From NCBI RefSeq assembly GCF_031583065.1, contig NZ_CP134053.1, positions 372,001 through 436,000 on the forward strand: a stretch of DNA of 64,000 nucleotides. The letters run 5' to 3'. The notes beneath the pieces were generated by a model. It worked only from the letters and a program-made list of their open reading frames with translations, had not been told where the DNA came from and did not search any database. This document shows, piece by piece, positions 1 through 64,000 of this stretch. This stretch comes from Streptomyces sp. CGMCC 4.7035 (GTDB taxonomy: Bacteria; Actinomycetota; Actinomycetes; Streptomycetales; Streptomycetaceae). Each line of letters begins with the position of its first letter. Position 1 is the stretch's first letter. Both the position numbers and the translations under genes were made by a program.

Positions 1-1335
1 ACGCCGCTGGAGACGCTCGTACGACTGTTCCTGTTGCAGCAGCCCGTGCCGCACGCGCGCGTGGCGGGTGTGCTGCCGGTCGACGCCTGCACGGACGCCG
101 GCTGGCTGGTGCCCACCGGCGGGGACGAGGTCGCCGCGACCGTGGACGTCCGGCCGTACGGCGGACCCGGCGGCGAGGACTGGTTCATCGTGTCCGACCT
201 GGGGTGCGCGGTCGGCGGGGCGGGCGGCATCGGCAGCAAGGACGAGGGCGTTGTGCTCGGGGTCGGCGGTGCCTCCACCACCCTCGCCGGGATCACCGTA
301 CGGACCCCCGTCGGCTCCGCCCTCGACCTCGGCACCGGTTCCGGGATCCAGGCGCTGCACGTCGCTCAGCACGCCACGCGCGTGACCGCGACCGACGTCA
401 ACCCCCGTGCCCTGCACATCGCCGCGCTGACTCTGGCGCTGTCCGGCGCACCGGCCGCCGACCTGCGTCAGGGTTCTCTCTTCGAGCCGATCCGGGACGA
501 CGAGACGTACGACCTGATCGTGTCGAACCCTCCCTTCGTGATCTCTCCGGGCGCGCGGCTCACCTACCGCGACGGCGGCATGAGCGGGGACGATCTGTGC
601 CGCACGCTCGTTCAGCAGGCGGGACAGCGGCTGAACGAGGGCGGGTTCGCGCAGTTCCTGGCCAACTGGCAGCACGTGGCGGGGGAGGACTGGCAGGACC
701 GGCTGCGCTCATGGGTGCCGCGCGGCTGTGACGCCTGGATCGTGCAGCGCGAGGTCCAGGACATCACGCAGTACGCCGAGTTGTGGCTGCGGGACGCGGG
801 CGACCACCGCGATGAGGTGGCCGAGTACCAGGCGCGGTACGACGCGTGGCTCGACGAGTTCGAGGCGCGCAAGGTGAGGGCGGTCGGCTTCGGCTGGATC
901 GCGCTGCGCAGGACGGACGCCGCCGAGCCGTCGATCACGGTCGAGGAGTGGCCGCATCCGGTCGAACAGCCGCTCGGCGACACCGTGCGCGCGCACTTCG
1001 ACCGCATCGACTATCTGCGGGCGCACGATGATGCGGCCCTGCTCGCCGGACACTTCAAGCTCGCCGCCGAGGTCGTCCAGGAGCAGGTCGGACTGCCCGG
1101 CGCCGAGGACCCGGAGCACGTGGTGCTGCGCCAGAACCGTGGGATGCGCCGCGCCACCAAGGTGGACACGGTCGGCGCGGGCTTCGCCGGCGTGTGCGAC
1201 GGCACGCTGAGCGCGGGGCGGATCCTGGATGCCATTGCTCAACTGGTCGGCGAGGACCCGCTGGTGCTGCGCGACCGGACGCCTGCTCAGATCCGGCTGC
1301 TGGTCGAACAGGGGTTCCTGGAGCCCGCGCGGTGA
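1..1335 (+). CDS. Class I SAM-dependent methyltransferase (5' end outside window)
   Basis: The reading frame is open from base 1 and in-frame codons continue upstream of the first ATG (position 34), so the true start lies outside the window. The protein has a Rossmann methyltransferase core. A glycine-rich motif I (LDLGTGSGIQALH) is followed by the acidic ATDVNPRAL loop and the SNPPF motif, which is typical of the MTS family that methylates amide or amino nitrogens in RNA or protein. N-terminal and C-terminal extensions of unknown function flank this core, as in other actinobacterial homologues. The substrate cannot be told from sequence. The next gene downstream is on the same strand but looks broken. 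Confidence 0.85.
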   Translation, partial: TPLETLVRLFLLQQPVPHARVAGVLPVDACTDAGWLVPTGGDEVAATVDVRPYGGPGGEDWFIVSDLGCAVGGAGGIGSKDEGVVLGVGGASTTLAGITVRTPVGSALDLGTGSGIQALHVAQHATRVTATDVNPRALHIAALTLALSGAPAADLRQGSLFEPIRDDETYDLIVSNPPFVISPGARLTYRDGGMSGDDLCRTLVQQAGQRLNEGGFAQFLANWQHVAGEDWQDRLRSWVPRGCDAWIVQREVQDITQYAELWLRDAGDHRDEVAEYQARYDAWLDEFEARKVRAVGFGWIALRRTDAAEPSITVEEWPHPVEQPLGDTVRAHFDRIDYLRAHDDAALLAGHFKLAAEVVQEQVGLPGAEDPEHVVLRQNRGMRRATKVDTVGAGFAGVCDGTLSAGRILDAIAQLVGEDPLVLRDRTPAQIRLLVEQGFLEPAR

Positions 1336-1372
1336 CGGGGCGCGCGGTGTCGTCCCCGGCGCATTGCTGTTG

Positions 1373-2460
1373 ATGACCCGGCCCTCGCCCTGGTCCGGCG
1401 TCTCCCCTGCCATTGGCGGGGGAGACGCCGGATCGGCATTCTCCGCAGGGATGTGAAACCGGCCAACACCGTCGTACGGGACCGGTCCCTCCGCGCCGAC
1501 GGTCGCCGCCGGTGGGCTGCCTGCCGAGCCCTGGGGGACGCGGGGCACGCCTCCGCTCCGCAAGAAGCCCCTGGGCGCGGTCATCGCCATCGTCGTCGCC
1601 GTCGTGCTCGTCGTGGCCGGCGGGACATGGGCCGCCGTGTCCCTGACGGGTGGGGACAGCGGCAAGGCGAGCGCCCGGCCCAAGACGTCGCCCTCGACCT
1701 CCGCGCCGGAGTCCGCCGAGCCGACCGGACCGGTGTACCAGTACGGCGAACAGGTCGGGCTCCACGAGTCGTTGAGCGCGGGGACTGTGTCACCGCTGTC
1801 TGGTCCGGTGCCGACTTCAAGTCCGCGCCCAACCTCGGAGTCGTCAGCTGTACGGACGACTGGCCCGACGGGCAGGTCGTGGCGGTCGACAAGGCCACCG
1901 ACTACGCGGACGCGCGCGCCAACGGCGCCGAACGCTGCGAGCGGCAGGCAAAGCCGATCGCCGACGCCCTCCCGGACGCCGGTTACTACGCCGTCGTGCC
2001 GACGCAGGAGGGCTTCGCGGCGGTCGGCGGCCGACGGGGGCACCGCGTGTCTCGTACTGGGACGCCATGTGGCGATCGGAGGCGAGGTGGGCCTTTTCAG
2101 GGACGCCGGCGCGAACCTGTACGCGGCCCAGATGGGCATCGGCGACTGCTGGACGTACTACGACAACGAGAAGTCGTTCAAGGGCCTGCTGACCGACTGT
2201 GCCAGGCCGCACACCGATCAGGTGATCGGTTTCGTGGCCGCCCCCAAGAACATGGACTACAAGAAAGGCATCGACAACGCGAACAAGCTCTGCAGCAACA
2301 AATTCGAGTCGACTTGGGCCTCTTCGGCGCAGCAGGGTGTCTTCGGCCGGCTGGGCGGCGACGACGACTGGAACCACGGGTTCACGACCCTGGTGTGCAC
2401 GGTGGGCCGCCGCGACAACGCCAAGACGACCGGGAAGATATCCACCCCGGCACGGTGTGA
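1373..2460 (+). pseudogene. Frameshifted membrane-anchored protein (septum-formation-like)
   Basis: Coding-like sequence jumps between frames. One frame gives a Pro-rich cytoplasmic start, a transmembrane helix at about 1580-1640 (AVIAIVVAVVLVVAGG) and a Ser/Thr/Pro linker. A second frame, about 1765-2030, carries a Cys-containing domain (VVSCTDDWPDGQVVAVDKA). The first frame then resumes from about 2035 with more paired cysteines (GIGDCWTYYD, LLTDCARPH, NKLCSNKF, LVCTVG). The pieces join into one plausible single-pass protein with an extracytoplasmic disulphide-rich domain, like the septum-formation-type proteins common in Streptomyces. An in-frame stop also lies near 1454. Either the gene is decayed or the assembly has indels here. 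Confidence 0.55.
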
Positions 2461-2590
2461 GCGGCGCGGGGGCGCGCGGGTGACACATGACGGGCCGTCC
2501 GCCCTGTGTTCACCCCAAGTTCGCCCGACCGCTTCCCGGGCATGTCAGCCTCCCGTCGCCGGGCAGTCCGGCGACGGGAGGGACGAGGGC

Positions 2591-2788
2591 ATGGAGAGCG
2601 GACCGGCGATCTTCGCGGGCGCGGTGTTCGCCCTGTTCGGAGGCGGACTGCTGACGTGGACCGCGACCCGGCTGCGGCGCCGGGAGCCCGTCGCCGAGGA
2701 TGTGAGCCAGGTCGCATCGGCAGCCCTCGCGAGCCTCGCGGCCGTGGCCGCGCTCGCGGCCGGGGTGTGGTGCTTCATGCGCCTGTGA
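2591..2788 (+). CDS. Small two-helix membrane protein
   Basis: A 65-residue protein starts at ATG 2591, just after a GGGAGGGAC ribosome site. It has two hydrophobic segments, residues about 5-22 (PAIFAGAVFALFGGGLLTW) and about 42-62, separated by a short basic and acidic loop. There is no recognisable domain. It sits between the broken membrane-protein gene and topA and is followed by a GC-rich hairpin. Function is unknown; small integral membrane proteins of this shape are common in Streptomyces. Confidence 0.6.
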   Translation: MESGPAIFAGAVFALFGGGLLTWTATRLRRREPVAEDVSQVASAALASLAAVAALAAGVWCFMRL

Positions 2789-2797
2789 CATCGCGGT

Positions 2798-2820
2798 TCC
2801 CGGCCGCGCGACGGCCGGGA
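2798..2820 (+). terminator. GC-rich hairpin after small membrane gene
   Basis: Inverted repeat TCCCGGCCG / CGGCCGGGA with a 5-base loop, directly downstream of the stop at 2788. There is no U-tract, which is usual for Streptomyces terminators. Confidence 0.35.
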
Positions 2821-3042
2821 CTCCGGTAACTGGGAGATCACCCTCCGGATGCGGTCGAAAGGGCCGCTCTCCACTCCGGGCGGCAGGAATGCCGGTAGTC
2901 GGGTTACCGTTCGAGTGGCCGTTGCGGGCTTTTCCCGTTTGACACGGGGGCGGGATGTACCGTCACACTCCGCAGCGTCACCACCCGACCCCGGGACGAA
3001 GGCCTGGGGAGGCCCCAGCGTCGACCGGAGAGAAGAGCGAAG

Positions 3043-5883
3043 TTGTCCCCGACCAGCGAGACCGCACAGGGCGGCCGCCGACTCGTCATCGTCGAGTCGC
3101 CTGCCAAGGCGAAGACGATCAAGGGCTATCTCGGCCCCGGCTACACCGTCGAGGCGAGCGTCGGGCACATCCGTGACCTTCCGAACGGGGCCGCGGAGGT
3201 CCCCGAGAAGTACACCGGCGAGGTGCGCCGCCTCGGCGTGGACGTCGAGCACGACTTCCAGCCGATCTATGTCGTCAATGCCGACAAAAAGGCGCAGGTC
3301 AAGAAGCTCAAGGACCTGCTGCGTGAGTCCGACGAGCTCTTCCTCGCCACCGATGAGGACCGCGAGGGCGAGGCCATCGCGTGGCACCTCCAGGAGGTGC
3401 TGAAGCCCAAGGTCCCGGTCAAGCGGATGGTGTTCCACGAGATCACCAAGGACGCGATCCAGCAGGCCGTGCGTAATCCGCGCGAGCTGAACCAGAAGCT
3501 CGTCGACGCCCAGGAGACCCGCCGCATCCTCGACCGCCTCTACGGCTACGAGGTCTCGCCGGTCCTGTGGAAGAAGGTCATGCCGCGCCTGTCGGCGGGC
3601 CGCGTCCAGTCCGTGGCGACCCGCCTCGTCGTGGAGCGGGAGCGCGAGCGCATGGCGTTCCGCTCCGCCGAGTACTGGGACCTGACCGGCACCTTCGGCA
3701 CCGGCCGCGTCGGCGACCAGTCCGACCCGTCGACCCTGGTGGCACGGCTCGCGACCGTCGACGGCAAGCGCGTCGCGCAGGGCCGCGACTTCGACTCGCT
3801 CGGGCAGCTGAAGAGCGCGAACACCCTCCACCTGGACGAGGCGAACGCCCGTGCGCTGGCCGCAGCCCTGGAGAACACGCGGTTCTCGGTCCGCTCGGTC
3901 GAGTCCAAGCCGTACCGCCGCTCGCCGTACGCGCCGTTCCGTACGACGACGCTGCAGCAGGAGGCCAGCCGCAAGCTCGGCTTCGGCGCGAAGGCCACGA
4001 TGCAGGTCGCGCAGAAGCTGTACGAGAACGGCTTCATCACGTACATGCGTACGGACTCCACGACGCTGTCGGACACGGCGATCGCCGCCGCCCGCGCCCA
4101 GGTCACGCAGCTGTACGGTGCCGACTACCTGCCGCAGCAGCCGCGGACGTACGCCGCCAAGGTCAAGAACGCGCAGGAGGCGCACGAGGCGATCCGGCCC
4201 TCAGGTGATCGTTTCCGCACCCCGGCGGAGACGGGCCTGACCGGTGACCAGTTCAAGCTCTACGAGCTGATCTGGAAGCGGACCGTCGCCTCCCAGATGA
4301 AGGACGCGACCGGTAACTCGGTCACGGTCCGGATCGGCGGCACGGCAGCCGACGGTCGGGACGCCGAGTTCAGCGCGTCCGGCAAGACGATCACCTTCCA
4401 CGGCTTCCTGAAGGCGTACGTCGAGGGCGCCGACGACCCGAACGCCGAGCTCGACGACCGCGAGCGCCGGCTGCCGCAGGTCACCGAGGGCGACGCCCTG
4501 AGCGCCGAGGAGATCACCGCCGACGGCCACTCGACCAAGCCCCCGGCCCGCTACACCGAGGCCTCGCTGGTCAAGGAGCTGGAAGAGCGCGAGATCGGCC
4601 GCCCGTCGACGTACGCGTCGATCATCGGCACGATCCTCGACCGCGGATACGTGTTCAAGAAGGGCACGGCCCTCGTGCCGTCCTTCCTGTCCTTCGCCGT
4701 GGTCAACCTCCTGGAGAAGCACTTCGGGCGGCTCGTCGACTACGACTTCACCGCCAAGATGGAGGACGACCTCGACCGCATCGCGCGCGGCGAGGCGCAG
4801 GCCGTGCCGTGGCTGAAGCGGTTCTACTTCGGCGAGGGCACCAGCAACGGTGACGCGGCCGACGCCGGCAACGGCGACGGGGACCACCTCGGCGGTCTCA
4901 AGGAGCTGGTGACCGACCTGGGCGCGATCGACGCGCGCGAGGTGTCGTCGTTCCCCGTCGGCAACGACATCGTGCTGCGGGTCGGCCGCTTCGGCCCCTA
5001 CGTCGAGCGCGGCGAGAAGGGCACCGAGCAGTACCAGTCCAAGGATGTCCCGGAGGACCTGGCGCCCGACGAGCTGACGGTCGAGCTGGCCGAGGAGCTG
5101 CTGGCCAAGCCGAGCGGCGAGCGCGTGCTCGGGACCGACCCGGAGCCGCCGCACCACCCGATCGTCGCCAAGGACGGCCGTTACGGCCCGTACGTCACCG
5201 AGGTGCTCCCCGAGGGCACCCCGAAAACCGGCAAGAACGCCGTCAAGCCGCGTACGGCCTCTCTCTTCAAGTCGATGTCCCTGGACACGGTGACCCTTGA
5301 GGACGCGCTCCGGCTGATGTCCCTGCCGCGGATCGTCGGCACGGACGCGGAAGGCGTGGAGATCACCGCGCAGAACGGCCGTTACGGGCCGTACCTGAAG
5401 AAGGGCACGGACTCGCGGTCGCTGCAGTCCGAGGACCAGATCTTCACGATCACGCTGGAGGAGGCGCAGGCGATCTACGCCCAGCCCAAGCAGCGTGGCC
5501 GCGCGGCCGCCAAGCCGCCGCTGAAGGAACTGGGCGCGGACCCGGTCAGCGGGAAGCCGGTCGTCGTCAAGGACGGGCGCTTCGGGCCGTACGTCACCGA
5601 CGGTGAGACCAACGCGACCCTGCGCTCCGGCGACAGCGTCGAGGCGATCACCCCGGAGCGCGGTTTCGAACTGCTCGCGGAGAAGCGCGCCAAGGCGCCC
5701 GCCAAGAAGACGGCGAAGAAGGCCGCCGCCAAGAAGGCACCGGCCAAGAAGACGGCGTCGACGACGGCGAAGAAGACGGCCGCCAAGACGACCGCCGCGA
5801 AGACGACCGCCGCGAAGAAGACCACGGCCAAGAAGACCACCGCCAAGAAGACGACGGCGTCCAAGGCCGCCGCCGAGGACTGA
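3043..5883 (+). CDS. topA: DNA topoisomerase I
   Basis: Type IA topoisomerase, 946 residues, which relaxes negative supercoils by nicking one strand. The N-terminal TOPRIM domain begins RLVIVESPAKAKTIKGYLG and carries the DxDxE-type motif TDEDREGEA. The catalytic tyrosine is Tyr334 in FITYMRTDSTT. Repeated C-terminal segments around NGRYGPYLK-type motifs replace zinc fingers. The last 60 or so residues are an Ala/Lys tail (KKTAKKAAAKKAPAKK) seen in Streptomyces TopA, where it aids DNA binding and processivity. The start is TTG 3043, preceded by a GGAGAGAAG ribosome site, and it gives the expected N-terminus. A perfect hairpin follows, so it is probably transcribed alone. Confidence 0.97.
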   Translation: MSPTSETAQGGRRLVIVESPAKAKTIKGYLGPGYTVEASVGHIRDLPNGAAEVPEKYTGEVRRLGVDVEHDFQPIYVVNADKKAQVKKLKDLLRESDELFLATDEDREGEAIAWHLQEVLKPKVPVKRMVFHEITKDAIQQAVRNPRELNQKLVDAQETRRILDRLYGYEVSPVLWKKVMPRLSAGRVQSVATRLVVERERERMAFRSAEYWDLTGTFGTGRVGDQSDPSTLVARLATVDGKRVAQGRDFDSLGQLKSANTLHLDEANARALAAALENTRFSVRSVESKPYRRSPYAPFRTTTLQQEASRKLGFGAKATMQVAQKLYENGFITYMRTDSTTLSDTAIAAARAQVTQLYGADYLPQQPRTYAAKVKNAQEAHEAIRPSGDRFRTPAETGLTGDQFKLYELIWKRTVASQMKDATGNSVTVRIGGTAADGRDAEFSASGKTITFHGFLKAYVEGADDPNAELDDRERRLPQVTEGDALSAEEITADGHSTKPPARYTEASLVKELEEREIGRPSTYASIIGTILDRGYVFKKGTALVPSFLSFAVVNLLEKHFGRLVDYDFTAKMEDDLDRIARGEAQAVPWLKRFYFGEGTSNGDAADAGNGDGDHLGGLKELVTDLGAIDAREVSSFPVGNDIVLRVGRFGPYVERGEKGTEQYQSKDVPEDLAPDELTVELAEELLAKPSGERVLGTDPEPPHHPIVAKDGRYGPYVTEVLPEGTPKTGKNAVKPRTASLFKSMSLDTVTLEDALRLMSLPRIVGTDAEGVEITAQNGRYGPYLKKGTDSRSLQSEDQIFTITLEEAQAIYAQPKQRGRAAAKPPLKELGADPVSGKPVVVKDGRFGPYVTDGETNATLRSGDSVEAITPERGFELLAEKRAKAPAKKTAKKAAAKKAPAKKTASTTAKKTAAKTTAAKTTAAKKTTAKKTTAKKTTASKAAAED

Positions 5884-5930
5884 GCCGGAGGAGATTTCTC
5901 GCCACGGTTCTTCACGTCTGGTTCGCGAAA

Positions 5931-5967
5931 CGCACGCCCCGGCAACACTTTGGTGTCGGGGCGTGCG
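5931..5967 (+). terminator. Hairpin between topA and tmk
   Basis: Perfect 11-bp inverted repeat CGCACGCCCCG / CGGGGCGTGCG, 48 bases past the topA stop and before the tmk start. It is a likely rho-independent terminator without a U-run. Confidence 0.6.
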
Positions 5968-6019
5968 CACGTTCGGACGGTCGCCCCGGGCTGTCGGTGG
6001 CTCCCGATAGGCTGAACGC

Positions 6020-9000
6020 ATGACGCGAGCCGAGCAGCCAACGGCCCATCCCCTTGACCCTGACGACGCCCTGGTCGCGGATTCCCGCGAGCGCGCCGTC
6101 CACGCCCTGCTGCGCCGACCGCAGCTCAAGCGGCTGTGGAGCGCCCAGCTCGTGGGCGGGATCGGGGATGCCCTCGCCCTGCTCGTCCTGGTCGTGCTGG
6201 TCCTCCAGGCGGCCATCACCAACAGCTCCTTCGGCGGCGGCTACCGGGGTGTGGCGTTCGCGATCGCGACCGTCTTCGGTGCGCGGATCCTCGCCACCCT
6301 GCTCTTCGGGGCCGTCCTGCTCGGCCCGCTCACCGCGCTGACGTCCCCGGAGGGGCCGCTCGACCGCCGCTGGACCATGGCGGGCGCGGACGGAGTGCGG
6401 GCCGCGCTGCTGATCGTCGCCCCCCTGTGGATCGACTGGACTCCGGGCGACGCGCTCGCGGTCCTGCTGGTGACCACCTTCGTGACCGGCGTCGCCGAGC
6501 GCTTCTGGACGGTGTGCCGTGAGAGCGCGGCGCCCGCTCTGCTGCCCGCGCCGCCGCCGGAGGGCGCGACGGTGCGTCCGCTGCCGGACCACATGGACGC
6601 ACTGCGGCGCCTGTCGCTGCGTACGGGCTTCGTGGCGGTGCCGCTGGCCGCCGCCGGGCTCGTCGTCGTGTCGCTGCTGAACAACCTGCTGGGCGCGGGC
6701 ATCGCCTGGTTCGCCCAGCACCAGGTGGCCCTCGCCTCGTACGTCGCGGCCGGACTGTTCGCCGCCTCCCTGTCGGTGGTCACCTCGCTCGAACTGCCCG
6801 ACACCCGCACCCCGCGCGCGCGGTCGCCGCTGGAGGGCCTGCGCCGCCCCAGCACGGGTTCGGGCGTAGAGAAGGGCCGTACGGGCGCGATCCCGCTTCT
6901 GGTGCTCGCCTGCGCGGCCGTCGCCGGGGCGGTCTCGGCCGCCGTCGCCGTCTCCGTGCTCCAGGCCAAGGACCTGGGCGGCGGCCCGGTGACGTACGGC
7001 CTGCTGGTCCTCGCGCTGACCGGCGGCACGGGCGTCGGCATCCGTACGGCGCCCGGCATGCTCCCGTCGCTGTCGCGGCGCCGGCTGCTCGCGCTGGCGA
7101 TCGCCTTCACCGGGGTCGCGCTGCTCGCCGGGGGGCTCGTTCCGGACCTCACCAGCGTGCTGCTGATCGTGGCGCTCGCGGGTGTCGGCGCGGGCGTCGC
7201 CGCGAACACCGGACACACGCTGCTCGACCAGGAGGCCGAGGAACACCGGCGGGCGCGGACGACCGAGCACCTGCACGCGGTCGTACGGGTCTTCGTCGCC
7301 CTGGGCGCGCTGCTGGCACCCGTGGTGGCCGGGGGCATCGGGCCGCACCGGCTGGAGAACGGCAAGTTCGTGTTCGCACACGGGGGCGCCGCCTTCACCC
7401 TGATGCTGGTCGGCGCGCTGCTGCTGCCGGTCGCCGCTCTGGTTCTCGCCAAGGCCGACGACCGCTCGGGGGTGCCGCTGCGGCACGACCTGCGCGACGC
7501 GCTGCGCGGCGGCGACGACCCGGTGCAGGTACCCGCCGCCTCCGGTTTCTTCATCGCCCTGGAGGGCGGCGACGGCGCCGGCAAGTCCACCCAGGCGGAG
7601 GCGCTCGCCGAGTGGATCCGCGCCAAGGGGCACGAGGTCGTGCTGACCCGCGAGCCCGGCGCGACGCCGGTCGGCAAGCGGCTGAGGTCCATCCTGCTGG
7701 ACGTCTCCAGCGCCGGCCTGTCCCACCGCGCGGAGGCGCTGCTGTACGCGGCGGACCGCGCGGAGCACGTCGACACGGTCGTACGGCCGGCCCTGGAGCG
7801 GGGCGCGGTCGTGATCTCGGACCGGTACATCGACTCGTCGGTGGCCTACCAGGGGGCGGGCCGTGATCTGTCCCCGACCGAGATCGCCCGGATCAACCGG
7901 TGGGCGACCAACGGACTCGTCCCCCATCTGACCGTCCTGCTGGACGTCGCGCCGGAGACCGCGCGCGAACGGTTCACCGAGGCGCCGGACCGGCTGGAGT
8001 CGGAGCCGGCGGAGTTCCACGCGCGCGTGCGGTCCGGTTTCCTCACGCTGGCCGCCGCCGACCCCGGGCGCTATCTGATCGTGGACGCCGGGCAGGAGCC
8101 CGAGGCGGTCACGACCGTGATCCGGCACCGGCTCGACCAGGTGCTGCCGCTGTCCGAGGCCGAGGTGAAGGCCCAGGAGGAGGCGCGCAGGAAGGCCGAG
8201 GAGGAGGCCCGGCGCAAGGCCGAGGAAGAGGCCGCGCGCAAGGCCGAGGAGGAGCGGCTGGAGCGCGAGCGCCAGGAGCAGCTCGCCAGGCTCCGGGCCG
8301 AGGAGGAGGAGCGCAAGCGGCGCGAGCTGGAGGAGGCCCAGCGCCGCGAGGCCGAGCGGCAGGCGGAGGAGGCCCGGCAGCGGGCCGAGGAAGCCCGTAG
8401 GCGCGCCGAGGAGGAGCGGGCGCGGCTTCTCGCGGAGGAACAGGCGCGGGCGGCCGAGGAGGCGCGCAGGAGGGCCGAGGAGGAGCGGCGGCGCAAGGAG
8501 GCCGAGGAGGAGGCCCGGCTGCGGGCCGAGGCCGAGGCGCGCCGCCTGGAGAAGCAGCGGAAGGCCGAGGACGCGCTGCTGCGGGCGGAGGAGGCTCGCC
8601 GGGCCGCGGCCCAGGCGGCGGCTTCGGCCGCGGTGGCGGCCTCGGGTCCGGCCGGTTCCGGTGCGGGAGCGTCTGGTTCCGGTGGGGCCGGGGACGCGTC
8701 CTTGTCGGGCTCCTCGCCGAGTTCCTCGTCCAGCTCCTCACCGGACAACGAGATCACTGTTCCCACGCCGCTGGTGTCCATGTCGAAGCCGCCGCTGGTG
8801 TCGCTGTCGAAGGCGCCGGCCGGGCCGGTGGACGAGACCGCCGTCCTGCCGCCGGTGCGGGCGGGGGAGCCGGACACGGAGATCACAGCAGAGCTGCCGA
8901 GACCGCCGGAGCCGCAGGGAGCGGCCGACGAGACGGCGGTGCTGCCGTCGGTGCCGGGTGCTGCCGATGAGACGGCGGTGCTGCCGCCCGTACGGGACGG

Positions 9001-9259
9001 CGGTGCCGGTGATCCCACGGACCGGGTGCCACCGGGCTTCTTCCGCGACGAGAACCCGGCGCCGCGGCCCGACGGGGCCGAGGAGCGCACGCGCGAGCTG
9101 CCGCAGATGGACGCCGACGGGCGCCCCCAGCGTCGGCCCCGTCCGGACTGGGCGGAGGAGACCCCGCTGGACGACCTCCCGACGCTGGCGGACGAACTGC
9201 TCGGCCCGCGCGACGACGAGGACTGGGACGACGGCCGGGGACGCGGGCGGCGCCGCTGA
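6020..9259 (+). CDS. tmk: MFS-like membrane protein fused to dTMP kinase
   Basis: A 1079-residue fusion. Residues about 30-490 form a polytopic membrane domain resembling major facilitator transporters. A thymidylate kinase domain follows at about 508-710: P-loop EGGDGAGKST near residue 515, the TREPG motif, and DRYIDSSVAYQG for substrate binding. It phosphorylates dTMP to dTDP for DNA synthesis. Residues about 715-870 form a long charged Glu/Ala/Arg coiled coil of repeated KAEEEARR-like units. The remaining tail is low-complexity, with several TAVLP-type repeats. The membrane-Tmk fusion is usual in Streptomyces; the role of the transporter-like part is not known. holB follows 131 bases downstream. 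Confidence 0.9.
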   Translation: MTRAEQPTAHPLDPDDALVADSRERAVHALLRRPQLKRLWSAQLVGGIGDALALLVLVVLVLQAAITNSSFGGGYRGVAFAIATVFGARILATLLFGAVLLGPLTALTSPEGPLDRRWTMAGADGVRAALLIVAPLWIDWTPGDALAVLLVTTFVTGVAERFWTVCRESAAPALLPAPPPEGATVRPLPDHMDALRRLSLRTGFVAVPLAAAGLVVVSLLNNLLGAGIAWFAQHQVALASYVAAGLFAASLSVVTSLELPDTRTPRARSPLEGLRRPSTGSGVEKGRTGAIPLLVLACAAVAGAVSAAVAVSVLQAKDLGGGPVTYGLLVLALTGGTGVGIRTAPGMLPSLSRRRLLALAIAFTGVALLAGGLVPDLTSVLLIVALAGVGAGVAANTGHTLLDQEAEEHRRARTTEHLHAVVRVFVALGALLAPVVAGGIGPHRLENGKFVFAHGGAAFTLMLVGALLLPVAALVLAKADDRSGVPLRHDLRDALRGGDDPVQVPAASGFFIALEGGDGAGKSTQAEALAEWIRAKGHEVVLTREPGATPVGKRLRSILLDVSSAGLSHRAEALLYAADRAEHVDTVVRPALERGAVVISDRYIDSSVAYQGAGRDLSPTEIARINRWATNGLVPHLTVLLDVAPETARERFTEAPDRLESEPAEFHARVRSGFLTLAAADPGRYLIVDAGQEPEAVTTVIRHRLDQVLPLSEAEVKAQEEARRKAEEEARRKAEEEAARKAEEERLERERQEQLARLRAEEEERKRRELEEAQRREAERQAEEARQRAEEARRRAEEERARLLAEEQARAAEEARRRAEEERRRKEAEEEARLRAEAEARRLEKQRKAEDALLRAEEARRAAAQAAASAAVAASGPAGSGAGASGSGGAGDASLSGSSPSSSSSSSPDNEITVPTPLVSMSKPPLVSLSKAPAGPVDETAVLPPVRAGEPDTEITAELPRPPEPQGAADETAVLPSVPGAADETAVLPPVRDGGAGDPTDRVPPGFFRDENPAPRPDGAEERTRELPQMDADGRPQRRPRPDWAEETPLDDLPTLADELLGPRDDEDWDDGRGRGRRR

Positions 9260-9390
9260 GACGGGCGGTGGCGCCGGGTCTGCCAGGTGCCGCCGAGGAT
9301 TCGGTCCATCCCCTGGTCCCGCGCCGTTGTCAGTGGTGAGCCGCACAATGGATGGCGGTAGGGCGAAGTACGACGGAAGGGCGGGGTCCC

Positions 9391-10596
9391 GTGACGGTGT
9401 GGGACGACCTGGTGGGTCAGGAGAAGGTGAGCGAGCAGCTCGGCGCGGCTGCCCGTGACGCCGACGCCCTGGTCACCGCGGCCGCCGTCGGCGCCCCGCC
9501 GCCCGAGGCGTCGAAGATGACGCACGCCTGGTTGTTCACGGGCCCGCCCGGTGCGGGGCGTACGCAGGCGGCGCGCGCGTTCGCCGCGGCGCTCCAGTGC
9601 GTGAGCCCCGACCGCGCACTCGGCGGTGCCCCGGGCTGCGGCTTCTGCGACGGCTGTCACACGGCGCTGATCGGCACGCACGCGGACGTGACCACGGTCG
9701 CCGCCGTGGGCACGCAGATCCTCGCCGACGACATGCGCGACACCGTCCGCAAGTCGTTCACATCCCCGGCGAACGGCCGCTGGCAGGTGATCCTCGTCGA
9801 GGACGCCGAGCGGCTGAACGAGAAGTCGGCCAACGCGGTCCTGAAGGCGGTGGAGGAGCCCGCTCCTCGTACGGTGTGGCTGCTGTGCGCCCCCTCCCTG
9901 GAGGACGTCCTGCCGACGATCCGCTCCCGTTGCCGCCACCTGAACCTGCGCACGCCCTCCGTGGAGGCGGTGGCGGACATGCTCGTGCGGCGCGACGGCA
10001 TCGAGCCGGAGGTCGCGGCCGCCGCCGCCCGCGCCACCCAGGGCCACGTCGACCGCGCCCGCCGTCTGGCCACGGACGAGCGGGCCCGTGCACGCCGGGC
10101 CGCCGTGCTGAAACTGCCGCTCCGCGTCGACGACATCGGTGGCTGTCTCCGCGCCGCCCAGGAGCTGGTCGACGCGGCCACGGAGGACTCCAAGCAGCTC
10201 GCGGAGGAGCTGGACACCAAGGAGACGGAGGAGCTGAAGGCGGCGCTCGGCGCGGTGCAGGGTGGCCGGATGCCGCGCGGCACCGCGGGCGTCATGAAGG
10301 ATCTGGAGGACAAGCAGAAGCGCCGGAGAACGCGCACGCAGCGCGACAGCCTGGACCTGGCCCTCACCGATCTCACGGGGTTCTACCGCGACGTCCTCGC
10401 CCTCCAGCTCGGTTCCCGTGTCGCCCTCGCCAATACGGACGTGGAGGACGCCCTGGAGCGCCTGGCCCGGGGCAGTGCGCCCGAGTCCACGCTCCGCCGC
10501 ATCGAGGCGATCGCCGCCTGCCGGGACGCCCTGGACCGCAATGTGGCTCCGCTACTGGCGGTGGAGGCGATGACGATGGCATTGCGGGCGGGCTGA
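9391..10596 (+). CDS. holB: DNA polymerase III subunit delta'
   Basis: Clamp-loader subunit of 401 residues, an AAA+ protein that helps load the beta clamp. The GTG start at 9391 follows a GGAAGGGCGGGG ribosome site and gives the family-typical beginning VTVWDDLVGQ; the in-frame ATG at 9352 is less likely. A Walker A-like GPPGAGRT is followed by a zinc module (CVSPDRALGGAPGC, then CDGCHTALIGTH) and then VILVEDAERLNEKSANAVLK, the Walker B and sensor region. It lies just downstream of tmk, as in many bacteria. Confidence 0.93.
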   Translation: MTVWDDLVGQEKVSEQLGAAARDADALVTAAAVGAPPPEASKMTHAWLFTGPPGAGRTQAARAFAAALQCVSPDRALGGAPGCGFCDGCHTALIGTHADVTTVAAVGTQILADDMRDTVRKSFTSPANGRWQVILVEDAERLNEKSANAVLKAVEEPAPRTVWLLCAPSLEDVLPTIRSRCRHLNLRTPSVEAVADMLVRRDGIEPEVAAAAARATQGHVDRARRLATDERARARRAAVLKLPLRVDDIGGCLRAAQELVDAATEDSKQLAEELDTKETEELKAALGAVQGGRMPRGTAGVMKDLEDKQKRRRTRTQRDSLDLALTDLTGFYRDVLALQLGSRVALANTDVEDALERLARGSAPESTLRRIEAIAACRDALDRNVAPLLAVEAMTMALRAG

Positions 10597-10727
10597 CGAG
10601 GTGCGCCATGGGGACGGAGCGCCCTCTTGAGAGGGAAGCGACTCGCGATGGATTGACCGACTCACTCGTACGAGGCGCATGCGCCACTGATAGTGAGCGA
10701 TCCGTCGCGCAGGGTTACGCTCACGGG

Positions 10728-12359
10728 ATGTACACCAGGCGCCCTCCCGGACCGTCCCACCGCCCCCGCCGTCCTCGTCCACCGCGCACCCCCCGCTTCC
10801 TGCGTCCGCCCCATGTGATGCGCATGGGCGGCACGCTGCTCGCCACCGCCGCGCTGTTCGTCTCGGCCTGCTCCTCCGGGGGTTCGACGACGGCGACCGC
10901 GGACACGGTGCTGCCCGCACTGCCCCACTCCACACCGTCGGCGCTGGCCCCGTACTACGCGCAGAAGCTGACCTGGCGCAGCTGCGGTGTCGCCGGCTTC
11001 GAGTGCGCCACGATGAAGGCACCGCGCGACTACGCCAAGCCGGCCTCGGGCGACGTCAAGCTGGCCGTCGCCCGCAAGAAGGCCACGGGCCGGGGCAAGC
11101 CCCTCGGCTCGCTGCTCGTGAACCCGGGCGGGCCGGGCGGCTCGGCGATCGGCTACCTGCAGCAGTACGCGGGTGTCGGCTACCCGGCGGAGGTCCGCGC
11201 CCGCTACGACATGGTCGCCGTCGACCCGCGCGGCGTGGCCCGCAGCGAGCCCATCGAATGCCTCACCGGCCGCCAGATGGACGCGTACACGCAGGCCGAC
11301 ACGACCCCCGACGACCAGAAGGAGACGAACCAACTGGTCGACGCCTACAAAGAGTTCGCGGAAGGCTGCGGAAAGCGCTCGCCCGACCTGCTGCGCCATG
11401 TCTCCACGGTGGAGGCGGCCCGTGACATGGACATCCTCCGCGCGGCGCTGGGCGACCGGAAGCTGAATTACGTGGGTGCGTCCTACGGGACGTTCCTCGG
11501 GGCGACGTATGCGGGGCTGTTCCCGGACCGGGTCGGCCGGATGGTGCTGGACGGTGCGATGGACCCGTCCCTGTCCGCCCTCAAGCTCAATGAGGACCAG
11601 ACGTCGGGCTTCGAGACGGCGTTCCAGTCCTTCGCGAAGGACTGCGTCCGGCAGTCGGACTGCCCGCTAGGCGGCCGGGGCACCTCGCCGGCGAAGGTCG
11701 GCGACAACCTGAAGGCGTTCTTCAAGAAGCTGGACGCGTCCCCCATCCCGACGGGCGACGCGGACGGCCGCAAGCTCGGTGAGGCCCTGGCCACGACCGG
11801 GGTGATCGCGGCGATGTACGACCAGTCGTCCTGGCCCCAGCTGCGTGAGGCGCTGACCTCGGCGATGCGGCACAAGGACGGCGCCGGGCTGCTCGCCCTG
11901 TCGGACAGCTATTACGAGCGGGAGGGGGGCGGCAAGTACTCGAACCTGATGTTCGCCAACGCGGCCGTGAACTGTCTGGACCTGCCGCCGGCGTTCGCGT
12001 CCCCGGAGCAGGTGGAGAAGGCGCTCCCGGCGTTCGAGAAGGCGTCGCCGGTGTTCGGAGAGGGGTTGGCCTGGGCCTCGCTGAACTGCGGGTACTGGCC
12101 GGTGAAGGCGACCGGGCAGCCGCACCGCATCGAGGCGAAGGGGGCGGTGCCCATCGTGGTGGTGGGTACGACCCGCGACCCGGCGACCCCGTACCGCTGG
12201 GCGCGGGCTCTCGCCTCCCAACTCTCCTCCGGCAGGCTCCTCACCTTCGACGGCGACGGCCACACGGCGTACGGCCGCGGCAGCAAGTGCATCGACTCGG
12301 CGATCAACGAGTACCTGCTCCGGGGCACCCCGCCGGCGGAGGGAAAGCGCTGCTCGTAG
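10728..12359 (+). CDS. Secreted alpha/beta hydrolase (tripeptidyl aminopeptidase-like)
   Basis: About 543 residues. A basic N-terminus is followed by a hydrophobic segment ending in the lipobox-like FVSAC, so it is probably exported and perhaps lipid-anchored. The mature part is a serine hydrolase of the S33/TAP type. It has an oxyanion region NPGGPGGS, the nucleophile Ser252 in GASYGTFLG, a C-terminal TAP-like domain with the acidic residue in VVGTTRDPATP, and the histidine in DGDGHTAYG. Such enzymes trim N-terminal tripeptides from secreted proteins; the real substrate is unknown. A good hairpin follows the stop. Confidence 0.85.
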   Translation: MYTRRPPGPSHRPRRPRPPRTPRFLRPPHVMRMGGTLLATAALFVSACSSGGSTTATADTVLPALPHSTPSALAPYYAQKLTWRSCGVAGFECATMKAPRDYAKPASGDVKLAVARKKATGRGKPLGSLLVNPGGPGGSAIGYLQQYAGVGYPAEVRARYDMVAVDPRGVARSEPIECLTGRQMDAYTQADTTPDDQKETNQLVDAYKEFAEGCGKRSPDLLRHVSTVEAARDMDILRAALGDRKLNYVGASYGTFLGATYAGLFPDRVGRMVLDGAMDPSLSALKLNEDQTSGFETAFQSFAKDCVRQSDCPLGGRGTSPAKVGDNLKAFFKKLDASPIPTGDADGRKLGEALATTGVIAAMYDQSSWPQLREALTSAMRHKDGAGLLALSDSYYEREGGGKYSNLMFANAAVNCLDLPPAFASPEQVEKALPAFEKASPVFGEGLAWASLNCGYWPVKATGQPHRIEAKGAVPIVVVGTTRDPATPYRWARALASQLSSGRLLTFDGDGHTAYGRGSKCIDSAINEYLLRGTPPAEGKRCS

Positions 12360-12368
12360 GTGCTGCGG

Positions 12369-12399
12369 CACACCCCGGAGGCACCGCTTCCGGGGTGTG
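12369..12399 (+). terminator. Hairpin after hydrolase gene
   Basis: Perfect 11-bp inverted repeat CACACCCCGGA / TCCGGGGTGTG with a 9-base loop, 10 bases after the hydrolase stop. Confidence 0.6.
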
Positions 12400-12467
12400 G
12401 TCAGAGCACCCCCGGAATCTGTGTAGACTTACCGACGTTGCTGATCGCACCATAGTGCGGACAGCGT

Positions 12468-12541
12468 GCCGCCTTAGCTCAGATGGCCAGAGCAACGCAC
12501 TCGTAATGCGTAGGTCTCGGGTTCGAATCCCGAAGGCGGCT
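12468..12541 (+). tRNA. tRNA-Thr(CGT)
   Basis: A 74-base cloverleaf: acceptor GCCGCCT / AGGCGGC with discriminator T, D-arm AGCTCAGATGGCCAGAGC, anticodon arm ACGCA-CTCGTAA-TGCGT giving anticodon CGT (Thr), and T-arm TCGGG-TTCGAAT-CCCGA. CCA is not encoded. Everything from the anticodon loop to the 3' end lies within the 45-bp repeat shared with position 29847, so the mobile element restored an intact tRNA when it inserted. Confidence 0.95.
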
Positions 12542-12544
12542 CCG
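12500..12544 (+). repeat. attL: 45-bp direct repeat overlapping tRNA-Thr
   Basis: The 45 bases from the anticodon loop of tRNA-Thr to 3 bases past its end are identical to 29847-29891. This is the core region for integrase-mediated recombination. Confidence 0.9.
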
Positions 12545-12546
12545 GC

Positions 12547-12582
12547 AAAGGCCAGGTCACATAGCCCGTGACCTGGCCTTTT
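12547..12582 (+). terminator. tRNA-Thr terminator carried by the element
   Basis: Stem AAAGGCCAGGTCAC / GTGACCTGGCCTTTT. It resembles the hairpin after the right repeat (29895-29931), with a shared AGGTCA...TGACCT core, ATAG loop start and GTTGCTCG after it. Confidence 0.65.
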
Positions 12583-12633
12583 GTGTTGCTCGGGGCATGA
12601 CGCGTCACACGGCCGGGGAGCCGCGAGATGGCT

Positions 12634-12656
12634 TGCGTGAGCGATGCGTGAGCGGA
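12634..12656 (+). repeat. Left inner 23-bp repeat (candidate integrase arm site)
   Basis: A 23-bp sequence containing GCGTGAGCG twice, 11 bases apart. It is identical to 29710-29732 near the other end. The two copies lie just inside the two att repeats, as arm-type integrase or excisionase sites would. Confidence 0.6.
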
Positions 12657-12669
12657 GCGGGCCGGTGCC

Positions 12670-14271
12670 CTACTTCCTGGGCTTCTTCCGCTTGTCCTTC
12701 TTCTTGGCCCTGGCCTCGGCTTTCGCCTTGTCCTTGGCCTTCTTGGCGGCCTTACGGGCCTCCTCCGCCGCGGTCTTCCGCTGAAGCGGGACCAGCTTGG
12801 CGGTGGCCTCGGCCGCGTTCTTGCCGACCTGCGGCAGGACGCTCTGGTAAATGTCCCGCGTGATCCGGGTGTCGCTGTGCCCGAGCGTGTCCGACACGAT
12901 CTTCACGTCGATGCCGGCGGCGAGCATGAGCGTGGCCGCGCCGTGGCGGAGGTCGTGCAGCCGGATCGGCGGGAGCCCGGAGGCGGCGACGAGGCGCTCG
13001 AAGAGGTCGGTCACCTTGCCCGGATGGAGCCAGGAGGCGTCTTCCTGGGTGAAGACCATGCCTGTCTCGACCCAGGCTGATCCCCACTCCTCGCGGTCCG
13101 CGTCCTGCTGTTCGCGGTGTCGCTTCAGGACGCTGACGGTGTCGTCGTCGAGCGCGACCACGCGGAAGCCGCTGTCCGTCTTGGGCTCGGAGGTCTCGAC
13201 CTCCCACCCGTCCTGGACGAGCTGGGCGGAGACGGTCAGGGAGTGGTCATCGAGGTTGGTCTCCGACCAGGGCTGCCCGCATGCCTCGCCCCGCCGCAGG
13301 CCGCGGAAGGCGATCAGGTGCCACATCGCGTACAGCCGGTCGTCCGCGACGAAGTCGAGGAATGTGCCGGTCTGTTCGGGCGTCCAGACCATCACGGGCG
13401 AGGGCTTCTCGCCCGTCTGCTCCCACTTGGCGACCCGCGCGTCCGTCCACACCAGAGCCTTTGGCTTGCGCACGGGGTCGAGTTCGACGTGCGCGGCCGG
13501 GTTGAAGGTGAGGATCTGCTGGCCGATCGCGTCGTTCAGCGCGGCCCGCAGCGTGGCCTTGATGCGCAGCCGCGTGGCCGGGCCGGTCACACGCCGGAAC
13601 GGGGGCATGGCGTCGATCGCCGTCTTCATCGCCTTGCGGCGGGCGCGGTTGTCCGTGCCCTTCCACGGCACGGTGGCCAGCTCCTCGACTGCGGCCCGGC
13701 GCTGGGCGTTTTGCTCCAGGATCTCGGCGTTGGCGTCGGCGATGGCCGTGAACATGTCGCTGAGGTGGCTCACGCGCAGGCGGTCGAGGCGGTGGTGGCC
13801 GATCCGGGGCTTCAAGTGGAAGCGGATATCGGTCTCGTAGCGGTTGAGTCCCGACTTGCGGATGCGCTTGCCGTCGAGCCATCGGTCGAGCCACTCACTG
13901 ACGGTCAGGCGGCCGATCAGGTCCTGACCGGACTTCAGGCGCCGCCGGGTCTCCTCGACATCCGGCAGCGGCGACTTCTCGTCGCCGACCTCCTCCAGCA
14001 TGGCGGCGATCAGCGCCATGCCCTCGGGGTCGTCGGTGTCGGCGAGGCCGAGCAGGGCGCGCACGTGGTCGAGGTCGGCCTGGGCCGCCTTGAGGGACTC
14101 GTAGCCGGCGCGGCTGAAGGAGCGGCGGGTGCCGTCTTCGCGGGGCGGGAGCTCCTGGCGTATGGAGTACGAGCCGTGCTTGCGGCTGGAGAGCTTGGGG
14201 CATTTCTTGCCGAGCGGCTTGCCGGTGTGGGGGTCGCGGCAGTAGCAGCGGCGGTGGGTGGAACCCTTCAA
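12670..14271 (-). CDS. int: Site-specific tyrosine integrase
   Basis: Tyrosine recombinase of 533 residues that integrates and excises the element at tRNA-Thr. The N-terminal Cys/His-rich stretch (RRCYCRDPHTGKPLGKKC) is common in actinobacterial integrases. A SAM-like core-binding domain lies at about 120-290 and the catalytic domain at about 295-490. Catalytic residues can be read as Arg326 (GLRRGEA), Lys364, His439 and Arg442 (LHDLRHG), His465 (LGHS) and nucleophile Tyr475 (DIYQS). A lysine-rich tail follows. Its ATG overlaps the stop of the upstream XRE gene (ATGA), so the two are translationally coupled. The gene end is about 125 bases from attL. Confidence 0.95.
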   Translation of the reverse strand: MKGSTHRRCYCRDPHTGKPLGKKCPKLSSRKHGSYSIRQELPPREDGTRRSFSRAGYESLKAAQADLDHVRALLGLADTDDPEGMALIAAMLEEVGDEKSPLPDVEETRRRLKSGQDLIGRLTVSEWLDRWLDGKRIRKSGLNRYETDIRFHLKPRIGHHRLDRLRVSHLSDMFTAIADANAEILEQNAQRRAAVEELATVPWKGTDNRARRKAMKTAIDAMPPFRRVTGPATRLRIKATLRAALNDAIGQQILTFNPAAHVELDPVRKPKALVWTDARVAKWEQTGEKPSPVMVWTPEQTGTFLDFVADDRLYAMWHLIAFRGLRRGEACGQPWSETNLDDHSLTVSAQLVQDGWEVETSEPKTDSGFRVVALDDDTVSVLKRHREQQDADREEWGSAWVETGMVFTQEDASWLHPGKVTDLFERLVAASGLPPIRLHDLRHGAATLMLAAGIDVKIVSDTLGHSDTRITRDIYQSVLPQVGKNAAEATAKLVPLQRKTAAEEARKAAKKAKDKAKAEARAKKKDKRKKPRK

Positions 14272-14948
14272 AGATCATTCTCCTCGGTGGTGTCGCCGAC
14301 GTGCGGGTCGACGTCGGCGAGTTCGGGCGGCAGCAGGGGTGGCGTGCCGCCGTCTTCGCGGATGAAGGCGCGGGCGCTGCGGAGCCGGTACTTGGCTTCC
14401 AACACCCGTTCGGCGTAGTCGGCTTGGGCGAGTACGGCTTCCTCGCGTTCGGCCTGGTTGGGTGCCGTCTCGGCTTTCCAGCGCTCGTGCTTCTCGCCTT
14501 TCAGAGCAGCCAGGGCGGCGCGCTGGTGGCGGACGTGGGCGCGGAAGGAACGGAGCATGTCGTCTTCCATGCCGAAGTCCTCCCTGTCGCCGGTGAACCA
14601 GCGCATGGCGTCCCAGGTCGGTTCGGAGTCCTGCAGGGGAAGGCGCTGGACTCTGTCGACGTAGCCCACGGGGTACAGCAGGCAGATCGGGTAGGTCCGC
14701 AGTGCTTCGGCGAGGACGAGGACCTCGACCAGGGGCAGGGTCGCGCGGCGTCCGGACTCCATGTTGGCGATCACGTTGCGCGGGATCGGGTAGCCGATCT
14801 CCTCGCATCTGTCGGCCAGGTCCTGGGCGCTCATGCGCAGCTCCTTCCTTCGTCTACGGACCTCAGCGGCCACGGTGGCCATCACCTGGTCGGCCCACTC
14901 GGGGACGTCGTCCTCGTCCCTTCCAGCATCGAAACCGTGTTGTGTCAT
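14268..14948 (-). CDS. XRE-family regulator coupled to integrase
   Basis: 226 residues. The helix-turn-helix domain at about 25-90 (RRRRKELRMSAQDLADRCEE...IPRNVIANMESGRRA) is of the Cro/CI type. The C-terminal part, rich in Glu, Arg and Trp, has no recognised fold. It overlaps the integrase gene by 4 bases and is transcribed divergently from the excisionase-like gene. A 6-bp inverted repeat spans its own start codon. This is the usual place for a repressor that controls integration, excision and transfer, and that role is inferred. Confidence 0.8.
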   Translation of the reverse strand: MTQHGFDAGRDEDDVPEWADQVMATVAAEVRRRRKELRMSAQDLADRCEEIGYPIPRNVIANMESGRRATLPLVEVLVLAEALRTYPICLLYPVGYVDRVQRLPLQDSEPTWDAMRWFTGDREDFGMEDDMLRSFRAHVRHQRAALAALKGEKHERWKAETAPNQAEREEAVLAQADYAERVLEAKYRLRSARAFIREDGGTPPLLPPELADVDPHVGDTTEENDL

Positions 14949-14956
14949 GGCAACAC
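14937..14956. promoter_or_regulatory. Inverted repeat over the XRE start codon
   Basis: GTGTTG and CAACAC arms, 8 bases apart, cover the ATG of the XRE gene and lie in the intergenic gap before the excisionase-like gene. It is a possible autoregulatory operator. Confidence 0.35.
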
Positions 14957-15043
14957 ATTAGCTCGCTCATGATGGTTGGTGATCGCCTGGAGCCGGACGT
15001 GGTGCCGCGTTCGCCGAGGGCTCAGTCATGAACGGAGCACTGG

Positions 15044-15274
15044 ATGCGCAACAACGAGAGCGCCGAGCAGCCCAAGGGCATGACGCGGGAGGAGCTGCTG
15101 GCCCTGCCCGCCGCCGTTGACCTGGACACTGGAAACCGGGCGCTGGGTCTGGGGCGGAGCAAGGGCTACGAGCTGGCCAAGCGCGGCGCGTACCCGTGCA
15201 AGGTCCTGCGGCTGGGCAAGGCGTACCGCGTCGTGACCGCAGACCTGTTGAACCTGCTCGGCCTGGCCGCATGA
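15044..15274 (+). CDS. xis: Excisionase-like helix-turn-helix protein
   Basis: 76 residues with a single winged-helix-like DNA-binding motif (ALGLGRSKGYELAKRGAYPCKVLRLGKAYRVVTADLL split over residues about 34-72), as in excisionase/MerR-like small proteins encoded next to actinobacterial integrases. The ATG at 15044 follows a GAACGGAGC ribosome site. It is divergent from the XRE-integrase operon. It probably directs the integrase toward excision; it could instead be a transcription factor. Confidence 0.75.
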   Translation: MRNNESAEQPKGMTREELLALPAAVDLDTGNRALGLGRSKGYELAKRGAYPCKVLRLGKAYRVVTADLLNLLGLAA

Positions 15275-15387
15275 CCGCGTGTGCCCATAGCAGACGCTTC
15301 TGCGCTGAGCTGACACAGAAACGCTGGACTGTGGCCAGGCGTGGACGTACTGTCCGTGGTCCCTCGCCCCGGCCAAGGAAGCGAGAA

Positions 15388-15415
15388 AGCCCCCGGCGGG
15401 CCAACGCCGGAGGCT
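15388..15415 (+). terminator. Hairpin between xis and the ATPase gene
   Basis: Inverted repeat AGCCCCCGGCG / CGCCGGAGGCT with one mismatch, in the 227-base gap. It may end or attenuate the xis transcript. Nothing else is evident in this gap. Confidence 0.4.
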
Positions 15416-15501
15416 CAGCACACTCCACTGCCCGCATTCCAACGAACGACCTGCGCGACCCGGGCCTGCATGCCCGAAGCCGCCGGATAAGGAGCTGCCC
15501 T

Positions 15502-16794
15502 GTGCAACCTACGACACCCGAGCCGCATTCCGCAGCCGGCAAGGCGGTATGGCCGACGGTCGCGGTGCCTGGCAAGCCCGGCCACCACGCGCCCGAAGCC
15601 GCCCCGGTTGCCGACGACAGGGCACCGGACCCGATACCGGCGGATCAGCCCGCCGAGGAGGCGGTGCCGGACCCAGAGCCGACAACGTACGGCTCCGAGC
15701 TGTTGAACGAACTACGTGCACAGATAGCCCGGTTCGTGATCCTGCCCTCACCGGAGGCGCTGGACGCGGTCACGCTGTGGGTGGCGGCGACGCACCTGCA
15801 GCCCGCGTGGCAACACGCCCCGCGCCTGGCGGTGGTCGGACCGGCGAAGCGGTGCGGTAAGTCACGGCTCCTGGACGTGCTCACCGAGACGGTCCACGAG
15901 CCGATGCTCACCATCAACACCACCCCTGCGGCGGTCTTCCGCTCCATCACTACCGACGAACCGCCCACCCTGCTCGTGGACGAGGCCGACACCATCTTCG
16001 GCACCCCGAAGATGGCGGAGAAGAACGAGGAGATGCGCGGCCTGCTCAACGCCGGTCACCAGCGCAACCGCTATGTCACCCGCGTCGTCGGCAACGACCA
16101 CACGCCCCACAAGTTCGCCACCTTCGCCATGGCCGCCCTGGCCGGGATCGGCGACCTTCCCGACACGATCATGGACCGGTCCGTGGTCATCCGCATGCGC
16201 CGCCGGGCCGAGGGCGAGCACGTCAAGCCCTTCCGCTCCCGCCGCGACATCCCAGCCCTCCACGACCTGCGCGACCGCATCGCCGCATGGGCCAGGCCCC
16301 TTCTCGATGAGGCCGCCGACCTGGAACCGGAGATGCCGGTGGAGGACCGGGCCGCCGACACCTGGGAACCCCTGGTGATCGTCGCCGACCTCGCCGCCGG
16401 GCCCTGGCCCCGCCTCGTCCGCGCGGCATGCGCGCAGATGGTCACCGACGAGGCCCAGGCCGAGGAGGACCACCCCAGCGGAGCGCGGATCCTGGCCGAC
16501 ATCCGCCGGGTCTTCGTCGCCCAGCGCGAGGTCGACAGCCTCTCCACGGACGAGCTCCTCCACCACCTGCGCCAAGACCCGGAAAGCCCTTGGGCGGAGT
16601 GGGGGCGCAGCGGGCTGAGCCCCCGTGACCTCGGCTCAATGTTGCGCGACTTCGGCATCAAGTCCGGCAACGTCCGCCTCGCCGACGGCACCCAGCGCAA
16701 GGGTTACACGCGCAACAAGTTCCTCGACGCGTGGCGCCGTTACTGCCCGACCGTCCACCCGGTTTACGCCGAGCCCGCCCGCAGCGAGGGCTGA
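15502..16794 (+). CDS. DUF3631 P-loop ATPase (candidate replication protein)
   Basis: 430 residues. The GTG start at 15502 follows an AAGGAG ribosome site; the open frame runs further upstream, but only this start has a ribosome site. A Pro/Ala-rich N-terminus of about 60 residues precedes an ATPase core with Walker A GPAKRCGKSRLLD and Walker B TLLVDEADTIF. The DUF3631 C-terminal half follows, ending in SPRDLGSMLRDFGIKSGN...KGYTRNKF. Members of this family occur in phages and integrative elements of actinomycetes and are presumed to act in element replication. The iteron-rich stretch just downstream fits that, but a direct role is not shown by sequence. Confidence 0.8.
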   Translation: MQPTTPEPHSAAGKAVWPTVAVPGKPGHHAPEAAPVADDRAPDPIPADQPAEEAVPDPEPTTYGSELLNELRAQIARFVILPSPEALDAVTLWVAATHLQPAWQHAPRLAVVGPAKRCGKSRLLDVLTETVHEPMLTINTTPAAVFRSITTDEPPTLLVDEADTIFGTPKMAEKNEEMRGLLNAGHQRNRYVTRVVGNDHTPHKFATFAMAALAGIGDLPDTIMDRSVVIRMRRRAEGEHVKPFRSRRDIPALHDLRDRIAAWARPLLDEAADLEPEMPVEDRAADTWEPLVIVADLAAGPWPRLVRAACAQMVTDEAQAEEDHPSGARILADIRRVFVAQREVDSLSTDELLHHLRQDPESPWAEWGRSGLSPRDLGSMLRDFGIKSGNVRLADGTQRKGYTRNKFLDAWRRYCPTVHPVYAEPARSEG

Positions 16795-16813
16795 GACCCC
16801 GCCCTGCCCCCGG

Positions 16814-17159
16814 TTGCCGTCCTTGCCGTCCCTGCCGTAATGGCGCAGGTCAAACGGCATGAGGGCAAGACGGCAGCCGGGGCCAAGACGGCAACACGAT
16901 CATGACCGTCGTGCTGCCCGCCAGGACGCCGCCCAGATCCGTCTTGTGGCGTCCCGGGCGTCCCCGCCGTATCGGCGCAGGTCACGGCGCACGCCGCCGG
17001 GACGGAAGACGGATTCGATCCGTCGACGCCCATCGAGCCGCAGCCCTCACGGCCTATGCGGGCCGCCGAGACGCGACGGCACCGCCAAGACGGAACGCCG
17101 ACGCCCCTGCCGTACCGGCTCTGACCTGCGCTTGCAACGGCCAAGACGGCAAAGACGGA
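16814..17159. repeat. Iteron-like non-coding region (candidate ori or oriT)
   Basis: A 392-base gap without a convincing gene. TTGCCGTC occurs at 16814 and 16823, with its inverse GACGGCAA or CAAGACGGCA at 16866, 16884 and 17142. GCGCAGGTCA occurs at 16843 and 16975 and inverted (TGACCTGCGC) at 17122. The last two thirds are low in start codons and dense in GACG/CGTC steps. Such clustered direct and inverted short repeats next to an ATPase and transfer genes suggest an origin of replication or transfer. Confidence 0.45.
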
Positions 17160-17186
17160 CCACGCCACCACCGCAGGAGACCCCGC

Positions 17187-17984
17187 TTGACCAACCTCTC
17201 CACACCCACCTACCGGGACCACCGCCCTGGCGAAGGGCGGTCGATGATGACCAAGCAGGCTGCCGAGCGGTACGCGCTCGTCGCCGCAGGTGCCGTCATC
17301 GTGGCCCTGACCGCCGGCGGCTTCTGGCTGTCGTACGCGCACCTCGCCGAGGTCGCCGGACAGCACGGGCTTTACAGCTCTCCCGCCCGCCGCTGGGCCT
17401 GGCCCGCGACCCTGGACGCCTTCATCGTCGCCGGTGAACTGCTCATGCTCCGCGCGGGCCTGCGCCGCGTCACCGACGGATGGGCCATCGCCCTTACGGC
17501 CACCGGATCGGTCGGCTCCATCGCGCTCAATGTGGCCGGGGTCAGCGGCACGGGCAGCGCCGGCACCGTTCCCCTGCTCGACTACGTGGTCGCCGCGGTT
17601 CCCCCGACCGCCGCGCTGCTGGCCTTCGGTGTCCTGATGCGACAGATCCACCAGCTCGTTGACCGTCCGGTCGGCCATCCGGACGCCCCTTCCGAACAGC
17701 TCACTGACCCGCTGGCTGCTACGTCCGTCCAGCCGTCGGAACCACCGCCCGAGGTTTCGGAGAGCACGCCGCGCGGTGGCCGTCCGCCAAAGGCCACACT
17801 CGCAGAGCTCGTGGAGATCGGCCGGATTGCCCTCGCTGAGCACGGCACACTCAGCCGGTCTCTTCTCCGGAAGGCTGTCAAGGACAGGGACTTGACGATC
17901 GGCAGTGAGCGGCAGACCGAGGTGATGGAGATCCTCCGGCCCGAAATCGAAGCCACCGCCGAGACCGGTCCGGACAGCGGCTGA
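17187..17984 (+). CDS. DUF2637 membrane protein (transfer/spread-like)
   Basis: 265 residues. TTG 17187 is chosen because an AGGAG lies 7 bases upstream; ATG 17244 has no such site. There are four hydrophobic segments at about 28-48, 68-88, 95-118 and 125-145 (ALVAAGAVIVALTAGGFW; LDAFIVAGELLML; SIALNVAGV; VAAVPPTAALLAFGV). This is the DUF2637 pattern found in Streptomyces plasmid Spd-like and element-borne proteins. The C-terminal 100 residues are soluble, with a basic DNA-binding-like end. It may assist DNA transfer or plasmid spread in mycelium; this is inferred from context only. Confidence 0.75.
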   Translation: MTNLSTPTYRDHRPGEGRSMMTKQAAERYALVAAGAVIVALTAGGFWLSYAHLAEVAGQHGLYSSPARRWAWPATLDAFIVAGELLMLRAGLRRVTDGWAIALTATGSVGSIALNVAGVSGTGSAGTVPLLDYVVAAVPPTAALLAFGVLMRQIHQLVDRPVGHPDAPSEQLTDPLAATSVQPSEPPPEVSESTPRGGRPPKATLAELVEIGRIALAEHGTLSRSLLRKAVKDRDLTIGSERQTEVMEILRPEIEATAETGPDSG

Positions 17985-18135
17985 CCGGAATCCCTGCGGG
18001 GTGACCGGAACCCCTTCCGGTCACCCCGGCCGACGCCCCGCTTGTCCACACCCGTGGATTGCGTGCCGACCACCAGCACTCAGCCAGCCCTTGCCGCCGA
18101 CGCGCCTGCCTCGCCCCCCTTCTGGAGAACCGCCC

Positions 18136-18870
18136 GTGACGCACGCCCCGTACCGCCCCGACCCCACTCCCGACGAGCCGCCGCCTCATGCGAAGTCCCC
18201 TACGCTGATGGGGCGTTTGCGGCAGGCGTTCGGACGGGCTGCCCCGGGCGGAGCCAGTAGTACCCCGAGTCCGACTCAGGGCCGGACTTCGGGGGTCTCC
18301 GCCCCGGGGGTGGCGGAGATGGTCCAGCGCCAGGGGGCGCTGGACCAGAGGGTCGGGGGCGAGGGCGGCTCCGACCGGGACACTCTCCATGCCGTCCAGC
18401 GCGAAGTGCTCCACCCTGTCCGCGCCGCCGAGACCGTCGGCGGCGCGCCCACCGTGCAGATCGTGCAGCCCACGATCCGTCGCTTCACCGGCACCAAGCG
18501 CGTCGCCCGCGTCGGCCCCCTGCGCTTCACCGACGACGAGCACACCCAGCTTCAACAGACAGCCGCGGAACACGGCTACAAAGGCGACTCCGGCTTCGCC
18601 GCCGACATCGTTCTTGCCTTCCTCACCGGCCGGTTCACCGCCAACCTGCCCCTGTCCGAGGACCGCCGCCGCACCCACATCTTCCGCGCCCAGGTCCTGC
18701 GCCAGCTCAACCGGATCGGCGTCAACGTTAACCAGATCGCCCGCGCCCTCAACAGCGATCACACCCCACCCGACATCCGCCAGCGCCTCACCGAACTCCA
18801 CCACCTGCTGGAGCTGATCGCCGAAGCCCTGCGCCAGCCTGCTGACCCGGAGACGGAGGTGCCCGCGTGA
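18136..18870 (+). CDS. mobC: MobC-like relaxosome accessory protein
   Basis: 244 residues. GTG 18136 has GGAG 8 bases upstream. The N-terminal half is disordered (Pro/Ser/Gly). Residues about 130-235 hold the MobC signature: RVARVGPLRFTDDEHTQLQQ (ribbon-helix-helix-like DNA binding) and then HIFRAQVLRQLNRIGVNVNQIARALN. In mobilizable plasmids MobC binds near oriT and helps the relaxase melt DNA. Its stop overlaps the relaxase start (GTGA), so the pair is translationally coupled. Confidence 0.85.
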   Translation: MTHAPYRPDPTPDEPPPHAKSPTLMGRLRQAFGRAAPGGASSTPSPTQGRTSGVSAPGVAEMVQRQGALDQRVGGEGGSDRDTLHAVQREVLHPVRAAETVGGAPTVQIVQPTIRRFTGTKRVARVGPLRFTDDEHTQLQQTAAEHGYKGDSGFAADIVLAFLTGRFTANLPLSEDRRRTHIFRAQVLRQLNRIGVNVNQIARALNSDHTPPDIRQRLTELHHLLELIAEALRQPADPETEVPA

Positions 18871-20582
18871 TCGCCGCCATCAAACCGGCCGGGTCCAACA
18901 CCCGCGGCCTGCTCGCCTACCTCTACGGCCCCGGCCGCCAGGACGAACACCTCGATCCGCACATCGTGGCGGGCTTCGCGATGCTCGGCATGCCCGACCC
19001 CGGCCGCGATGAGAACGCCACCCTCACTGCACTCGCCCGCTACCTCGACGAACCGGTCCGGCTGCGCAACAGCGAGTTCGGCAAGAAGGTCACCGACCAC
19101 GTCTGGCACTGCCCCGTCCGTGCCGCCCCCGAAGACCGCCACCTCTCCGACACCGAATGGGGCGAGATCGCCCAGCGCATCGTCCAGGCGGCTGGCATCG
19201 CCCCCACGGGTGACGACCTCGCCTGCCGCTGGATCACCGTACGCCACGCCGACGACCACATCCACATCCTCGCCACCACCGTCCGCGAAGACGGCCGCCG
19301 CCCCAAACTCCACGACAGCGGCCTCCGCGTCGGCGACGCATGCCGCGAGATCGAAAAGGACTACGGACTGCGCCAGCTGAAGAAGGGCGACCGCACTGGC
19401 GCCCGCAGCCCCACCCAGGCCGAGATGCACAAGGCCGAACGCCTCGGCTGGGAACAGACCAGCCCCGAGTGGCTGCAGGACCGTATCCGCGCCGCCATCC
19501 CCCACGTGACCAACGCCGAGGAATTCCTGTCCTACCTGGAAGCCGACGGCATCGAGGTCAAGGCCCGGCGCGGCCCATCAGGCGACCTTCTGGGGTATGC
19601 GGTCGGCCGACCCGGCGACGTCAACGAGAACGGCGAGCAGATCTTCCACCCCGGAGGCAAGATCGCCCCCGGCCTCTCCCTGCCCAAAATCACCGCCCGC
19701 CTCGAATCCAGCCGGCCCGAAGAACACCCCACCGCCCGCCGCAACCGCGCCAGCACCCCCTGGCATCAAGCCGCCGACGCTCTCGACACCCTCCACGCCG
19801 ACCTCGCCGATGACACCCACGCCCAGGCCCACGTCAGCGCCCTCGGTGAACTGATCGAAGCGACCTCCCAGAAGGCACCCGCCAATCTGCGCGCCGAACT
19901 CCAGGCTGCCTCGAAGGCGTTCGCCCGGGCCCAGCGGTCCCAGGTCCGGGCGGAAGACCGCGCCGCCCACGCCCTGCGCAGCGCGGCACGCGACATCGTC
20001 CGCACCGCCACTGGCCCTGACGGTAGCGCGCTGGCCGCTCTGGTCGCAGCTCTGGTCTGGGCTGCCATCGTCGCTGGGCGCTGGCACGAAGCGAAGAGCC
20101 ATGCCCACCAGGCCGACGCCGCCCGCCAGACCGTCCGGCACCTCCAGATGGCCGCTGACCGCGCCCTCGCCCCGACACTCGCCGAACTCGCAGCCCGGCC
20201 GCCGAGGGAGGAAGCCCGTCGCGTTCTGGTCGGCGACGTACGGGCAGCCGTCCCCGACCACGCCGAACGGATATTCGCCGACCCGGCCTGGTTTGCGCTC
20301 GCCACCGTCCTCGCCGACGCCGAAGCCCGCGGCCACGAACCCCACCAGCTCCTCAAGGAAGCCGCTGCCCAACGCGAGCTGACCACCGCCCGTCAACCTG
20401 CCCGAGTCCTGATCACCCGCATCCAGCACACCGGCCGAAACCCGGCACCAAACCGCCGCGCCGAAGCCGCCCGCCGACGCTCGACCATGGCAAGCACGGT
20501 CCTCACGGAGCAGAGCCGCAACCCCCAGACCGCAGTAGCGGCGACGACACCCACCGAAAAGCAGCACCGACAGCGCCGGTAG
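18867..20582 (+). CDS. Relaxase/mobilization nuclease
   Basis: 571 residues. The N-terminal relaxase domain at about 1-200 carries the histidine triad HADDHIH (His127, His131, His133), which binds the metal, and tyrosines near the N-terminus (LLAYLYGPG) that could be the nicking residue. It would cut one strand at oriT and pilot it to a recipient. The C-terminal 350 residues are helical and Ala/Arg/His-rich, with a hydrophobic stretch near residue 392 (ALAALVAALVWAAIVAG). No helicase or primase motif is apparent. It is the last gene of the mobC operon. Confidence 0.88.
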   Translation: MIAAIKPAGSNTRGLLAYLYGPGRQDEHLDPHIVAGFAMLGMPDPGRDENATLTALARYLDEPVRLRNSEFGKKVTDHVWHCPVRAAPEDRHLSDTEWGEIAQRIVQAAGIAPTGDDLACRWITVRHADDHIHILATTVREDGRRPKLHDSGLRVGDACREIEKDYGLRQLKKGDRTGARSPTQAEMHKAERLGWEQTSPEWLQDRIRAAIPHVTNAEEFLSYLEADGIEVKARRGPSGDLLGYAVGRPGDVNENGEQIFHPGGKIAPGLSLPKITARLESSRPEEHPTARRNRASTPWHQAADALDTLHADLADDTHAQAHVSALGELIEATSQKAPANLRAELQAASKAFARAQRSQVRAEDRAAHALRSAARDIVRTATGPDGSALAALVAALVWAAIVAGRWHEAKSHAHQADAARQTVRHLQMAADRALAPTLAELAARPPREEARRVLVGDVRAAVPDHAERIFADPAWFALATVLADAEARGHEPHQLLKEAAAQRELTTARQPARVLITRIQHTGRNPAPNRRAEAARRRSTMASTVLTEQSRNPQTAVAATTPTEKQHRQRR

Positions 20583-20607
20583 GTATCAAGCATTTCACGT
20601 GCCCTGA

Positions 20608-20934
20608 TCACCGTTGCGCTTGGCCGCCGCCCTCCGACCTGGGGGTCTGGGGTTTGCGGTGCTTGCCGGTGCCGGAGCCGAGCGGCTTCGGCACCGGGCC
20701 TGCGGGCGGCGGCTCACTGGCTTCTGGGTACAGGATGGCCTTGGCCTCGGCCAAGTTGGAGGCGAACCCGTACGGCTCCCACACGTGCCCGTTCCAGCGC
20801 TCGATGGCGCGGGGTGCATCTGGGTTCAGATGGGATGCCCTGGGGCCGTCGCCGGAGACGACAGGCACGGCGCGAAGTCGGCCGATCTTCGCGTCGCGGC
20901 GTTCCGCCCAATCCCTCAGCGGCTCGTCGTCCAT
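20608..20934 (-). CDS. Small conserved protein (DUF6087-like)
   Basis: 108 residues, beginning MDDEPLRDWAERRDAKIGRLR, with a central RWNGHVWEPYGFASNLAEA stretch and a basic Pro-rich tail. It resembles the DUF6087 family of small Streptomyces proteins; the name is from memory. It starts 31 bases after the tgmC stop on the same strand, so it is probably the last gene of the graspetide operon. No catalytic motif is visible. A role in the pathway is possible but unproven. Confidence 0.65.
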   Translation of the reverse strand: MDDEPLRDWAERRDAKIGRLRAVPVVSGDGPRASHLNPDAPRAIERWNGHVWEPYGFASNLAEAKAILYPEASEPPPAGPVPKPLGSGTGKHRKPQTPRSEGGGQAQR

Positions 20935-20965
20935 CCGGGCCTTCCTCGCGTCTGCGGCGGCTGTC

Positions 20966-22153
20966 TCAGGAGGGTAGCGGCCACTGCGGGCCGTTCGGAT
21001 TCCCGAGCCAGACGACCTGTTCGCCGCGGGAGACCGTCACACCGAACGCGGCGGTGCTCGGTGAGCCGTACTCCTCCCAGGTGCCCACCGCCGACTCGAC
21101 CGCTTCCCACAGGCGGCGCGGGCCACCTTGGCGGACCTGCCAGCCGTCGTCCGTAGGAGCCAGGACGGCGAAGGAATCGGTGACGCTGTCCAGCACGAAT
21201 GTGCTGGCTGGCCCGCCGTCGACCGCCATGGAGAAGGAGCGGGCGTCCGGCGCCGCGAGCTGAGCCATGAAGGCCGGACCGGAGCTGCTGAGGACCTCTG
21301 GGCCGTACGTTGCCTTCCGCGTCGTTCCGTCGTCGGGCGCCGGAATCATGCCGAGGCTCTCCGGCGCGTCCTGCTGGCGGGCGATCATGAAGCTCGGATC
21401 GTCCTCGCTGAACCAGCCGCTCGCGCTGTCTCCAGTCACGATGAGTTTGACCAGGCCGAGGGAGCGCATCCAGCCGCGCAGGGTGGTGAGGATGACGCCG
21501 CCTGGCTGCACCTGGTTCAGCCAGGCGGGCGGGATGTTGCGGAAGCCGCATGTGGCGATCAGCCGGTCGTACGGGGCTCCGTCTGGGTGGCCGGCGCGGC
21601 CGTCCCCCACCAACAGCCGAGGGGTGTATCCGGCTGTGGTGAGAGCCTCGCGGGCGCGACGGGCCACGCCGTCGTCCGTCTCGATCGAGGCCACGCGCTC
21701 GCTGCCGAGCCGGTGGCACATGAGTGCTGTGGAGTAGCCAGTGCCGGTGCCGATCTCCAGGATGTTCATGCCGTCCTGCACGTCGAGGTCTTCGAGCATC
21801 CGAACCACGAGGCTCGGCAAGGTCGACGACGAGGTGGGGGCGGCATTGCTGATGGGCTTCGGGTCGGCCCAGTCGATGTCCCGGCTGTCGAACTGGGTCA
21901 TCCATGTCTCGTCGGTGTAGACGAGACGGAGCCACTCCTCCTGGCCGGCGGTTTCCGGTGTGACTGGCTCCCAGGTGGTGACGCCGGGAGTGTTGCTCTC
22001 CCGGTAGAACCGAGGGACGAACAGGTGGCGAGGAGTGGCCTCGACGGCGGCACGCCAGGCCGGCGACCGCAGCCAGCCGTCCTCCTGTAGTTGTCCGGCG
22101 AGGCGGCGCCGTAGATCGACCGCGACCGTCTCGATATCGGTCTCACTGGCCAC
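20966..22153 (-). CDS. tgmC: Protein-isoaspartate-methyltransferase-like RiPP enzyme
   Basis: 395 residues. Residues about 30-230 match protein-L-isoaspartate O-methyltransferase: LFVPRFYRE, the substrate-loop-like NAAPTSSSTLPSLVVRMLE (about 103-121), SAM motif I ILEIGTGTGYS (131-141) and acidic motif II SIETDD. A C-terminal extension of about 150 residues is absent from repair PIMTs. This is the layout of the methyltransferase that accompanies actinobacterial ATP-grasp peptide maturases. Related enzymes in fuscimiditide-type graspetides methylate a core Asp, which then closes to an aspartimide. The GTG start overlaps the end of tgmB by 11 bases. Confidence 0.88.
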   Translation of the reverse strand: MASETDIETVAVDLRRRLAGQLQEDGWLRSPAWRAAVEATPRHLFVPRFYRESNTPGVTTWEPVTPETAGQEEWLRLVYTDETWMTQFDSRDIDWADPKPISNAAPTSSSTLPSLVVRMLEDLDVQDGMNILEIGTGTGYSTALMCHRLGSERVASIETDDGVARRAREALTTAGYTPRLLVGDGRAGHPDGAPYDRLIATCGFRNIPPAWLNQVQPGGVILTTLRGWMRSLGLVKLIVTGDSASGWFSEDDPSFMIARQQDAPESLGMIPAPDDGTTRKATYGPEVLSSSGPAFMAQLAAPDARSFSMAVDGGPASTFVLDSVTDSFAVLAPTDDGWQVRQGGPRRLWEAVESAVGTWEEYGSPSTAAFGVTVSRGEQVVWLGNPNGPQWPLPS

Positions 22154-23114
22154 GGATGCCTCCTTCCAGGAGATCGGCGAGTGCGGCGGTCATAGGCAGA
22201 CCTGTCGGCGGCTCCATCCATGCCCACTGTCCGGAAGGATTGCACTCGATGAAGATCCACTCGCCGGAGTCGGTCAGAGCGAAGTCGAATGCTCCGAAGA
22301 CGAGCCCGAAGTGCTTCAGGTAGGCACGCATAGACCGCTCCACCGTTGGCGGCGCGGCAAGCGGCGTGTAGGTGTGCGTGTTGTAGTCCGTCCGCCAGTC
22401 GAGGAGGCCGGAGTCGATTCGTACGGCGAAGATCTGATCGCCGATGACCGTGACGCGGACGTCGGCGACCTTGTGCACGCACTGCTGGAACAGGTGCATG
22501 GTGCCGGTGACGGAGTCGTCGATCTCGTCGACGGTCACCTCGGTCACCGGCACGGTCCGGGCCTTGCCGTCGACCAGATAGAGCGGCACCGAGATCGACT
22601 TGAAGATGACGGTGCCGTGCTCCTTGATGAAGGCCCGCGCGTCGTGGGGAACGTTGGTGATCAAGGTCGGCGGCACTGTGAAGCCGACCGCCGCTGCTGC
22701 CGCTAGCCCGGCGGGCTTGTATTCGGCGTCGCCAATGCGGTTGGGGTGGTTGACGTAGAGGCAGCCGGGCAGAGAGGTCAGGATGCCGCCGAGGCCGTAG
22801 CGGGCCTGAGCCACGGCGAACCGTTCGTCCTGCCTGTCGAGGTGGGGGAACGCAAACCCGGAGGGGCGCCGGTAGTACACGGACCGCACGGCACCCAGCT
22901 CGGCACGTCGGCTCGGGGTCTGCACGCTTCCCCGCCAGCTGTCGGTGCCGCCGATGGCGGCCGAGCACGACAGCGTGGCGGGGAAGTCACCGGAGTCGAA
23001 CCGCACGACCGGGACACCCCGGTCGTGCAGCTCGGCGATCACGAAGTCCGCGGTCGGGTCGTCGAGGTTGGTGACGACCAGGACCGGATGATCGTTGTTC
23101 GTCACCAGAGTCAC
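22143..23114 (-). CDS. tgmB: ATP-grasp graspetide ligase
   Basis: 323 residues of the SAV_5884-like ATP-grasp peptide maturase family. A pre-ATP-grasp domain (about 1-110, with VYYRRPS at 79-85) is followed by CLYVNHPNRIGDAEYKP (118-134). Lys133 and Lys172 (VIFKS) are probably ATP-binding. The metal-binding end is at about 275-298 (FGAFDFALTDSGEW, FIECNPSGQWAW; Asp277, Glu290, Asn292). Such enzymes phosphorylate Asp/Glu side chains of a precursor core and join them to Ser/Thr or Lys as macrolactones or macrolactams. Its GTG start overlaps the tgmA stop by 4 bases. Confidence 0.92.
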   Translation of the reverse strand: MTLVTNNDHPVLVVTNLDDPTADFVIAELHDRGVPVVRFDSGDFPATLSCSAAIGGTDSWRGSVQTPSRRAELGAVRSVYYRRPSGFAFPHLDRQDERFAVAQARYGLGGILTSLPGCLYVNHPNRIGDAEYKPAGLAAAAAVGFTVPPTLITNVPHDARAFIKEHGTVIFKSISVPLYLVDGKARTVPVTEVTVDEIDDSVTGTMHLFQQCVHKVADVRVTVIGDQIFAVRIDSGLLDWRTDYNTHTYTPLAAPPTVERSMRAYLKHFGLVFGAFDFALTDSGEWIFIECNPSGQWAWMEPPTGLPMTAALADLLEGGIRGQ

Positions 23115-23416
23115 TGGTCGGTGTCGTTCCCCGTGTCGCTGTCGGGGGCGTCACCGCCGGCGCGGTCTCCCTGCCCCGTGGTGCCGGTCGCGGGGTTGGT
23201 GCCGGAGGACGTGCCGTGGCCCGGGGACATGGTGGGTGCCCCCGAGGCGTCGAAGTACCGGGCGGTCTGCGTCTCCGGGTCCAGCTTCACCGCCGCGTAG
23301 TCCGGGCCCTCGACGGGCGGGTACGGGGCGAGACGCCGCAGCCCCCATGGAGCTGCGGTCAGGTGTCCTTGCGGCAGCGGGCTGCCGGTGGGGAAGCGAT
23401 CCATGTAGTTGAACAC
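23111..23416 (-). CDS. tgmA: Graspetide precursor peptide
   Basis: 101 residues. GTG 23416 has AGGAAGG 6 bases upstream. The leader carries the family motif PWGLRRLAPYP (residues 23-33), the presumed recognition site for the ATP-grasp ligase, then TARYFDASGAP (51-61). The core-like C-terminus splits into a Thr/Ser-rich half (Thr69, Ser70, Ser71, Thr73, Thr77, Thr79, Thr80) and an Asp-rich half (Asp84, 89, 92, 94, 98, 100). Acceptor hydroxyls first and carboxylates second is the layout expected for ester-linked graspetides. It has no lysine, cysteine or aromatic residue after residue 54. It is the first gene of tgmABC. Confidence 0.9.
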   Translation of the reverse strand: MFNYMDRFPTGSPLPQGHLTAAPWGLRRLAPYPPVEGPDYAAVKLDPETQTARYFDASGAPTMSPGHGTSSGTNPATGTTGQGDRAGGDAPDSDTGNDTDQ

Positions 23417-23507
23417 GGTTTTCCTTCCTGTCGGAAGTTCATGTCCTTCGATGTGACTTGCTCACCCGCTTAGGCGCGTCCGGGACAGAGCCGCCCGAGC
23501 GGGGGTC

Positions 23508-23879
23508 TCATGGGCGCCGGAGGCGCCAAGGTTGCGTCGGAACTGAGTCGAGGCGCCGCAGTCCGTCGAGGACTCGGTGGAGAAGACTGACGTCCGCTGG
23601 ACGCGCCTCTACGGCCAGCCGGCCGTCGCCGTACCAGTGGCCGAGCTGCCGCTGCCACGTGTTCTCGGCACGCTGTGCCTCCACGCGGATCTCTCCGAGC
23701 GCCAGACCCGATTCGACGTGGAGTCGCAGTAGATCGACCGGAGTTATGCGGAGAGGTTCCGGCACTGCCGCTGCGTCAGGCACGGGGCCGAAGGCGAGCT
23801 CTACGCACGCGTCCGGGCGAGGGTGGTCGATGAGCTCCTCCGAGGACATGAGCCGTAAGACCACGCGCGGAGTCAGCAC
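23508..23879 (-). CDS. Small protein of unknown function
   Basis: 123 residues if started at GTG 23879, which overlaps the end of the ATP-binding-protein gene by 7 bases; the longer open frame upstream lies inside that gene and is not needed. The sequence (VVLRLMSSEELIDHP, then ITPVDLLRLHVESGL, then RQLGHWYGDGRLAVEARPADVSLL) looks like a compact alpha/beta domain with no recognised motif. It ends 91 bases before tgmA on the same strand and may belong to the same transcript. Confidence 0.6.
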   Translation of the reverse strand: MLTPRVVLRLMSSEELIDHPRPDACVELAFGPVPDAAAVPEPLRITPVDLLRLHVESGLALGEIRVEAQRAENTWQRQLGHWYGDGRLAVEARPADVSLLHRVLDGLRRLDSVPTQPWRLRRP

Positions 23880-24289
23880 GAGGCCGGCACCCGCAGCTCG
23901 GCCCAGACGAGCTTTCCCCAGCGATGCAGGTCGTAGCCCCATCGCCAGCTCAGTGACTCCACGAGGAGAAGACCACGACCGTCCTCCGAGTCGTCGTCGG
24001 GGTCGGCCGGCTCGGGAGTGGCACGGCACTTGTCTGCGACGCCGATCCGAACCACCTCAGCCGTCTCGCGTCGAATCACCACTCGGACCACGCGACACCG
24101 CGTGTGATTGACGGCGTTGGTGATCAGCTCCGACACGACCAGAGTCCCAGCCTCTGCCAGCTCGCCTATGCCCCAAGTATTCAGAGCGGCGGAGACAAGC
24201 AGGCGTGCGCGGCGCGCGGATTCCGGTTCGCACGGCACGGTCTCGGTGTAGCCCGGAATGCCTGTCGCTGTTGGTTTGGCGGCTGTCAT
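23873..24289 (-). CDS. Anti-sigma-factor-like ATP-binding protein
   Basis: 138 residues from ATG 24289. It is a GHKL/HATPase domain of the RsbW/SpoIIAB type: N-box VVSELITNAVNHTRC, G1-like RIGVADKC and G2 SEDGRGLLLVESLSWRWGYD. It has the WGKLVWAEL end common to the many small Streptomyces proteins of this family. Such proteins bind and inhibit sigma factors or act as phospho-switch kinases. It is divergent from the XRE/TPR regulator and upstream of the graspetide genes, so a control role in the cluster is plausible. Confidence 0.85.
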   Translation of the reverse strand: MTAAKPTATGIPGYTETVPCEPESARRARLLVSAALNTWGIGELAEAGTLVVSELITNAVNHTRCRVVRVVIRRETAEVVRIGVADKCRATPEPADPDDDSEDGRGLLLVESLSWRWGYDLHRWGKLVWAELRVPASC

Positions 24290-24546
24290 GGTCACGGGGT
24301 CATCCCTCCGAGGCTGGGACGCCCGCCCCCGCGACGGGGTGCGCCGGGGCGGGCTCTCCTCCAGGCCGTCGTGGGGCAGGTAGGGGGAACCTCGCCCGCT
24401 CAACGGCTGATACCGAGTCAACGACCTTTAGCCGACGAGGAACAGGAAAGGTCGCGCCCCACCCGCCTGCGGAGAACCGGAAGACTTTACGCTTCGGTGA
24501 CCTGGGGTCTGGATCGGTCAGTGCACGCGGGGATACGGTCGGTTCC

Positions 24547-25800
24547 ATGGGAGCGAACGCCGTCCTCAAGAGCTTGATGGAGGAACTCGGGTTCACCCAG
24601 GACGAATTGGCTGCTCGGATGAATGCTGCGCTCGCAGAGATCACCGGTCGGCCTGGCGACGTCTCCTCGCGCACAGTGCGCAATCTCCTGAACGGAACGT
24701 CCCGTCGACCCATCGGGCGCACGTGCGCAGCCTTAGAGCGGGTGTTCGACTGCCCTGTCGAGGACTTAGGGTTCAGCGCACCACGCACCATGCAACATCC
24801 GCAGGAGGACCCCGTGCGGCGTCGCACCTTCCTCGGCTCGGCGACCGGTGCCGCAGCCACCGCTGTTCCGTTGGTGGCTCAGCGCCGTACGGTCGGTATG
24901 TCGGACGTGGCCAGGGTTGCCGCCGGCGTGAACGCCCTTGTCGAAGCCGACGACCGCCAGGGCGGCCACGCGGCGTTGGAGAAGGCCGCCGTGCAGGGCC
25001 GCAACAAGGTACTTGAACTACAGCAGCGCAACGCCGGCGAACGCGTCCGCCGGGCGCTGTACGCGCTGGCTGCCGAGTACACCACTATCGCCGCCTGGTC
25101 GTGCATCGACGTCCGTAACCTCGACCAGGCCCAGGGCTACCTGAACGAATCGGCGACGTTCGCCGGCCTCTCGCAGGACGGCCCGACCGAGATGCGTGTG
25201 TGGGTAAACCTCTCGATGCTCGCCTACCAGCGGCAGAACTGGCCGGAGGCACTGGCAGCGGCACAGGCCGCGCAAGCCTCCTCGGCGGCTCGTCACGACC
25301 CGTTCTTCGACTCGCTGGGTCGGGTCCGCGTCGCCCTCGCGTACGCAGCTCTCGGTGACGGACGGGCCGGATTGCGGTCCCTCGGATTGGCCCAGGACAC
25401 CTTCATCAAGGTGGCGGAGTGCGAGCGCCCGCGCTGGACAGCGTTCTATGGCCAGGCCGAACTTGACCACCTGGCCGCGATCGTCCAGTTCAACAGCGGA
25501 CGCCACGCCCACGCAGAAGCCATGGCCCACCGCGCGCTGGCAAGGATTCCGAGTGCCTTCCGGCGTAACCGGGCACTTGCCACCGCTCAGCTCGCCCTTG
25601 CCCAACTCCACCAGGGAGAAGCCGAACGGGGCACGGCCACAGCCACCGCCGTGTTCACGATCATGGACGCCGACCCTCTGCCCGGCCGCATGCGCACCCT
25701 CATCGGTGACTTCCACCGCGGGCTGTTCACCATGGCCCCCTCCACCTCCTACGCACGAGACTGGGCAGACCGCATGCGAACCGAATGGAGTCGAGCGTGA
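24547..25800 (+). CDS. XRE-family regulator with TPR-like C-terminus
   Basis: 417 residues. The N-terminal helix-turn-helix (about 1-70; LMEELGFTQDELAARMNAALAE...VRNLLNGTS) is followed by a twin-Arg-like RRRTFLGSATGAAATA stretch. A helical repeat region at about 120-410, with spaced Ala/Leu helices, resembles tetratricopeptide repeats. Proteins of this build often sense peptides or small molecules. It is the first gene of an operon with GNAT and NUDIX genes and is divergent from the ATP-binding protein and tgmABC; it may regulate both sides of the 257-base intergenic gap. Confidence 0.82.
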   Translation: MGANAVLKSLMEELGFTQDELAARMNAALAEITGRPGDVSSRTVRNLLNGTSRRPIGRTCAALERVFDCPVEDLGFSAPRTMQHPQEDPVRRRTFLGSATGAAATAVPLVAQRRTVGMSDVARVAAGVNALVEADDRQGGHAALEKAAVQGRNKVLELQQRNAGERVRRALYALAAEYTTIAAWSCIDVRNLDQAQGYLNESATFAGLSQDGPTEMRVWVNLSMLAYQRQNWPEALAAAQAAQASSAARHDPFFDSLGRVRVALAYAALGDGRAGLRSLGLAQDTFIKVAECERPRWTAFYGQAELDHLAAIVQFNSGRHAHAEAMAHRALARIPSAFRRNRALATAQLALAQLHQGEAERGTATATAVFTIMDADPLPGRMRTLIGDFHRGLFTMAPSTSYARDWADRMRTEWSRA

Positions 25801-26315
25801 CCGACCTGCGTCACTTCCAGCACGGAGACCTCTCCGAAGGCTTCCGGCAGATGCTCATCGACGTACATGCCGACGCCTACGCCGACCAGATGGACGACCC
25901 CTTCCATCAGCGTTTCGCCTGGTTCGTCGACCATTGGTCGGGCATGGAGGGCTTCTCCTGCGTGGTGGCGTACGACGCCGACGAACCGGTCGGCTTCGCC
26001 TACGGCGCACCACTCGCCCCCGGCCGCGAGTGGTGGCGCTCCACCAGCTACGAGCCGAACAACGGCTACACCTCCACCTACGCCGTGTCCGAGGTCATGG
26101 TGCGCCCACGCTGGCGCAAGCAGGGCATCTCCGCACGACTCCACGAAGCGCTGCTGAAAGAACGCACGGAAGACCTCGCCGTACTCCTGGTCGACGTCAC
26201 GCACCCGAAGGTGCAGGCACTCTATGAGTTGTGGGGGTACGTAAAGGCCGGCGAGCAGCAGCCGTTCGCCGACTCGCCGGTATACGCGGTCATGATCAGG
26301 GACCTGCGGACGTGA
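25797..26315 (+). CDS. GNAT-family N-acetyltransferase
   Basis: 172 residues from GTG 25797, which overlaps the regulator stop as GTGA. The acetyl-CoA-binding fold is visible: VSEVMVRPRWRKQGISARLHEALL (motif A with R/Q-x-x-G-x-A/S) and then LLVDVTHPKVQALYELWGYVKAGEQ (motif B). The acceptor is unknown. In microviridin clusters a GNAT enzyme acetylates the peptide N-terminus, so a tailoring role for the neighbouring graspetide is possible but only by analogy. Confidence 0.85.
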   Translation: MTDLRHFQHGDLSEGFRQMLIDVHADAYADQMDDPFHQRFAWFVDHWSGMEGFSCVVAYDADEPVGFAYGAPLAPGREWWRSTSYEPNNGYTSTYAVSEVMVRPRWRKQGISARLHEALLKERTEDLAVLLVDVTHPKVQALYELWGYVKAGEQQPFADSPVYAVMIRDLRT

Positions 26316-26803
26316 GCGTTCGCCAGCAGTCCAAAGGGCTGAAGCCTGCCCTCGGATCCATGACACTCCTGGTCGCCGCCGTCATTGTCCATGACAAGGG
26401 AACCAACCGCGTCGTCCTCCTCCAGCGCAGCCAGAACGCCAAGTTCGCCCAGGGCATGTGGGACCTCCCCGTCGGCAAGAGCGAACCCGGCGAACCCATC
26501 ACCGAGACCGCGGTGCGCGAGCTGTACGAGGAGACCGGCCTGATCGTGAAGCCGGAGGCCCTGAAGGTCGCCCACATCATTCATGGTGCCTGGGGCGTAG
26601 AAGCTCCCAACGGCTTTCTCACCGTGGTCTTCGCCGCCGATGAATGGACCGGAGAACCCAAAAACCTCGAACCACGTAAGCACGACCAGGTCTGCTGGGT
26701 CGACGCTGACGCTATCCCCGAGGGGTTCGTTGACACCACGGCAAGCGCCCTCCGCCGGTACCTCACAGGCGGTTCGGAGGTTTCCCTCGATGGTTGGCGG
26801 TAG
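26312..26803 (+). CDS. NUDIX hydrolase
   Basis: 163 residues from GTG 26312, again a GTGA overlap with the gene before. The full Nudix box is present: GKSEPGE, then PITETAV, then RELYEETGLI. These enzymes split nucleoside diphosphates linked to another group. It is the third gene of the XRE-GNAT-NUDIX operon. The substrate is unknown. Confidence 0.88.
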   Translation: MSVRQQSKGLKPALGSMTLLVAAVIVHDKGTNRVVLLQRSQNAKFAQGMWDLPVGKSEPGEPITETAVRELYEETGLIVKPEALKVAHIIHGAWGVEAPNGFLTVVFAADEWTGEPKNLEPRKHDQVCWVDADAIPEGFVDTTASALRRYLTGGSEVSLDGWR

Positions 26804-26982
26804 CCTCCCGGAACCGTTAAATCAGGTCAGATATCGAGACGGGCGTGGCCCTCCGCGATGTGGCCACGTGTGCGCCAACGGCATTGCCATCGATCACAGC
26901 AACGGACTGGGCCTATCGATGGGTCATCACCAAGTAGGCCGGATCGACCGCGAGTGTCAGTGCTTCACGTCAAGATCGGTCT

Positions 26983-27315
26983 ATGCACATCGACCTGGAG
27001 CGGATAGCCGCGATCCAGCGGTCGGTCATCGGGGCCGTACTGCTCGTCGCCATGGTGATGGTGACGTACCGATCGCTTTCCTGGGTCGCGCGCCGGATTC
27101 GCCCGCTACAGGAGTGGTGGTCGGCTTGGAACACCAGGATTGCCGAACGGGACATAGCAGGTGGCTCTCCACCACAAGATGTTCGACCTGCTGCGCGAGG
27201 GAGCCGCTTACAGCGAAGCCGCCAAGGATCTTCTGCGGAAGGCTCAGTCGTTCTGGGCCAGTGCGCCGCACTCGGGGTGAGGCCGAAGGACGTTCTGCGG
27301 ACCGGATGGCGGTGA
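26983..27315 (+). CDS. Possible small membrane protein
   Basis: The first 60 residues look coding: one transmembrane helix (VIGAVLLVAMVMVTY) and then a basic amphipathic stretch. The C-terminal part is low quality and overlaps another short frame, so the gene may be frameshifted. No clear ribosome site is seen. The preceding 180 bases hold nothing I recognise. Confidence 0.35.
   Translation: MHIDLERIAAIQRSVIGAVLLVAMVMVTYRSLSWVARRIRPLQEWWSAWNTRIAERDIAGGSPPQDVRPAARGSRLQRSRQGSSAEGSVVLGQCAALGVRPKDVLRTGWR
27161..27280 (+). CDS. Short open frame, 39 residues
   Basis: GTG 27161 to TGA gives a helical peptide (MFDLLREGAAYSEAAKDLLRK region) overlapping the end of the preceding small membrane protein frame. 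It may be the true C-terminus of that gene after a frameshift. Confidence 0.25.
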   Translation: MALHHKMFDLLREGAAYSEAAKDLLRKAQSFWASAPHSG

Positions 27316-27372
27316 GCGGGCGCCGTGAGGATCAGCGTCGGTGATCACCTTGACGGCTGACGAGTCTTCGGC

Positions 27373-27872
27373 TTGGGCGTGCTCATCACCCTCCTCGGCT
27401 TGGTCTCCGGTGCGCAATTCAATCCAGCCGTCACGCTGGCAGAGCTGTGCACTGCCTACCGGGGTTACGCCGGTGTGACACTGCGCGACGGCCGTCTATG
27501 TCCCTGCGTAGATCGCCGGCGTCATCGCGGGCGCGATCCTGGTGGATGCGATGTTCGGCGAACTGTGTGAAGTGGTCCACCACCACGACCGCTCGGCTGG
27601 ACACCTGCCCCCGGGCGAGGTCGTTGCCACGGCCGGCCTGATCCTGCTGATCTTCGGCCTGGCCCGCACCTCCGCCTCCGCTTCGCGCCCGTCGCGGGCG
27701 CGTCGTACATCGGCGCCGCCTACTGGTCCACCTCGTCCGCGTCCGTTGCCGACCCGGCGGTGACCATCGGCCGTGCCTTCACCGACACCTCGCGGGCATC
27801 GCACGCGGTTCGCTCCTGGGCTTCATCGGCATACAGTTCGTCGGCGCGGTGGTCGGGCTGGCCCGGGTGCCG
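27373..27872 (+). pseudogene. Aquaporin/MIP-family pseudogene
   Basis: Pieces in different frames match a MIP channel: SGAQFNPAVTLAE near 27410-27450 holds the first NPA motif. SVADPAVTIGRAFTDT near 27740-27790 holds the second motif, with Asn changed to Asp. GSLLGFIGIQFVGAVVGL near 27808-27860 is the last helix in yet another frame. At least two frameshifts separate them. The second half resembles the channels found with actinobacterial arsenic-resistance genes, but no ars gene is nearby. Confidence 0.6.
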
Positions 27873-28080
27873 GGCTCCCGCCCGTTTGATCCACCTACCT
27901 GGCCTGGCTGGACACCCCTAGAACCTCGTGCCGGGCCCACATGCACGAAACCGCGCGTGCAGAACCTGCGCATGGCATGCGCGTCCTGACAGTCGATCAC
28001 CGCACGGCCCGGGTTAGTGGTGCCCTCATGCCAGCGAGCCCGGCCATTCCGTGATCTTGCAGCTTTCCTGAGGAGGCACC

Positions 28081-28518
28081 GTGCGCCTGCCGTATCTACT
28101 GAACGTCTCGAACCCCAACAGGTTGTCGGCCGACTCCGGCTTCACCTTTGCCGAGTTACTCGCCCCGGCCCTGACTGACGCGGGGGCCGAGGTGACCGTG
28201 GCCTCGCCGGTCGCGACCGGCGATACCCGGGTGGGCTTCGCGCCCACCACGGCGCCGGCCACAAAGTACCGGGCCCGCTTCCAGCCTGGCCTGGACGGCC
28301 TGATTGACCTGATCCGGCACACGCGGCCGGATGTGGTGGTGGCCAACCAGGTCGAAGCCACCCCTGCGATCCGGGCTGCGATCCTGGAAGCCCACGCGGA
28401 CGCTTTGATCGCCGGTTACTGCCACTACCTGCCCTTCTCCTTCGCTGACGACGGGCGTCTGGCGCTGGACGAAGCGCTCGGCGCACTCGCCATCGAAATC
28501 GACCTGTTGACGCAATAG
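28081..28518 (+). CDS. Glycosyltransferase-like N-terminal domain, probably truncated
   Basis: 145 residues from GTG 28081 with a strong GAGGAGG ribosome site. The pattern (LLNVSNPNRLSADSGFTFAELLAPALTDAGAEVTVASP, then HTRPDVVVANQVEATPAI) is a Rossmann-like half-domain as in GT-B glycosyltransferases. It ends before any second domain, so it is likely a fragment. It lies in the decayed right part of the element. Function is uncertain. Confidence 0.5.
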   Translation: MRLPYLLNVSNPNRLSADSGFTFAELLAPALTDAGAEVTVASPVATGDTRVGFAPTTAPATKYRARFQPGLDGLIDLIRHTRPDVVVANQVEATPAIRAAILEAHADALIAGYCHYLPFSFADDGRLALDEALGALAIEIDLLTQ

Positions 28519-28552
28519 CCGTAGGTTTGCCCCCCGGGACCGTACGCTCCTT

Positions 28553-28594
28553 GGCGCCCGCCGCCCGCCCCCTTCGAGGCAAACGGCGGGCGCC
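28553..28594 (+). terminator. Hairpin after truncated gene
   Basis: Perfect 11-bp inverted repeat GGCGCCCGCCG / CGGCGGGCGCC with a 20-base loop. It lies between the fragment gene and the converging exported-protein gene. Confidence 0.5.
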
Positions 28595-28674
28595 ATGTAT
28601 TCCTCGCCTGGCTCTTCTCCCTCGACGTCGCCTTCAGCACCACTCAACAACTCGTCCAGTGCGTCCGTCGCCGC

Positions 28675-29487
28675 CTACAAACCTTGAGGCGCGGCCGAAG
28701 GCCCACAGTCGCCTCGGGAGTCGTTGGCCGGTACTCGGTTTCCGCAAAGAATCATCTTCCATCGCAGATCCAGCGTGTACTGATGGTCTTCGATTCCGTC
28801 CACCGTGTAGTCGATCCACGCGCGGTTGATCACTCCGCCCTGTTCACCCACCGTCACAACGAAGAGAAGCTCGGTGAATCCGTTCTTGCCGTCAGCTACA
28901 TCGGCGCAGGTCTGGGTAATCTGTCGCCCCGGCCTGAGTTGTTCGTAGGTTCCGGGCCTGGGAATGTACGTGTGGCGATCCGGATCCACGAAGTCGGGTG
29001 GCTCACCCCTGGCGGACGCGATGCCGGCTGCACCGGAGTCCACGTTGCGCAACTGAAATGAGACGTTGAGCGGTTGCACAGAAGCTTCGTACCGGACGCT
29101 CTGGATCGTTATGTCTCGCCCTCTTGTGCTGCAGAGGTAGTAGGCACCGAACGACGCCACCCAGGGGTGAGTCTTCGGTTCGGCGACAACTATGAGACCG
29201 CCAGACGTACGCGCATCGAGATGATCGTCCGCATGCTGTCTGTTGTCGGCCGTCACGGAGAAGAGCAGAGTGCCGGCCATGGCTCCCGCTACCAGGGGTG
29301 AAACCGCGCGGACGGCCCGCCGGGGAGGCGTCTGAGGAGACGCAGCTCGGCGGGCCTTCACTGGCGATGCTGACGCTATGGGGAGCACCTGCCCCTTCTT
29401 CCTCGCTTGCCTATGGGGGGACGCCCATGCAGATGTTGCAGGGCGGAGTCGCTGCAGTGCCTTCCTCCTGTGCCGACGAGCCGGCAT
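28675..29487 (-). CDS. Putative exported protein
   Basis: 270 residues from ATG 29487, with AGGA 6 bases upstream. The long basic N-terminus (about 58 residues) leads into one hydrophobic segment (AVSPLVAGAMAGTLLFSVTA), so it is either a type II membrane protein or a secreted protein with an extended signal. The outer part of about 190 residues has scattered cysteines (YLCSTRG, TQTCADVAD, ILCGNR) and a beta-rich pattern. No family is recognised. It is the last gene before the right end of the element. Confidence 0.5.
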   Translation of the reverse strand: MPARRHRRKALQRLRPATSAWASPHRQARKKGQVLPIASASPVKARRAASPQTPPRRAVRAVSPLVAGAMAGTLLFSVTADNRQHADDHLDARTSGGLIVVAEPKTHPWVASFGAYYLCSTRGRDITIQSVRYEASVQPLNVSFQLRNVDSGAAGIASARGEPPDFVDPDRHTYIPRPGTYEQLRPGRQITQTCADVADGKNGFTELLFVVTVGEQGGVINRAWIDYTVDGIEDHQYTLDLRWKMILCGNRVPANDSRGDCGPSAAPQGL

Positions 29488-29709
29488 CGGGTTCCTGCCC
29501 GGTTGACTGCGCTACGGAACGGAAGCTGGTGATCGGCACCAGGGTGAACGAGAAGAATCGCGGCTTTTCGGCCAGCTCATCGCGGCCTTCGCCATCTACC
29601 GAAGCCTTCGCGCGACGATCCCATCATCGACTGGTCGTTGCCCGACTTGCCGTGGGCTATCCACAGCTTCGTGGATAGCGAGTCGGGTGACCTGGCCAAC
29701 GGTAGATAG

Positions 29710-29732
29710 TGCGTGAGCGATGCGTGAGCGGA
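29710..29732 (+). repeat. Right inner 23-bp repeat (candidate integrase arm site)
   Basis: Identical in sequence and orientation to 12634-12656. It lies 114 bases inside the right att repeat; the left copy lies 89 bases inside the left one. The rest of 29488-29846 shows no gene I can support. Confidence 0.6.
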
Positions 29733-29846
29733 CGGGACAGCACACGTTGGACAGGACGTCATGCCGATCCAGGCCGCAACTCTCTGATCAGCAGAAACGG
29801 GATCCGGTGGCACTTCCCGGCACTACTCGGGATGATCTTGGGGGCC

Positions 29847-29891
29847 CTCGTAATGCGTAGGTCTCGGGTTCGAATCCCGAAGGCGGCTCCG
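29847..29891 (+). repeat. attR: 45-bp direct repeat (tRNA-Thr 3' half remnant)
   Basis: Identical to 12500-12544. It lacks the 5' half of a tRNA, so it is a remnant created by integration. Confidence 0.9.
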
Positions 29892-29894
29892 AGA

Positions 29895-29931
29895 AACCCC
29901 AGGTCAGATAGTCGCTGACCTGGGGTTTTTG
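29895..29931 (+). terminator. Original tRNA-Thr terminator
   Basis: Stem AACCCCAGGTCAG / CTGACCTGGGGTT followed by TTTTT. This is probably the host tRNA's own terminator, displaced 17 kb by the insertion. Confidence 0.6.
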
Positions 29932-29954
29932 TTGCTCGCTCAATTGAACGGCGA

Positions 29955-32366
29955 TCAGGTCGCTTGAACGGCGATCAGGCAGGTGTCGTCATCGGTGTCG
30001 GCGATGGCGCACGACAGCAGGTGGTCGACATAGTCCTCCAGTTCGCCCACCGGGCGGCCCGCGGCAACGAGGAGCTGTCCGAGGGCTTGGTCCAGGTCGC
30101 TGTCGCGGCGCTCGATCAGGCCGTCGGTGTACAGCAGCAGGATGTCCTGCCGCTGCAGCTCGTGCAGGGTCTCCTCGTACGGGGCGGCGTCGACAGCACC
30201 CAGCAGCACGCCGTCCGGCGGCTTGAGCGCTTCGGCCTTCCCGCCGCTGACGAGGATCGGGGGCACGTGTCCCGCATTGGCCCAGCGCAGGGTGTGGGCG
30301 GCGGGATCGAACAGGCCGCAGACGACTGTCGCGGTGACCTGGTCGGTGAGGCAGCAGGCGACGCTGTTCAGCCAGGAGAGCAGCCGGCCCGGCCCCGCAC
30401 CGGTGATGGCCAGGCCGCGCAGGGCGTTGCGCAGGACGACCATGTCCGTCGCGGCAGAGATGCCGTGGCCGGCGATGTCGCCGACGGTGAGCAGCACCCG
30501 GCCGTCGGGCAGTACGACGGCGTCGTACCAGTCTCCGCCGACCCGTTGGTCCTCCTCCGCGGGGCGGTAGCGCACGGCGACCCGCAGTCCCGCCCTGTGC
30601 ACCGGGTGTGCCGTCGGGGGCATGATCGCCCGTTGCAGCTGCCGGGCCAGGCGGTGACGCTCGGCGGCCTGCTGCTCGGCACCGGCCAGCCGGTCCTGGG
30701 TGGCGGCCAGCGCTACCTCGGTCCAGTGCTGCGGGGATATGTCCTGGTAGGCGCCGCGTACGGCGACCAGGAGCCCGGAGGCGTCGCAGAGAGGTTCGGC
30801 GACCACCCGCAGGTGGCGGACCACCCCGTCGTCGCGCCGAAGCCGGAAGGTGATCGCGCATTCTTCCCGCTGGTGCAGCACGGTGCGCAGGAAGCGCCCC
30901 ACGGCGCCGGTGTCGTCGGGGTGCGCATGTCTGGAGAGCTGGTGCAGTGGCACCGGGGCCGCGCCGGGCGGCAGCCCGTACAGGGTGGACAGCTGCTCGG
31001 TCCAGGTGATCTCACCGGTGGTCAGGTTCTCCTCGAAGGCGCCGATCCGGCTGACCCGCTGGGCGTGCTCCAGCAGGTCGGCAAGCCGGGCGTCGCCCTC
31101 CGGGAGCCGCCAGCTGAGCAGCACCACGTCGCCGAAGCGGGCCAGCCCCACGGCAGCGACCACGGCCGGTGGGGCCGGGCTGCCCGGGAACCTGAGCACG
31201 GCGCTCCGGCTGCGATACGGGGCCCCGGTGCTGTGCACCCGCTTGATCCGCTCGAACAGCCCGCCCTCCCCGGCGAACAGCGGATACGCCTCCAGCAGCG
31301 GTAGCCCGGTCAGCGAGCCACGCGGACGACCGGCCGGGTCGGTGAAGCGCTCGTTGGTGTGCTCGATCACGAAGTCGGTGATCCGGCCGTCGCCGTCCCG
31401 CAGCGGCCGCAGCAGGGCGGCGGAGTCGAGCAGGCCGTCGAGCAGTCCGACGAGCCAGGCGGCAGTCCCGCCGGGCGGGACGCCCGACTCCACGCCGTGG
31501 TCCGAGAGTGACAGGGCGCAGAGCTGGGCCAGGGCGTCCAGCTGCCGCTGGAGGGGGAGCGCGGGCCGGCGGCCGGGCCAGTGGACCTCCAGCACGCCTA
31601 CCCGCCGGCCGCCGCCTTGAGCAGGCACGAGGGCTCGTGTGCCGCTGCTGCTGCCGCCGATGGTGGGCGGCGGCGCCGCCTCGCCGGACTCGGTGATCCA
31701 CAGCGTTCGGTCCTCGGTGATGGCCTGCTGGGCCGGGGTGCCGAGCCCGGGCGGGACATAGCGCCAGCGGGCGGCCTCGGCGGGGCCGAACCCTGCTTCT
31801 CCCGCCAGGGTGAGGGAGCCGTCGGGGGCTGCCGACCACACGGCGGCGGAGGTGGCGCCCAGCGGCCTCAGGGCCCGGTCGAGGAGGGCGCGGGCGAGCG
31901 CCTGGGTGTCGTCACCGGCCAGGATGGCGGCGGCCTCCGCCGTACGCAGCCGCAGGGCGGCCCCACGGTCCTGTGGTTCCGCGGCTTTCTCTGCCGTCCG
32001 GCTGGTGCCGGGTGTCGCTTGCGCGGCATGGGCTTCCGCGACCGCGAGGGCGGTGGCGTCCGAGGCGGCCTGGTTGACGATGTCGGCGGCCAGCTCGGGC
32101 AGGGCCGTCCGGGCGTCGGAGGCGAGCCTTCGCAGCTGCCGCGCGGCTTCGGACGGAGAGCAGCTCAGCCGTTCCACCAGGATGCCCTGGGCGAGTTCCA
32201 CCAGAACGCGGGCCTCGCCGTCCTCCCGCAGAGCGCGAATCTCGTTGCTCAGCCGGTCGACGGTGGCCGCCAGCCCCGCCACTCCGGCCTCACCGTGCAG
32301 TGCGGGACGCACGCCGGGTTCGGAAGGGGGCCGCGGCCGCGTGGGCACGCGCTGCTGCTCCGCCAT
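29955..32366 (-). CDS. ANTAR/GAF/PAS SpoIIE-type PP2C phosphatase
   Basis: 803 residues. In order: an ANTAR-like helical domain (about 35-105; VLVELAQGILVERLSCSPSEAARQL), a GAF domain (about 145-290), PAS-like domains (about 305-420 and 435-560), and a PP2C/SpoIIE phosphatase domain at about 590-803. The metal-binding motifs are GGDWYDAV, VGDIAGHG, NAGHVPP and LLYTDGLIERRDSD. Such proteins dephosphorylate anti-anti-sigma factors in stress or developmental switches. It follows the hybrid kinase gene by 63 bases on the same strand, suggesting an operon. The ATG has AGGAG upstream. The stop lies near the right border of the mobile element. Confidence 0.9.
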   Translation of the reverse strand: MAEQQRVPTRPRPPSEPGVRPALHGEAGVAGLAATVDRLSNEIRALREDGEARVLVELAQGILVERLSCSPSEAARQLRRLASDARTALPELAADIVNQAASDATALAVAEAHAAQATPGTSRTAEKAAEPQDRGAALRLRTAEAAAILAGDDTQALARALLDRALRPLGATSAAVWSAAPDGSLTLAGEAGFGPAEAARWRYVPPGLGTPAQQAITEDRTLWITESGEAAPPPTIGGSSSGTRALVPAQGGGRRVGVLEVHWPGRRPALPLQRQLDALAQLCALSLSDHGVESGVPPGGTAAWLVGLLDGLLDSAALLRPLRDGDGRITDFVIEHTNERFTDPAGRPRGSLTGLPLLEAYPLFAGEGGLFERIKRVHSTGAPYRSRSAVLRFPGSPAPPAVVAAVGLARFGDVVLLSWRLPEGDARLADLLEHAQRVSRIGAFEENLTTGEITWTEQLSTLYGLPPGAAPVPLHQLSRHAHPDDTGAVGRFLRTVLHQREECAITFRLRRDDGVVRHLRVVAEPLCDASGLLVAVRGAYQDISPQHWTEVALAATQDRLAGAEQQAAERHRLARQLQRAIMPPTAHPVHRAGLRVAVRYRPAEEDQRVGGDWYDAVVLPDGRVLLTVGDIAGHGISAATDMVVLRNALRGLAITGAGPGRLLSWLNSVACCLTDQVTATVVCGLFDPAAHTLRWANAGHVPPILVSGGKAEALKPPDGVLLGAVDAAPYEETLHELQRQDILLLYTDGLIERRDSDLDQALGQLLVAAGRPVGELEDYVDHLLSCAIADTDDDTCLIAVQAT

Positions 32367-32429
32367 GGGTGCTCCTCGGCCCGGGGATCCGGCGGGTGAC
32401 TGCTCGCCGGGTACCCCACCCCAAGCACA

Positions 32430-36215
<3,786 letters not shown>

Positions 36216-36492
36216 CTCCGCTCCCGCCGTACTGATCCGCCACCGGCCCACCGGCCGGAAAGCTGTCTGGAGGTTGCGGCCCTCGGCCCGCCCGGAGGCT
36301 GCCCGGCGGTCGCCCCGTCGTTTCCAGTGTGCCGCCGACGAGGAGCGTACGGCGGCCGGTCTGCTCGACGGTGCGGCGGAAGCCCTCCACGTCGCACGCG
36401 TTGATCTCGTCGTCACGCTGGACGTACGTCGCCCGGGGCGCGGTCTCGAACACCTCAGGAATCAGCGGGCCGTTCGCTGAGCGGTTCTTCTC

Positions 36493-36548
36493 AGTGCTGA
36501 CGAGTTAGTGCTGACGAGTTAGTGCTGACGAGTTAGTGCTGACGAGCG
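36493..36548. repeat. 14-bp tandem repeat, four units
   Basis: AGTGCTGACGAGTT repeats at 36493, 36507 and 36521, with a partial fourth unit. The array is flanked by two identical 20-bp copies (GAGCGGTTCTTCTCAGTGCT) at 36479 and 36544, the second of which covers the stop of the TrmH gene. Confidence 0.85.
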
Positions 36549-36555
36549 GTTCTTC

Positions 36556-37392
36556 TCAGTGCTTGCGCGAAGCCAAGCGCTGCCGTACGGCCTCGTAGGT
36601 GAAGAGGGCGGCCGACACCGCGACGTTGAGCGAGTCCACCTGGCCGAACATCGGGATCTTCGCCTTGGTGTGGCTGCCCGCGAGCCACTGGTCCGACAGG
36701 CCGTACTTCTCGCTGCCGACGAGGATCGCCGTGGGCCCGGTCATCTCGACGTCCGCCATGAGGACGTCCGTGTCGGGCGTCGTGGCGACCACGTTCACCG
36801 AGTGCTCGGCCAGCCAGTTCATGACCTCATCGGAGCCGGCGGAGGCGATCGGGACGGCGAACACCGTGCCCTTGCTGGCCCGGATCACGTTGGGGTTCCC
36901 CCAGTCGGTCACGGGATTGGCCGAGATCACGGCGGTCACCCCGGCCGCATCCGCGGTGCGGAGCATCGAGCCCAGGTTGCCGGGCTTCTCGACGCTCTCG
37001 CAGACGAGGAAGAGAGCCTGGTCGTCGACCGCGATGCGGGAGAGGTCCGTCTCGATGTCCGGCACCACGGCGAGCCAGCCGTCCGGACCCTCGCGGTAGG
37101 CGGCCTTGTCGAAGGCCTGCCGGCTGAGGCTGAACAGGGCGGCGCCGCGCTCCGCGGCACGGGCCACGACGTTCCTCGGGTCCGATCCGCCGGTCAGCGC
37201 GGGGCAGAAGTACAGCTCGCGGGGACGCACGCCCGCCCGCAGAGCGAGATCCAGTTCCTCGTACCCCTCGACGAGCGTCACTCCGGAGCTCTGCCTGTTC
37301 CGCCGGCGGCGGAGGGCGGCGAGTTCCTTCACATGGGGGTTGCTCGGGCTGGAGATTTCCTTGGGTGAACCAACCCGCGGGATGGACGGCAT
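36556..37392 (-). CDS. TrmH/SpoU-family rRNA 2'-O-methyltransferase
   Basis: 278 residues. A short RNA-binding N-terminal domain (SPSNPHVKELAALRRRRNR...LVEGYEEL) precedes the SPOUT knot methyltransferase fold, with the three SpoU motifs: VEKPGNLGSMLRTADAAG, ILVGSEKYGLS and IPMFGQVDSLNVAVSAALFTYE. It probably methylates a ribose in 23S rRNA or tRNA. No close match to the thiostrepton-resistance type N-terminus is apparent. It stands alone, downstream of a divergent glycosyltransferase. Confidence 0.9.
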   Translation of the reverse strand: MPSIPRVGSPKEISSPSNPHVKELAALRRRRNRQSSGVTLVEGYEELDLALRAGVRPRELYFCPALTGGSDPRNVVARAAERGAALFSLSRQAFDKAAYREGPDGWLAVVPDIETDLSRIAVDDQALFLVCESVEKPGNLGSMLRTADAAGVTAVISANPVTDWGNPNVIRASKGTVFAVPIASAGSDEVMNWLAEHSVNVVATTPDTDVLMADVEMTGPTAILVGSEKYGLSDQWLAGSHTKAKIPMFGQVDSLNVAVSAALFTYEAVRQRLASRKH

Positions 37393-37630
37393 CGGCGGTG
37401 GGAATCACGGTGCCCTTCGGGCTCCGATCCTCCGCCTCCTTTCTCTGGGGCACTGCGCGCGGTCGTGGCCAGGGTACCTGCGGCCGCGGAACCCGCGGGA
37501 CAGCGCGGCTTCCGTGCCCGCCCGGCCGAAAATTCATCCGGAGCAAGGAGAACCAGCGGACACCAGGGGTCCTCTTAGTGAACGGCTAGCATCGCGAGCA
37601 CAGTCGTCGGCCGGAGATGGGGAGGGTGTC

Positions 37631-38542
37631 GTGTCGCAGCCGGAGTCGCAGCCGGGGCCCCGTATCGCCGTCTCCGTCGTGACCATGGGCAACCGTCCCG
37701 CCGAGGTCGACGCCCTCCTCACGTCCGTGGCCAAGCAGGACCTCGCCCCGTCCCGCATCGTCGTCGTCGGCAACGGCTGTCCGCTGCCCGAGTTCGCCGA
37801 GCGCCTCGGCCTTCCCGGTGAGGTCACCTGCATCGAGGTCGACGAGAACCTCGGCTGCCCCGGCGGCCGCAATGTGGCCCTCGCCAGGCTGCGGGAATGG
37901 GGGGACGTCGACGTCGTGGTGGAACTCGACGACGACGGGCTGCTCGTCGACGCCGATGTGCTCCGGCGGGTGCGGGACCTGTACGCCGCGGACCCCCGGC
38001 TCGGCATCGTCGGGTTCCGGATCGCCGACGAGTACGGCGAGACCCAGCGACGGCACGTGCCGCGGGTCGGGGCCGCCGACCCGATGCGCGGCGGACCGGT
38101 GACCGGCTTCCTCGGCGGCGGGCACGCGCTGTCCATGGCCATGCTCGCCGAGACCGGCGACTGGCCCGCCGAGTTCTTCTTCGCGCACGAGGAGACGGAT
38201 CTCGCGTGGCGGGCCGCCGACGCCGGATGGACCATCCTCTACGAGCCCGAACTGCTGCTCCAGCACCCGAAGACCTCGCCCGCCCGCCACGCCATCTACT
38301 ACCGGGTCACGGCACGGAACCGCGTGTGGCTCGTGCGACGGCGGCTGCCGATTCCGCTCATCCCCGTCCACCTCGGGGTGTGGATCGCCGTCACCCTTCT
38401 GCGGACGCGGTCGGCCGGTGGGCTGAAGGCCTGGTTCGGCGGATTCGTGGAGGGGCTGCGGACCTCGGGCGGTGAGCGGCGGCCCATGCGCTGGCGCACG
38501 GTGTGGCGGCTCACGCGGCTCGGCCGGCCGCCCGTCATCTAG
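37631..38542 (+). CDS. Family 2 glycosyltransferase
   Basis: 303 residues from GTG 37631 with GGAGGG upstream. GT-A fold: VSVVTMGNRPAEVDALL start, VDENLGCPGGRNVAL (nucleotide-sugar loop), DVVVELDDDGLLVD with the DxD-type metal site, GFLGGGHALSMAM, and FFFAHEETDLAWRAADAGW with the ED catalytic-base motif. It resembles rhamnosyl/galactofuranosyl-type transferases acting on cell-surface glycans. The acceptor is unknown. A repeat-rich gap and a strong hairpin follow. Confidence 0.9.
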   Translation: MSQPESQPGPRIAVSVVTMGNRPAEVDALLTSVAKQDLAPSRIVVVGNGCPLPEFAERLGLPGEVTCIEVDENLGCPGGRNVALARLREWGDVDVVVELDDDGLLVDADVLRRVRDLYAADPRLGIVGFRIADEYGETQRRHVPRVGAADPMRGGPVTGFLGGGHALSMAMLAETGDWPAEFFFAHEETDLAWRAADAGWTILYEPELLLQHPKTSPARHAIYYRVTARNRVWLVRRRLPIPLIPVHLGVWIAVTLLRTRSAGGLKAWFGGFVEGLRTSGGERRPMRWRTVWRLTRLGRPPVI

Positions 38543-38566
38543 CCCCGGTTCGGGGTGCGGCCTGCG

Positions 38567-38662
38567 GCCTGTGAACCGGCCTGTGGTTCGGGGTGCGGCC
38601 TGCGGTTCGGCGTCCGGCCTGCAGCCTGTGAACCGGCCTGTGGTTCGGGGTGCGGCCTGCGG
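38567..38662. repeat. 39-bp direct repeat, 57-bp period, GC-rich
   Basis: Identical 39-bp copies at 38567 and 38624. Shorter variants of TGCGGCCTGCGG and GGCCCGTCATC continue to about 38705. It is non-coding, directly after the glycosyltransferase stop. Confidence 0.8.
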
Positions 38663-38738
38663 CCTGCGGTTCCGCGTCCGGCCTGCGGCCCGTCATCCGG
38701 CCCGCGGCGGGTGGCGGTGGCCCGTGCGTACATGACGA

Positions 38739-38773
38739 AGGGCCCGGCCGTTCACCTCCGCCGACCGGGCCCT
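38739..38773. terminator. Hairpin after glycosyltransferase
   Basis: Perfect 9-bp inverted repeat AGGGCCCGG / CCGGGCCCT with a 17-base loop. The remaining sequence to 39100 has no convincing gene and should contain the promoter of the SARP-type regulator. Confidence 0.6.
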
Positions 38774-39100
38774 CGCGCATTCCCGGATCCAGCCACGGCG
38801 GCGACGCTCCCCCGAGCTACGCGTGTACGCGCGTACCGTCGGGCCGGATCCGATGGAAGGATCACATCAGGCCACACCAACAGATCGCTAACATGTGGCC
38901 AACGGTTCTAAGGGGAGCCGAGCTGGACGGTTCCAAGAGGGGTTCGTGGAACCGGGCGGCGAAATGTTGCCGCACGTCGACGCGCAGTCCACGGCGGGAC
39001 GCGGTGGTTGTGCCGCGCGGCGGGGCGATGCGCGGCAGTCGTGCCGCACGGTGATGCGAGGCACGGCGGTCGGGCCGTGCGGAAGGGCAACGGGGCGGCT

Positions 39101-42100
39101 ATGCGGTACGGGCTGCGGTTCGGCCTGCTGGGTCCGCCCGTCGTCTATGACGCCGACGGCGGGATCCGGTCGATCGGCAGCGGCAAGATGCGGGCTCTGC
39201 TGGCCGCTCTGTTGCTGGAGCCGGGCCGGGTCGTCCCGATCGACACGCTCAAGGAGGCACTGTGGGGCGGGGCGCCCCCGGCCTCCGCACAGGCGTCCCT
39301 GCAGAACCACGTCACCCGGCTGCGCCGTCTGCTCGGCGACGACGGTTCCGAGCGGCTGCGTGCCGTGCCGCCCGGCTACCTCCTGCGCGTCGGCGGGGGC
39401 GAATTGGACGTCCGCGTCTTCGAGGAGCATGTCGGCGCGGCCCGCGCCGCGCACGCCGGCCGTGACTGGGAGCGCACCGTCCGTGAGGTGTCCGCCGCGC
39501 TCGCCCTGTGGCGCGGCACACCGCTCAGCGGCCTGCCGCCGGAGATCGGCGGGCACGCGCTGGTGCAGCGCCTGGAGGAGGCGCGGCTGCTCGTCCTGGA
39601 GTGGCGGTACGACGCAGAACTGAACCTCGGTGACGCCCGACTTGCCGGCCTCGCACCCGAGTTGGCCGCACTGGTCGCCGAACACCCGCTGCGGGAGGGC
39701 TTTCACCGGCTGCTGATGCTCGTCCTGCACCGTACCGACCGTCCGGCGGAGGCCTTGGCCGTCCATCGCGACCTGCGTGAACGCCTCGTGGAAGAACTCG
39801 GTGTGGAGCCGGGTGCAGCGGTTCGCAAGGCCCATCTGGAGATCCTGCGAGACGAGCCGGGCGGGCACGGCGGCGGGAGGCGGAGCGGGCGGGGGAGCGC
39901 TGATATCGCGCGCGCCGCGGCTACGGACTCCAGACGTACGGACTCCGGCCATCCGTACCCCACGGACTCCGACCACCCGTACCCCGGCCACACCGGCACC
40001 GAAAGCGAACCCGACACCGACACCGAAACCAGCGTCGGCACCGATACCGACAACGGCAGCGGCACCGGCACCGACAACGGCAGCGGCACCGGCACCGGCG
40101 CCGATACCGACAGCGCGAGCACGCAAGAGGAGCCCGGCGCCCCCCTCCCCACTTCCCCGGTCGCGCCCCCCGTTCCCCGCCCCGCCCAACTCCCGTGGCC
40201 ACCAGCGCACTTCACCGGCCGTGACGCCGTACGCGAGGAACTCCTGCGCGTCCTCGACACCGAACGCGACGCGCCCGCCGTCGCCGTGCTCAGCGGCATG
40301 GCCGGGGTCGGCAAGAGCGCGCTCGCCCTGCACGTCGCGCATGGGCTGCGGGAACGTTTCCCCGACGGTCAGCTCTACGTCAATCTGCACGGCGCCACCC
40401 CCGGCATGACCCCGCTCACCCCCGAGCAGGCGCTCGCCTCGCTGCTGCGCGACCTCGGTGCCGAGCCGCGCCGTATTCCCGAACGCCCGGACGCGGCCGC
40501 CGCGTTGCTCCGCTCGCTGCTCGCCCCGACCCGCACCCTGATGGTGCTGGACGACGCCGCGCACGCCGCGCAGGTACGGCCGCTGCTGCCCGGTGGCCCC
40601 GGCTGCGCGGTGATCGTGACCAGCCGCTCCCCGCTCACCGCGCTCGACGGCGCCCACCGGGTTCCGCTCGCTCCCCTGTCCGGCGAGGACAGTGCGGCCC
40701 TGCTCCGCGCGGTCTCGGGCCGGGACGGACTCGACGCCGCACATCCGCTTGTCGAACTCGCCGGCCGACTGCCACTCGCCCTGCGTATCGTCGCCGCGCG
40801 GCTTGCCGCCCGTCGCGCGCTCACCCCGGATGTCCTGGCCGGTCAACTCACCGCCACCGAGAGCAGGTTGCATCACCTGGAGTACGACGACCTGAGCGTC
40901 CGCAGGTCGCTCGCCGTCGCGCACGACGCGCTGCGCGCCTCCGACCGCGAGGCCGACCGGGACGCGGCACGCGCCCTCGGCCGCATCGGCGCGCTCGACC
41001 TTCCCTGCTACGGCGCACCGCTTCTCGCCCGCCTCCTGGGCACCGACGAACGCCGTGCCGAGGCCGCCCTCGACCGTCTCGTCGATGTCGCGCTCCTGGA
41101 GGAGACGGCGTACGGGCGGTACGCGCCGCACGACCTCGTCCGGGACTTCGCCCACGAGACGGCGGCGAGCGACGAGTCAGCGGAGCCGGATCGCATCGCC
41201 GACCGGGCCCTGCGCTGGTACACCGCCATGGCCGTGCGCGCGTACAAGGCCATCGTCGAGCCGGGCGCCGATCGCGCGGACCGGCTCCGGGTGACCCCGT
41301 CGCAACCAGGGACGCACGCCACGGACGTGGCGGCCGTGCCCGCGTTCGGCTCGGCCCAGGCAGCCGTCGACTGGATCGTCCTCGAACTGGAGAACATGGT
41401 CGCTCTCGTGGAGCGCCACGCGGACTACTCCGCCCATGTGCCCTTGCTGGCCCGCATGGTCGCCAGCCCGCTCCAACGCCGGGGCCGGCTCGCCGAGTCG
41501 GAGGTGCTCGTCCGTGCCGCCCTGCGCGGGGCACGCCGGCTGGCGGACGCGCCCGCGGAGGGGTACGCGCTGCTGGACCTGGCCGGGCTGCACTTCATGA
41601 AGGGACACGGCAACGAAGCGCTCGAGCTGCTCGACGGGGCGCTGGAGATCTGGCGGCGGCTCGGGTACGTCTCCTGTCTGTGCCGTGGCCTCAACAACCG
41701 CGGGCTGCTCCTGGAGGTGCTCGGCCGGTTCGAGGAGTCCGGTGAGGCGCTGCGGCAGTGTCTGGAGTACACGCGCGTACTGAACGACCCGGGGCAGGAG
41801 GCCATCACCTACAGCAACCTCGGCAACCTGTACGAGCACACGGACCCGCGGGCCGCCATCGGCCACCACCGCCGAAGCCTGGAGATCGGCGAGCGGATCG
41901 GTGATGTCGTCGTCCGCCACTCCGCGCACTGCAACATCGGCTTCGCCCACCTCACGCTCGGCGAACCGGACGCCGCCGTACCGCACTTCGAGGAGAGTCT
42001 GCGCGTCCTCGGTGGTCACGGCCACTGGCAGGGCGAGTCGCAGACCCGGCTCGGGCTGGTGCGGGCGCTGCGGGAGTGCGGGGAGGCGGGGCGGGCCGCG

Positions 42101-42307
42101 CACGAGTGCGATGTGCTGCTGACCCTCGCCACCCGGCACGGTGACCGCTATGCCGAGGGACTCGCCCGCCATCAGCGTGGCCTGCTCCACCGCGCGGAGG
42201 GCGACGCCGAGGAGGCCGGCCGGCAGTGGGAGTCGGCCCTCGCCGCACTGGACGGAACGGACAGCCCGGTGCTCGGCGAGCTGAAGGAGCTGCTGGTGGG
42301 GGAGTGA
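39101..42307 (+). CDS. SARP/AfsR-type regulator with NB-ARC and TPR domains
   Basis: 1068 residues. An OmpR-like winged helix (about 5-95; LGPPVVYDADGG...ALLAALLLEPGRVV...SLQNHVTRLRRLLG) and a bacterial transcriptional activation domain (about 100-245) make a SARP. A low-complexity Thr/Asp/Gly linker (about 285-345) leads to an NB-ARC ATPase with P-loop GMAGVGKSALA near residue 400 and LMVLDDAAH, then TPR repeats at about 760-1060. AfsR-like proteins activate secondary-metabolite genes after phosphorylation. ATG 39101 is chosen at the family-like beginning; an upstream GTG 39077 is possible. No biosynthetic cluster lies directly beside it. Confidence 0.9.
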   Translation: MRYGLRFGLLGPPVVYDADGGIRSIGSGKMRALLAALLLEPGRVVPIDTLKEALWGGAPPASAQASLQNHVTRLRRLLGDDGSERLRAVPPGYLLRVGGGELDVRVFEEHVGAARAAHAGRDWERTVREVSAALALWRGTPLSGLPPEIGGHALVQRLEEARLLVLEWRYDAELNLGDARLAGLAPELAALVAEHPLREGFHRLLMLVLHRTDRPAEALAVHRDLRERLVEELGVEPGAAVRKAHLEILRDEPGGHGGGRRSGRGSADIARAAATDSRRTDSGHPYPTDSDHPYPGHTGTESEPDTDTETSVGTDTDNGSGTGTDNGSGTGTGADTDSASTQEEPGAPLPTSPVAPPVPRPAQLPWPPAHFTGRDAVREELLRVLDTERDAPAVAVLSGMAGVGKSALALHVAHGLRERFPDGQLYVNLHGATPGMTPLTPEQALASLLRDLGAEPRRIPERPDAAAALLRSLLAPTRTLMVLDDAAHAAQVRPLLPGGPGCAVIVTSRSPLTALDGAHRVPLAPLSGEDSAALLRAVSGRDGLDAAHPLVELAGRLPLALRIVAARLAARRALTPDVLAGQLTATESRLHHLEYDDLSVRRSLAVAHDALRASDREADRDAARALGRIGALDLPCYGAPLLARLLGTDERRAEAALDRLVDVALLEETAYGRYAPHDLVRDFAHETAASDESAEPDRIADRALRWYTAMAVRAYKAIVEPGADRADRLRVTPSQPGTHATDVAAVPAFGSAQAAVDWIVLELENMVALVERHADYSAHVPLLARMVASPLQRRGRLAESEVLVRAALRGARRLADAPAEGYALLDLAGLHFMKGHGNEALELLDGALEIWRRLGYVSCLCRGLNNRGLLLEVLGRFEESGEALRQCLEYTRVLNDPGQEAITYSNLGNLYEHTDPRAAIGHHRRSLEIGERIGDVVVRHSAHCNIGFAHLTLGEPDAAVPHFEESLRVLGGHGHWQGESQTRLGLVRALRECGEAGRAAHECDVLLTLATRHGDRYAEGLARHQRGLLHRAEGDAEEAGRQWESALAALDGTDSPVLGELKELLVGE

Positions 42308-42363
42308 GCCGAAGCGCACCGGGGTTCGTACGCGCCCTCACTCCGCGTCCGCGTAGTACCTCC

Positions 42364-44070
42364 TTATTTCGCGTCCGCGTAGCACCGCACGACCGCCGTC
42401 GTGAACGGAATCCGCACCGGCGTCTCGCCGAACGTCAGCCGCATCGCCAGGTCCGACGCCTCCCGGATCGCCGCGACCACCGTGTCCGCCTCCTCGGCCG
42501 GGCAGTGCACGATCACCTCGTCGTGCTGGAAGAAGACCAGTTCGGCGGCGAGGTCCGCGCAGGCGCGGCGGAGGGCGGCGAGCAGCAGCAGGGCCCAGTC
42601 GGCGGCGCTGCCCTGCACGACGAAGTTCCGCGCGAAGCGGCCGCGGGCGCGGGAGTTCGTGGAGGCGTACCCCGGCATCCACTGCTGCTGTTCTTCGGTC
42701 ACGCCCGCCGGACCGTCCTCCTGGGGCTCCTGCGGAATGCCCGCCTCCTCCGCCGCGTCCTCGGACGCCCCGGCCGCCGGCGGGCACGTACGTCCGAGCC
42801 AGGTCCGCACGAGACGGCCCTCCTCGCCCGCGCGGGCCGCGTCGTCGACGTATGCGACCGCCTTGGGGAAGCGGCGGCGCAGCGCGGCGAGGTTCTTCAG
42901 GCCGTCGCCGGACGTCTGGCCGTAGATCGCGCCGAGCACGGCGAGCTTGGCCTGGCCGCGGTCGCCGGAGAACGCGCGGTCCGACACCGACTGGTAGAGA
43001 TCGTCCCCGCGGCCGGCGACCTCCATGAACGCCGGGTCCCGGGAGATCGCGGCCAGCACGCGCGGTTCCATCTGGGCCGCGTCGGCCACGACCAGCCGCC
43101 AGCCCGGGTCGGCGACGACCGCGCGCCGGATGACCTTGGGGATCTGCAGGGCGCCGCCGCCGTTGGTGACCCAGCGGCCGGTGACCGTGCCGCCCGGCAG
43201 GTACTCGGGCCGGAAGCGGCCGTCGCGCACCCAGTCCTGGAGCCAGGACCAGCCGTGGGCGACCCAGATGCGGTACAGCTTCTTGTACTCCAGCAGGGGC
43301 TTCACCGCCGGGTGGTCGAGGGCCTCGATCTCCCAGCGGCGGGTGGATCGCACCCGGATGCCGGCCTGTGCGAAGGCCTTGACCACGTCGGCGGGCAGAT
43401 CGGGCCGGACGCGGCGGCCGAAGGCGGCCGACACCTCGTCGGCCAGCTCGGCAAGGCGCCGTGGCTCTCCGCCGCCCGCGTACCGCTCGCCGAGCAGCTC
43501 GTGCAGCACCTCGCGGTGGACGTCCGCGCTCCACGGCAGCCCTGACCGGTTCATCTCGGAGGCCACCAGCATGCCGGCCGACTCGGCGGCGGTGAGCAGC
43601 CGCATGCGGTCCGGGTGCGCGGTGGCCTCGTGCCGGCGCTGCTGGTCCGCGTACACCTCGACGAGGTCCTTGAGGGGGACGTGGACGGGGCTCGGCTCGA
43701 AGAGGGAGGACTGCGAGCCGGGCTCGGCGGAGCGCTGCGGGGGATCCGGCGGTACGGGGCCGCCGCGCAGCCGGGCCAGCGCGGCGGCGGCCGACCGGGG
43801 CTCGCCGAGCCGCCCCTCGTGGCCCAGGAGGAGGGTCTCGGCCGCCTCGACGTCGTAGCACCGGTCGACTCGCACCCCCGCGGCGAGCAGACGCGGCTGG
43901 ACGTCGGCGGTGGACCGCCACACCCAGCGGGTGACCTCCGGCCGCGTCCGCACCGCCGCGACGAGATCCCCTTCCCTGACCACGGGCCCTGCGGGCAGCC
44001 CGTCCGGGCCGAGGGCGGCGACCTCCACGCCGCCGTCCTCGGCCGGAGCGAGAGCCCAGCGCCCGGTCAT
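42364..44070 (-). CDS. 3'-5' exonuclease-like/DNA polymerase I-family protein
   Basis: 568 residues. The C-terminal two thirds is a family A polymerase: TGRWVTNGGGALQIPKVIRRA, motif A VVADAAQMEPRVLAAI, motif B KLAVLGAIYGQTSGDGLKN, and motif C FFQHDEVIVHCP with the catalytic HDE. The N-terminal part sits where the proofreading domain would be but lacks its acidic residues, and there is no 5' nuclease domain. Such short PolA-like proteins are widespread in Streptomyces in addition to true PolA and may serve repair. The ATG is at 44070. Its last codons (YADAK) are echoed by a short duplicate just past the stop. Confidence 0.88.
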   Translation of the reverse strand: MTGRWALAPAEDGGVEVAALGPDGLPAGPVVREGDLVAAVRTRPEVTRWVWRSTADVQPRLLAAGVRVDRCYDVEAAETLLLGHEGRLGEPRSAAAALARLRGGPVPPDPPQRSAEPGSQSSLFEPSPVHVPLKDLVEVYADQQRRHEATAHPDRMRLLTAAESAGMLVASEMNRSGLPWSADVHREVLHELLGERYAGGGEPRRLAELADEVSAAFGRRVRPDLPADVVKAFAQAGIRVRSTRRWEIEALDHPAVKPLLEYKKLYRIWVAHGWSWLQDWVRDGRFRPEYLPGGTVTGRWVTNGGGALQIPKVIRRAVVADPGWRLVVADAAQMEPRVLAAISRDPAFMEVAGRGDDLYQSVSDRAFSGDRGQAKLAVLGAIYGQTSGDGLKNLAALRRRFPKAVAYVDDAARAGEEGRLVRTWLGRTCPPAAGASEDAAEEAGIPQEPQEDGPAGVTEEQQQWMPGYASTNSRARGRFARNFVVQGSAADWALLLLAALRRACADLAAELVFFQHDEVIVHCPAEEADTVVAAIREASDLAMRLTFGETPVRIPFTTAVVRCYADAK

Positions 44071-44139
44071 GCTGCGAGTGTGGCAGGGGGGTCTGACAAC
44101 GGGCCGGAACGTGCCGCCCGAGCAGGTTCGGTCCTGCTG

Positions 44140-44211
44140 CTCGTGGGCCTCGTGGGCCTCGTGGGCCTCGTGGGTCTCGTGGGTCTCGTGGGCCTCGTGG
44201 GTCTCGTGGGC
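44140..44211. repeat. 9-bp minisatellite, eight units
   Basis: Eight tandem copies of CTCGTGGGC or CTCGTGGGT between two divergent genes. The 273-base gap has no other feature I can support. Confidence 0.9.
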
Positions 44212-44343
44212 CTCTGGGTCTTGGCAGGGTGTCCATCCGAAGTTGACGTTGAGGGTGGTCCACGCGCGCGTAGGCCAGTCGACCGGATCGCGGTGGCCGA
44301 TGCGCCGACGGGCCGCGGCGGAGGTCGTGTCACGATCGAACGC

Positions 44344-45462
44344 GTGAGTACGACGACCACCGTGGACCGGGCCTTCCGGGCCGCCCTCTACGACGACACC
44401 GACGCGGGCCTCGACACCGGCGCCTCGCTGCTCGCCGCCGACCCCGCGGCCGATGCCGAACTCGCCGGGCGCGGTGAGGAGTTCGTCGCCGCGGCCTGGC
44501 GGCGGGGCTGGCAGCCCGCCGATGTCGTACGCATCGTGCGCCGAGAGCTGGACGACACCCACGTACGCCTCGTCTCGACGCTGATCGTCAAGGAGGCGGG
44601 CGAGCGGCCGTCCCCCACCCCACGCTGGGCCGCCCAGCTCCAGGACCTCGACGCGGAACCTCCGCACGCCACCGATCGTTTCTCCCATGCCACCGCCGTC
44701 CTGGAGCTGTACCGCCTGATCCTGCGCCTCCCCGCCCTCGAACCCCTCGAAGCACCCCGGCAGTCCGCCTCCCCGCGGCAGCCCGAGTCCCGCATGCTCA
44801 CCCGTATCCGCGCCCTGCTCGCCAAGGCGGAGGCGACCGGGTATCCGGAGGAGGCGGAGGCGCTCAGTGCCAAGGCGCAGGAACTGATGGCGCGGCACAG
44901 CATCGACGAGGCGCTGCTCTCAGCCCGTACGCATGCGGGGGACGCGCCCGGCGCCTGCCGCATCGGCGTGGACCCGCCGTACGAGACGGCCAAGGCCGTG
45001 CTCCTGGACGCGGTGGCGGGCGCCAACCGCTGCCGGGCCGTGTGGCACGAGGCCCTCGGTTTCTCCACGGTCGTCGGCTTCGAGGCCGACCTGGAAGCCG
45101 TCGAACTCCTCTACACCTCGCTGCTCGTGCAGGCCACCGCCGCGATGACGAGGGCGGAGGCGGCGCAGCGCAAGGGCGGGCGGAAGCGTACGAAGACGTT
45201 CCGGCAGTCGTTCCTGGCCGCGTACGCGCAGCGCATCGGCGACCGCCTCCAGGTCGCCGCCGAGGGGCAGGTGGCCGGGAGCGAGGGTGAGTTGCTGCCG
45301 GTCCTCGCGGCCCGGGACGTGGCCGTCACGGAGCGGACGGAACAGATGTTCCCGGACACGGTCACCACCCGGCTGCGCGGGATCAGTGACGCGGCCGGAT
45401 GGGAGCAGGGTGCCGCGGCCGCCGATCGCGCCCAGGTCGCTGGGCGACCCCGCCTCCCGTGA
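44344..45462 (+). CDS. DUF2786 domain protein
   Basis: 372 residues from GTG 44344. The DUF2786 motif lies at about 150-190 (RIRALLAKAEATGYPEEAEALSAKAQELMARHSID). Downstream helical segments (RKGGRKRTKTFRQSFLAAYAQRIGDRL) complete the usual Streptomyces family layout. The biochemical function is not known; a relation to zinc-dependent SprT-like or phage proteins has been suggested for the domain but nothing catalytic is visible here. Confidence 0.82.
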   Translation: MSTTTTVDRAFRAALYDDTDAGLDTGASLLAADPAADAELAGRGEEFVAAAWRRGWQPADVVRIVRRELDDTHVRLVSTLIVKEAGERPSPTPRWAAQLQDLDAEPPHATDRFSHATAVLELYRLILRLPALEPLEAPRQSASPRQPESRMLTRIRALLAKAEATGYPEEAEALSAKAQELMARHSIDEALLSARTHAGDAPGACRIGVDPPYETAKAVLLDAVAGANRCRAVWHEALGFSTVVGFEADLEAVELLYTSLLVQATAAMTRAEAAQRKGGRKRTKTFRQSFLAAYAQRIGDRLQVAAEGQVAGSEGELLPVLAARDVAVTERTEQMFPDTVTTRLRGISDAAGWEQGAAAADRAQVAGRPRLP

Positions 45463-45479
45463 GAACGGGGCGGCCTCGG

Positions 45480-45720
45480 CTCTCCTGAGGATGCGGGGTG
45501 GCCTCGGCTCTCCTGAGGATGCGGGTGGTCGCCTGCGGCTTGGTGCGGGGATGCGGGGTGGTCGCCTGCGGCTTGGTGCGGGGATGCGGGTGGTGGCCCG
45601 TCGCTTGGTGTGAGGGCGCGGGGCGGTCGCCTGCCGCTTGGTGTGAGGGCGCGGGGGCGGCCGCCCGTCGCATGGTGCGAGGACGAAGGGCGGCCCGCCC
45701 GCCGCTTGGCGTCGGGGACG
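45480..45720. repeat. Degenerate tandem repeat, 28-32 bp units
   Basis: About seven diverging copies of a unit built on GGATGCGGGTGGTCGCCTGC and GGCTTGGTG, filling most of the gap between two convergent genes. Spacing varies and the units touch, so this is not a CRISPR. Confidence 0.75.
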
Positions 45721-45789
45721 CGCGTCGGTCGTCCGCCCCTCGGTGGCCGTACGCGAGTCGGTCGCCCCGCCGCTGGACGAGTACGCGGG

Positions 45790-46305
45790 TCAGTCGCCCG
45801 CGATCTGGATCGGGGTCACCGAGGCATCGGGGGTGTCCGGCTTCTTCAGTGACACATCACCGAACGACCACGGGAAGCTCTGCGCGTCGCCGCCGCCCGG
45901 CACGGTGATCTTGAGGGTCTTCACCGCGGCGCTGTCCGAGGCGCCGCTCTTCCCGCGGACGTAGGTGATGGTGAAGGTCGCCGTCTCTTCCTTCTGCAGC
46001 GTCACCTTCTCCGGATGCGCGTCCGCGGCGTGCGCGACGGTCCAGGAGGAGTCCCCGCCGTTCAGTTCGATGCCCGGGAAGCCCTCGAAGGTGCACTTCT
46101 TGGTGTCGCGGTTCGTGAGGGTGACCGGGACGTTGCCGGTGTCGCCGGCGGTCGTGGCGGCGTTGCCCGGGCCGACCTTGATGCCGATCGAGCAGCCGGC
46201 GGCCTTGTCGCTGTCGCCACCGCTGCTGCCACCGCTGTCGCAGGCGGTCAGCGCGAGGGCCGCGGCGAGGGCGGTGACGGCGAGGGGGACGGGGAGGGTG
46301 CGCAT
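45790..46305 (-). CDS. DUF4232-like lipoprotein
   Basis: 171 residues with a lipoprotein signal (LAVTALAAALALTAC, lipobox LTAC). The mature part has an immunoglobulin-like beta pattern (GNVPVTLTNRDTKKCTFEGFPGIEL...EETATFTITYV) as in the DUF4232 secreted proteins of Streptomyces. There is one Cys pair in the mature domain. It is probably cell-surface anchored; function unknown. Confidence 0.85.
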   Translation of the reverse strand: MRTLPVPLAVTALAAALALTACDSGGSSGGDSDKAAGCSIGIKVGPGNAATTAGDTGNVPVTLTNRDTKKCTFEGFPGIELNGGDSSWTVAHAADAHPEKVTLQKEETATFTITYVRGKSGASDSAAVKTLKITVPGGGDAQSFPWSFGDVSLKKPDTPDASVTPIQIAGD

Positions 46306-46463
46306 GAGGATCCTCTGGAGTCGTGACGGTGCTCATGGATCATTACGCAGGCGGGCAGCGGTGCGTTACACGCCCCCGAGTGCCGCATGCGCCGCGGCTC
46401 GCGATTGTCGAGATACGTTCTGTATGTCCCCTGCGGGCTGACGGGATGAGCTGGCTGCGCGCG

Positions 46464-46600
46464 GTCAACTACCGGGCGCTAAAGCGCCGGGCTTGCACAA
46501 CGGGCATCGCTGGCGGTGATGCTGCGTTTGCGTTCAGCCCCGCCCCGGCGCGTGCGCTCGGTGGTGGGGCAGGGGCCGTTGACTGGGCCCCGCGTCGCCA
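46464..46600 (-). ncRNA. Candidate omega RNA at the TnpB 3' end
   Basis: Past and overlapping the tnpB 3' end is the hairpin GGCGCTTTAGCGCC followed, in the tnpB sense, by AGTTGAC ending at 46464. In IS605/IS1341 elements the right end folds into the RNA that guides TnpB, with the guide starting right after the element end. The 5' limit given here is a guess. Confidence 0.35.
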
Positions 46601-47758
46601 CAACTCCCACGCGCGAGCACGGATGTTGCGGGAGCCGTTCCGGTCTGCGTGATCAACGAATCCGCAGGACCGGCACGCGAACCAGGCCTGCGAGACCCGG
46701 TTCGCCCTGTCCACGTGGCCACACTCGGCGCAAGTGCGGGAGGTGTACGCCGGATCGACGTACACCACCGGCACCCCCGCCCGGCGGGCCTTGTACGCGA
46801 TGAACTGCCCCAGCTGGGCGAAGGACCAGCTGGAGTGGGTGGCCCGTTGGGGCTTGCGTAGCCGTACCCGCTCGCGGATGCCTGTCAGGTCTTCCAGGGC
46901 GATTCCGCGACCGGTGCGTTCCGCCTCGGCCACCACATGCTTCGCGATCTTGTGGTTGATGTCTTTCGCCCGCCGCGCCTCCTTGCGACGCCGTTTCTTC
47001 AGGCGGCGCTTGGCGGACGGGGTGTTCTTCTTCTGCAGCTTGGTACGGAGCTTGCGCTCCCGGTCCCGGACCCAGTTCAGCTCGCGCCCGGCCATGATTT
47101 CGCCGTCCGAGGTGGTGGCGATGTTCACGATGCCCAGGTCAACGCCGAGGAAGTCCACCGGATCGGTGTTCGGCAAAGCCTCGGGCACTTCGCAGGTGGC
47201 GTTGAGGAACCACATGCCGTCCCGGCAGACAAGGTCGGATTCGCCCTTGCGGTACAGCGCAAGCGTGGCGGACTGCTCGGGTGAGGCGGTGAAGGCCACG
47301 TTCTTCATTCGCCCGTTGGTGGTCCAGATCGACACGGTGCGCTCGGCGATCTGCCAGGACAGCATCCGGCCGTCGTAGGGCTGAGCACCCTCCGGCCGGA
47401 AGATGATCGGCTTCTCCGTCGCCCTCCGGTACCGCTTGGATCCCGGCCTGCCCAGGTGGCCTGCCCTCAAGTTTGCCCTCAGCGTGGCGTACGCATCGCA
47501 CGTTTTCTTGATCACGTGCTGGGCGGCCTGCGCACCAAGGCCCCACCGGGCCTTCGCCTGGTCGTAGGTGAGCTTGCGCAACGCGAAGTTGTTCTTCACA
47601 TCCTTTTCGAGGGCGACTTCACTCACCCACGTGGTCGCTTCGTTGCAGGCGTGCAGCGTCGCCTCAAGTGCCTTCGCCTGCACGGGCGTCGGCAGCAGCT
47701 TCACCTGCACCACCAGCTTCACATCCGCGACGCTACTCAGCCTCTCCCCCTCCCGCAT
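46469..47758 (-). CDS. tnpB: TnpB, RNA-guided nuclease of an IS200/IS605-type element
   Basis: 429 residues. An N-terminal OrfB-like domain (VKLVVQVKLLPTPVQAKALEATL) precedes the RuvC nuclease with Asp207 (FLGVDLGIVN), Glu289 (ALEDLTGI) and Asp372 (DHADRNGSRNI), all intact. A zinc finger has Cys343, Cys346, Cys362 and Cys365. The Arg/Lys-rich bridge helix (RRLKKRRRKEARRAKD) is present. No tnpA is nearby, as in IS1341-type copies. The GTG at 47722 may be the true start; no good ribosome site distinguishes it from ATG 47758. TnpB cuts DNA next to a target-adjacent motif and helps keep the element. Confidence 0.92.
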   Translation of the reverse strand: MREGERLSSVADVKLVVQVKLLPTPVQAKALEATLHACNEATTWVSEVALEKDVKNNFALRKLTYDQAKARWGLGAQAAQHVIKKTCDAYATLRANLRAGHLGRPGSKRYRRATEKPIIFRPEGAQPYDGRMLSWQIAERTVSIWTTNGRMKNVAFTASPEQSATLALYRKGESDLVCRDGMWFLNATCEVPEALPNTDPVDFLGVDLGIVNIATTSDGEIMAGRELNWVRDRERKLRTKLQKKNTPSAKRRLKKRRRKEARRAKDINHKIAKHVVAEAERTGRGIALEDLTGIRERVRLRKPQRATHSSWSFAQLGQFIAYKARRAGVPVVYVDPAYTSRTCAECGHVDRANRVSQAWFACRSCGFVDHADRNGSRNIRARAWELWRRGAQSTAPAPPPSARAGAGLNANAASPPAMPVVQARRFSAR

Positions 47759-47912
47759 TCGAACACGTAAAACTCCACCCCCGGCTTCCGGCCACGGCTT
47801 TCCGCCGCTCCGCGCCGGATGCCACCACAGTGCTCCGCACCGCTGGCTCCAGGACGTGTTCTCTCCCGGGCGTGAACGCCGGGGTTCCTCCCAAGACCAT
47901 GCTGAAGGGGCC

Positions 47913-48311
47913 GTGTGCTCGGGGCTGAGGAGCGAGAGGAAACGACTCGAGCCGCTGGTCGCGCGGCGCGACGGCGGGGCTCGCGTTGAAGGCAGGAGGC
48001 GCGCGGGCTACGCCGCCCCTGTCCCGCCTGCCGCCCGCTTCGCCGATGCCCTGCGCACCGCGACGGAACAGGGCGCCAAGGCCGTACGGGAACGCCGGCC
48101 GCCGTCGTGGGACGCCGTGCACGAGGCGCTTCGGGCGTGGGACGCGGAGGAGGCCGTGGGAGGGGACGGCGTCTCCGAAGCGGTCGTCCGCCGGGGTGCC
48201 GGCCTGGTCCTGAAGTCACTGGGGGATCTGACCGAGTCCCTCGACACGGCCGCATCACCGATGACCCTGGACGGCAGCGTGGAGACGTCCGGACGGGTGC
48301 GCAAGCCCTGA
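47913..48311 (+). CDS. Hypothetical protein, perhaps 5'-truncated by the TnpB insertion
   Basis: The stretch from about 48015 looks coding (FADALRTATEQGAKAVRERRPPSWDAVHEALRAWD...GAGLVLKSLGDLTESLD). The N-terminal 40 residues from GTG 47913 are poor. No good ribosome site is found, so the true beginning may have been removed when the neighbouring insertion arrived. A strong terminator follows. No family is recognised. Confidence 0.45.
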   Translation: MCSGLRSERKRLEPLVARRDGGARVEGRRRAGYAAPVPPAARFADALRTATEQGAKAVRERRPPSWDAVHEALRAWDAEEAVGGDGVSEAVVRRGAGLVLKSLGDLTESLDTAASPMTLDGSVETSGRVRKP

Positions 48312-48316
48312 CCCGC

Positions 48317-48353
48317 CGACGGGCCGTGGAACCTCAGGTTCCACGGCCCGTCG
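48317..48353. terminator. Perfect 18-bp hairpin between convergent genes
   Basis: CGACGGGCCGTGGAACCT pairs fully with its complement one base later. It can serve both converging genes. Confidence 0.75.
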
Positions 48354-48363
48354 AGCGAGGTGG

Positions 48364-48876
48364 TCAGGAGCCCAGGCTCGCCGTCGGCAGGCCGCTCGGC
48401 AGCTTGCCGCCCTCGGACTTCGTGTACGTCTCCTTGCCGACGCTGCCGCCCGACCATGTCACCTTCATGGTCGTCGAGTTGACGGAGTCGACCATGCCGG
48501 TCCGGCGGTCCTTGTTTCCGTCCGTGCACTTGAGGCGGATCATCTGCATGCCCGCCTCCTCGCCGGCGGTCCCGCTGCACACGGTGCCGCCCGTCGTGAA
48601 CAGCGCGGCCTGGTTTCCGGTGACCACGAAGGCCACGGCCTTGCCGCCGGTGGTGGCCAGCCAGCTGCCCTCCAGCTTCCCGGCGGCCTTGGCGTTCGGG
48701 GTGCCGGAGCCGCCGCCGGTGTTCGCCGTGGGCGTGGACGCGGGCGCGCTGGGCGCCGAGGAGTCGTCGTCCCCGGAGTCGCTGCCGCAGCCGGTCAGCA
48801 CGAGCGCGGCCGTCAGCCCGGCGGCAGCGAGCGCGGTGCGAGCCTGTCGGCGCGTGAGGTGGGTCGCCGAAGTCAC
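48364..48876 (-). CDS. Small lipoprotein
   Basis: 170 residues from GTG 48876, with AGGAGAC 4 bases upstream. A twin-Arg-like LTRRQARTALAAAGL start and lipobox LTGC are followed by an acidic Ser/Gly linker and a beta-rich domain (GKLEGSWLATTGGKAVAFVVTGNQAALFTTGGTVC, then GMQMIRLKC) with a Cys pair. It is exported and lipid-anchored; function unknown. Confidence 0.8.
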   Translation of the reverse strand: MTSATHLTRRQARTALAAAGLTAALVLTGCGSDSGDDDSSAPSAPASTPTANTGGGSGTPNAKAAGKLEGSWLATTGGKAVAFVVTGNQAALFTTGGTVCSGTAGEEAGMQMIRLKCTDGNKDRRTGMVDSVNSTTMKVTWSGGSVGKETYTKSEGGKLPSGLPTASLGS

Positions 48877-48964
48877 TGATGTCTCCTGAGGTTGCCGATG
48901 AGGTCGTGGGGACGGCCGCAGCAAGCTACCAGGAGGACTTCCGGACGCCGGGGAGGTATCCGGC

Positions 48965-49189
48965 GTGCGCTTGCTCACGCGCTCACGCGCTCACGCGCTC
49001 ACCCGCGACAGGCCTGGTCCCGGAACCAGCCCGCGCGATCAAGAACGCGCGGGAGACGGCGCCGTCGCCCTACTCGTCCCACTGGCCGTCTTCCGCCACA
49101 GAAGGGGTGCCCGTGAGGCCGAATGGCCGAACTTCATGCGGATGGTGGAACAGGAAGCCCGCGATATGCGTCTCTTCCTAGTGCAATGA
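48965..49189 (+). CDS. Doubtful small open frame
   Basis: The last 45 residues (AVALLVPLAVFRHRRGAREAEWPNFMRMVEQEARDMRLFLVQ, split by a short hydrophobic start) look like a real membrane-protein end, but the first 30 residues are translated from a tandem repeat. It may be a remnant. Confidence 0.2.
   Translation: MRLLTRSRAHALTRDRPGPGTSPRDQERAGDGAVALLVPLAVFRHRRGAREAEWPNFMRMVEQEARDMRLFLVQ
48973..49004. repeat. 8-bp tandem repeat, four units
   Basis: GCTCACGC three times and GCTCACCC once, adjoining. Confidence 0.8.
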
Positions 49190-49290
49190 GGGATCCAACC
49201 CGGACGGCCGGCACAGACGATGGCGCGGGAGATCACGCACGGGGGCCGGAGTGCGCATGGGATGCGAACTCCGGGGCAGGCGCCTGACCG

Positions 49291-49355
49291 GCTGTAGTCG
49301 GGTCACGGTCAGGCTGTAGTCAAGGCAGGTCAAGGGACCGTAAAAGCTGTAATCG
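49291..49355 (+). promoter_or_regulatory. Three CTGTARTC motifs upstream of DUF397 gene
   Basis: GCTGTAGTC at 49291 and 49313, and GCTGTAATCG at 49346. A fourth, CTGTAATCG, lies at 50696 before the XRE/DUF5753 gene. They may be operators or promoter elements shared by the WhiJ-type genes. Confidence 0.35.
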
Positions 49356-49368
49356 TAGGAGCACCCCC

Positions 49369-49397
49369 CGTGCACGTGCATCTGCCCATGCATCTGC
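49369..49397 (+). promoter_or_regulatory. 29-bp shared upstream sequence, copy 1
   Basis: A 29-bp sequence containing TGCACGTGCATCTGCCC matches 50552-50580 in the opposite orientation at 28 of 29 positions. It lies 82 bases before the DUF397 start. Confidence 0.55.
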
Positions 49398-49479
49398 ATG
49401 TGAACGGAGTTATGATCCGGGGCAGTTGACCACTGCATCAATGGCCACACCAGCCAATGCACCACCCGGGGAGCGACCT

Positions 49480-49737
49480 GTGGACCACGACGTGTACGAC
49501 GTGGACGACGTGTACAACGGCATGGCTGCGACAGAGCTGAACGGAGTGGCCTGGCAGAAGAGCCGGCACAGCAACTCACAGGGGTCATGCGTGGAATTCG
49601 CCCGGTTGCCCGGGGGAGATGTTGCGGTGCGCAACTCACGCTTCCCCGAGGGGCCCGCGTTGGTCTACACCCGCGCGGAGATCCAGGCGATGCTGCTGGG
49701 CATCAAGGACGGCGAGTTCGACCATCTGATCGCGTAA
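49480..49737 (+). CDS. DUF397 protein (WhiJ-type partner)
   Basis: 85 residues from GTG 49480, with GGGGAG 6 bases upstream; ATG 49441 and TTG 49426 lack a ribosome site. The DUF397 core is clear: WQKSRHSNSQGSCVEFARLPGGDVAVRNSRFPEGPALVYT, and then FDHLI. These small proteins are partners of XRE/DUF5753 repressors such as WhiJ in Streptomyces development, probably as antagonists or co-regulators. Confidence 0.88.
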   Translation: MDHDVYDVDDVYNGMAATELNGVAWQKSRHSNSQGSCVEFARLPGGDVAVRNSRFPEGPALVYTRAEIQAMLLGIKDGEFDHLIA

Positions 49738-49811
49738 CACGCGTAGATCAGAGGAGTGTCGGGGCATCGACCGCGCGTCGATGCGCCGTGCGCGACCGCG
49801 TGCGGGGCCGG

Positions 49812-49858
49812 CGTGCACAACCGCCGTGCACAACCGCTGTGTACAACCGCCGTGCTCA
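49812..49858. repeat. 13-bp tandem repeat
   Basis: GTGCACAACCGCC, GTGCACAACCGCT, GTGTACAACCGCC and a partial fourth unit, in the gap between convergent DUF397 and ATP-binding genes. The rest of 49738-49968 shows nothing clear. Confidence 0.8.
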
Positions 49859-49968
49859 AGGGCGCACTGAGGTCTGCCCGCTCGCGGCAGCCATTGCATC
49901 CGCGGCGCTCCCGCGCCCCGCGGTGTGCAACACGCGTAGACCCGCGGCATGGAAAAGGCCGCCGGCCA

Positions 49969-50487
49969 TCACTCCGCGCAGGCCGGTGCGGGCGGCAGCC
50001 GGAACAGTGCCCAGACCACCTTGCCGCTCAGCGTGCCCGCCAGCGGGTGCCAGCCCCAGCTGTCGGCGAACGAGTCCACCAGGAACAGACCGCGGCCCGA
50101 CTCCGCCGTGAAGTCCTCCGAGTCGCCCGCGACCGGACTGCCGTGGCTGGGGTCGCGCACGGCGCACACCAGGCGCGTGGTCCAGCGCATCAGATGCAGC
50201 CGCACCGGCGGGTCCTGCTCGACCGTGCGCACGGCGGGCGAGGGCAGCGCATGCCGCAGCGCGTTGGTCACGAGTTCGGAGACCACGAGACAGGCGTCGT
50301 CGAAACAGTCGCCCACGTCCCACTGACCGAGCGTTCTTCGGGTGAACTGCCGTGCCTCGCGCACCGCTTCGAGGCGGGCGGGCAGAGCGCAGGAGGCGGC
50401 GCTGGACACGGCCGCGGGATCGAGCGGCGGAAGTCCCTGCCGTAAGGGCTCGAGCATGGTCGATCCATTCGTCCCCATGCGAGGCAC
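49969..50487 (-). CDS. Anti-sigma-like ATP-binding protein (WhiJ-type locus)
   Basis: 172 residues. HATPase domain: VVSELVTNALRHALP (N-box), SGRGLFLVDSFADSWGW (G2 region) and GKVVWALFRLP at the end. It is the RsbW-like partner found beside many XRE/DUF5753 and DUF397 genes. ATG 50487 is used; ATG 50457 (MLEPLRQ) is an alternative. It is divergent from the XRE gene. Confidence 0.87.
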   Translation of the reverse strand: MPRMGTNGSTMLEPLRQGLPPLDPAAVSSAASCALPARLEAVREARQFTRRTLGQWDVGDCFDDACLVVSELVTNALRHALPSPAVRTVEQDPPVRLHLMRWTTRLVCAVRDPSHGSPVAGDSEDFTAESGRGLFLVDSFADSWGWHPLAGTLSGKVVWALFRLPPAPACAE

Positions 50488-50551
50488 TCCCGGGTGTTCG
50501 CGGTCGTTGCGATGCAGCGGTGGCGCGGGACCATGGTTTCGGATGCGCCAA

Positions 50552-50580
50552 GCAGATGCAAGGGCAGATGCACGTGCACG
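50552..50580 (-). promoter_or_regulatory. 29-bp shared upstream sequence, copy 2
   Basis: Inverted copy of 49369-49397 (28 of 29 match). It lies in the divergent gap between the ATP-binding gene and the XRE gene. Confidence 0.55.
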
Positions 50581-50775
50581 CGCCGGAATTGATCCCTCCC
50601 GTACCGGTTCCTACCTCTTTCTTCTGCCACTTTCTTCCCGCTCGCTGCCCCTTCCTGGCCTTTCCCTGTGCCTCTTCTTTGACTGCTTTCCATTTCTGTA
50701 ATCGCACGAGTACTGCTCGAAGTGATTTAGTGGCAGACTGCGCGATCTGAAGGACGGTTGGGGAGGCTGACGAAC

Positions 50776-51639
50776 GTGAGCGCTGGGGACTCGAGCGGGT
50801 CGGTGGTGCGGCGCATCCTGCTGGGATCCCATCTCCGGCGGCTACGGGAGGCGCGCGGCATCACCAGGGAGCAGGCCGGCTACTCGATTCGAGCCTCGGA
50901 GTCGAAGATCAGCCGCATGGAGTTGGGACGGGTGAGCTTCAAGACGCGCGATGTCGAGGACCTGTTGACGTTGTACGGGATCAGCGACGAAGTCGAACGC
51001 ACGTCCCTGCTGTCCCTGGCCAAGGAGGCCAACGTCGCCGGGTGGTGGCACAGCTACTCGGACGTCCTGCCGAGCTGGTTCCCGACGTACGTCGGCCTGG
51101 AGGGCGCGGCCCATCTGATCCGGTCCTACGAGGTCCAGTTCGTGCACGGTCTGCTCCAGACCGAGGCGTACGCGCACGCGGTCGTCTCCCGGGGCATGAA
51201 GGGCGCGAGCGCCGCGGACATCGAACGGCGGGTGGCGCTGCGGCTGGAGCGGCAGAAGTACCTGGTCTCGGAGAACGCCCCGCAGTTCGACGTCGTCCTC
51301 GACGAGGCCGCCCTGCGCCGCCCCTACGGCGACCGGCAGGTGATGCGCGGCCAGTTCCAGCATCTGATCGACGTCTCGGAGCGCCCCAACGTACGGCTTC
51401 AGGTCATGCCGTTCAGCTTCGGCGGGCACTCGGGTGAGAGCGGCTCCTTCACCATCCTGAGCTTCCCCGAGTCCGACCTGTCCGACGTGGTCTACCTGGA
51501 ACAGCTCACCAGCGCGCTCTACCTGGACAAACGCGAGGACGTCACCCAGTACGAGGCCGCGATGAAGCAGCTTCAGCAGGACAGCCCCGGGCCGGACGAA
51601 AGCCGCGATCTGCTGCGGGGGCTGCTTCAGCTTTCCTGA
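50776..51639 (+). CDS. XRE/DUF5753 regulator (WhiJ-like)
   Basis: 287 residues from GTG 50776, with GGGAGG 9 bases upstream. The helix-turn-helix (LGSHLRRLREARGITREQAGYSIRASESKISRMELGRVSF split over residues about 15-55) is followed by the DUF5753 domain (YVGLEGAAHLIRSYEVQFVHGLLQTEAYAHAV...PFSFGGHSGESGSFTILSFPE...VVYLEQLTSALYL). This is the WhiJ family, repressors of development or antibiotic genes that work with DUF397 and ATP-binding partners, both present next door. Confidence 0.9.
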   Translation: MSAGDSSGSVVRRILLGSHLRRLREARGITREQAGYSIRASESKISRMELGRVSFKTRDVEDLLTLYGISDEVERTSLLSLAKEANVAGWWHSYSDVLPSWFPTYVGLEGAAHLIRSYEVQFVHGLLQTEAYAHAVVSRGMKGASAADIERRVALRLERQKYLVSENAPQFDVVLDEAALRRPYGDRQVMRGQFQHLIDVSERPNVRLQVMPFSFGGHSGESGSFTILSFPESDLSDVVYLEQLTSALYLDKREDVTQYEAAMKQLQQDSPGPDESRDLLRGLLQLS

Positions 51640-51773
51640 GAGTCCTCACAGAGTTACCCGAGGTTCCTCCAACTCCCTTCGCTCACAAGTACGATGACGC
51701 GTGATCAGACCGTGACGCGATCACGGCTACGTGAACGGGTGTCTGCTTCGGCTGTAAGGGATTGAGGGATCAC

Positions 51774-53234
51774 ATGTCGTCCTACTTCACCGATCTGGCT
51801 CAGCAGTACATCGGCGGTGAGTGGCGCCCGGGCACAGGCTCCTGGGACATCATCGACTTCAACCCGTACGACGGCGAGAAGCTGGCGTCGATCACGATAG
51901 CCACGGTCGACGAGGTCGACGAGGCCTACAAGGCCGCCGCGGCCGCCCAGAAGGAGTGGGCCGCCACCAACGCCTACGCCCGCCGCGCGGTGTTCGAGAA
52001 GGCCCTGCGGATCATCGAGGAGCGCGAGGCGGAGATCACCGAGGTGATCATCGCCGAGCTGGGTGGCACGCATCTGAAGGCCGGCTTCGAGCTGCATCTC
52101 GCCAAGGAGTTCCTGCGCGAGTCGATCCAGCTGGCGCTGCGGCCCGAGGGCAAGATCCTTCCGTCGCCGATCGACGGCAAGGAGAACCGCCTCTACCGCG
52201 TGCCCGTCGGGGTCGTCGGCGTGATCAGCCCGTTCAACTTCCCCTTCCTGCTGTCGATCAAGTCCGTCGCCCCGGCGCTCGCCCTCGGTAACGGCGTCGT
52301 CCTCAAGCCGCACCAGAACACGCCCATCGTCGGCGGCTCCCTGGTCGCCAAGATCTTCGAGGACGCGGGGCTGCCGGGCGGCCTGCTGAACGTCGTGATC
52401 ACGGACATAGCCGAGATCGGTGACGCGTTCATCGAGCACCCGATCCCGAAGGTCATCTCCTTCACCGGCTCCGACAAGGTCGGCCGACACGTCGCCACCG
52501 TCTGCGCCTCGCTCTTCAAGCGCTCCGTCCTCGAACTCGGCGGCAACAGCGCGATCGTGGTGCTGGACGACGCGGACGTCGACTACGCCGTCGACGCGGC
52601 CGTCTTCAGCCGGTACGTGCACCAGGGCCAGGTCTGCATGGCCGCCAACCGTGTCCTGGTGGACCGCTCGCTCCAGGCCGAGTTCACCGAGAAGTTCGTC
52701 AGCAAGGTGAAGTCCCTCAAGGTCGGCGACCCCCGCGACCCGGAGACCGTCATCGGCCCGGTGATCAACTCCTCGCAGGCGGACGCCATTTCGGCCGCCG
52801 TCGAGCAGGCCATCACCGAGGGGGCGACGGCGCTGCTGCACGGCACGACCAACGACAACCTCGTCGAGCCCTCCGTCCTGACCGACGTCCCCGCCGGCTC
52901 CGCCCTCCTCCAGCAGGAGATCTTCGGTCCGGTCGCCTTCCTCATCCCGTTCGACGGCGAGGAGGAGGCCGTACGCATCGTCAACGACACCCCGTACGGG
53001 CTGAGCGGCGCCGTCCACACCGGTGACATCGAGCGCGGCGTCAAGTTCGCCCAGCAGATCGACACCGGCATGTTCCACGTGAACGACGGCACCGTCCACG
53101 ACGAGCCGCTCGTCCCCTTCGGCGGCGAGAAGCACTCGGGCATCGGCCGGCTGAACGGTGAGACGACCCAGGAGGCCTTCACCACCCTGAAGTGGATCTC
53201 GGTGCAGCACGGGCGGAGCGGCTTCCCGTTCTGA
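51774..53234 (+). CDS. NAD(P)-dependent aldehyde dehydrogenase
   Basis: 486 residues, starting at ATG 51774 after a GAGGGA site. The cofactor-binding FNFPFLLSIKSVAPALALGNGVVLKP segment is followed by the general base in LELGGNSA (near residue 254), the nucleophilic Cys in HQGQVCMAANR (near 288), and the structural motif EIFGPVAF. The substrate class is unclear; it resembles benzaldehyde and vanillin-type dehydrogenases. A clean hairpin follows, so it is probably monocistronic. Confidence 0.92.
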   Translation: MSSYFTDLAQQYIGGEWRPGTGSWDIIDFNPYDGEKLASITIATVDEVDEAYKAAAAAQKEWAATNAYARRAVFEKALRIIEEREAEITEVIIAELGGTHLKAGFELHLAKEFLRESIQLALRPEGKILPSPIDGKENRLYRVPVGVVGVISPFNFPFLLSIKSVAPALALGNGVVLKPHQNTPIVGGSLVAKIFEDAGLPGGLLNVVITDIAEIGDAFIEHPIPKVISFTGSDKVGRHVATVCASLFKRSVLELGGNSAIVVLDDADVDYAVDAAVFSRYVHQGQVCMAANRVLVDRSLQAEFTEKFVSKVKSLKVGDPRDPETVIGPVINSSQADAISAAVEQAITEGATALLHGTTNDNLVEPSVLTDVPAGSALLQQEIFGPVAFLIPFDGEEEAVRIVNDTPYGLSGAVHTGDIERGVKFAQQIDTGMFHVNDGTVHDEPLVPFGGEKHSGIGRLNGETTQEAFTTLKWISVQHGRSGFPF

Positions 53235-53272
53235 TTCCTTCTGATTCCGTCCGAGTTTCCTTCGCTCCCAAC

Positions 53273-53305
53273 GGCCCTTGCGGACAGAAGCTGACCGCAA
53301 GGGCC
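53273..53305 (+). terminator. Hairpin after aldehyde dehydrogenase
   Basis: Perfect inverted repeat GGCCCTTGCGG / CCGCAAGGGCC with an 11-base loop. Confidence 0.65.
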
Positions 53306-53361
53306 CGTAGCGTCATCGGTGTCAGGCAGAGGACGAACTCGCCGGCACCGACGAAAGGCGG

Positions 53362-53916
53362 ATGGTCATGGTCACTCACGTGAGCGCAGAGGCGCAGGGC
53401 GACGAGCGCGGAGCACTGCTTGCCTTCCTGGAGGAACAGCGCGGCGGGATCCGCCGGGCCCTGCTCGGGCTGACGGAGGAGCAGGCGGCGTCGCGGCCGA
53501 GCGCGAGCGAACTGTCCCTCGCCGGGCTGCTCAAGCACGTCGCCGAGACCGAGCAGGGCTGGGTCGCCCGGGCCAGGGGCGAGCAGCCGGCGGTCAAGCG
53601 GGACGAGTCGAACTGGCACGAGTGTTTCAAGCTCGTCGGGGACGAGACGGTCGAGTCGCAGCTCGCGTACTGGCAGAAGGTCGCGGAGGAGACCGAGGCG
53701 TTCATCCGCTCGGTGCCGAGCCTCGACGACACGTTCGCGCTCCCGAACGACCCCTGGTTCCCTCCGGACGAGCGGGTCTCGATGCGCTGGCTGATGCTGA
53801 ACCTGATCCGTGAGACGGCCCGGCACGCGGGGCACGCGGACATCGTCAGGGAGTCGCTGGACGGAAAGACGGCCTTCGAGCTGGTGGCCCTGGAACGGGG
53901 CACCTCCTGGGGCTGA
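53362..53916 (+). CDS. DinB/DUF664 family protein
   Basis: 184 residues. A four-helix DinB-like bundle with the three metal-ligand histidines expected for the fold (LLKHVAETEQGW and ETARHAGHADIVRE). Such proteins may be thiol-dependent S-transferases, for example with mycothiol in actinomycetes. ATG 53362 follows a GAAAGG site; ATG 53368 is also possible. A PadR regulator follows at 36 bases. Confidence 0.88.
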   Translation: MVMVTHVSAEAQGDERGALLAFLEEQRGGIRRALLGLTEEQAASRPSASELSLAGLLKHVAETEQGWVARARGEQPAVKRDESNWHECFKLVGDETVESQLAYWQKVAEETEAFIRSVPSLDDTFALPNDPWFPPDERVSMRWLMLNLIRETARHAGHADIVRESLDGKTAFELVALERGTSWG

Positions 53917-53952
53917 CCTCGGGGGCCGACTCGTGGGTCCTACGCTGGCCGC

Positions 53953-54594
53953 ATGTCAGCGATCCGTCTCCTCGTGCTCGGCGCCGTCCGTCAGCACGGG
54001 CGGGCCCACGGCTACCAGGTCCGAGGCGACCTGGAGTACTGGGGCGCGCACGAGTGGTCCAACGCCAAGCCCGGCTCGATCTACCACGCGCTGAAGCACA
54101 TGGCGAAGCAGGGACTGCTCCACGCCCACGAGATCGCCCCGTCGACGGCCGGCGGCCCGCCCCGCACCGAGTACGAGATCACCGGCAAGGGCACCGAGGA
54201 GTACTTCACGCTGCTCCGTGAAGCACTGGTGGCCCGCGACCGCAGCATCGACATGCTCTCCTCGGCGATCGGTTTCATGGTCGATCTGGAGCGGGCGGAA
54301 GTGGTGCGGCTGCTGAGGGAGCGGCTGCGCCGGCTGGCCGAGTGGCGCGACTCCGTCACGGAGCACTACGTGCCCGAGGAAGGACCGGAGAAGCTCGGTC
54401 ACATCGGCGAGATCATGAACATGTGGGTCCACACGGCCGACGGCGAAGCCGCGTGGACCCGCGGGTTGATCGAGCGCATCGAGGGCGGCGCCTACACCTT
54501 CGCAGGCGAGGGCGAACCGTTCGTGGGCGTCCTGACCGAGGGCGAGGAGAACCCGTACGCGACGGGGGAGCAGCATCCGGACGACGACCGCTGA
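53953..54594 (+). CDS. PadR-family transcriptional regulator
   Basis: 213 residues. N-terminal winged helix (LLVLGAVRQHGRAHGYQVRGDLEYWG...KPGSIYHALKHMAKQGLLHAHE, then GPPRTEYEITGKGTEEY) and a C-terminal helical dimerisation domain. It is probably co-transcribed with the DinB gene and may control it or a nearby transporter. The ligand is unknown. Confidence 0.9.
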   Translation: MSAIRLLVLGAVRQHGRAHGYQVRGDLEYWGAHEWSNAKPGSIYHALKHMAKQGLLHAHEIAPSTAGGPPRTEYEITGKGTEEYFTLLREALVARDRSIDMLSSAIGFMVDLERAEVVRLLRERLRRLAEWRDSVTEHYVPEEGPEKLGHIGEIMNMWVHTADGEAAWTRGLIERIEGGAYTFAGEGEPFVGVLTEGEENPYATGEQHPDDDR

Positions 54595-54626
54595 GCCGGA
54601 CCGAGCCGGCGGCCGTGTCCGAGGTG

Positions 54627-56039
54627 TCAGTGGTGGAAACTCGTGGCCGCCTCCTTGTCCCGGGTCACCGGGTGCGACTGCCGTCGCAGGTCGGGCAGTA
54701 CGCGGGTCAGATCCTCGACGAACAGATCGGCGAGGTCCGTGGAGAAGCCGTTGCGGCACACGACCCGCAGAACGGACAGGTCCTGGCGGTTGGCCGGGAA
54801 GGTGTAGGCGGGCACCAGCCAGCCGAACTCGCGCAGGCGCCGCGAGACGTCGAAGACGTCGTACGCCGTCACGTCCGGCGCTGTCGTGAAGGCGAAGACC
54901 GGCAACTCGTTGCCTCTGGTGAGGAGTTGGAAGTCACCCAGAGCCTCGACCCGCTCGGCGAGGCCCCGTGCCACGTTCCGCGTCGTCTGCTGGACGGCTC
55001 GGTAGCCTTCCCGGCCCAGCCGCAGGAACGTGTAGTACTGGGCGACGACCTGGGCGCCGGGCCGGGAGAAGTTGAGGGCGAAGGTCGGCATCTCGCCACC
55101 CAGGTAGTTGACCCGGAAGATGAGTTCCTCGGGGAGAGCCTCCTTGTCGCGCCACAGCGCCCAGCCCACCCCCGGGTAGACCAGCCCGTACTTGTGGCCG
55201 GAGGTGTTGATCGACGCGACCCGCGGCAGCCGGAAGTCCCACACCAGGTACTCGTCGAGGAAGGGCGCGACCATGGCCCCGGAGGCGCCGTCCACATGCA
55301 CGGGGATGTCCAGGCCCGTGCGCTCCTGAAGGTCGTCCAGGGCCGCGCACAGCTCGGCGATCGGCTCGTACGATCCGTCGAACGTGGACCCCAGGATGCC
55401 GACGACCCCGATGGTGTTCTCGTCGCACAGCTCGGCGGCGGCCTGCGGGTCCAGGTGGAAACGGTCGCCCTCCATGGGTACTTGGCGGGCCTCGACCTCC
55501 CAGAAGTTGCAGAACTTCTCCCAGCAGACCTGTACGTTCACCCCCATGACCAGGTTCGGGCGCGCCTCCCTGGACGGGTAGCGGTCAGCGTTGCGCCGGG
55601 CCCAGCGTCGCTTCAGCGCCATCCCGGCGAGCATGCAGGCCTCGCTCGAACCGGTCGTCGAACAGCCCACCGTGGCCTCGCGATCCGGCGCGTTCCACAG
55701 GTTGGCGAGCATCGCCACGCAGCGGCGCTCCAGTTCGGCGGTGCGTGGGTACTCGTCCTTGTCGATCATGTTCTTGTCGCGGCACTCGTTCATCAGCACT
55801 CCGGCCTGGGGCTCCATCCAGGTGGTGACGAAGGTGGCGAGGTTCAGCCGTGAGTTGCCGTCCAGCATCAGTTCGTCGTGGACCAGCTGGTACGCGGTCG
55901 TGGGCAGCATCGGTCCCGTGGGCAGCCGGTGCCTGGGCGGCGCCTCCGTCATCTCGACGACCGGATTCGCCTCCCCGTAGAAGGGGTTCATGGAACGGGG
56001 GCGCTCGTCGGGCTTCCCCGGGCCTGTGTGGAGCGGCAT
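54627..56039 (-). CDS. gadB: Glutamate decarboxylase
   Basis: 470 residues. PLP-dependent group II decarboxylase: TTGSSEACMLAGMALK, VHVDGASGAMVAPF and the PLP lysine Lys283 in INTSGHKYGLVYPGVGW. It converts glutamate to GABA, consuming a proton. The C-terminus ends SFHH, which resembles the terminal His segment that closes the active site of E. coli GadB at neutral pH. The ATG is preceded by GGGAG. The gene is downstream of a ClC-family channel gene on the same strand, a pairing that suggests acid tolerance. No gadC antiporter is in the window. Confidence 0.95.
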   Translation of the reverse strand: MPLHTGPGKPDERPRSMNPFYGEANPVVEMTEAPPRHRLPTGPMLPTTAYQLVHDELMLDGNSRLNLATFVTTWMEPQAGVLMNECRDKNMIDKDEYPRTAELERRCVAMLANLWNAPDREATVGCSTTGSSEACMLAGMALKRRWARRNADRYPSREARPNLVMGVNVQVCWEKFCNFWEVEARQVPMEGDRFHLDPQAAAELCDENTIGVVGILGSTFDGSYEPIAELCAALDDLQERTGLDIPVHVDGASGAMVAPFLDEYLVWDFRLPRVASINTSGHKYGLVYPGVGWALWRDKEALPEELIFRVNYLGGEMPTFALNFSRPGAQVVAQYYTFLRLGREGYRAVQQTTRNVARGLAERVEALGDFQLLTRGNELPVFAFTTAPDVTAYDVFDVSRRLREFGWLVPAYTFPANRQDLSVLRVVCRNGFSTDLADLFVEDLTRVLPDLRRQSHPVTRDKEAATSFHH

Positions 56040-56078
56040 GGTGTCTTGTCTCCCATCGCATCGGCGGCGCGCGGCTAT

Positions 56079-56172
56079 TGGTTCATCGGATCCAGAGGCT
56101 CTGCTGGTTCATCGGATCCGCGGGTCCTGCTGGTTCACCGGTCCAGGGGTCCTGCTGGTTCATCGGTTCCCT
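56079..56172. repeat. 25-26-bp tandem repeat, four units
   Basis: Units begin TGGTTCATCGG at 56079, 56105, 56131 (TGGTTCACCGG) and 56156, in the gap between the ClC-family gene and gadB. Confidence 0.85.
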
Positions 56173-56192
56173 CGGAGTTCGGTTCCTCACCG

Positions 56193-57479
56193 TCAACGGA
56201 CCGCGGTTCCGTCCTCGCGCAGCTGCATCTGGGGGCGGCCCGTGACCAGCAGCCAGGCCGGAAGGGACGCGACGCAGAGCAGAGCCGTGAGCCCCGGGGA
56301 GGGCACCAGCACCGCGGCCGTGAACAGGCTCACCCAGCCGTGCCGGGTGACCGCGAGGAGCAGGCCCAGCACACCCGAGGTGACACCGAGCGCCGGATGC
56401 ACGGCGGGAACGAGCGCGTGCGCGCACAGCCCGAGCGCGGCGCCGATGAACACGGACGGGAAGATCCGCCCGCCCCGGAACCCGCAGGACGCGGCGACCA
56501 GCAGAGCCGCGAGCTTCACCACGGCCATCGTCGCGAACTGTCCGGCCGACCAGCCGTCCGGATCCCGCGCCAGCGCCGCGACCTCGTCGAGCCCTTTGAA
56601 GAGCGTCAGACGGCCGCCGACGGCCGCCAGGAGCCCCAGGACGAGTCCGCCGGCGGGAAGAGCCACCATCGGGTGCCGCAGGCGGATGAAGACGCGGTGG
56701 ACGTACGGGAAGGCGTACACCGCCGTCATCCCGAGCAGCGCGCTCGCGGAGGCGACCGCCGGCGCGGCCAGCAGGTCGCCCCAGCCGGGCCGGCCGTAGA
56801 CGGGCAGATCCAGGTCGAGGTTCGGCCGGGCCACCAACGTGGTGGTCAGCGCACCCGCGGCGGCCGCGATCAGCGGTCCGAAGACGTTGTCCCACAGCGG
56901 GCCCCTGACCTGTTGACCGACCAGCGCCTCGGAGAGCAGCAGCGCCGCCGCGACGGGCGTCCCGAACAGCGCGCCGATCGTCGCCGCCTCGGCCAGCGCC
57001 ACCCATACGCCGCCGGGCAGCCCGGGAACGAACCGGCGGCCCAGCCAGAACGCCAGCGCGGCGTTGGCCACGATGACCGGGTTCTCCGGCCCCAGACTCG
57101 GACCGCCGGCCAGCACCAGCACGGCCGCCACCAGCAGGCCGGGCACGACGGCGGGCGACAGCGGGGTCGTCACGGCCAGCCCGAGGGTCGCCGGATCGGG
57201 ACCCGCGTGCCCCGGTGCCTTCCAGACCACCAGACCGACCAGGACGCCCGTCGCGGTGAGCATGACGAGCATCCAGAGCACGGAGTAGCGGCCGACGCCC
57301 AGCGCGTCGGGCAGGTCCCGCCACAGGACGTGCTGGAGACGTACGGCGAGCCCGCTCACCCCGACGAGGAGCAGACTGGCCCCGGCGCCGACGAAGAGTG
57401 CGGGGAGGACCAACGGCAGCAGACCCCGCGCGGGGGTCGCCGGGGTGGCGGCTGCCTCCTGCGCGGTGTCCTGGGCCAC
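56193..57479 (-). CDS. ClC-family ion channel/transporter (YfeO-like)
   Basis: 428 residues from GTG 57479. About ten hydrophobic helices. The GGPSLGPENPVIV segment sits where ClC proteins carry the gating Glu motif, and CGFRGGRIFPSVFIG matches the GxFxP anion-site motif. Closest in style to the YfeO branch of the ClC superfamily. In enteric bacteria ClC exchangers balance charge during glutamate-dependent acid resistance, and here gadB lies directly downstream. Confidence 0.85.
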   Translation of the reverse strand: MAQDTAQEAAATPATPARGLLPLVLPALFVGAGASLLLVGVSGLAVRLQHVLWRDLPDALGVGRYSVLWMLVMLTATGVLVGLVVWKAPGHAGPDPATLGLAVTTPLSPAVVPGLLVAAVLVLAGGPSLGPENPVIVANAALAFWLGRRFVPGLPGGVWVALAEAATIGALFGTPVAAALLLSEALVGQQVRGPLWDNVFGPLIAAAAGALTTTLVARPNLDLDLPVYGRPGWGDLLAAPAVASASALLGMTAVYAFPYVHRVFIRLRHPMVALPAGGLVLGLLAAVGGRLTLFKGLDEVAALARDPDGWSAGQFATMAVVKLAALLVAASCGFRGGRIFPSVFIGAALGLCAHALVPAVHPALGVTSGVLGLLLAVTRHGWVSLFTAAVLVPSPGLTALLCVASLPAWLLVTGRPQMQLREDGTAVR

Positions 57480-57540
57480 GGGCTCACCATAAACGGACCA
57501 AGCAGACGAAACCGGCGCAACATCCGGAAGGAGAACGGGC

Positions 57541-57571
57541 TTGCACCTCACGTCGCGTGAGGGCGCAGCGT
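57541..57571 (+). promoter_or_regulatory. tipA-type promoter with MerR operator
   Basis: TTGCAC at 57541 and CAGCGT at 57566 are separated by a 19-bp spacer, the length typical of MerR-activated promoters. The spacer region holds the perfect arms of CCTCACGTCGCGTGAGG (57546-57562). The sequence closely resembles, from memory, the thiostrepton-inducible tipA promoter of Streptomyces lividans. Confidence 0.85.
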
Positions 57572-57597
57572 GGAGGCGTACCGAGAAGGGAGCGGAA

Positions 57598-58065
57598 GTG
57601 AGCTACTCCGTGGGACAGGTCGCCGGTTTCGCCGGGGTCACGGTGCGCACGCTGCACCACTACGACGACATCGGCCTGCTCGTCCCGAGCGAGCGCAGCC
57701 ACGCGGGCCACCGTCGCTACAACGACGCCGACCTCGACCGACTGCAGCAGATCCTCTTCTACCGGGAGCTCGGCTTCGCGCTCGACGAGGTCGCCGCCCT
57801 GCTCGACGACCCGGAGGCGGACCCGCGCGCGCATCTGCGCCGCCAGCACGAGCTGCTGACCGCCCGGATCGAGAAGTTGCAGAAGATGGCGGCGGCCGTG
57901 GAGCACGCCATGGAGGCACGCAAGATGGGCATCAACCTCACGCCCGAGGAGAAGTTCGAGGTCTTCGGTGACAAGGACCCCGAGCAGTACGCCGAGGAGG
58001 CGGAGCAGCTGGCGGATGTTGTCGAATTTCCGTGCGAAGCTCCACTCCTCCGAGGGGGGAACTAG
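57598..58065 (+). CDS. tipA: TipA-like MerR regulator lacking the drug-binding domain
   Basis: 155 residues from GTG 57598 with AAGGGAGCGG upstream. It has the N-terminal MerR helix-turn-helix (SYSVGQVAGFAGVTVRTLHHYDDIGLL), wing and dimerising coiled coil (LRRQHELLTARIEKLQKMAAAVE). The match to TipAL continues through GINLTPEEKFEVFGDKDPEQYAEEAEQ and then stops: the remaining 26 or so residues are unrelated and the thiopeptide-binding TipAS domain is missing. Full TipAL is about 253 residues. It may now act as a drug-blind regulator of its own promoter. Confidence 0.9.
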   Translation: MSYSVGQVAGFAGVTVRTLHHYDDIGLLVPSERSHAGHRRYNDADLDRLQQILFYRELGFALDEVAALLDDPEADPRAHLRRQHELLTARIEKLQKMAAAVEHAMEARKMGINLTPEEKFEVFGDKDPEQYAEEAEQLADVVEFPCEAPLLRGGN

Positions 58066-58118
58066 AGCTGTTCTATGCGTAAGGCCTGGAAGCAGGTGCA
58101 TCCGCCGCTATGGTCGAC

Positions 58119-58129
58119 TTGTCTGACAA
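58119..58129. promoter_or_regulatory. Small GntR-like palindrome
   Basis: TTGTCTGACAA is a perfect 5-bp inverted repeat of the type bound by GntR-family regulators. It lies in the 166-base gap after the truncated tipA, with no GntR gene nearby. Confidence 0.25.
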
Positions 58130-58231
58130 CGCGGTTGGTGGACCTACCGCCGGGCGGGCGGGAAGTGACGCCTGCGGAGGCCCATGTAAGGCCAGCGGGC
58201 GCCCCTTACCTGAGTGCCTCAGTCATGTGCC

Positions 58232-58597
58232 CTACTCCCGGGCCAGGACCACCGCCGTCCCGTACGCGCACACCTCCGTGCCCACGTCCGCCTGCTCCGT
58301 CACGTCGAAGCGGAACGCCAGCACGCCGTTCGCGCCACGCGCGCGTGCCTGGTCGACGAGCCGGTCCATGGCCTGGTTGCGGGTCTGCACGAGCGTCTTG
58401 GTGAGTCCCTTCAGCTCGCCGCCGATCATCGACTTCAGGCCCGCGCCGATCTGGCTGCCCAGATGGCGCGAGCGCACGGTGAGACCGAAGACCTCGCCGA
58501 GGATCTGCACGACGCGGTATCCGGGCACGTCGTTCGTCGTCACGACCAGCACGTCCGCACGGGGCCCCTGGCCGCCGCCGTACTCTTCGATGCCCAT
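58232..58597 (-). CDS. YbjQ/DUF74 family protein
   Basis: 121 residues: VLVVTTNDVPGYRVVQILGEVFGLTVRSRHLG, then LVQTRNQAMDRLVDQARARGANGVLAFRFD, ending in a small beta strand. This is the YbjQ family, pentameric small proteins annotated as possible heavy-metal-binding. The function is not established. Confidence 0.88.
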   Translation of the reverse strand: MGIEEYGGGQGPRADVLVVTTNDVPGYRVVQILGEVFGLTVRSRHLGSQIGAGLKSMIGGELKGLTKTLVQTRNQAMDRLVDQARARGANGVLAFRFDVTEQADVGTEVCAYGTAVVLARE

Positions 58598-58755
58598 GGG
58601 TCACAGCTTCCCCTCAGTCCGCGCACAGTGCATCCCGCGGACACCGGTGGAACCTGGTGGTGACACTGTGCGTTGATAGCTTTGTCCGGCCACTGCGTAC
58701 GTGTCGGCAGCCTCAGGACGCCGTACGTCCCCTCACCCTTCAGGAGCCCGGAACC

Positions 58756-59748
58756 GTGATGACGCTTGCCCTCGGACCGAGCTGGCTGGATCCGAACCAC
58801 CTGCTGGACACCTTCGGAATCTGGGGCCTGCTCCTCGTCGTCTTCGCCGAGTCCGGTCTGCTCATCGGCTTCTTCCTCCCGGGTGACTCGCTGCTGTTCA
58901 CCTGCGGCCTGCTGATCACGTCGAACAAGCTCGACTTCCCGCTGTGGGCGGCCATCGCCCTGATCTGCGCCGCCGCGATCCTGGGCGACCAGACGGGTTA
59001 CATGTTCGGCAAGAAGGTCGGCCCCTCGCTCTTCAACCGGCCGGACTCCCGCCTCTTCAAGCAGGAGAACGTCACCAAGGCCCACGAGTTCTTCGAGAAG
59101 TACGGCCCGAAGTCCCTGGTCCTGGCCCGCTTCGTGCCCATCGTGCGCACGTTCACGCCGATCATCGCCGGCGTCAGCGGCATGAAGTACCGCTCGTTCC
59201 TGACCTTCAACGTCATCGGCGGCGTCCTGTGGGGCGCGGGCGTGACCCTGCTGGGCTCCTGGCTGGGCAACATCGCGTTCGTCAACAAGAACATCGAGGC
59301 GATCCTGATCCTGATCGTCCTCGTCTCGGTGATCCCGATCATCATCGAGTTCCTGCGGGCGCGCTCCCAGGCCAAGAAGAACCCGCCGCAGGCCCCGGCC
59401 CAGCAGCAGCCGTCCTTCCAGCAGCAGCCGCCCTTCCAGCAGCAGCCCCCGGTCATGGACGACGCGACGACCCAGCTGCGCCGTGTGGCGTCGGCCCACC
59501 AGGACCAGAACCACCAGGGCCAGGCGTACGGCAACGAGGGCCAGGCGTACCCGCAGGAGCACCAGCAGTACGGCTCGCACCAGGGCGGCTACGACGAGTA
59601 CTACGGCCAGTCCCAGCAGCCCTACGGCCAGCAGCAGTACCCCCAGGGCTACCCGCAGCCGCAGCAGCCGTACGGCGGCGACCAGGACTACCAGCAGCCC
59701 GCACAGCCCCAGCAGCCGCAGCAGTACCCCTACGGTCAGGGCTACTAG
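58756..59748 (+). CDS. DedA-family membrane protein with Gln/Tyr-rich tail
   Basis: About 330 residues from GTG 58756 (AGGAG upstream) or ATG 58759. The DedA/VTT core holds ESGLLIGFFLPGDSLLFTCGLL, GDQTGYMFGKKVG and ARFVPIVRTFTPIIAGVSGM, the motifs of undecaprenyl-phosphate and phospholipid flippases. The last 110 residues form a low-complexity cytoplasmic tail of Gln, Tyr, Pro and Gly repeats (QQPYGQQQYPQGYPQPQQ). It converges with the ThrE-type exporter gene, 13 bases away. Confidence 0.92.
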   Translation: MMTLALGPSWLDPNHLLDTFGIWGLLLVVFAESGLLIGFFLPGDSLLFTCGLLITSNKLDFPLWAAIALICAAAILGDQTGYMFGKKVGPSLFNRPDSRLFKQENVTKAHEFFEKYGPKSLVLARFVPIVRTFTPIIAGVSGMKYRSFLTFNVIGGVLWGAGVTLLGSWLGNIAFVNKNIEAILILIVLVSVIPIIIEFLRARSQAKKNPPQAPAQQQPSFQQQPPFQQQPPVMDDATTQLRRVASAHQDQNHQGQAYGNEGQAYPQEHQQYGSHQGGYDEYYGQSQQPYGQQQYPQGYPQPQQPYGGDQDYQQPAQPQQPQQYPYGQGY

Positions 59749-59761
59749 CCGACCCCGGCGC

Positions 59762-61519
59762 TCAGAACCCCCGGGTCCGCTTGGCCGCCCGCCGCCCCCC
59801 GGCGGAGCCGACCCGCAGGAACAGCCGCGAGATCTCCGACCCCAGGTTCACCCCGATCGCGATGGCCATGGCGAGCGAGGCGGCCTTGGCCAGCGACACC
59901 AGGCCCTTGTCGACGTTGTTCTGAGCGATCGACAGCAGCCCGAAGTACGTGGCGGAACCGGGCAGCAGCGGCCCGATCGCGGCTGTCGTGTACGGCAGCG
60001 CGGACGCGAACCGGAAGCGCGACAGCAACTGTCCGAACAGGCCCACCAGGCCCGCTGCGACGGCCGTCGAGGCGACCGGCGAGATGCCGGCCTGGTAGTG
60101 CAGGGCGCCGTACACGCTCCAGGCGACGCCCCCGGTGAGGGTCACCCACAGCACAGTGGACTGTTCCTGCTGGAGCAGCACCGCGAAGGTCAGCGACAGG
60201 AGCATCGACGCGACGATCTGCACGACCGGCTGCTCGGCGAGGTTCAGCGCCGCGTCCGGGTTGAGCTGGGCGCCCAGCTTGACGCCGAAGTACAGGACCA
60301 CCAGGACGCCGATGACGATGCCGACGAACAGGTACATGACCTCCAGCAGGCGCGCCGCCGCGGTGATGTAGAAGCCGGTCAGCCCGTCCTGCACGCCCGC
60401 CACCAGCGCCCGTCCGGGCAGCAGCGCGAACAGTCCACCGGTGATCACCGCGGACGCCTCCACGTCCACGTGCGCGACCGTCAGCGCGACGCCGATCGCG
60501 GCCGGGGGCATCGCGGCCACCGTGAACTGGTAGAACTCGGGCAGCCCGCGCCCGGCGCACAGCCACGCCAACCGGTCGCCGAGCATCGCGCCGAGCGCGG
60601 CGGCGACGAAGACGACGAGGTCACCGCCGACGAGCACGGAGGCGGCACCGGCGAGCAGCCCGCTCGCCCCGGTGAGCGCCCAGCCGGGGTAGGGGTGCCG
60701 GTTGCGGCGGATCTCGGCCAGCCGCCGGTAGGCCTCCTCCAGCGAGATCGCGGTCTCCGGGTCGCTGAGGTCGGCCACGAGCCGGTACACGGCCGCCAGG
60801 CGCGTGTAGTCGGTGCCGCGGCGGCGTACCGTCCGCGAGGCCGACACGGGGTCGTCCACCAGGGACGGCTGGTACGAGATCGACAGCAGCGTGAAGGTGA
60901 CGGTCGGCTCGCAGCGGTCGAGGCCGTAGGACCGGCACACCGCGAACATGGCCGCCTCCACGTCCTCGGCGCCCTCGCCCCCCGCCAGCAGCAGTTCGCC
61001 GATGCGGAGGGTCAGGTCGAGCACGCGCGGTACGGCGGGGCCGGACTCGCCGGTCTTCTGTACGGGCTCCGGTGCGGGGCGCTCGGTCACCGGCATGCGC
61101 AGCATGGTGCGCATCCGGTCCTGCCAGGGCGCCTCGTCGGCCAGCCGGACCGCGGGGAACCCGGAGGCCGGCGTGAAGGCCGGCGGGGCGTCTGCGGCGG
61201 TGTACGTACTCGGCGGGCTGAAGGCCGACCCTTCCGGCCCGTCGGGCGGCTGCGGGACCGCCAGCCCCTTCGGGACGGCGAACTCGGACGTCGTCTCGGA
61301 CTCGGCACCCGCCGCCGCGGGCACATCGAGCCCTTCGGGGACGGCGAACTCGGAGGTCGTGGACGACTCGGTGCCGCCTGCCCGAGGCCCGGCGAGGGCT
61401 TCGGGAACGGCGGACCGGGAGGTCGTGGCGGACTGGCTCCCGCCGCGCCCCGCGGGCGCGAACGCACCCCTCGCCTCGTCCGACCGCGGCTTGCGGTCCT
61501 CCGCGTCCGGTTCCGCCAC
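59762..61519 (-). CDS. Threonine/serine exporter (ThrE-like)
   Basis: 585 residues. The disordered N-terminal 180 residues contain repeated TTSEFAVPEGL-like units. The ThrE cytosolic domain at about 185-310 (LTLRIGELLLAGGEGAEDVEAAMFAVCRSYGLDRCEPTV split) is followed by ten hydrophobic helices to the C-terminus. Homologues export L-threonine and L-serine, as in Corynebacterium ThrE. A strong hairpin separates it from the upstream ppa gene. Confidence 0.88.
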   Translation of the reverse strand: MAEPDAEDRKPRSDEARGAFAPAGRGGSQSATTSRSAVPEALAGPRAGGTESSTTSEFAVPEGLDVPAAAGAESETTSEFAVPKGLAVPQPPDGPEGSAFSPPSTYTAADAPPAFTPASGFPAVRLADEAPWQDRMRTMLRMPVTERPAPEPVQKTGESGPAVPRVLDLTLRIGELLLAGGEGAEDVEAAMFAVCRSYGLDRCEPTVTFTLLSISYQPSLVDDPVSASRTVRRRGTDYTRLAAVYRLVADLSDPETAISLEEAYRRLAEIRRNRHPYPGWALTGASGLLAGAASVLVGGDLVVFVAAALGAMLGDRLAWLCAGRGLPEFYQFTVAAMPPAAIGVALTVAHVDVEASAVITGGLFALLPGRALVAGVQDGLTGFYITAAARLLEVMYLFVGIVIGVLVVLYFGVKLGAQLNPDAALNLAEQPVVQIVASMLLSLTFAVLLQQEQSTVLWVTLTGGVAWSVYGALHYQAGISPVASTAVAAGLVGLFGQLLSRFRFASALPYTTAAIGPLLPGSATYFGLLSIAQNNVDKGLVSLAKAASLAMAIAIGVNLGSEISRLFLRVGSAGGRRAAKRTRGF

Positions 61520-61602
61520 CAGTCTCCGCCTTGCCCTTCGTGCGCGTGTCCCCCGTACGTACCTCCCGTACGTCTCAGTATGCGCACCGGCACAAGAAGA
61601 AC

Positions 61603-61635
61603 GGGCCGCGTCACCCCGTAGGGGTCACGCGGCCC
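61603..61635 (-). terminator. Hairpin after ppa
   Basis: 15-bp stem with one mismatch (GGGCCGCGTCACCCC / GGGGTCACGCGGCCC) and a 3-base loop, 20 bases past the pyrophosphatase stop. Confidence 0.7.
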
Positions 61636-61654
61636 GCGTGGAGACAGGGCGAGA

Positions 61655-62146
61655 TCAGTGGCCGCCCTGCTCCTTGAAGCGCTTGTAGGAACGCTCGATC
61701 TCGATCTCCGCGTCCGTGCGGCCGACCCAGTTGGCGCCCTCGACCGACTTGCCGGGCTCCAGGTCCTTGTAGACCTCGAAGAAGTGCTGGATCTCCAGGC
61801 GGTCGAACTCGGAGACGTGGTGGATGTCGCGCAGGTGCTCCACACGCGGGTCCGTCGCCGGCACGCACAGCAGCTTGTCGTCGCCGCCGGCCTCGTCCGT
61901 CATGCGGAACATGCCGATCGCCCGGCACCGGATGAGGCAGCCGGGGAAGGTCGGCTCGTCCAGGATGACCAGCGCGTCCAGCGGGTCGCCGTCCTCGCCG
62001 AGGGTGTTCTCGACGAAGCCGTAGTCGGTCGGGTAGGCGGTCGAGGTGAAGAGGCGACGGTCCAGGCGGATCCGACCGGTCTCGTGGTCCACCTCGTACT
62101 TGTTCCGCGAACCCTTCGGGATCTCGATCGTGACGTCGAACTCCAC
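61655..62146 (-). CDS. ppa: Inorganic pyrophosphatase
   Basis: 163 residues from GTG 62146, with GGAGGAGC upstream. Family I enzyme that hydrolyses pyrophosphate. The metal- and phosphate-binding motifs are intact: [37 protein letters not shown] (Asp triad) and [27 protein letters not shown] split by a short turn. An upstream in-frame ATG at 62170 would add 8 residues not seen in typical homologues. It is divergent from dacB. Confidence 0.97.
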
Positions 62147-62225
62147 CGGTGGCTCCTCCATGATCAGCACATAGTTCTGGTGATTAAGTGTCCCTCACGC
62201 AGGTGTGTGATCGCGAAAGGGGCTG

Positions 62226-63887
62226 GTGATCGTGCCCGAGCTGAGGCCTTGGCGAGCCGCGAGACCGCATGTGGTGCGGATCGTACGGGCCGTGAAACCC
62301 CGCCTCGCGCGCGTGGCCCGAGTCGTGAAACCCCGCGCGGCACGGATCACCGTGGCCCTGGGACCACGCGCCGCACAGCTCACCGAGATGGTGAAACCGC
62401 ACGTCACGCGGGTCGCGCACGCCGTGCGCCCACGCTCCGGGAGGCTCACCGCCCCACAGCTGACGGCTGTCGCCGCCACCATGGGCCTGGCGCTCGCGGC
62501 CGGGGCCGCGACCGCCGCCGGTCCCTGGGACTCCTCGGGTCAGCGTACGGCCGAGCGTGATCGGGCCGCCGCATGGGGTCGCGAGGGTGGCGCAGATCAC
62601 GGAGGCGACTCCGGTACGACGGCCGAGGCACCGGCGCCCGCGCCGAGCGCCGCGTCCGTGCTGACCGGCCTCGGCGGGGCCACGAGCACCACCAAGTCCG
62701 CGGCGTTCGGGCCGAACCTGACCGCCGTCCTCGACAAGGCCCTGGCCGACGGCTCCCTCGGCGCCCGGCGCACCGCCGTCGTCGTCGACGTGGCCACCGG
62801 CAAACGTCTGTACGGCAAGGGCGCGGACGACGCGCTCACCCCCGCCTCCACCACGAAGATCGCCACGGCCGTCGCCGTGCTCTCCGCGGCCGGTGCCGAC
62901 CACCGTCTCACCACACGCGCGGTCCTGGAGCCCGGCACCGGCAAAGTCGTTCTCGTGGGCGGCGGTGACCCGACCCTGACCGCCCGTGCGAAGGCCGACA
63001 GCTGGGCGAGCCTGCGCACCCTCGCCGACAGGACCGCCGCCGCCCTGAAGAAGCGCCACCTGGACCGGGTGGCGCTGTCATACGACACGTCACTGTTCAC
63101 GGGCGAGGAGCTGCACCCCATCGGCGTCAACGACAACCTCGCCCGCGTCACCGCGCTGATGGCGGACGAGGGCCGCACGGACGACTCCACGAGCGGGCCG
63201 GTACGGCGCGGTACGGACCCGGCGGCGGACACGGCCCGGACCTTCGGCAACCTGCTGCGCGCCCACGGCATCCGGACCACGGCTCCCGGTGCCTCCTCCT
63301 CGAAGGCGACGCCCGGCGCGCAGACCCTGGCCTCGGTCCAGTCGCCGCCCCTGTCCGCGATCGTGGAGCGGATGCTGACCAACAGCGACAACGACATCGC
63401 CGAGGCCCTCGCCCGCCAGACCGCGCTCGCCACCGGCGGGGAGCCGAGCTTCGAAGGCGGCGGCGCCGCGGTCGCCGACCAGCTGAGGAAGCTCGGACTC
63501 CCGCTCGCGGGCGGGCGGTTCGACGACGGCAGCGGCCTGGACCGCGACGACAAGCTGACGGCGGACCTGCTGACGGCCCTGCTGGTCACGGCCGGCTCCG
63601 CCGCCCACCCCGAACTGCGTCCCGTCCTGACGGGCCTTCCGGTGGCCGGTTTCACGGGCACCCTCAGCGACCGCTACGCGGGCGACGCGGAGCGCTCGGG
63701 CATTGGCGTCGTACGGGCCAAGACCGGCTCCCTGACCGGCGTCAACACGCTCGCCGGGACGGTGGTCGACACCGACGGCCGCCTGCTGGCCTTCGCCTTC
63801 CTGACGGACGGCTCGATGGACCGGACGGCGGCCAGGGCGGCGCTGGACCGCACGGCGGCCATCCTGGCGGCCTGCGGCTGCCGATAG
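62226..63887 (+). CDS. dacB: D-alanyl-D-alanine carboxypeptidase/endopeptidase (PBP4-type)
   Basis: 553 residues. A basic, repeat-like cytoplasmic N-terminus (three RIV/RVA-type units with VKPR or VKPH) precedes one membrane segment (VAATMGLALAAGAATAAG). The outer class C penicillin-binding domain has SxxK near Ser208 (ASTTK), SxN in NSDND, and KTG in AKTGSLTGVNT. It trims or cleaves peptidoglycan cross-links. The order ppa - dacB - zinc metalloprotease is the usual Streptomyces arrangement. Confidence 0.92.
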   Translation: MIVPELRPWRAARPHVVRIVRAVKPRLARVARVVKPRAARITVALGPRAAQLTEMVKPHVTRVAHAVRPRSGRLTAPQLTAVAATMGLALAAGAATAAGPWDSSGQRTAERDRAAAWGREGGADHGGDSGTTAEAPAPAPSAASVLTGLGGATSTTKSAAFGPNLTAVLDKALADGSLGARRTAVVVDVATGKRLYGKGADDALTPASTTKIATAVAVLSAAGADHRLTTRAVLEPGTGKVVLVGGGDPTLTARAKADSWASLRTLADRTAAALKKRHLDRVALSYDTSLFTGEELHPIGVNDNLARVTALMADEGRTDDSTSGPVRRGTDPAADTARTFGNLLRAHGIRTTAPGASSSKATPGAQTLASVQSPPLSAIVERMLTNSDNDIAEALARQTALATGGEPSFEGGGAAVADQLRKLGLPLAGGRFDDGSGLDRDDKLTADLLTALLVTAGSAAHPELRPVLTGLPVAGFTGTLSDRYAGDAERSGIGVVRAKTGSLTGVNTLAGTVVDTDGRLLAFAFLTDGSMDRTAARAALDRTAAILAACGCR

Positions 63888-63981
63888 CGCCGGCCCTTTG
63901 GGCATAGTCCGAACCGGGCGCCGCACCGGCCGGCCTTGTGCGACCCTGCCCCCAGCGGCAGCGCTCACGTACCGTTGACAC

Positions 63982-64000
63982 ATGACGAGCATCGGTGGTG
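63982..64000 (+). CDS. Start of next gene, probably zinc-dependent metalloprotease
   Basis: ATG 63982 begins MTSIGG before the window ends. In Streptomyces the gene after dacB usually encodes a conserved zinc-dependent metalloprotease with this beginning; the assignment rests on position and six codons only. Confidence 0.4.

Follow-up and report, generated by a model that had tools for sequence, protein, structure and literature searches.

A group 13 graspetide gene cluster within a mobilizable element at a tRNA-Thr gene of Streptomyces

The gene cluster and its host element

The window analyzed here, a 64,000-nucleotide stretch of DNA from Streptomyces sp. CGMCC 4.7035, holds a gene cluster that adds a member to group 13 of the graspetides (graspimiditides), an already known group, and does not represent a new type of system. 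The cassette lies inside a 17.35-kb tRNA-Thr element that has an exact 45-bp repeat and encodes an integrase, a MobC, and a relaxase. The features identified in this region were as follows, where paired bit values are the score and the cut-off.

12468-12543, + strand: tRNA-Thr(CGT) gene, the integration site (ARAGORN)
12500-12544: att copy at the tRNA end, exact 45-bp direct repeat
12670-14271, - strand: tyrosine integrase, type W (PF00589, 66.5 bits)
14268-14948, - strand: helix-turn-helix protein beside the integrase (weak PF13560 match, below cut-off)
15196-16794, + strand: DUF3631 protein, element backbone (PF12307, 248.8 bits)
16902-17984, + strand: DUF2637 protein, element backbone (PF10935)
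18001-18870, + strand: MobC-like relaxosome protein (PF05713, 36.8/23.2 bits)
18867-20582, + strand: MobA-type relaxase, convergent with the cassette (PF03432, 40.3/24.6 bits)
20608-20934, - strand: DUF6087 protein, recurrent methyltransferase companion (PF19565, 118/27.1 bits)
20966-22153, - strand: tgmC, RiPP PIMT/PAMT methyltransferase, 395 aa (TIGR04188, 442/380 bits)
22143-23114, - strand: tgmB, ATP-grasp graspetide synthetase (TIGR04187, 428/350 bits)
23111-23416, - strand: tgmA, precursor (TIGR04186, 71.4/25 bits; PF14408, Actino_peptide, 45.1/25 bits)
23508-23879, - strand: 123-residue protein, nearly confined to the close subclade
23873-24295, - strand: HATPase_c_2 (anti-sigma-like) protein (PF13581)
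24296-24546: divergent promoter region with the conserved blocks GCGTAAAGTCTTCC, TTTCCTGTTC, and GTTGACT (21-locus alignment)
24547-25800, + strand: XRE helix-turn-helix and TPR regulator, NsdA family (NF053720, 295/75 bits)
25785-26315, + strand: GNAT acetyltransferase (PF00583)
26231-26803, + strand: NUDIX hydrolase (PF00293, 74.2 bits), whose true start is probably downstream of the GNAT stop
29847-29891: att copy at the far end, exact repeat of 12500-12544

The preliminary description had likened the precursor, ligase, and methyltransferase genes to those of fuscimiditide and amycolimiditide, and the profile search bore this out, as TgmA, TgmB, and TgmC all scored above the curated NCBIfam cut-offs and TgmB fell inside the graspetide clade. 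The MvdD and MvdC models gave 147 and 144 bits on TgmB, both under their own cut-offs, and relatives of TgmB in the PDB included 9bou and 5ig9, among others. TgmC is a PIMT homologue with an extra C-terminal domain, and carries the motifs GTGTG (GxGxG) at position 135 and WEEYGSP (WxxxGxP) at 359. The gene overlaps described earlier, of four bases between tgmA and tgmB (23111-23114) and 11 bases between tgmB and tgmC (22143-22153), agreed with the coordinates. Among 84 distinct loci, TgmA preceded TgmB in 82 and TgmC followed it in 83, so that the association of the three genes recurs in other genomes and is not due to chance.

The cluster shares with fuscimiditide, amycolimiditide, albusimiditide, and SsfA(BM) the A-B-M genes, the ATP-grasp family, the C-terminal PIMT domain with its WxxxGxP motif, and a Thr/Asp stem, predicted for the window, with a loop Asp. 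It differs from these systems in adding a DUF6087 protein, a 123-residue protein, an XRE/TPR-HATPase module, and a mobilizable carrier. The earlier proposal of a new aspartimidylated graspetide stands as to a graspetide with a PIMT-like enzyme, while its novelty is that of one among more than 1,300 known group 13 clusters (PMC13001092). The tgmB gene was common in Streptomyces and was found at E<=1e-60 in 162 of 392 genomes. The six-gene cassette, comprising the HATPase gene, the gene of the 123-residue protein, tgmA, tgmB, tgmC, and the DUF6087 gene, is intact and under purifying selection, with dN/dS values (up to 12 loci) of 0.10-0.23 for TgmA, 0.14-0.21 for TgmB, and 0.15-0.33 for TgmC.

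The tRNA-targeting element of the preliminary description was recovered with its tRNA-Thr(CGT) gene, exact att repeat, and tyrosine integrase, and its gene content identifies the host DNA as an integrative mobilizable element. As had been described, the cluster has the relaxase gene (18867-20582) on one side and the XRE/GNAT/NUDIX genes (24547-26803) on the other, and 25 bases separate the relaxase gene from the DUF6087 gene. The integrase at a tRNA gene, the att repeats, and the MobC and MobA proteins are shared with AICEs and IMEs. The definition of an AICE includes an FtsK-like translocase. In contrast, a Pfam scan that covered the ORFs of the element apart from some small ones found neither an FtsK/TraB-like nor any other transfer ATPase, and the element is therefore regarded as mobilizable rather than as an AICE proper and should not move without help. 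Its integrase, acting at tRNA-Thr, and its MobC and relaxase would spread it together with a helper conjugation system. Neither a protease nor an exporter was found among the scanned ORFs, and neither was a clear self-protection gene, a role the GNAT protein could fill. Production of the peptide is thus not assured, and the leader protease and export would be supplied by the host.

In the relatives G016 and G020, a match to the window from 37664 onward starts 2.2 and 1.1 kb past tRNA-Thr, respectively, indicating that the island is absent from both. The right flank (29892 on) was found away from the tRNA-Thr flank in those relatives that had both flanks among the matches listed, and together these observations mark 29892 to about 37.6 kb as a further insert. 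The DNA beyond attR is consequently not the ancestral flank, and the absence in G016 and G020 spans more than this element. The native right flank had no match in L172, L173, L176, and L177.

Precursor core and predicted chemistry

The core of TgmA starts at about residue 66 and includes the predicted stem residues T69, T73, T77, and T79 and D92, D94, D98, and D100, with D84-R85 and D89-A90 in the loop. Residues 80-91, between T79 and D92, make a loop of 12 under this inferred pairing; the same count gives 8 to 16 in relatives, and a size of 10-12 residues has been given for graspimiditides (PMC12291112). The Thr4/Asp4 pattern was kept in 55 of 57 precursors whose TgmB was at least 60% identical, and the remaining two look frame-broken there. 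A PDB sequence search with the precursor returned nothing.

The window differs from the characterized group 13 products in that its loop Asp is followed by Arg instead of Gly, and in the precursors of this subclade the Asp-Arg pair in the loop goes together with a Thr4/Asp4 pattern that is invariant. All four characterized graspimiditides have Asp-Gly at the modified site and none has Asp-Arg, while Arg is among the possible n+1 residues after the modified Asp and Gly is not group-defining (PMC13001092). The Asp-Arg precursors offer a test of the extent to which imide formation driven by a PIMT requires Gly. By its published description, SsfA of Streptomyces sp. F-3 is similar to TgmA in having about 100 residues, four Asp in its C-terminal 12 residues, and a modified Asp in a loop upstream of this C-terminal set (PMC10787088); the last 12 residues of TgmA contain exactly four Asp. 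The closest characterized core seems to be that of SsfA rather than that of fuscimiditide, although SsfA is modified at the Asp of Asp-Gly-Asn (PMC10787088) and the window has Asp-Arg.

From the arrangement of these residues, TgmB would join side chains, at the expense of ATP, through four nested esters (T79-D92, T77-D94, T73-D98, and T69-D100), corresponding to a loss of 72 Da, or 90 Da with a possible fifth. The result would be a stem whose loop has 12 residues. TgmC would then methylate one loop Asp, most likely D84, next to Arg85, and the methylated residue would lose methanol to form an aspartimide that may hydrolyze to isoAsp. A less likely alternative is that the aspartimide does not last and the loop Asp ends as isoAsp, which has been reported for SsfA, or that the target is D89 and not D84. 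It draws on the match of the four C-terminal Asp to the SsfA description (PMC10787088) and on the second loop Asp of the Asp-Arg precursors, which precedes Ser, Ala, or, once, Asp. However, D84-Arg occupies in the alignment the place of the Asp-Gly of relatives, which speaks against this alternative, and hydrolysis behavior is not readable from sequence.

Companion genes and the divergent operon

The preliminary description had also proposed the DUF6087-like, 123-residue, and anti-sigma-like proteins as parts beyond the described systems. This proposal is supported for the DUF6087 protein, which immediately follows TgmC in 22 of the 84 loci and has no other position in these loci, and for the 123-residue protein, found in 18 of the 84, where 17 belong to the close subclade. 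As to the HATPase, it needs correcting in that HATPase and helix-turn-helix neighbors have already been listed as ATP-grasp-linked genes (PMC8939145). The XRE/TPR protein and the HATPase are conserved regulators whose linkage is thus partly published. The start of the HATPase gene is more likely near 24289-24295 than at the listed 24421, judging from the start-site reading and the comparison across loci, and the model NF041045 reached 26.6 of 210 bits on its product, under the cut-off. The 123-residue protein matched nothing in Pfam or NCBIfam at E<=0.01; a search of the protein collection, limited by word matches, gave 10 relatives at E<=0.001, and its AlphaFold model was poor (pLDDT 66.7, pTM 0.46).

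DUF6087 matches above 50 bits numbered 28 in 61 genomes. A strict linkage to PIMT was ruled out, as 19 were directly 3' of a PIMT and nine were not (one of the nine, in G101, judged from coordinates alone), and so was graspetide specificity, as five of the 19 PIMT-adjacent cases had no TgmB. These five loci (L157-L161), of which four have an XRE protein, show that DUF6087 beside some PIMTs is shared with the pamtides and imiditides, which have a PIMT without an ATP-grasp enzyme; unlike those systems, the window encodes TgmB, which should act first. Among open-licence papers, none on DUF6087 was found, and these counts bring the domain to light as a partner gene product of RiPP methyltransferases.

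The XRE/TPR protein matched PF01381 (25.6/23 bits), and its model (pLDDT 85.3) had a TPR fold by fold comparison; the chains returned by a PDB profile search were TPR and HTH proteins of a generic kind, and for most of them the E-values were weak. It would control the divergent promoter. An obligatory partnership of this regulator with the cassette was rejected, as the loci L012, L083, and L032 have other regulators and nearly the same precursor core.

Short peptides act on the Rap, NprR, and AimR receptors in bacilli. By analogy, the graspetide could be a signal that the divergent XRE/TPR protein reads, and could in this way govern its own operon and perhaps also whether the element transfers. 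We consider this unlikely. The XRE-type HTH and TPR architecture and the TPR fold are shared with these RRNPP receptors; the regulator differs in being classed in the NsdA family. The specific form, in which the XRE/TPR protein would have as its ligand the peptide once TgmB has cross-linked it and TgmC has aspartimidylated it, and this ligand would gate both operon expression and transfer, is slightly more doubtful still. If true, actinomycetes would have, with a modified peptide, a counterpart to the Rap-Phr and AimR systems that mobile elements of bacilli carry, and such a signalling loop would be the first biological role for graspimiditides.

Exchange of the cassette among mobile backbones

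A convergent relaxase gene or its relic was detected by tblastn just past the cassette in 15 of the 20 loci with TgmB at least 83% identical (nine relaxases and six relics, some of merely 25-43 residues), the exceptions being L014, L016, L083, L037, and L032. In contrast, neither a relaxase nor a relic was found at this junction in any of the 64 loci below 83% identity, among which the contigs of L025, L026, and L027 reach no more than about 1-2 kb beyond TgmC and L091 has a relaxase 10 kb off. Small relaxase-HMM matches at +2.2 to +2.5 kb were discounted because the iterated HMM had taken up ORFs antisense to DUF6087.

The cassette is carried with three relaxase types and four integrase types. 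Compared as stop-to-stop ORFs, TgmB of the window was 87-91% identical to that of type A, as within type A (where the range of 87-96% omits the pair L013/L080, at 81% over 472 positions in a match that overruns the gene), whereas the relaxases were 44-46% identical, against 70-95% within type A. The window integrase was only 22-25% identical to those of other cassette elements, and the L013 integrase grouped with those of L008 and L080. The cassette tree rejected one clade per backbone (AU test, p=2.2e-18), with type A defined by relaxase identity before the tree was made. Closely related gene sets occupy one and the same position in mobile elements that differ in other respects, which suggests that the cassette is passed around as a unit, and it would be swapped between backbones beside the 3' end of the relaxase gene. 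The spread by horizontal transfer put forward earlier is thus supported by the junction counts and the tree. That a chromosomal cluster came to lie on mobile elements by chance, because elements landed near it, agrees with the 64 distant clusters away from relaxases but is very improbable given the same junction and orientation in 15 of 20 close loci, the three relaxase types, and the att repeats that enclose cassette and relaxase in both the window and L013.

Taken together, we favor, at a probability of about 0.78, a graspimiditide cassette carried as cargo by an integrative mobilizable element and reused by different backbones, with the TgmB and TgmC chemistry proposed above. The purifying selection on the cassette and its exchange between mobilizable backbones that are unrelated suggest an advantage of the peptide for the elements or their hosts. 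Linking aspartimidylated peptides to function has been called "the bigger challenge" (Zhu and Link 2026, PMC13001092), and cassette exchange gives natural pairs of gain and loss.

Among open-licence papers, none was found linking graspetides or graspimiditides to mobile, integrative, or conjugative elements. Mobile-element genes near RiPPs in general are treated in PMC11118758, whose graspetide passages, among those consulted, do not link the two, and none of the words mobile, integrase, conjug, and plasmid appears in the main text of PMC8939145. Because PMC12715929 deals with lanthipeptide genes in the vicinity of genes for genetic exchange, the location of RiPP genes close to mobile genes is in itself no novelty. 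What is new is the host element, the relaxase junction, the exchange among backbones, the Asp-Arg loop with a Thr4/Asp4 stem, and the DUF6087 linkage. Additionally, relatives of TgmB were found in 49 plasmid records, and 16 of the best 20 were annotated as tgmB.

Graspimiditide cassette and its element

Both the overlapping tgmA-tgmB-tgmC set and its location in a tRNA-targeting mobilizable element, as proposed in the preliminary description, were recovered. The overlaps were 4 bases for tgmA/tgmB and 11 bases for tgmB/tgmC, and all three products scored above the curated NCBIfam cut-offs.

12468-12543, tRNA-Thr(CGT), integration site
20966-22153, minus strand, tgmC, PIMT-like methyltransferase (TIGR04188, 442 bits, cut-off 380)
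22143-23114, minus strand, tgmB, ATP-grasp ligase (TIGR04187, 428 bits, cut-off 350)
23111-23416, minus strand, tgmA, graspetide precursor (TIGR04186, 71.4 bits, cut-off 25)

Upstream of tgmA on the same strand are the genes of an HATPase_c_2 protein and of a 123-residue protein to which no Pfam or NCBIfam family was assigned, while a DUF6087 protein gene (118 bits, cut-off 27.1) lies downstream of tgmC. Divergent from the cassette is the gene of an NsdA-family XRE/TPR regulator (NF053720, 295 bits, cut-off 75), with GNAT and NUDIX protein genes on the same side. At the sequence level the graspimiditide cassette is real and intact, its chemistry and function being predicted. By its enzymes it is a further member of the graspimiditides (group 13 graspetides), and what is new is the mobile, exchangeable setting, the Asp-Arg loop, and the DUF6087 companion.

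An exact 45-base repeat common to tRNA-Thr(CGT) and 29847-29891 (attR) encloses 17.35 kb encoding a tyrosine integrase, an HTH protein, DUF3631 and DUF2637 proteins, MobC, the relaxase, the cassette, and XRE-GNAT-NUDIX. Since no transfer ATPase, FtsK/TraB-like or other, was found among the element ORFs scanned, integrative mobilizable element is the best name. In genomes G016 and G020, the match to the window from 37664 onward starts 2.2 and 1.1 kb beyond tRNA-Thr, respectively, and thus an island of approximately 25 kb (the element and a further insert) is absent from both; the native flank was not met in the fetched DNA of four other relatives. The further insert, at 29892-37600 between attR and the ancestral flank, encodes an ANTAR/PAS/GAF-SpoIIE protein and a HAMP-rich hybrid histidine kinase. 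At 36556-37392 lies a gene for an RNA methyltransferase of the SpoU family, whose N terminus weakly matches the thiostrepton-resistance type (PF04705, 23.1 bits, cut-off 28.3). Among the matches listed, relatives including G005 and G003 showed more att-like copies near tRNA-Thr, so this tRNA may be an integration hot spot. Additionally, the tRNA-Thr 3' end recurs exactly over 44 bases elsewhere in the window's genome (G000:C1:6200507-6200550), perhaps as the trace of a second element.

Element backbones of related cassettes

Two collections (37 and 59 loci) and the window provided 97 loci, reduced to 84 by removal of 13 duplicates: 20 close loci with TgmB at least 83% identical and 64 distant loci below that value. 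TgmA was present at 82 and TgmC at 83 of the 84, in agreement with the expected association of the three genes in other genomes. TgmB was found at E<=1e-60 in 162 of 392 Streptomyces genomes, which makes the family commonplace in the genus. A TgmB relative (E<=1e-30) was also observed on 49 public plasmid records, 36 of them from Streptomyces. The window's genome contains a second tgm cluster of a different kind outside the element (L001, G000:C1:6981155-6983226), with a TgmB of approximately 50% identity and a core of the Asp-Ser type, KHGTSTGTETSTSTNLDSQNDQGHDQDSQQD.

A tblastn search of the 84 loci with five relaxases as queries identified convergent relaxase matter between +1.9 and +5.5 kb, present in 15 of the 20 close loci. 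Near full-length relaxases were found in the window, L033 (in two frames), L012, L015, L013, L009, L080, L008, and L090; relics were found in L029, L010, L011, L039 (E 4e-5), L075, and L092, some of just 25-43 residues. No relaxase matter was detected at the junction in the close loci L014, L016, L083, L037, and L032, or in any of the 64 distant loci; in L091, one of the latter, a relaxase lies at a distance of 10 kb.

Three relaxase types were distinguished: the window type, type A (L033, L013, L090, L008, L009, and L080), and type B (L012 and L015). TgmB identity was 87-91% between the window and type A and 87-96% within type A, with one ORF pair that ran too long excluded (81% over 472 positions). 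The corresponding values were 44-46% and 70-95% for the relaxase, and 44-56% and 86-94% for the DUF3631 protein. Integrases formed four types: that of the window, L033/L090/L009 (plus L011), L008/L080/L013, and L012/L015. In the tgmABC DNA tree of the 20 close loci, type A was split over two supported clades, one of which was joined by the window and type B, and a single type A clade was rejected (AU p 2.2e-18). L013, L008, and L080 had tRNA-Arg(CCT) with 43-45-base att repeats, in tandem copies in L008 and L080; L009 had a 31-base repeat, and L090 and L015 short repeats (22-23 bases), all without a tRNA. Repeats of at least 22 bases were absent from six other 60-kb regions and from the shorter loci L033, L012, L021, L029, L011, L032, and L091. 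It follows that the cassette changes backbone while its position at the relaxase 3' end is kept. The previously suggested horizontal spread is supported by these data. Tandem att copies at tRNA-Arg(CCT) in G069 (L136/L080/L137) and G196 (L148/L079/L149) suggest elements stacked around the same cassette.

Conserved neighbours and DUF6087

The XRE/TPR gene was upstream and divergent in 46 of the 84 loci, with three matches elsewhere in the same loci; by TgmB identity, it occurred in 18/20 (at least 83%), 15/38 (60-83%), and 13/26 (below 60%). HTH proteins outside the XRE/TPR profile were found on the upstream side in some of the remaining loci: L012 (divergent), and L024 and L036 (operon strand). 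The HATPase was in position at 36/84 loci (10 matches elsewhere), the GNAT at 26/84 (one elsewhere), and the 123-residue protein at 18/84, 17 of these in the close set (none elsewhere). An association of HATPase, HTH-DUF5753, and TPR proteins with ATP-grasp loci has been described, which for HATPase and HTH-DUF5753 is mostly seen within the actinobacterial branch (PMC8939145), and DUF397/DUF5753 are given as possible companions of group 13 (PMC13097080).

DUF6087 was directly 3' of TgmC in 22/84 loci and nowhere else in those loci, with 15/20, 2/38, and 5/26 in the same three identity classes. It was detected at E<=0.001 in 30 of 61 chosen genomes. Among 28 rows above 50 bits, 19 were directly 3' of a TIGR04188-type PIMT, 14 of them also with TgmB (including L154, where TgmB is split over two frames) and five without (L157-L161), and nine had no PIMT neighbour. 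DUF6087 is therefore an accessory of RiPP methyltransferase clusters generally, neither exclusive nor obligatory; no mention of it was found in the literature searched. The five loci without TgmB, with an XRE gene upstream in four and a PIMT broken into pieces in L161, are possibly pamtide-like clusters. In L168 (G058:C1:2726500-2737500), no tgm gene was detected in the interval framed by window-like XRE, HATPase, and DUF6087 genes, a layout that would fit replacement or loss of the inner genes.

In comparisons of the window genes with up to 12 loci, dN/dS was 0.10-0.23 for TgmA, 0.14-0.21 for TgmB, 0.15-0.33 for TgmC, 0.15-0.24 for DUF6087, and 0.08-0.14 for XRE, except in the comparison with L083, whose divergent regulator gave 0.54. 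Values reached 0.13-0.53 for the 123-residue protein and 0.10-0.51 for the HATPase, which change faster than the other parts. All these parts look functional by this measure.

Precursor core and predicted product

The window precursor has the core PGHGTSSGTNPATGTTGQGDRAGGDAPDSDTGNDTDQ. The pattern HGTS[ST]GTxPxTxT-loop-DxDxxxDxDQ was present in 55 of 57 precursors with TgmB at least 60% identical, and the other two look frame-broken. The four Thr and four Asp of the core fit four predicted nested esters. The predicted loop has 12 residues in the window; counted likewise, it ranges from 8 to 16 across the 55 precursors, while 10-12 residues are given for known graspimiditides (PMC12291112). Among the 55, the residue after the first loop Asp was Gly (28 precursors), Arg (26), or Thr (one), and the window-type loop contains two Asp, D84-R and D89-A. 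The four characterised graspimiditides are all described as Asp-Gly, whereas the window is Asp-Arg, with Arg given as a possible residue following the modified Asp (PMC13001092). By its description, SsfA has four Asp in the final 12 residues, like the window core, and since five esters are reported for it (PMC10787088), four or five would be expected in the window peptide.
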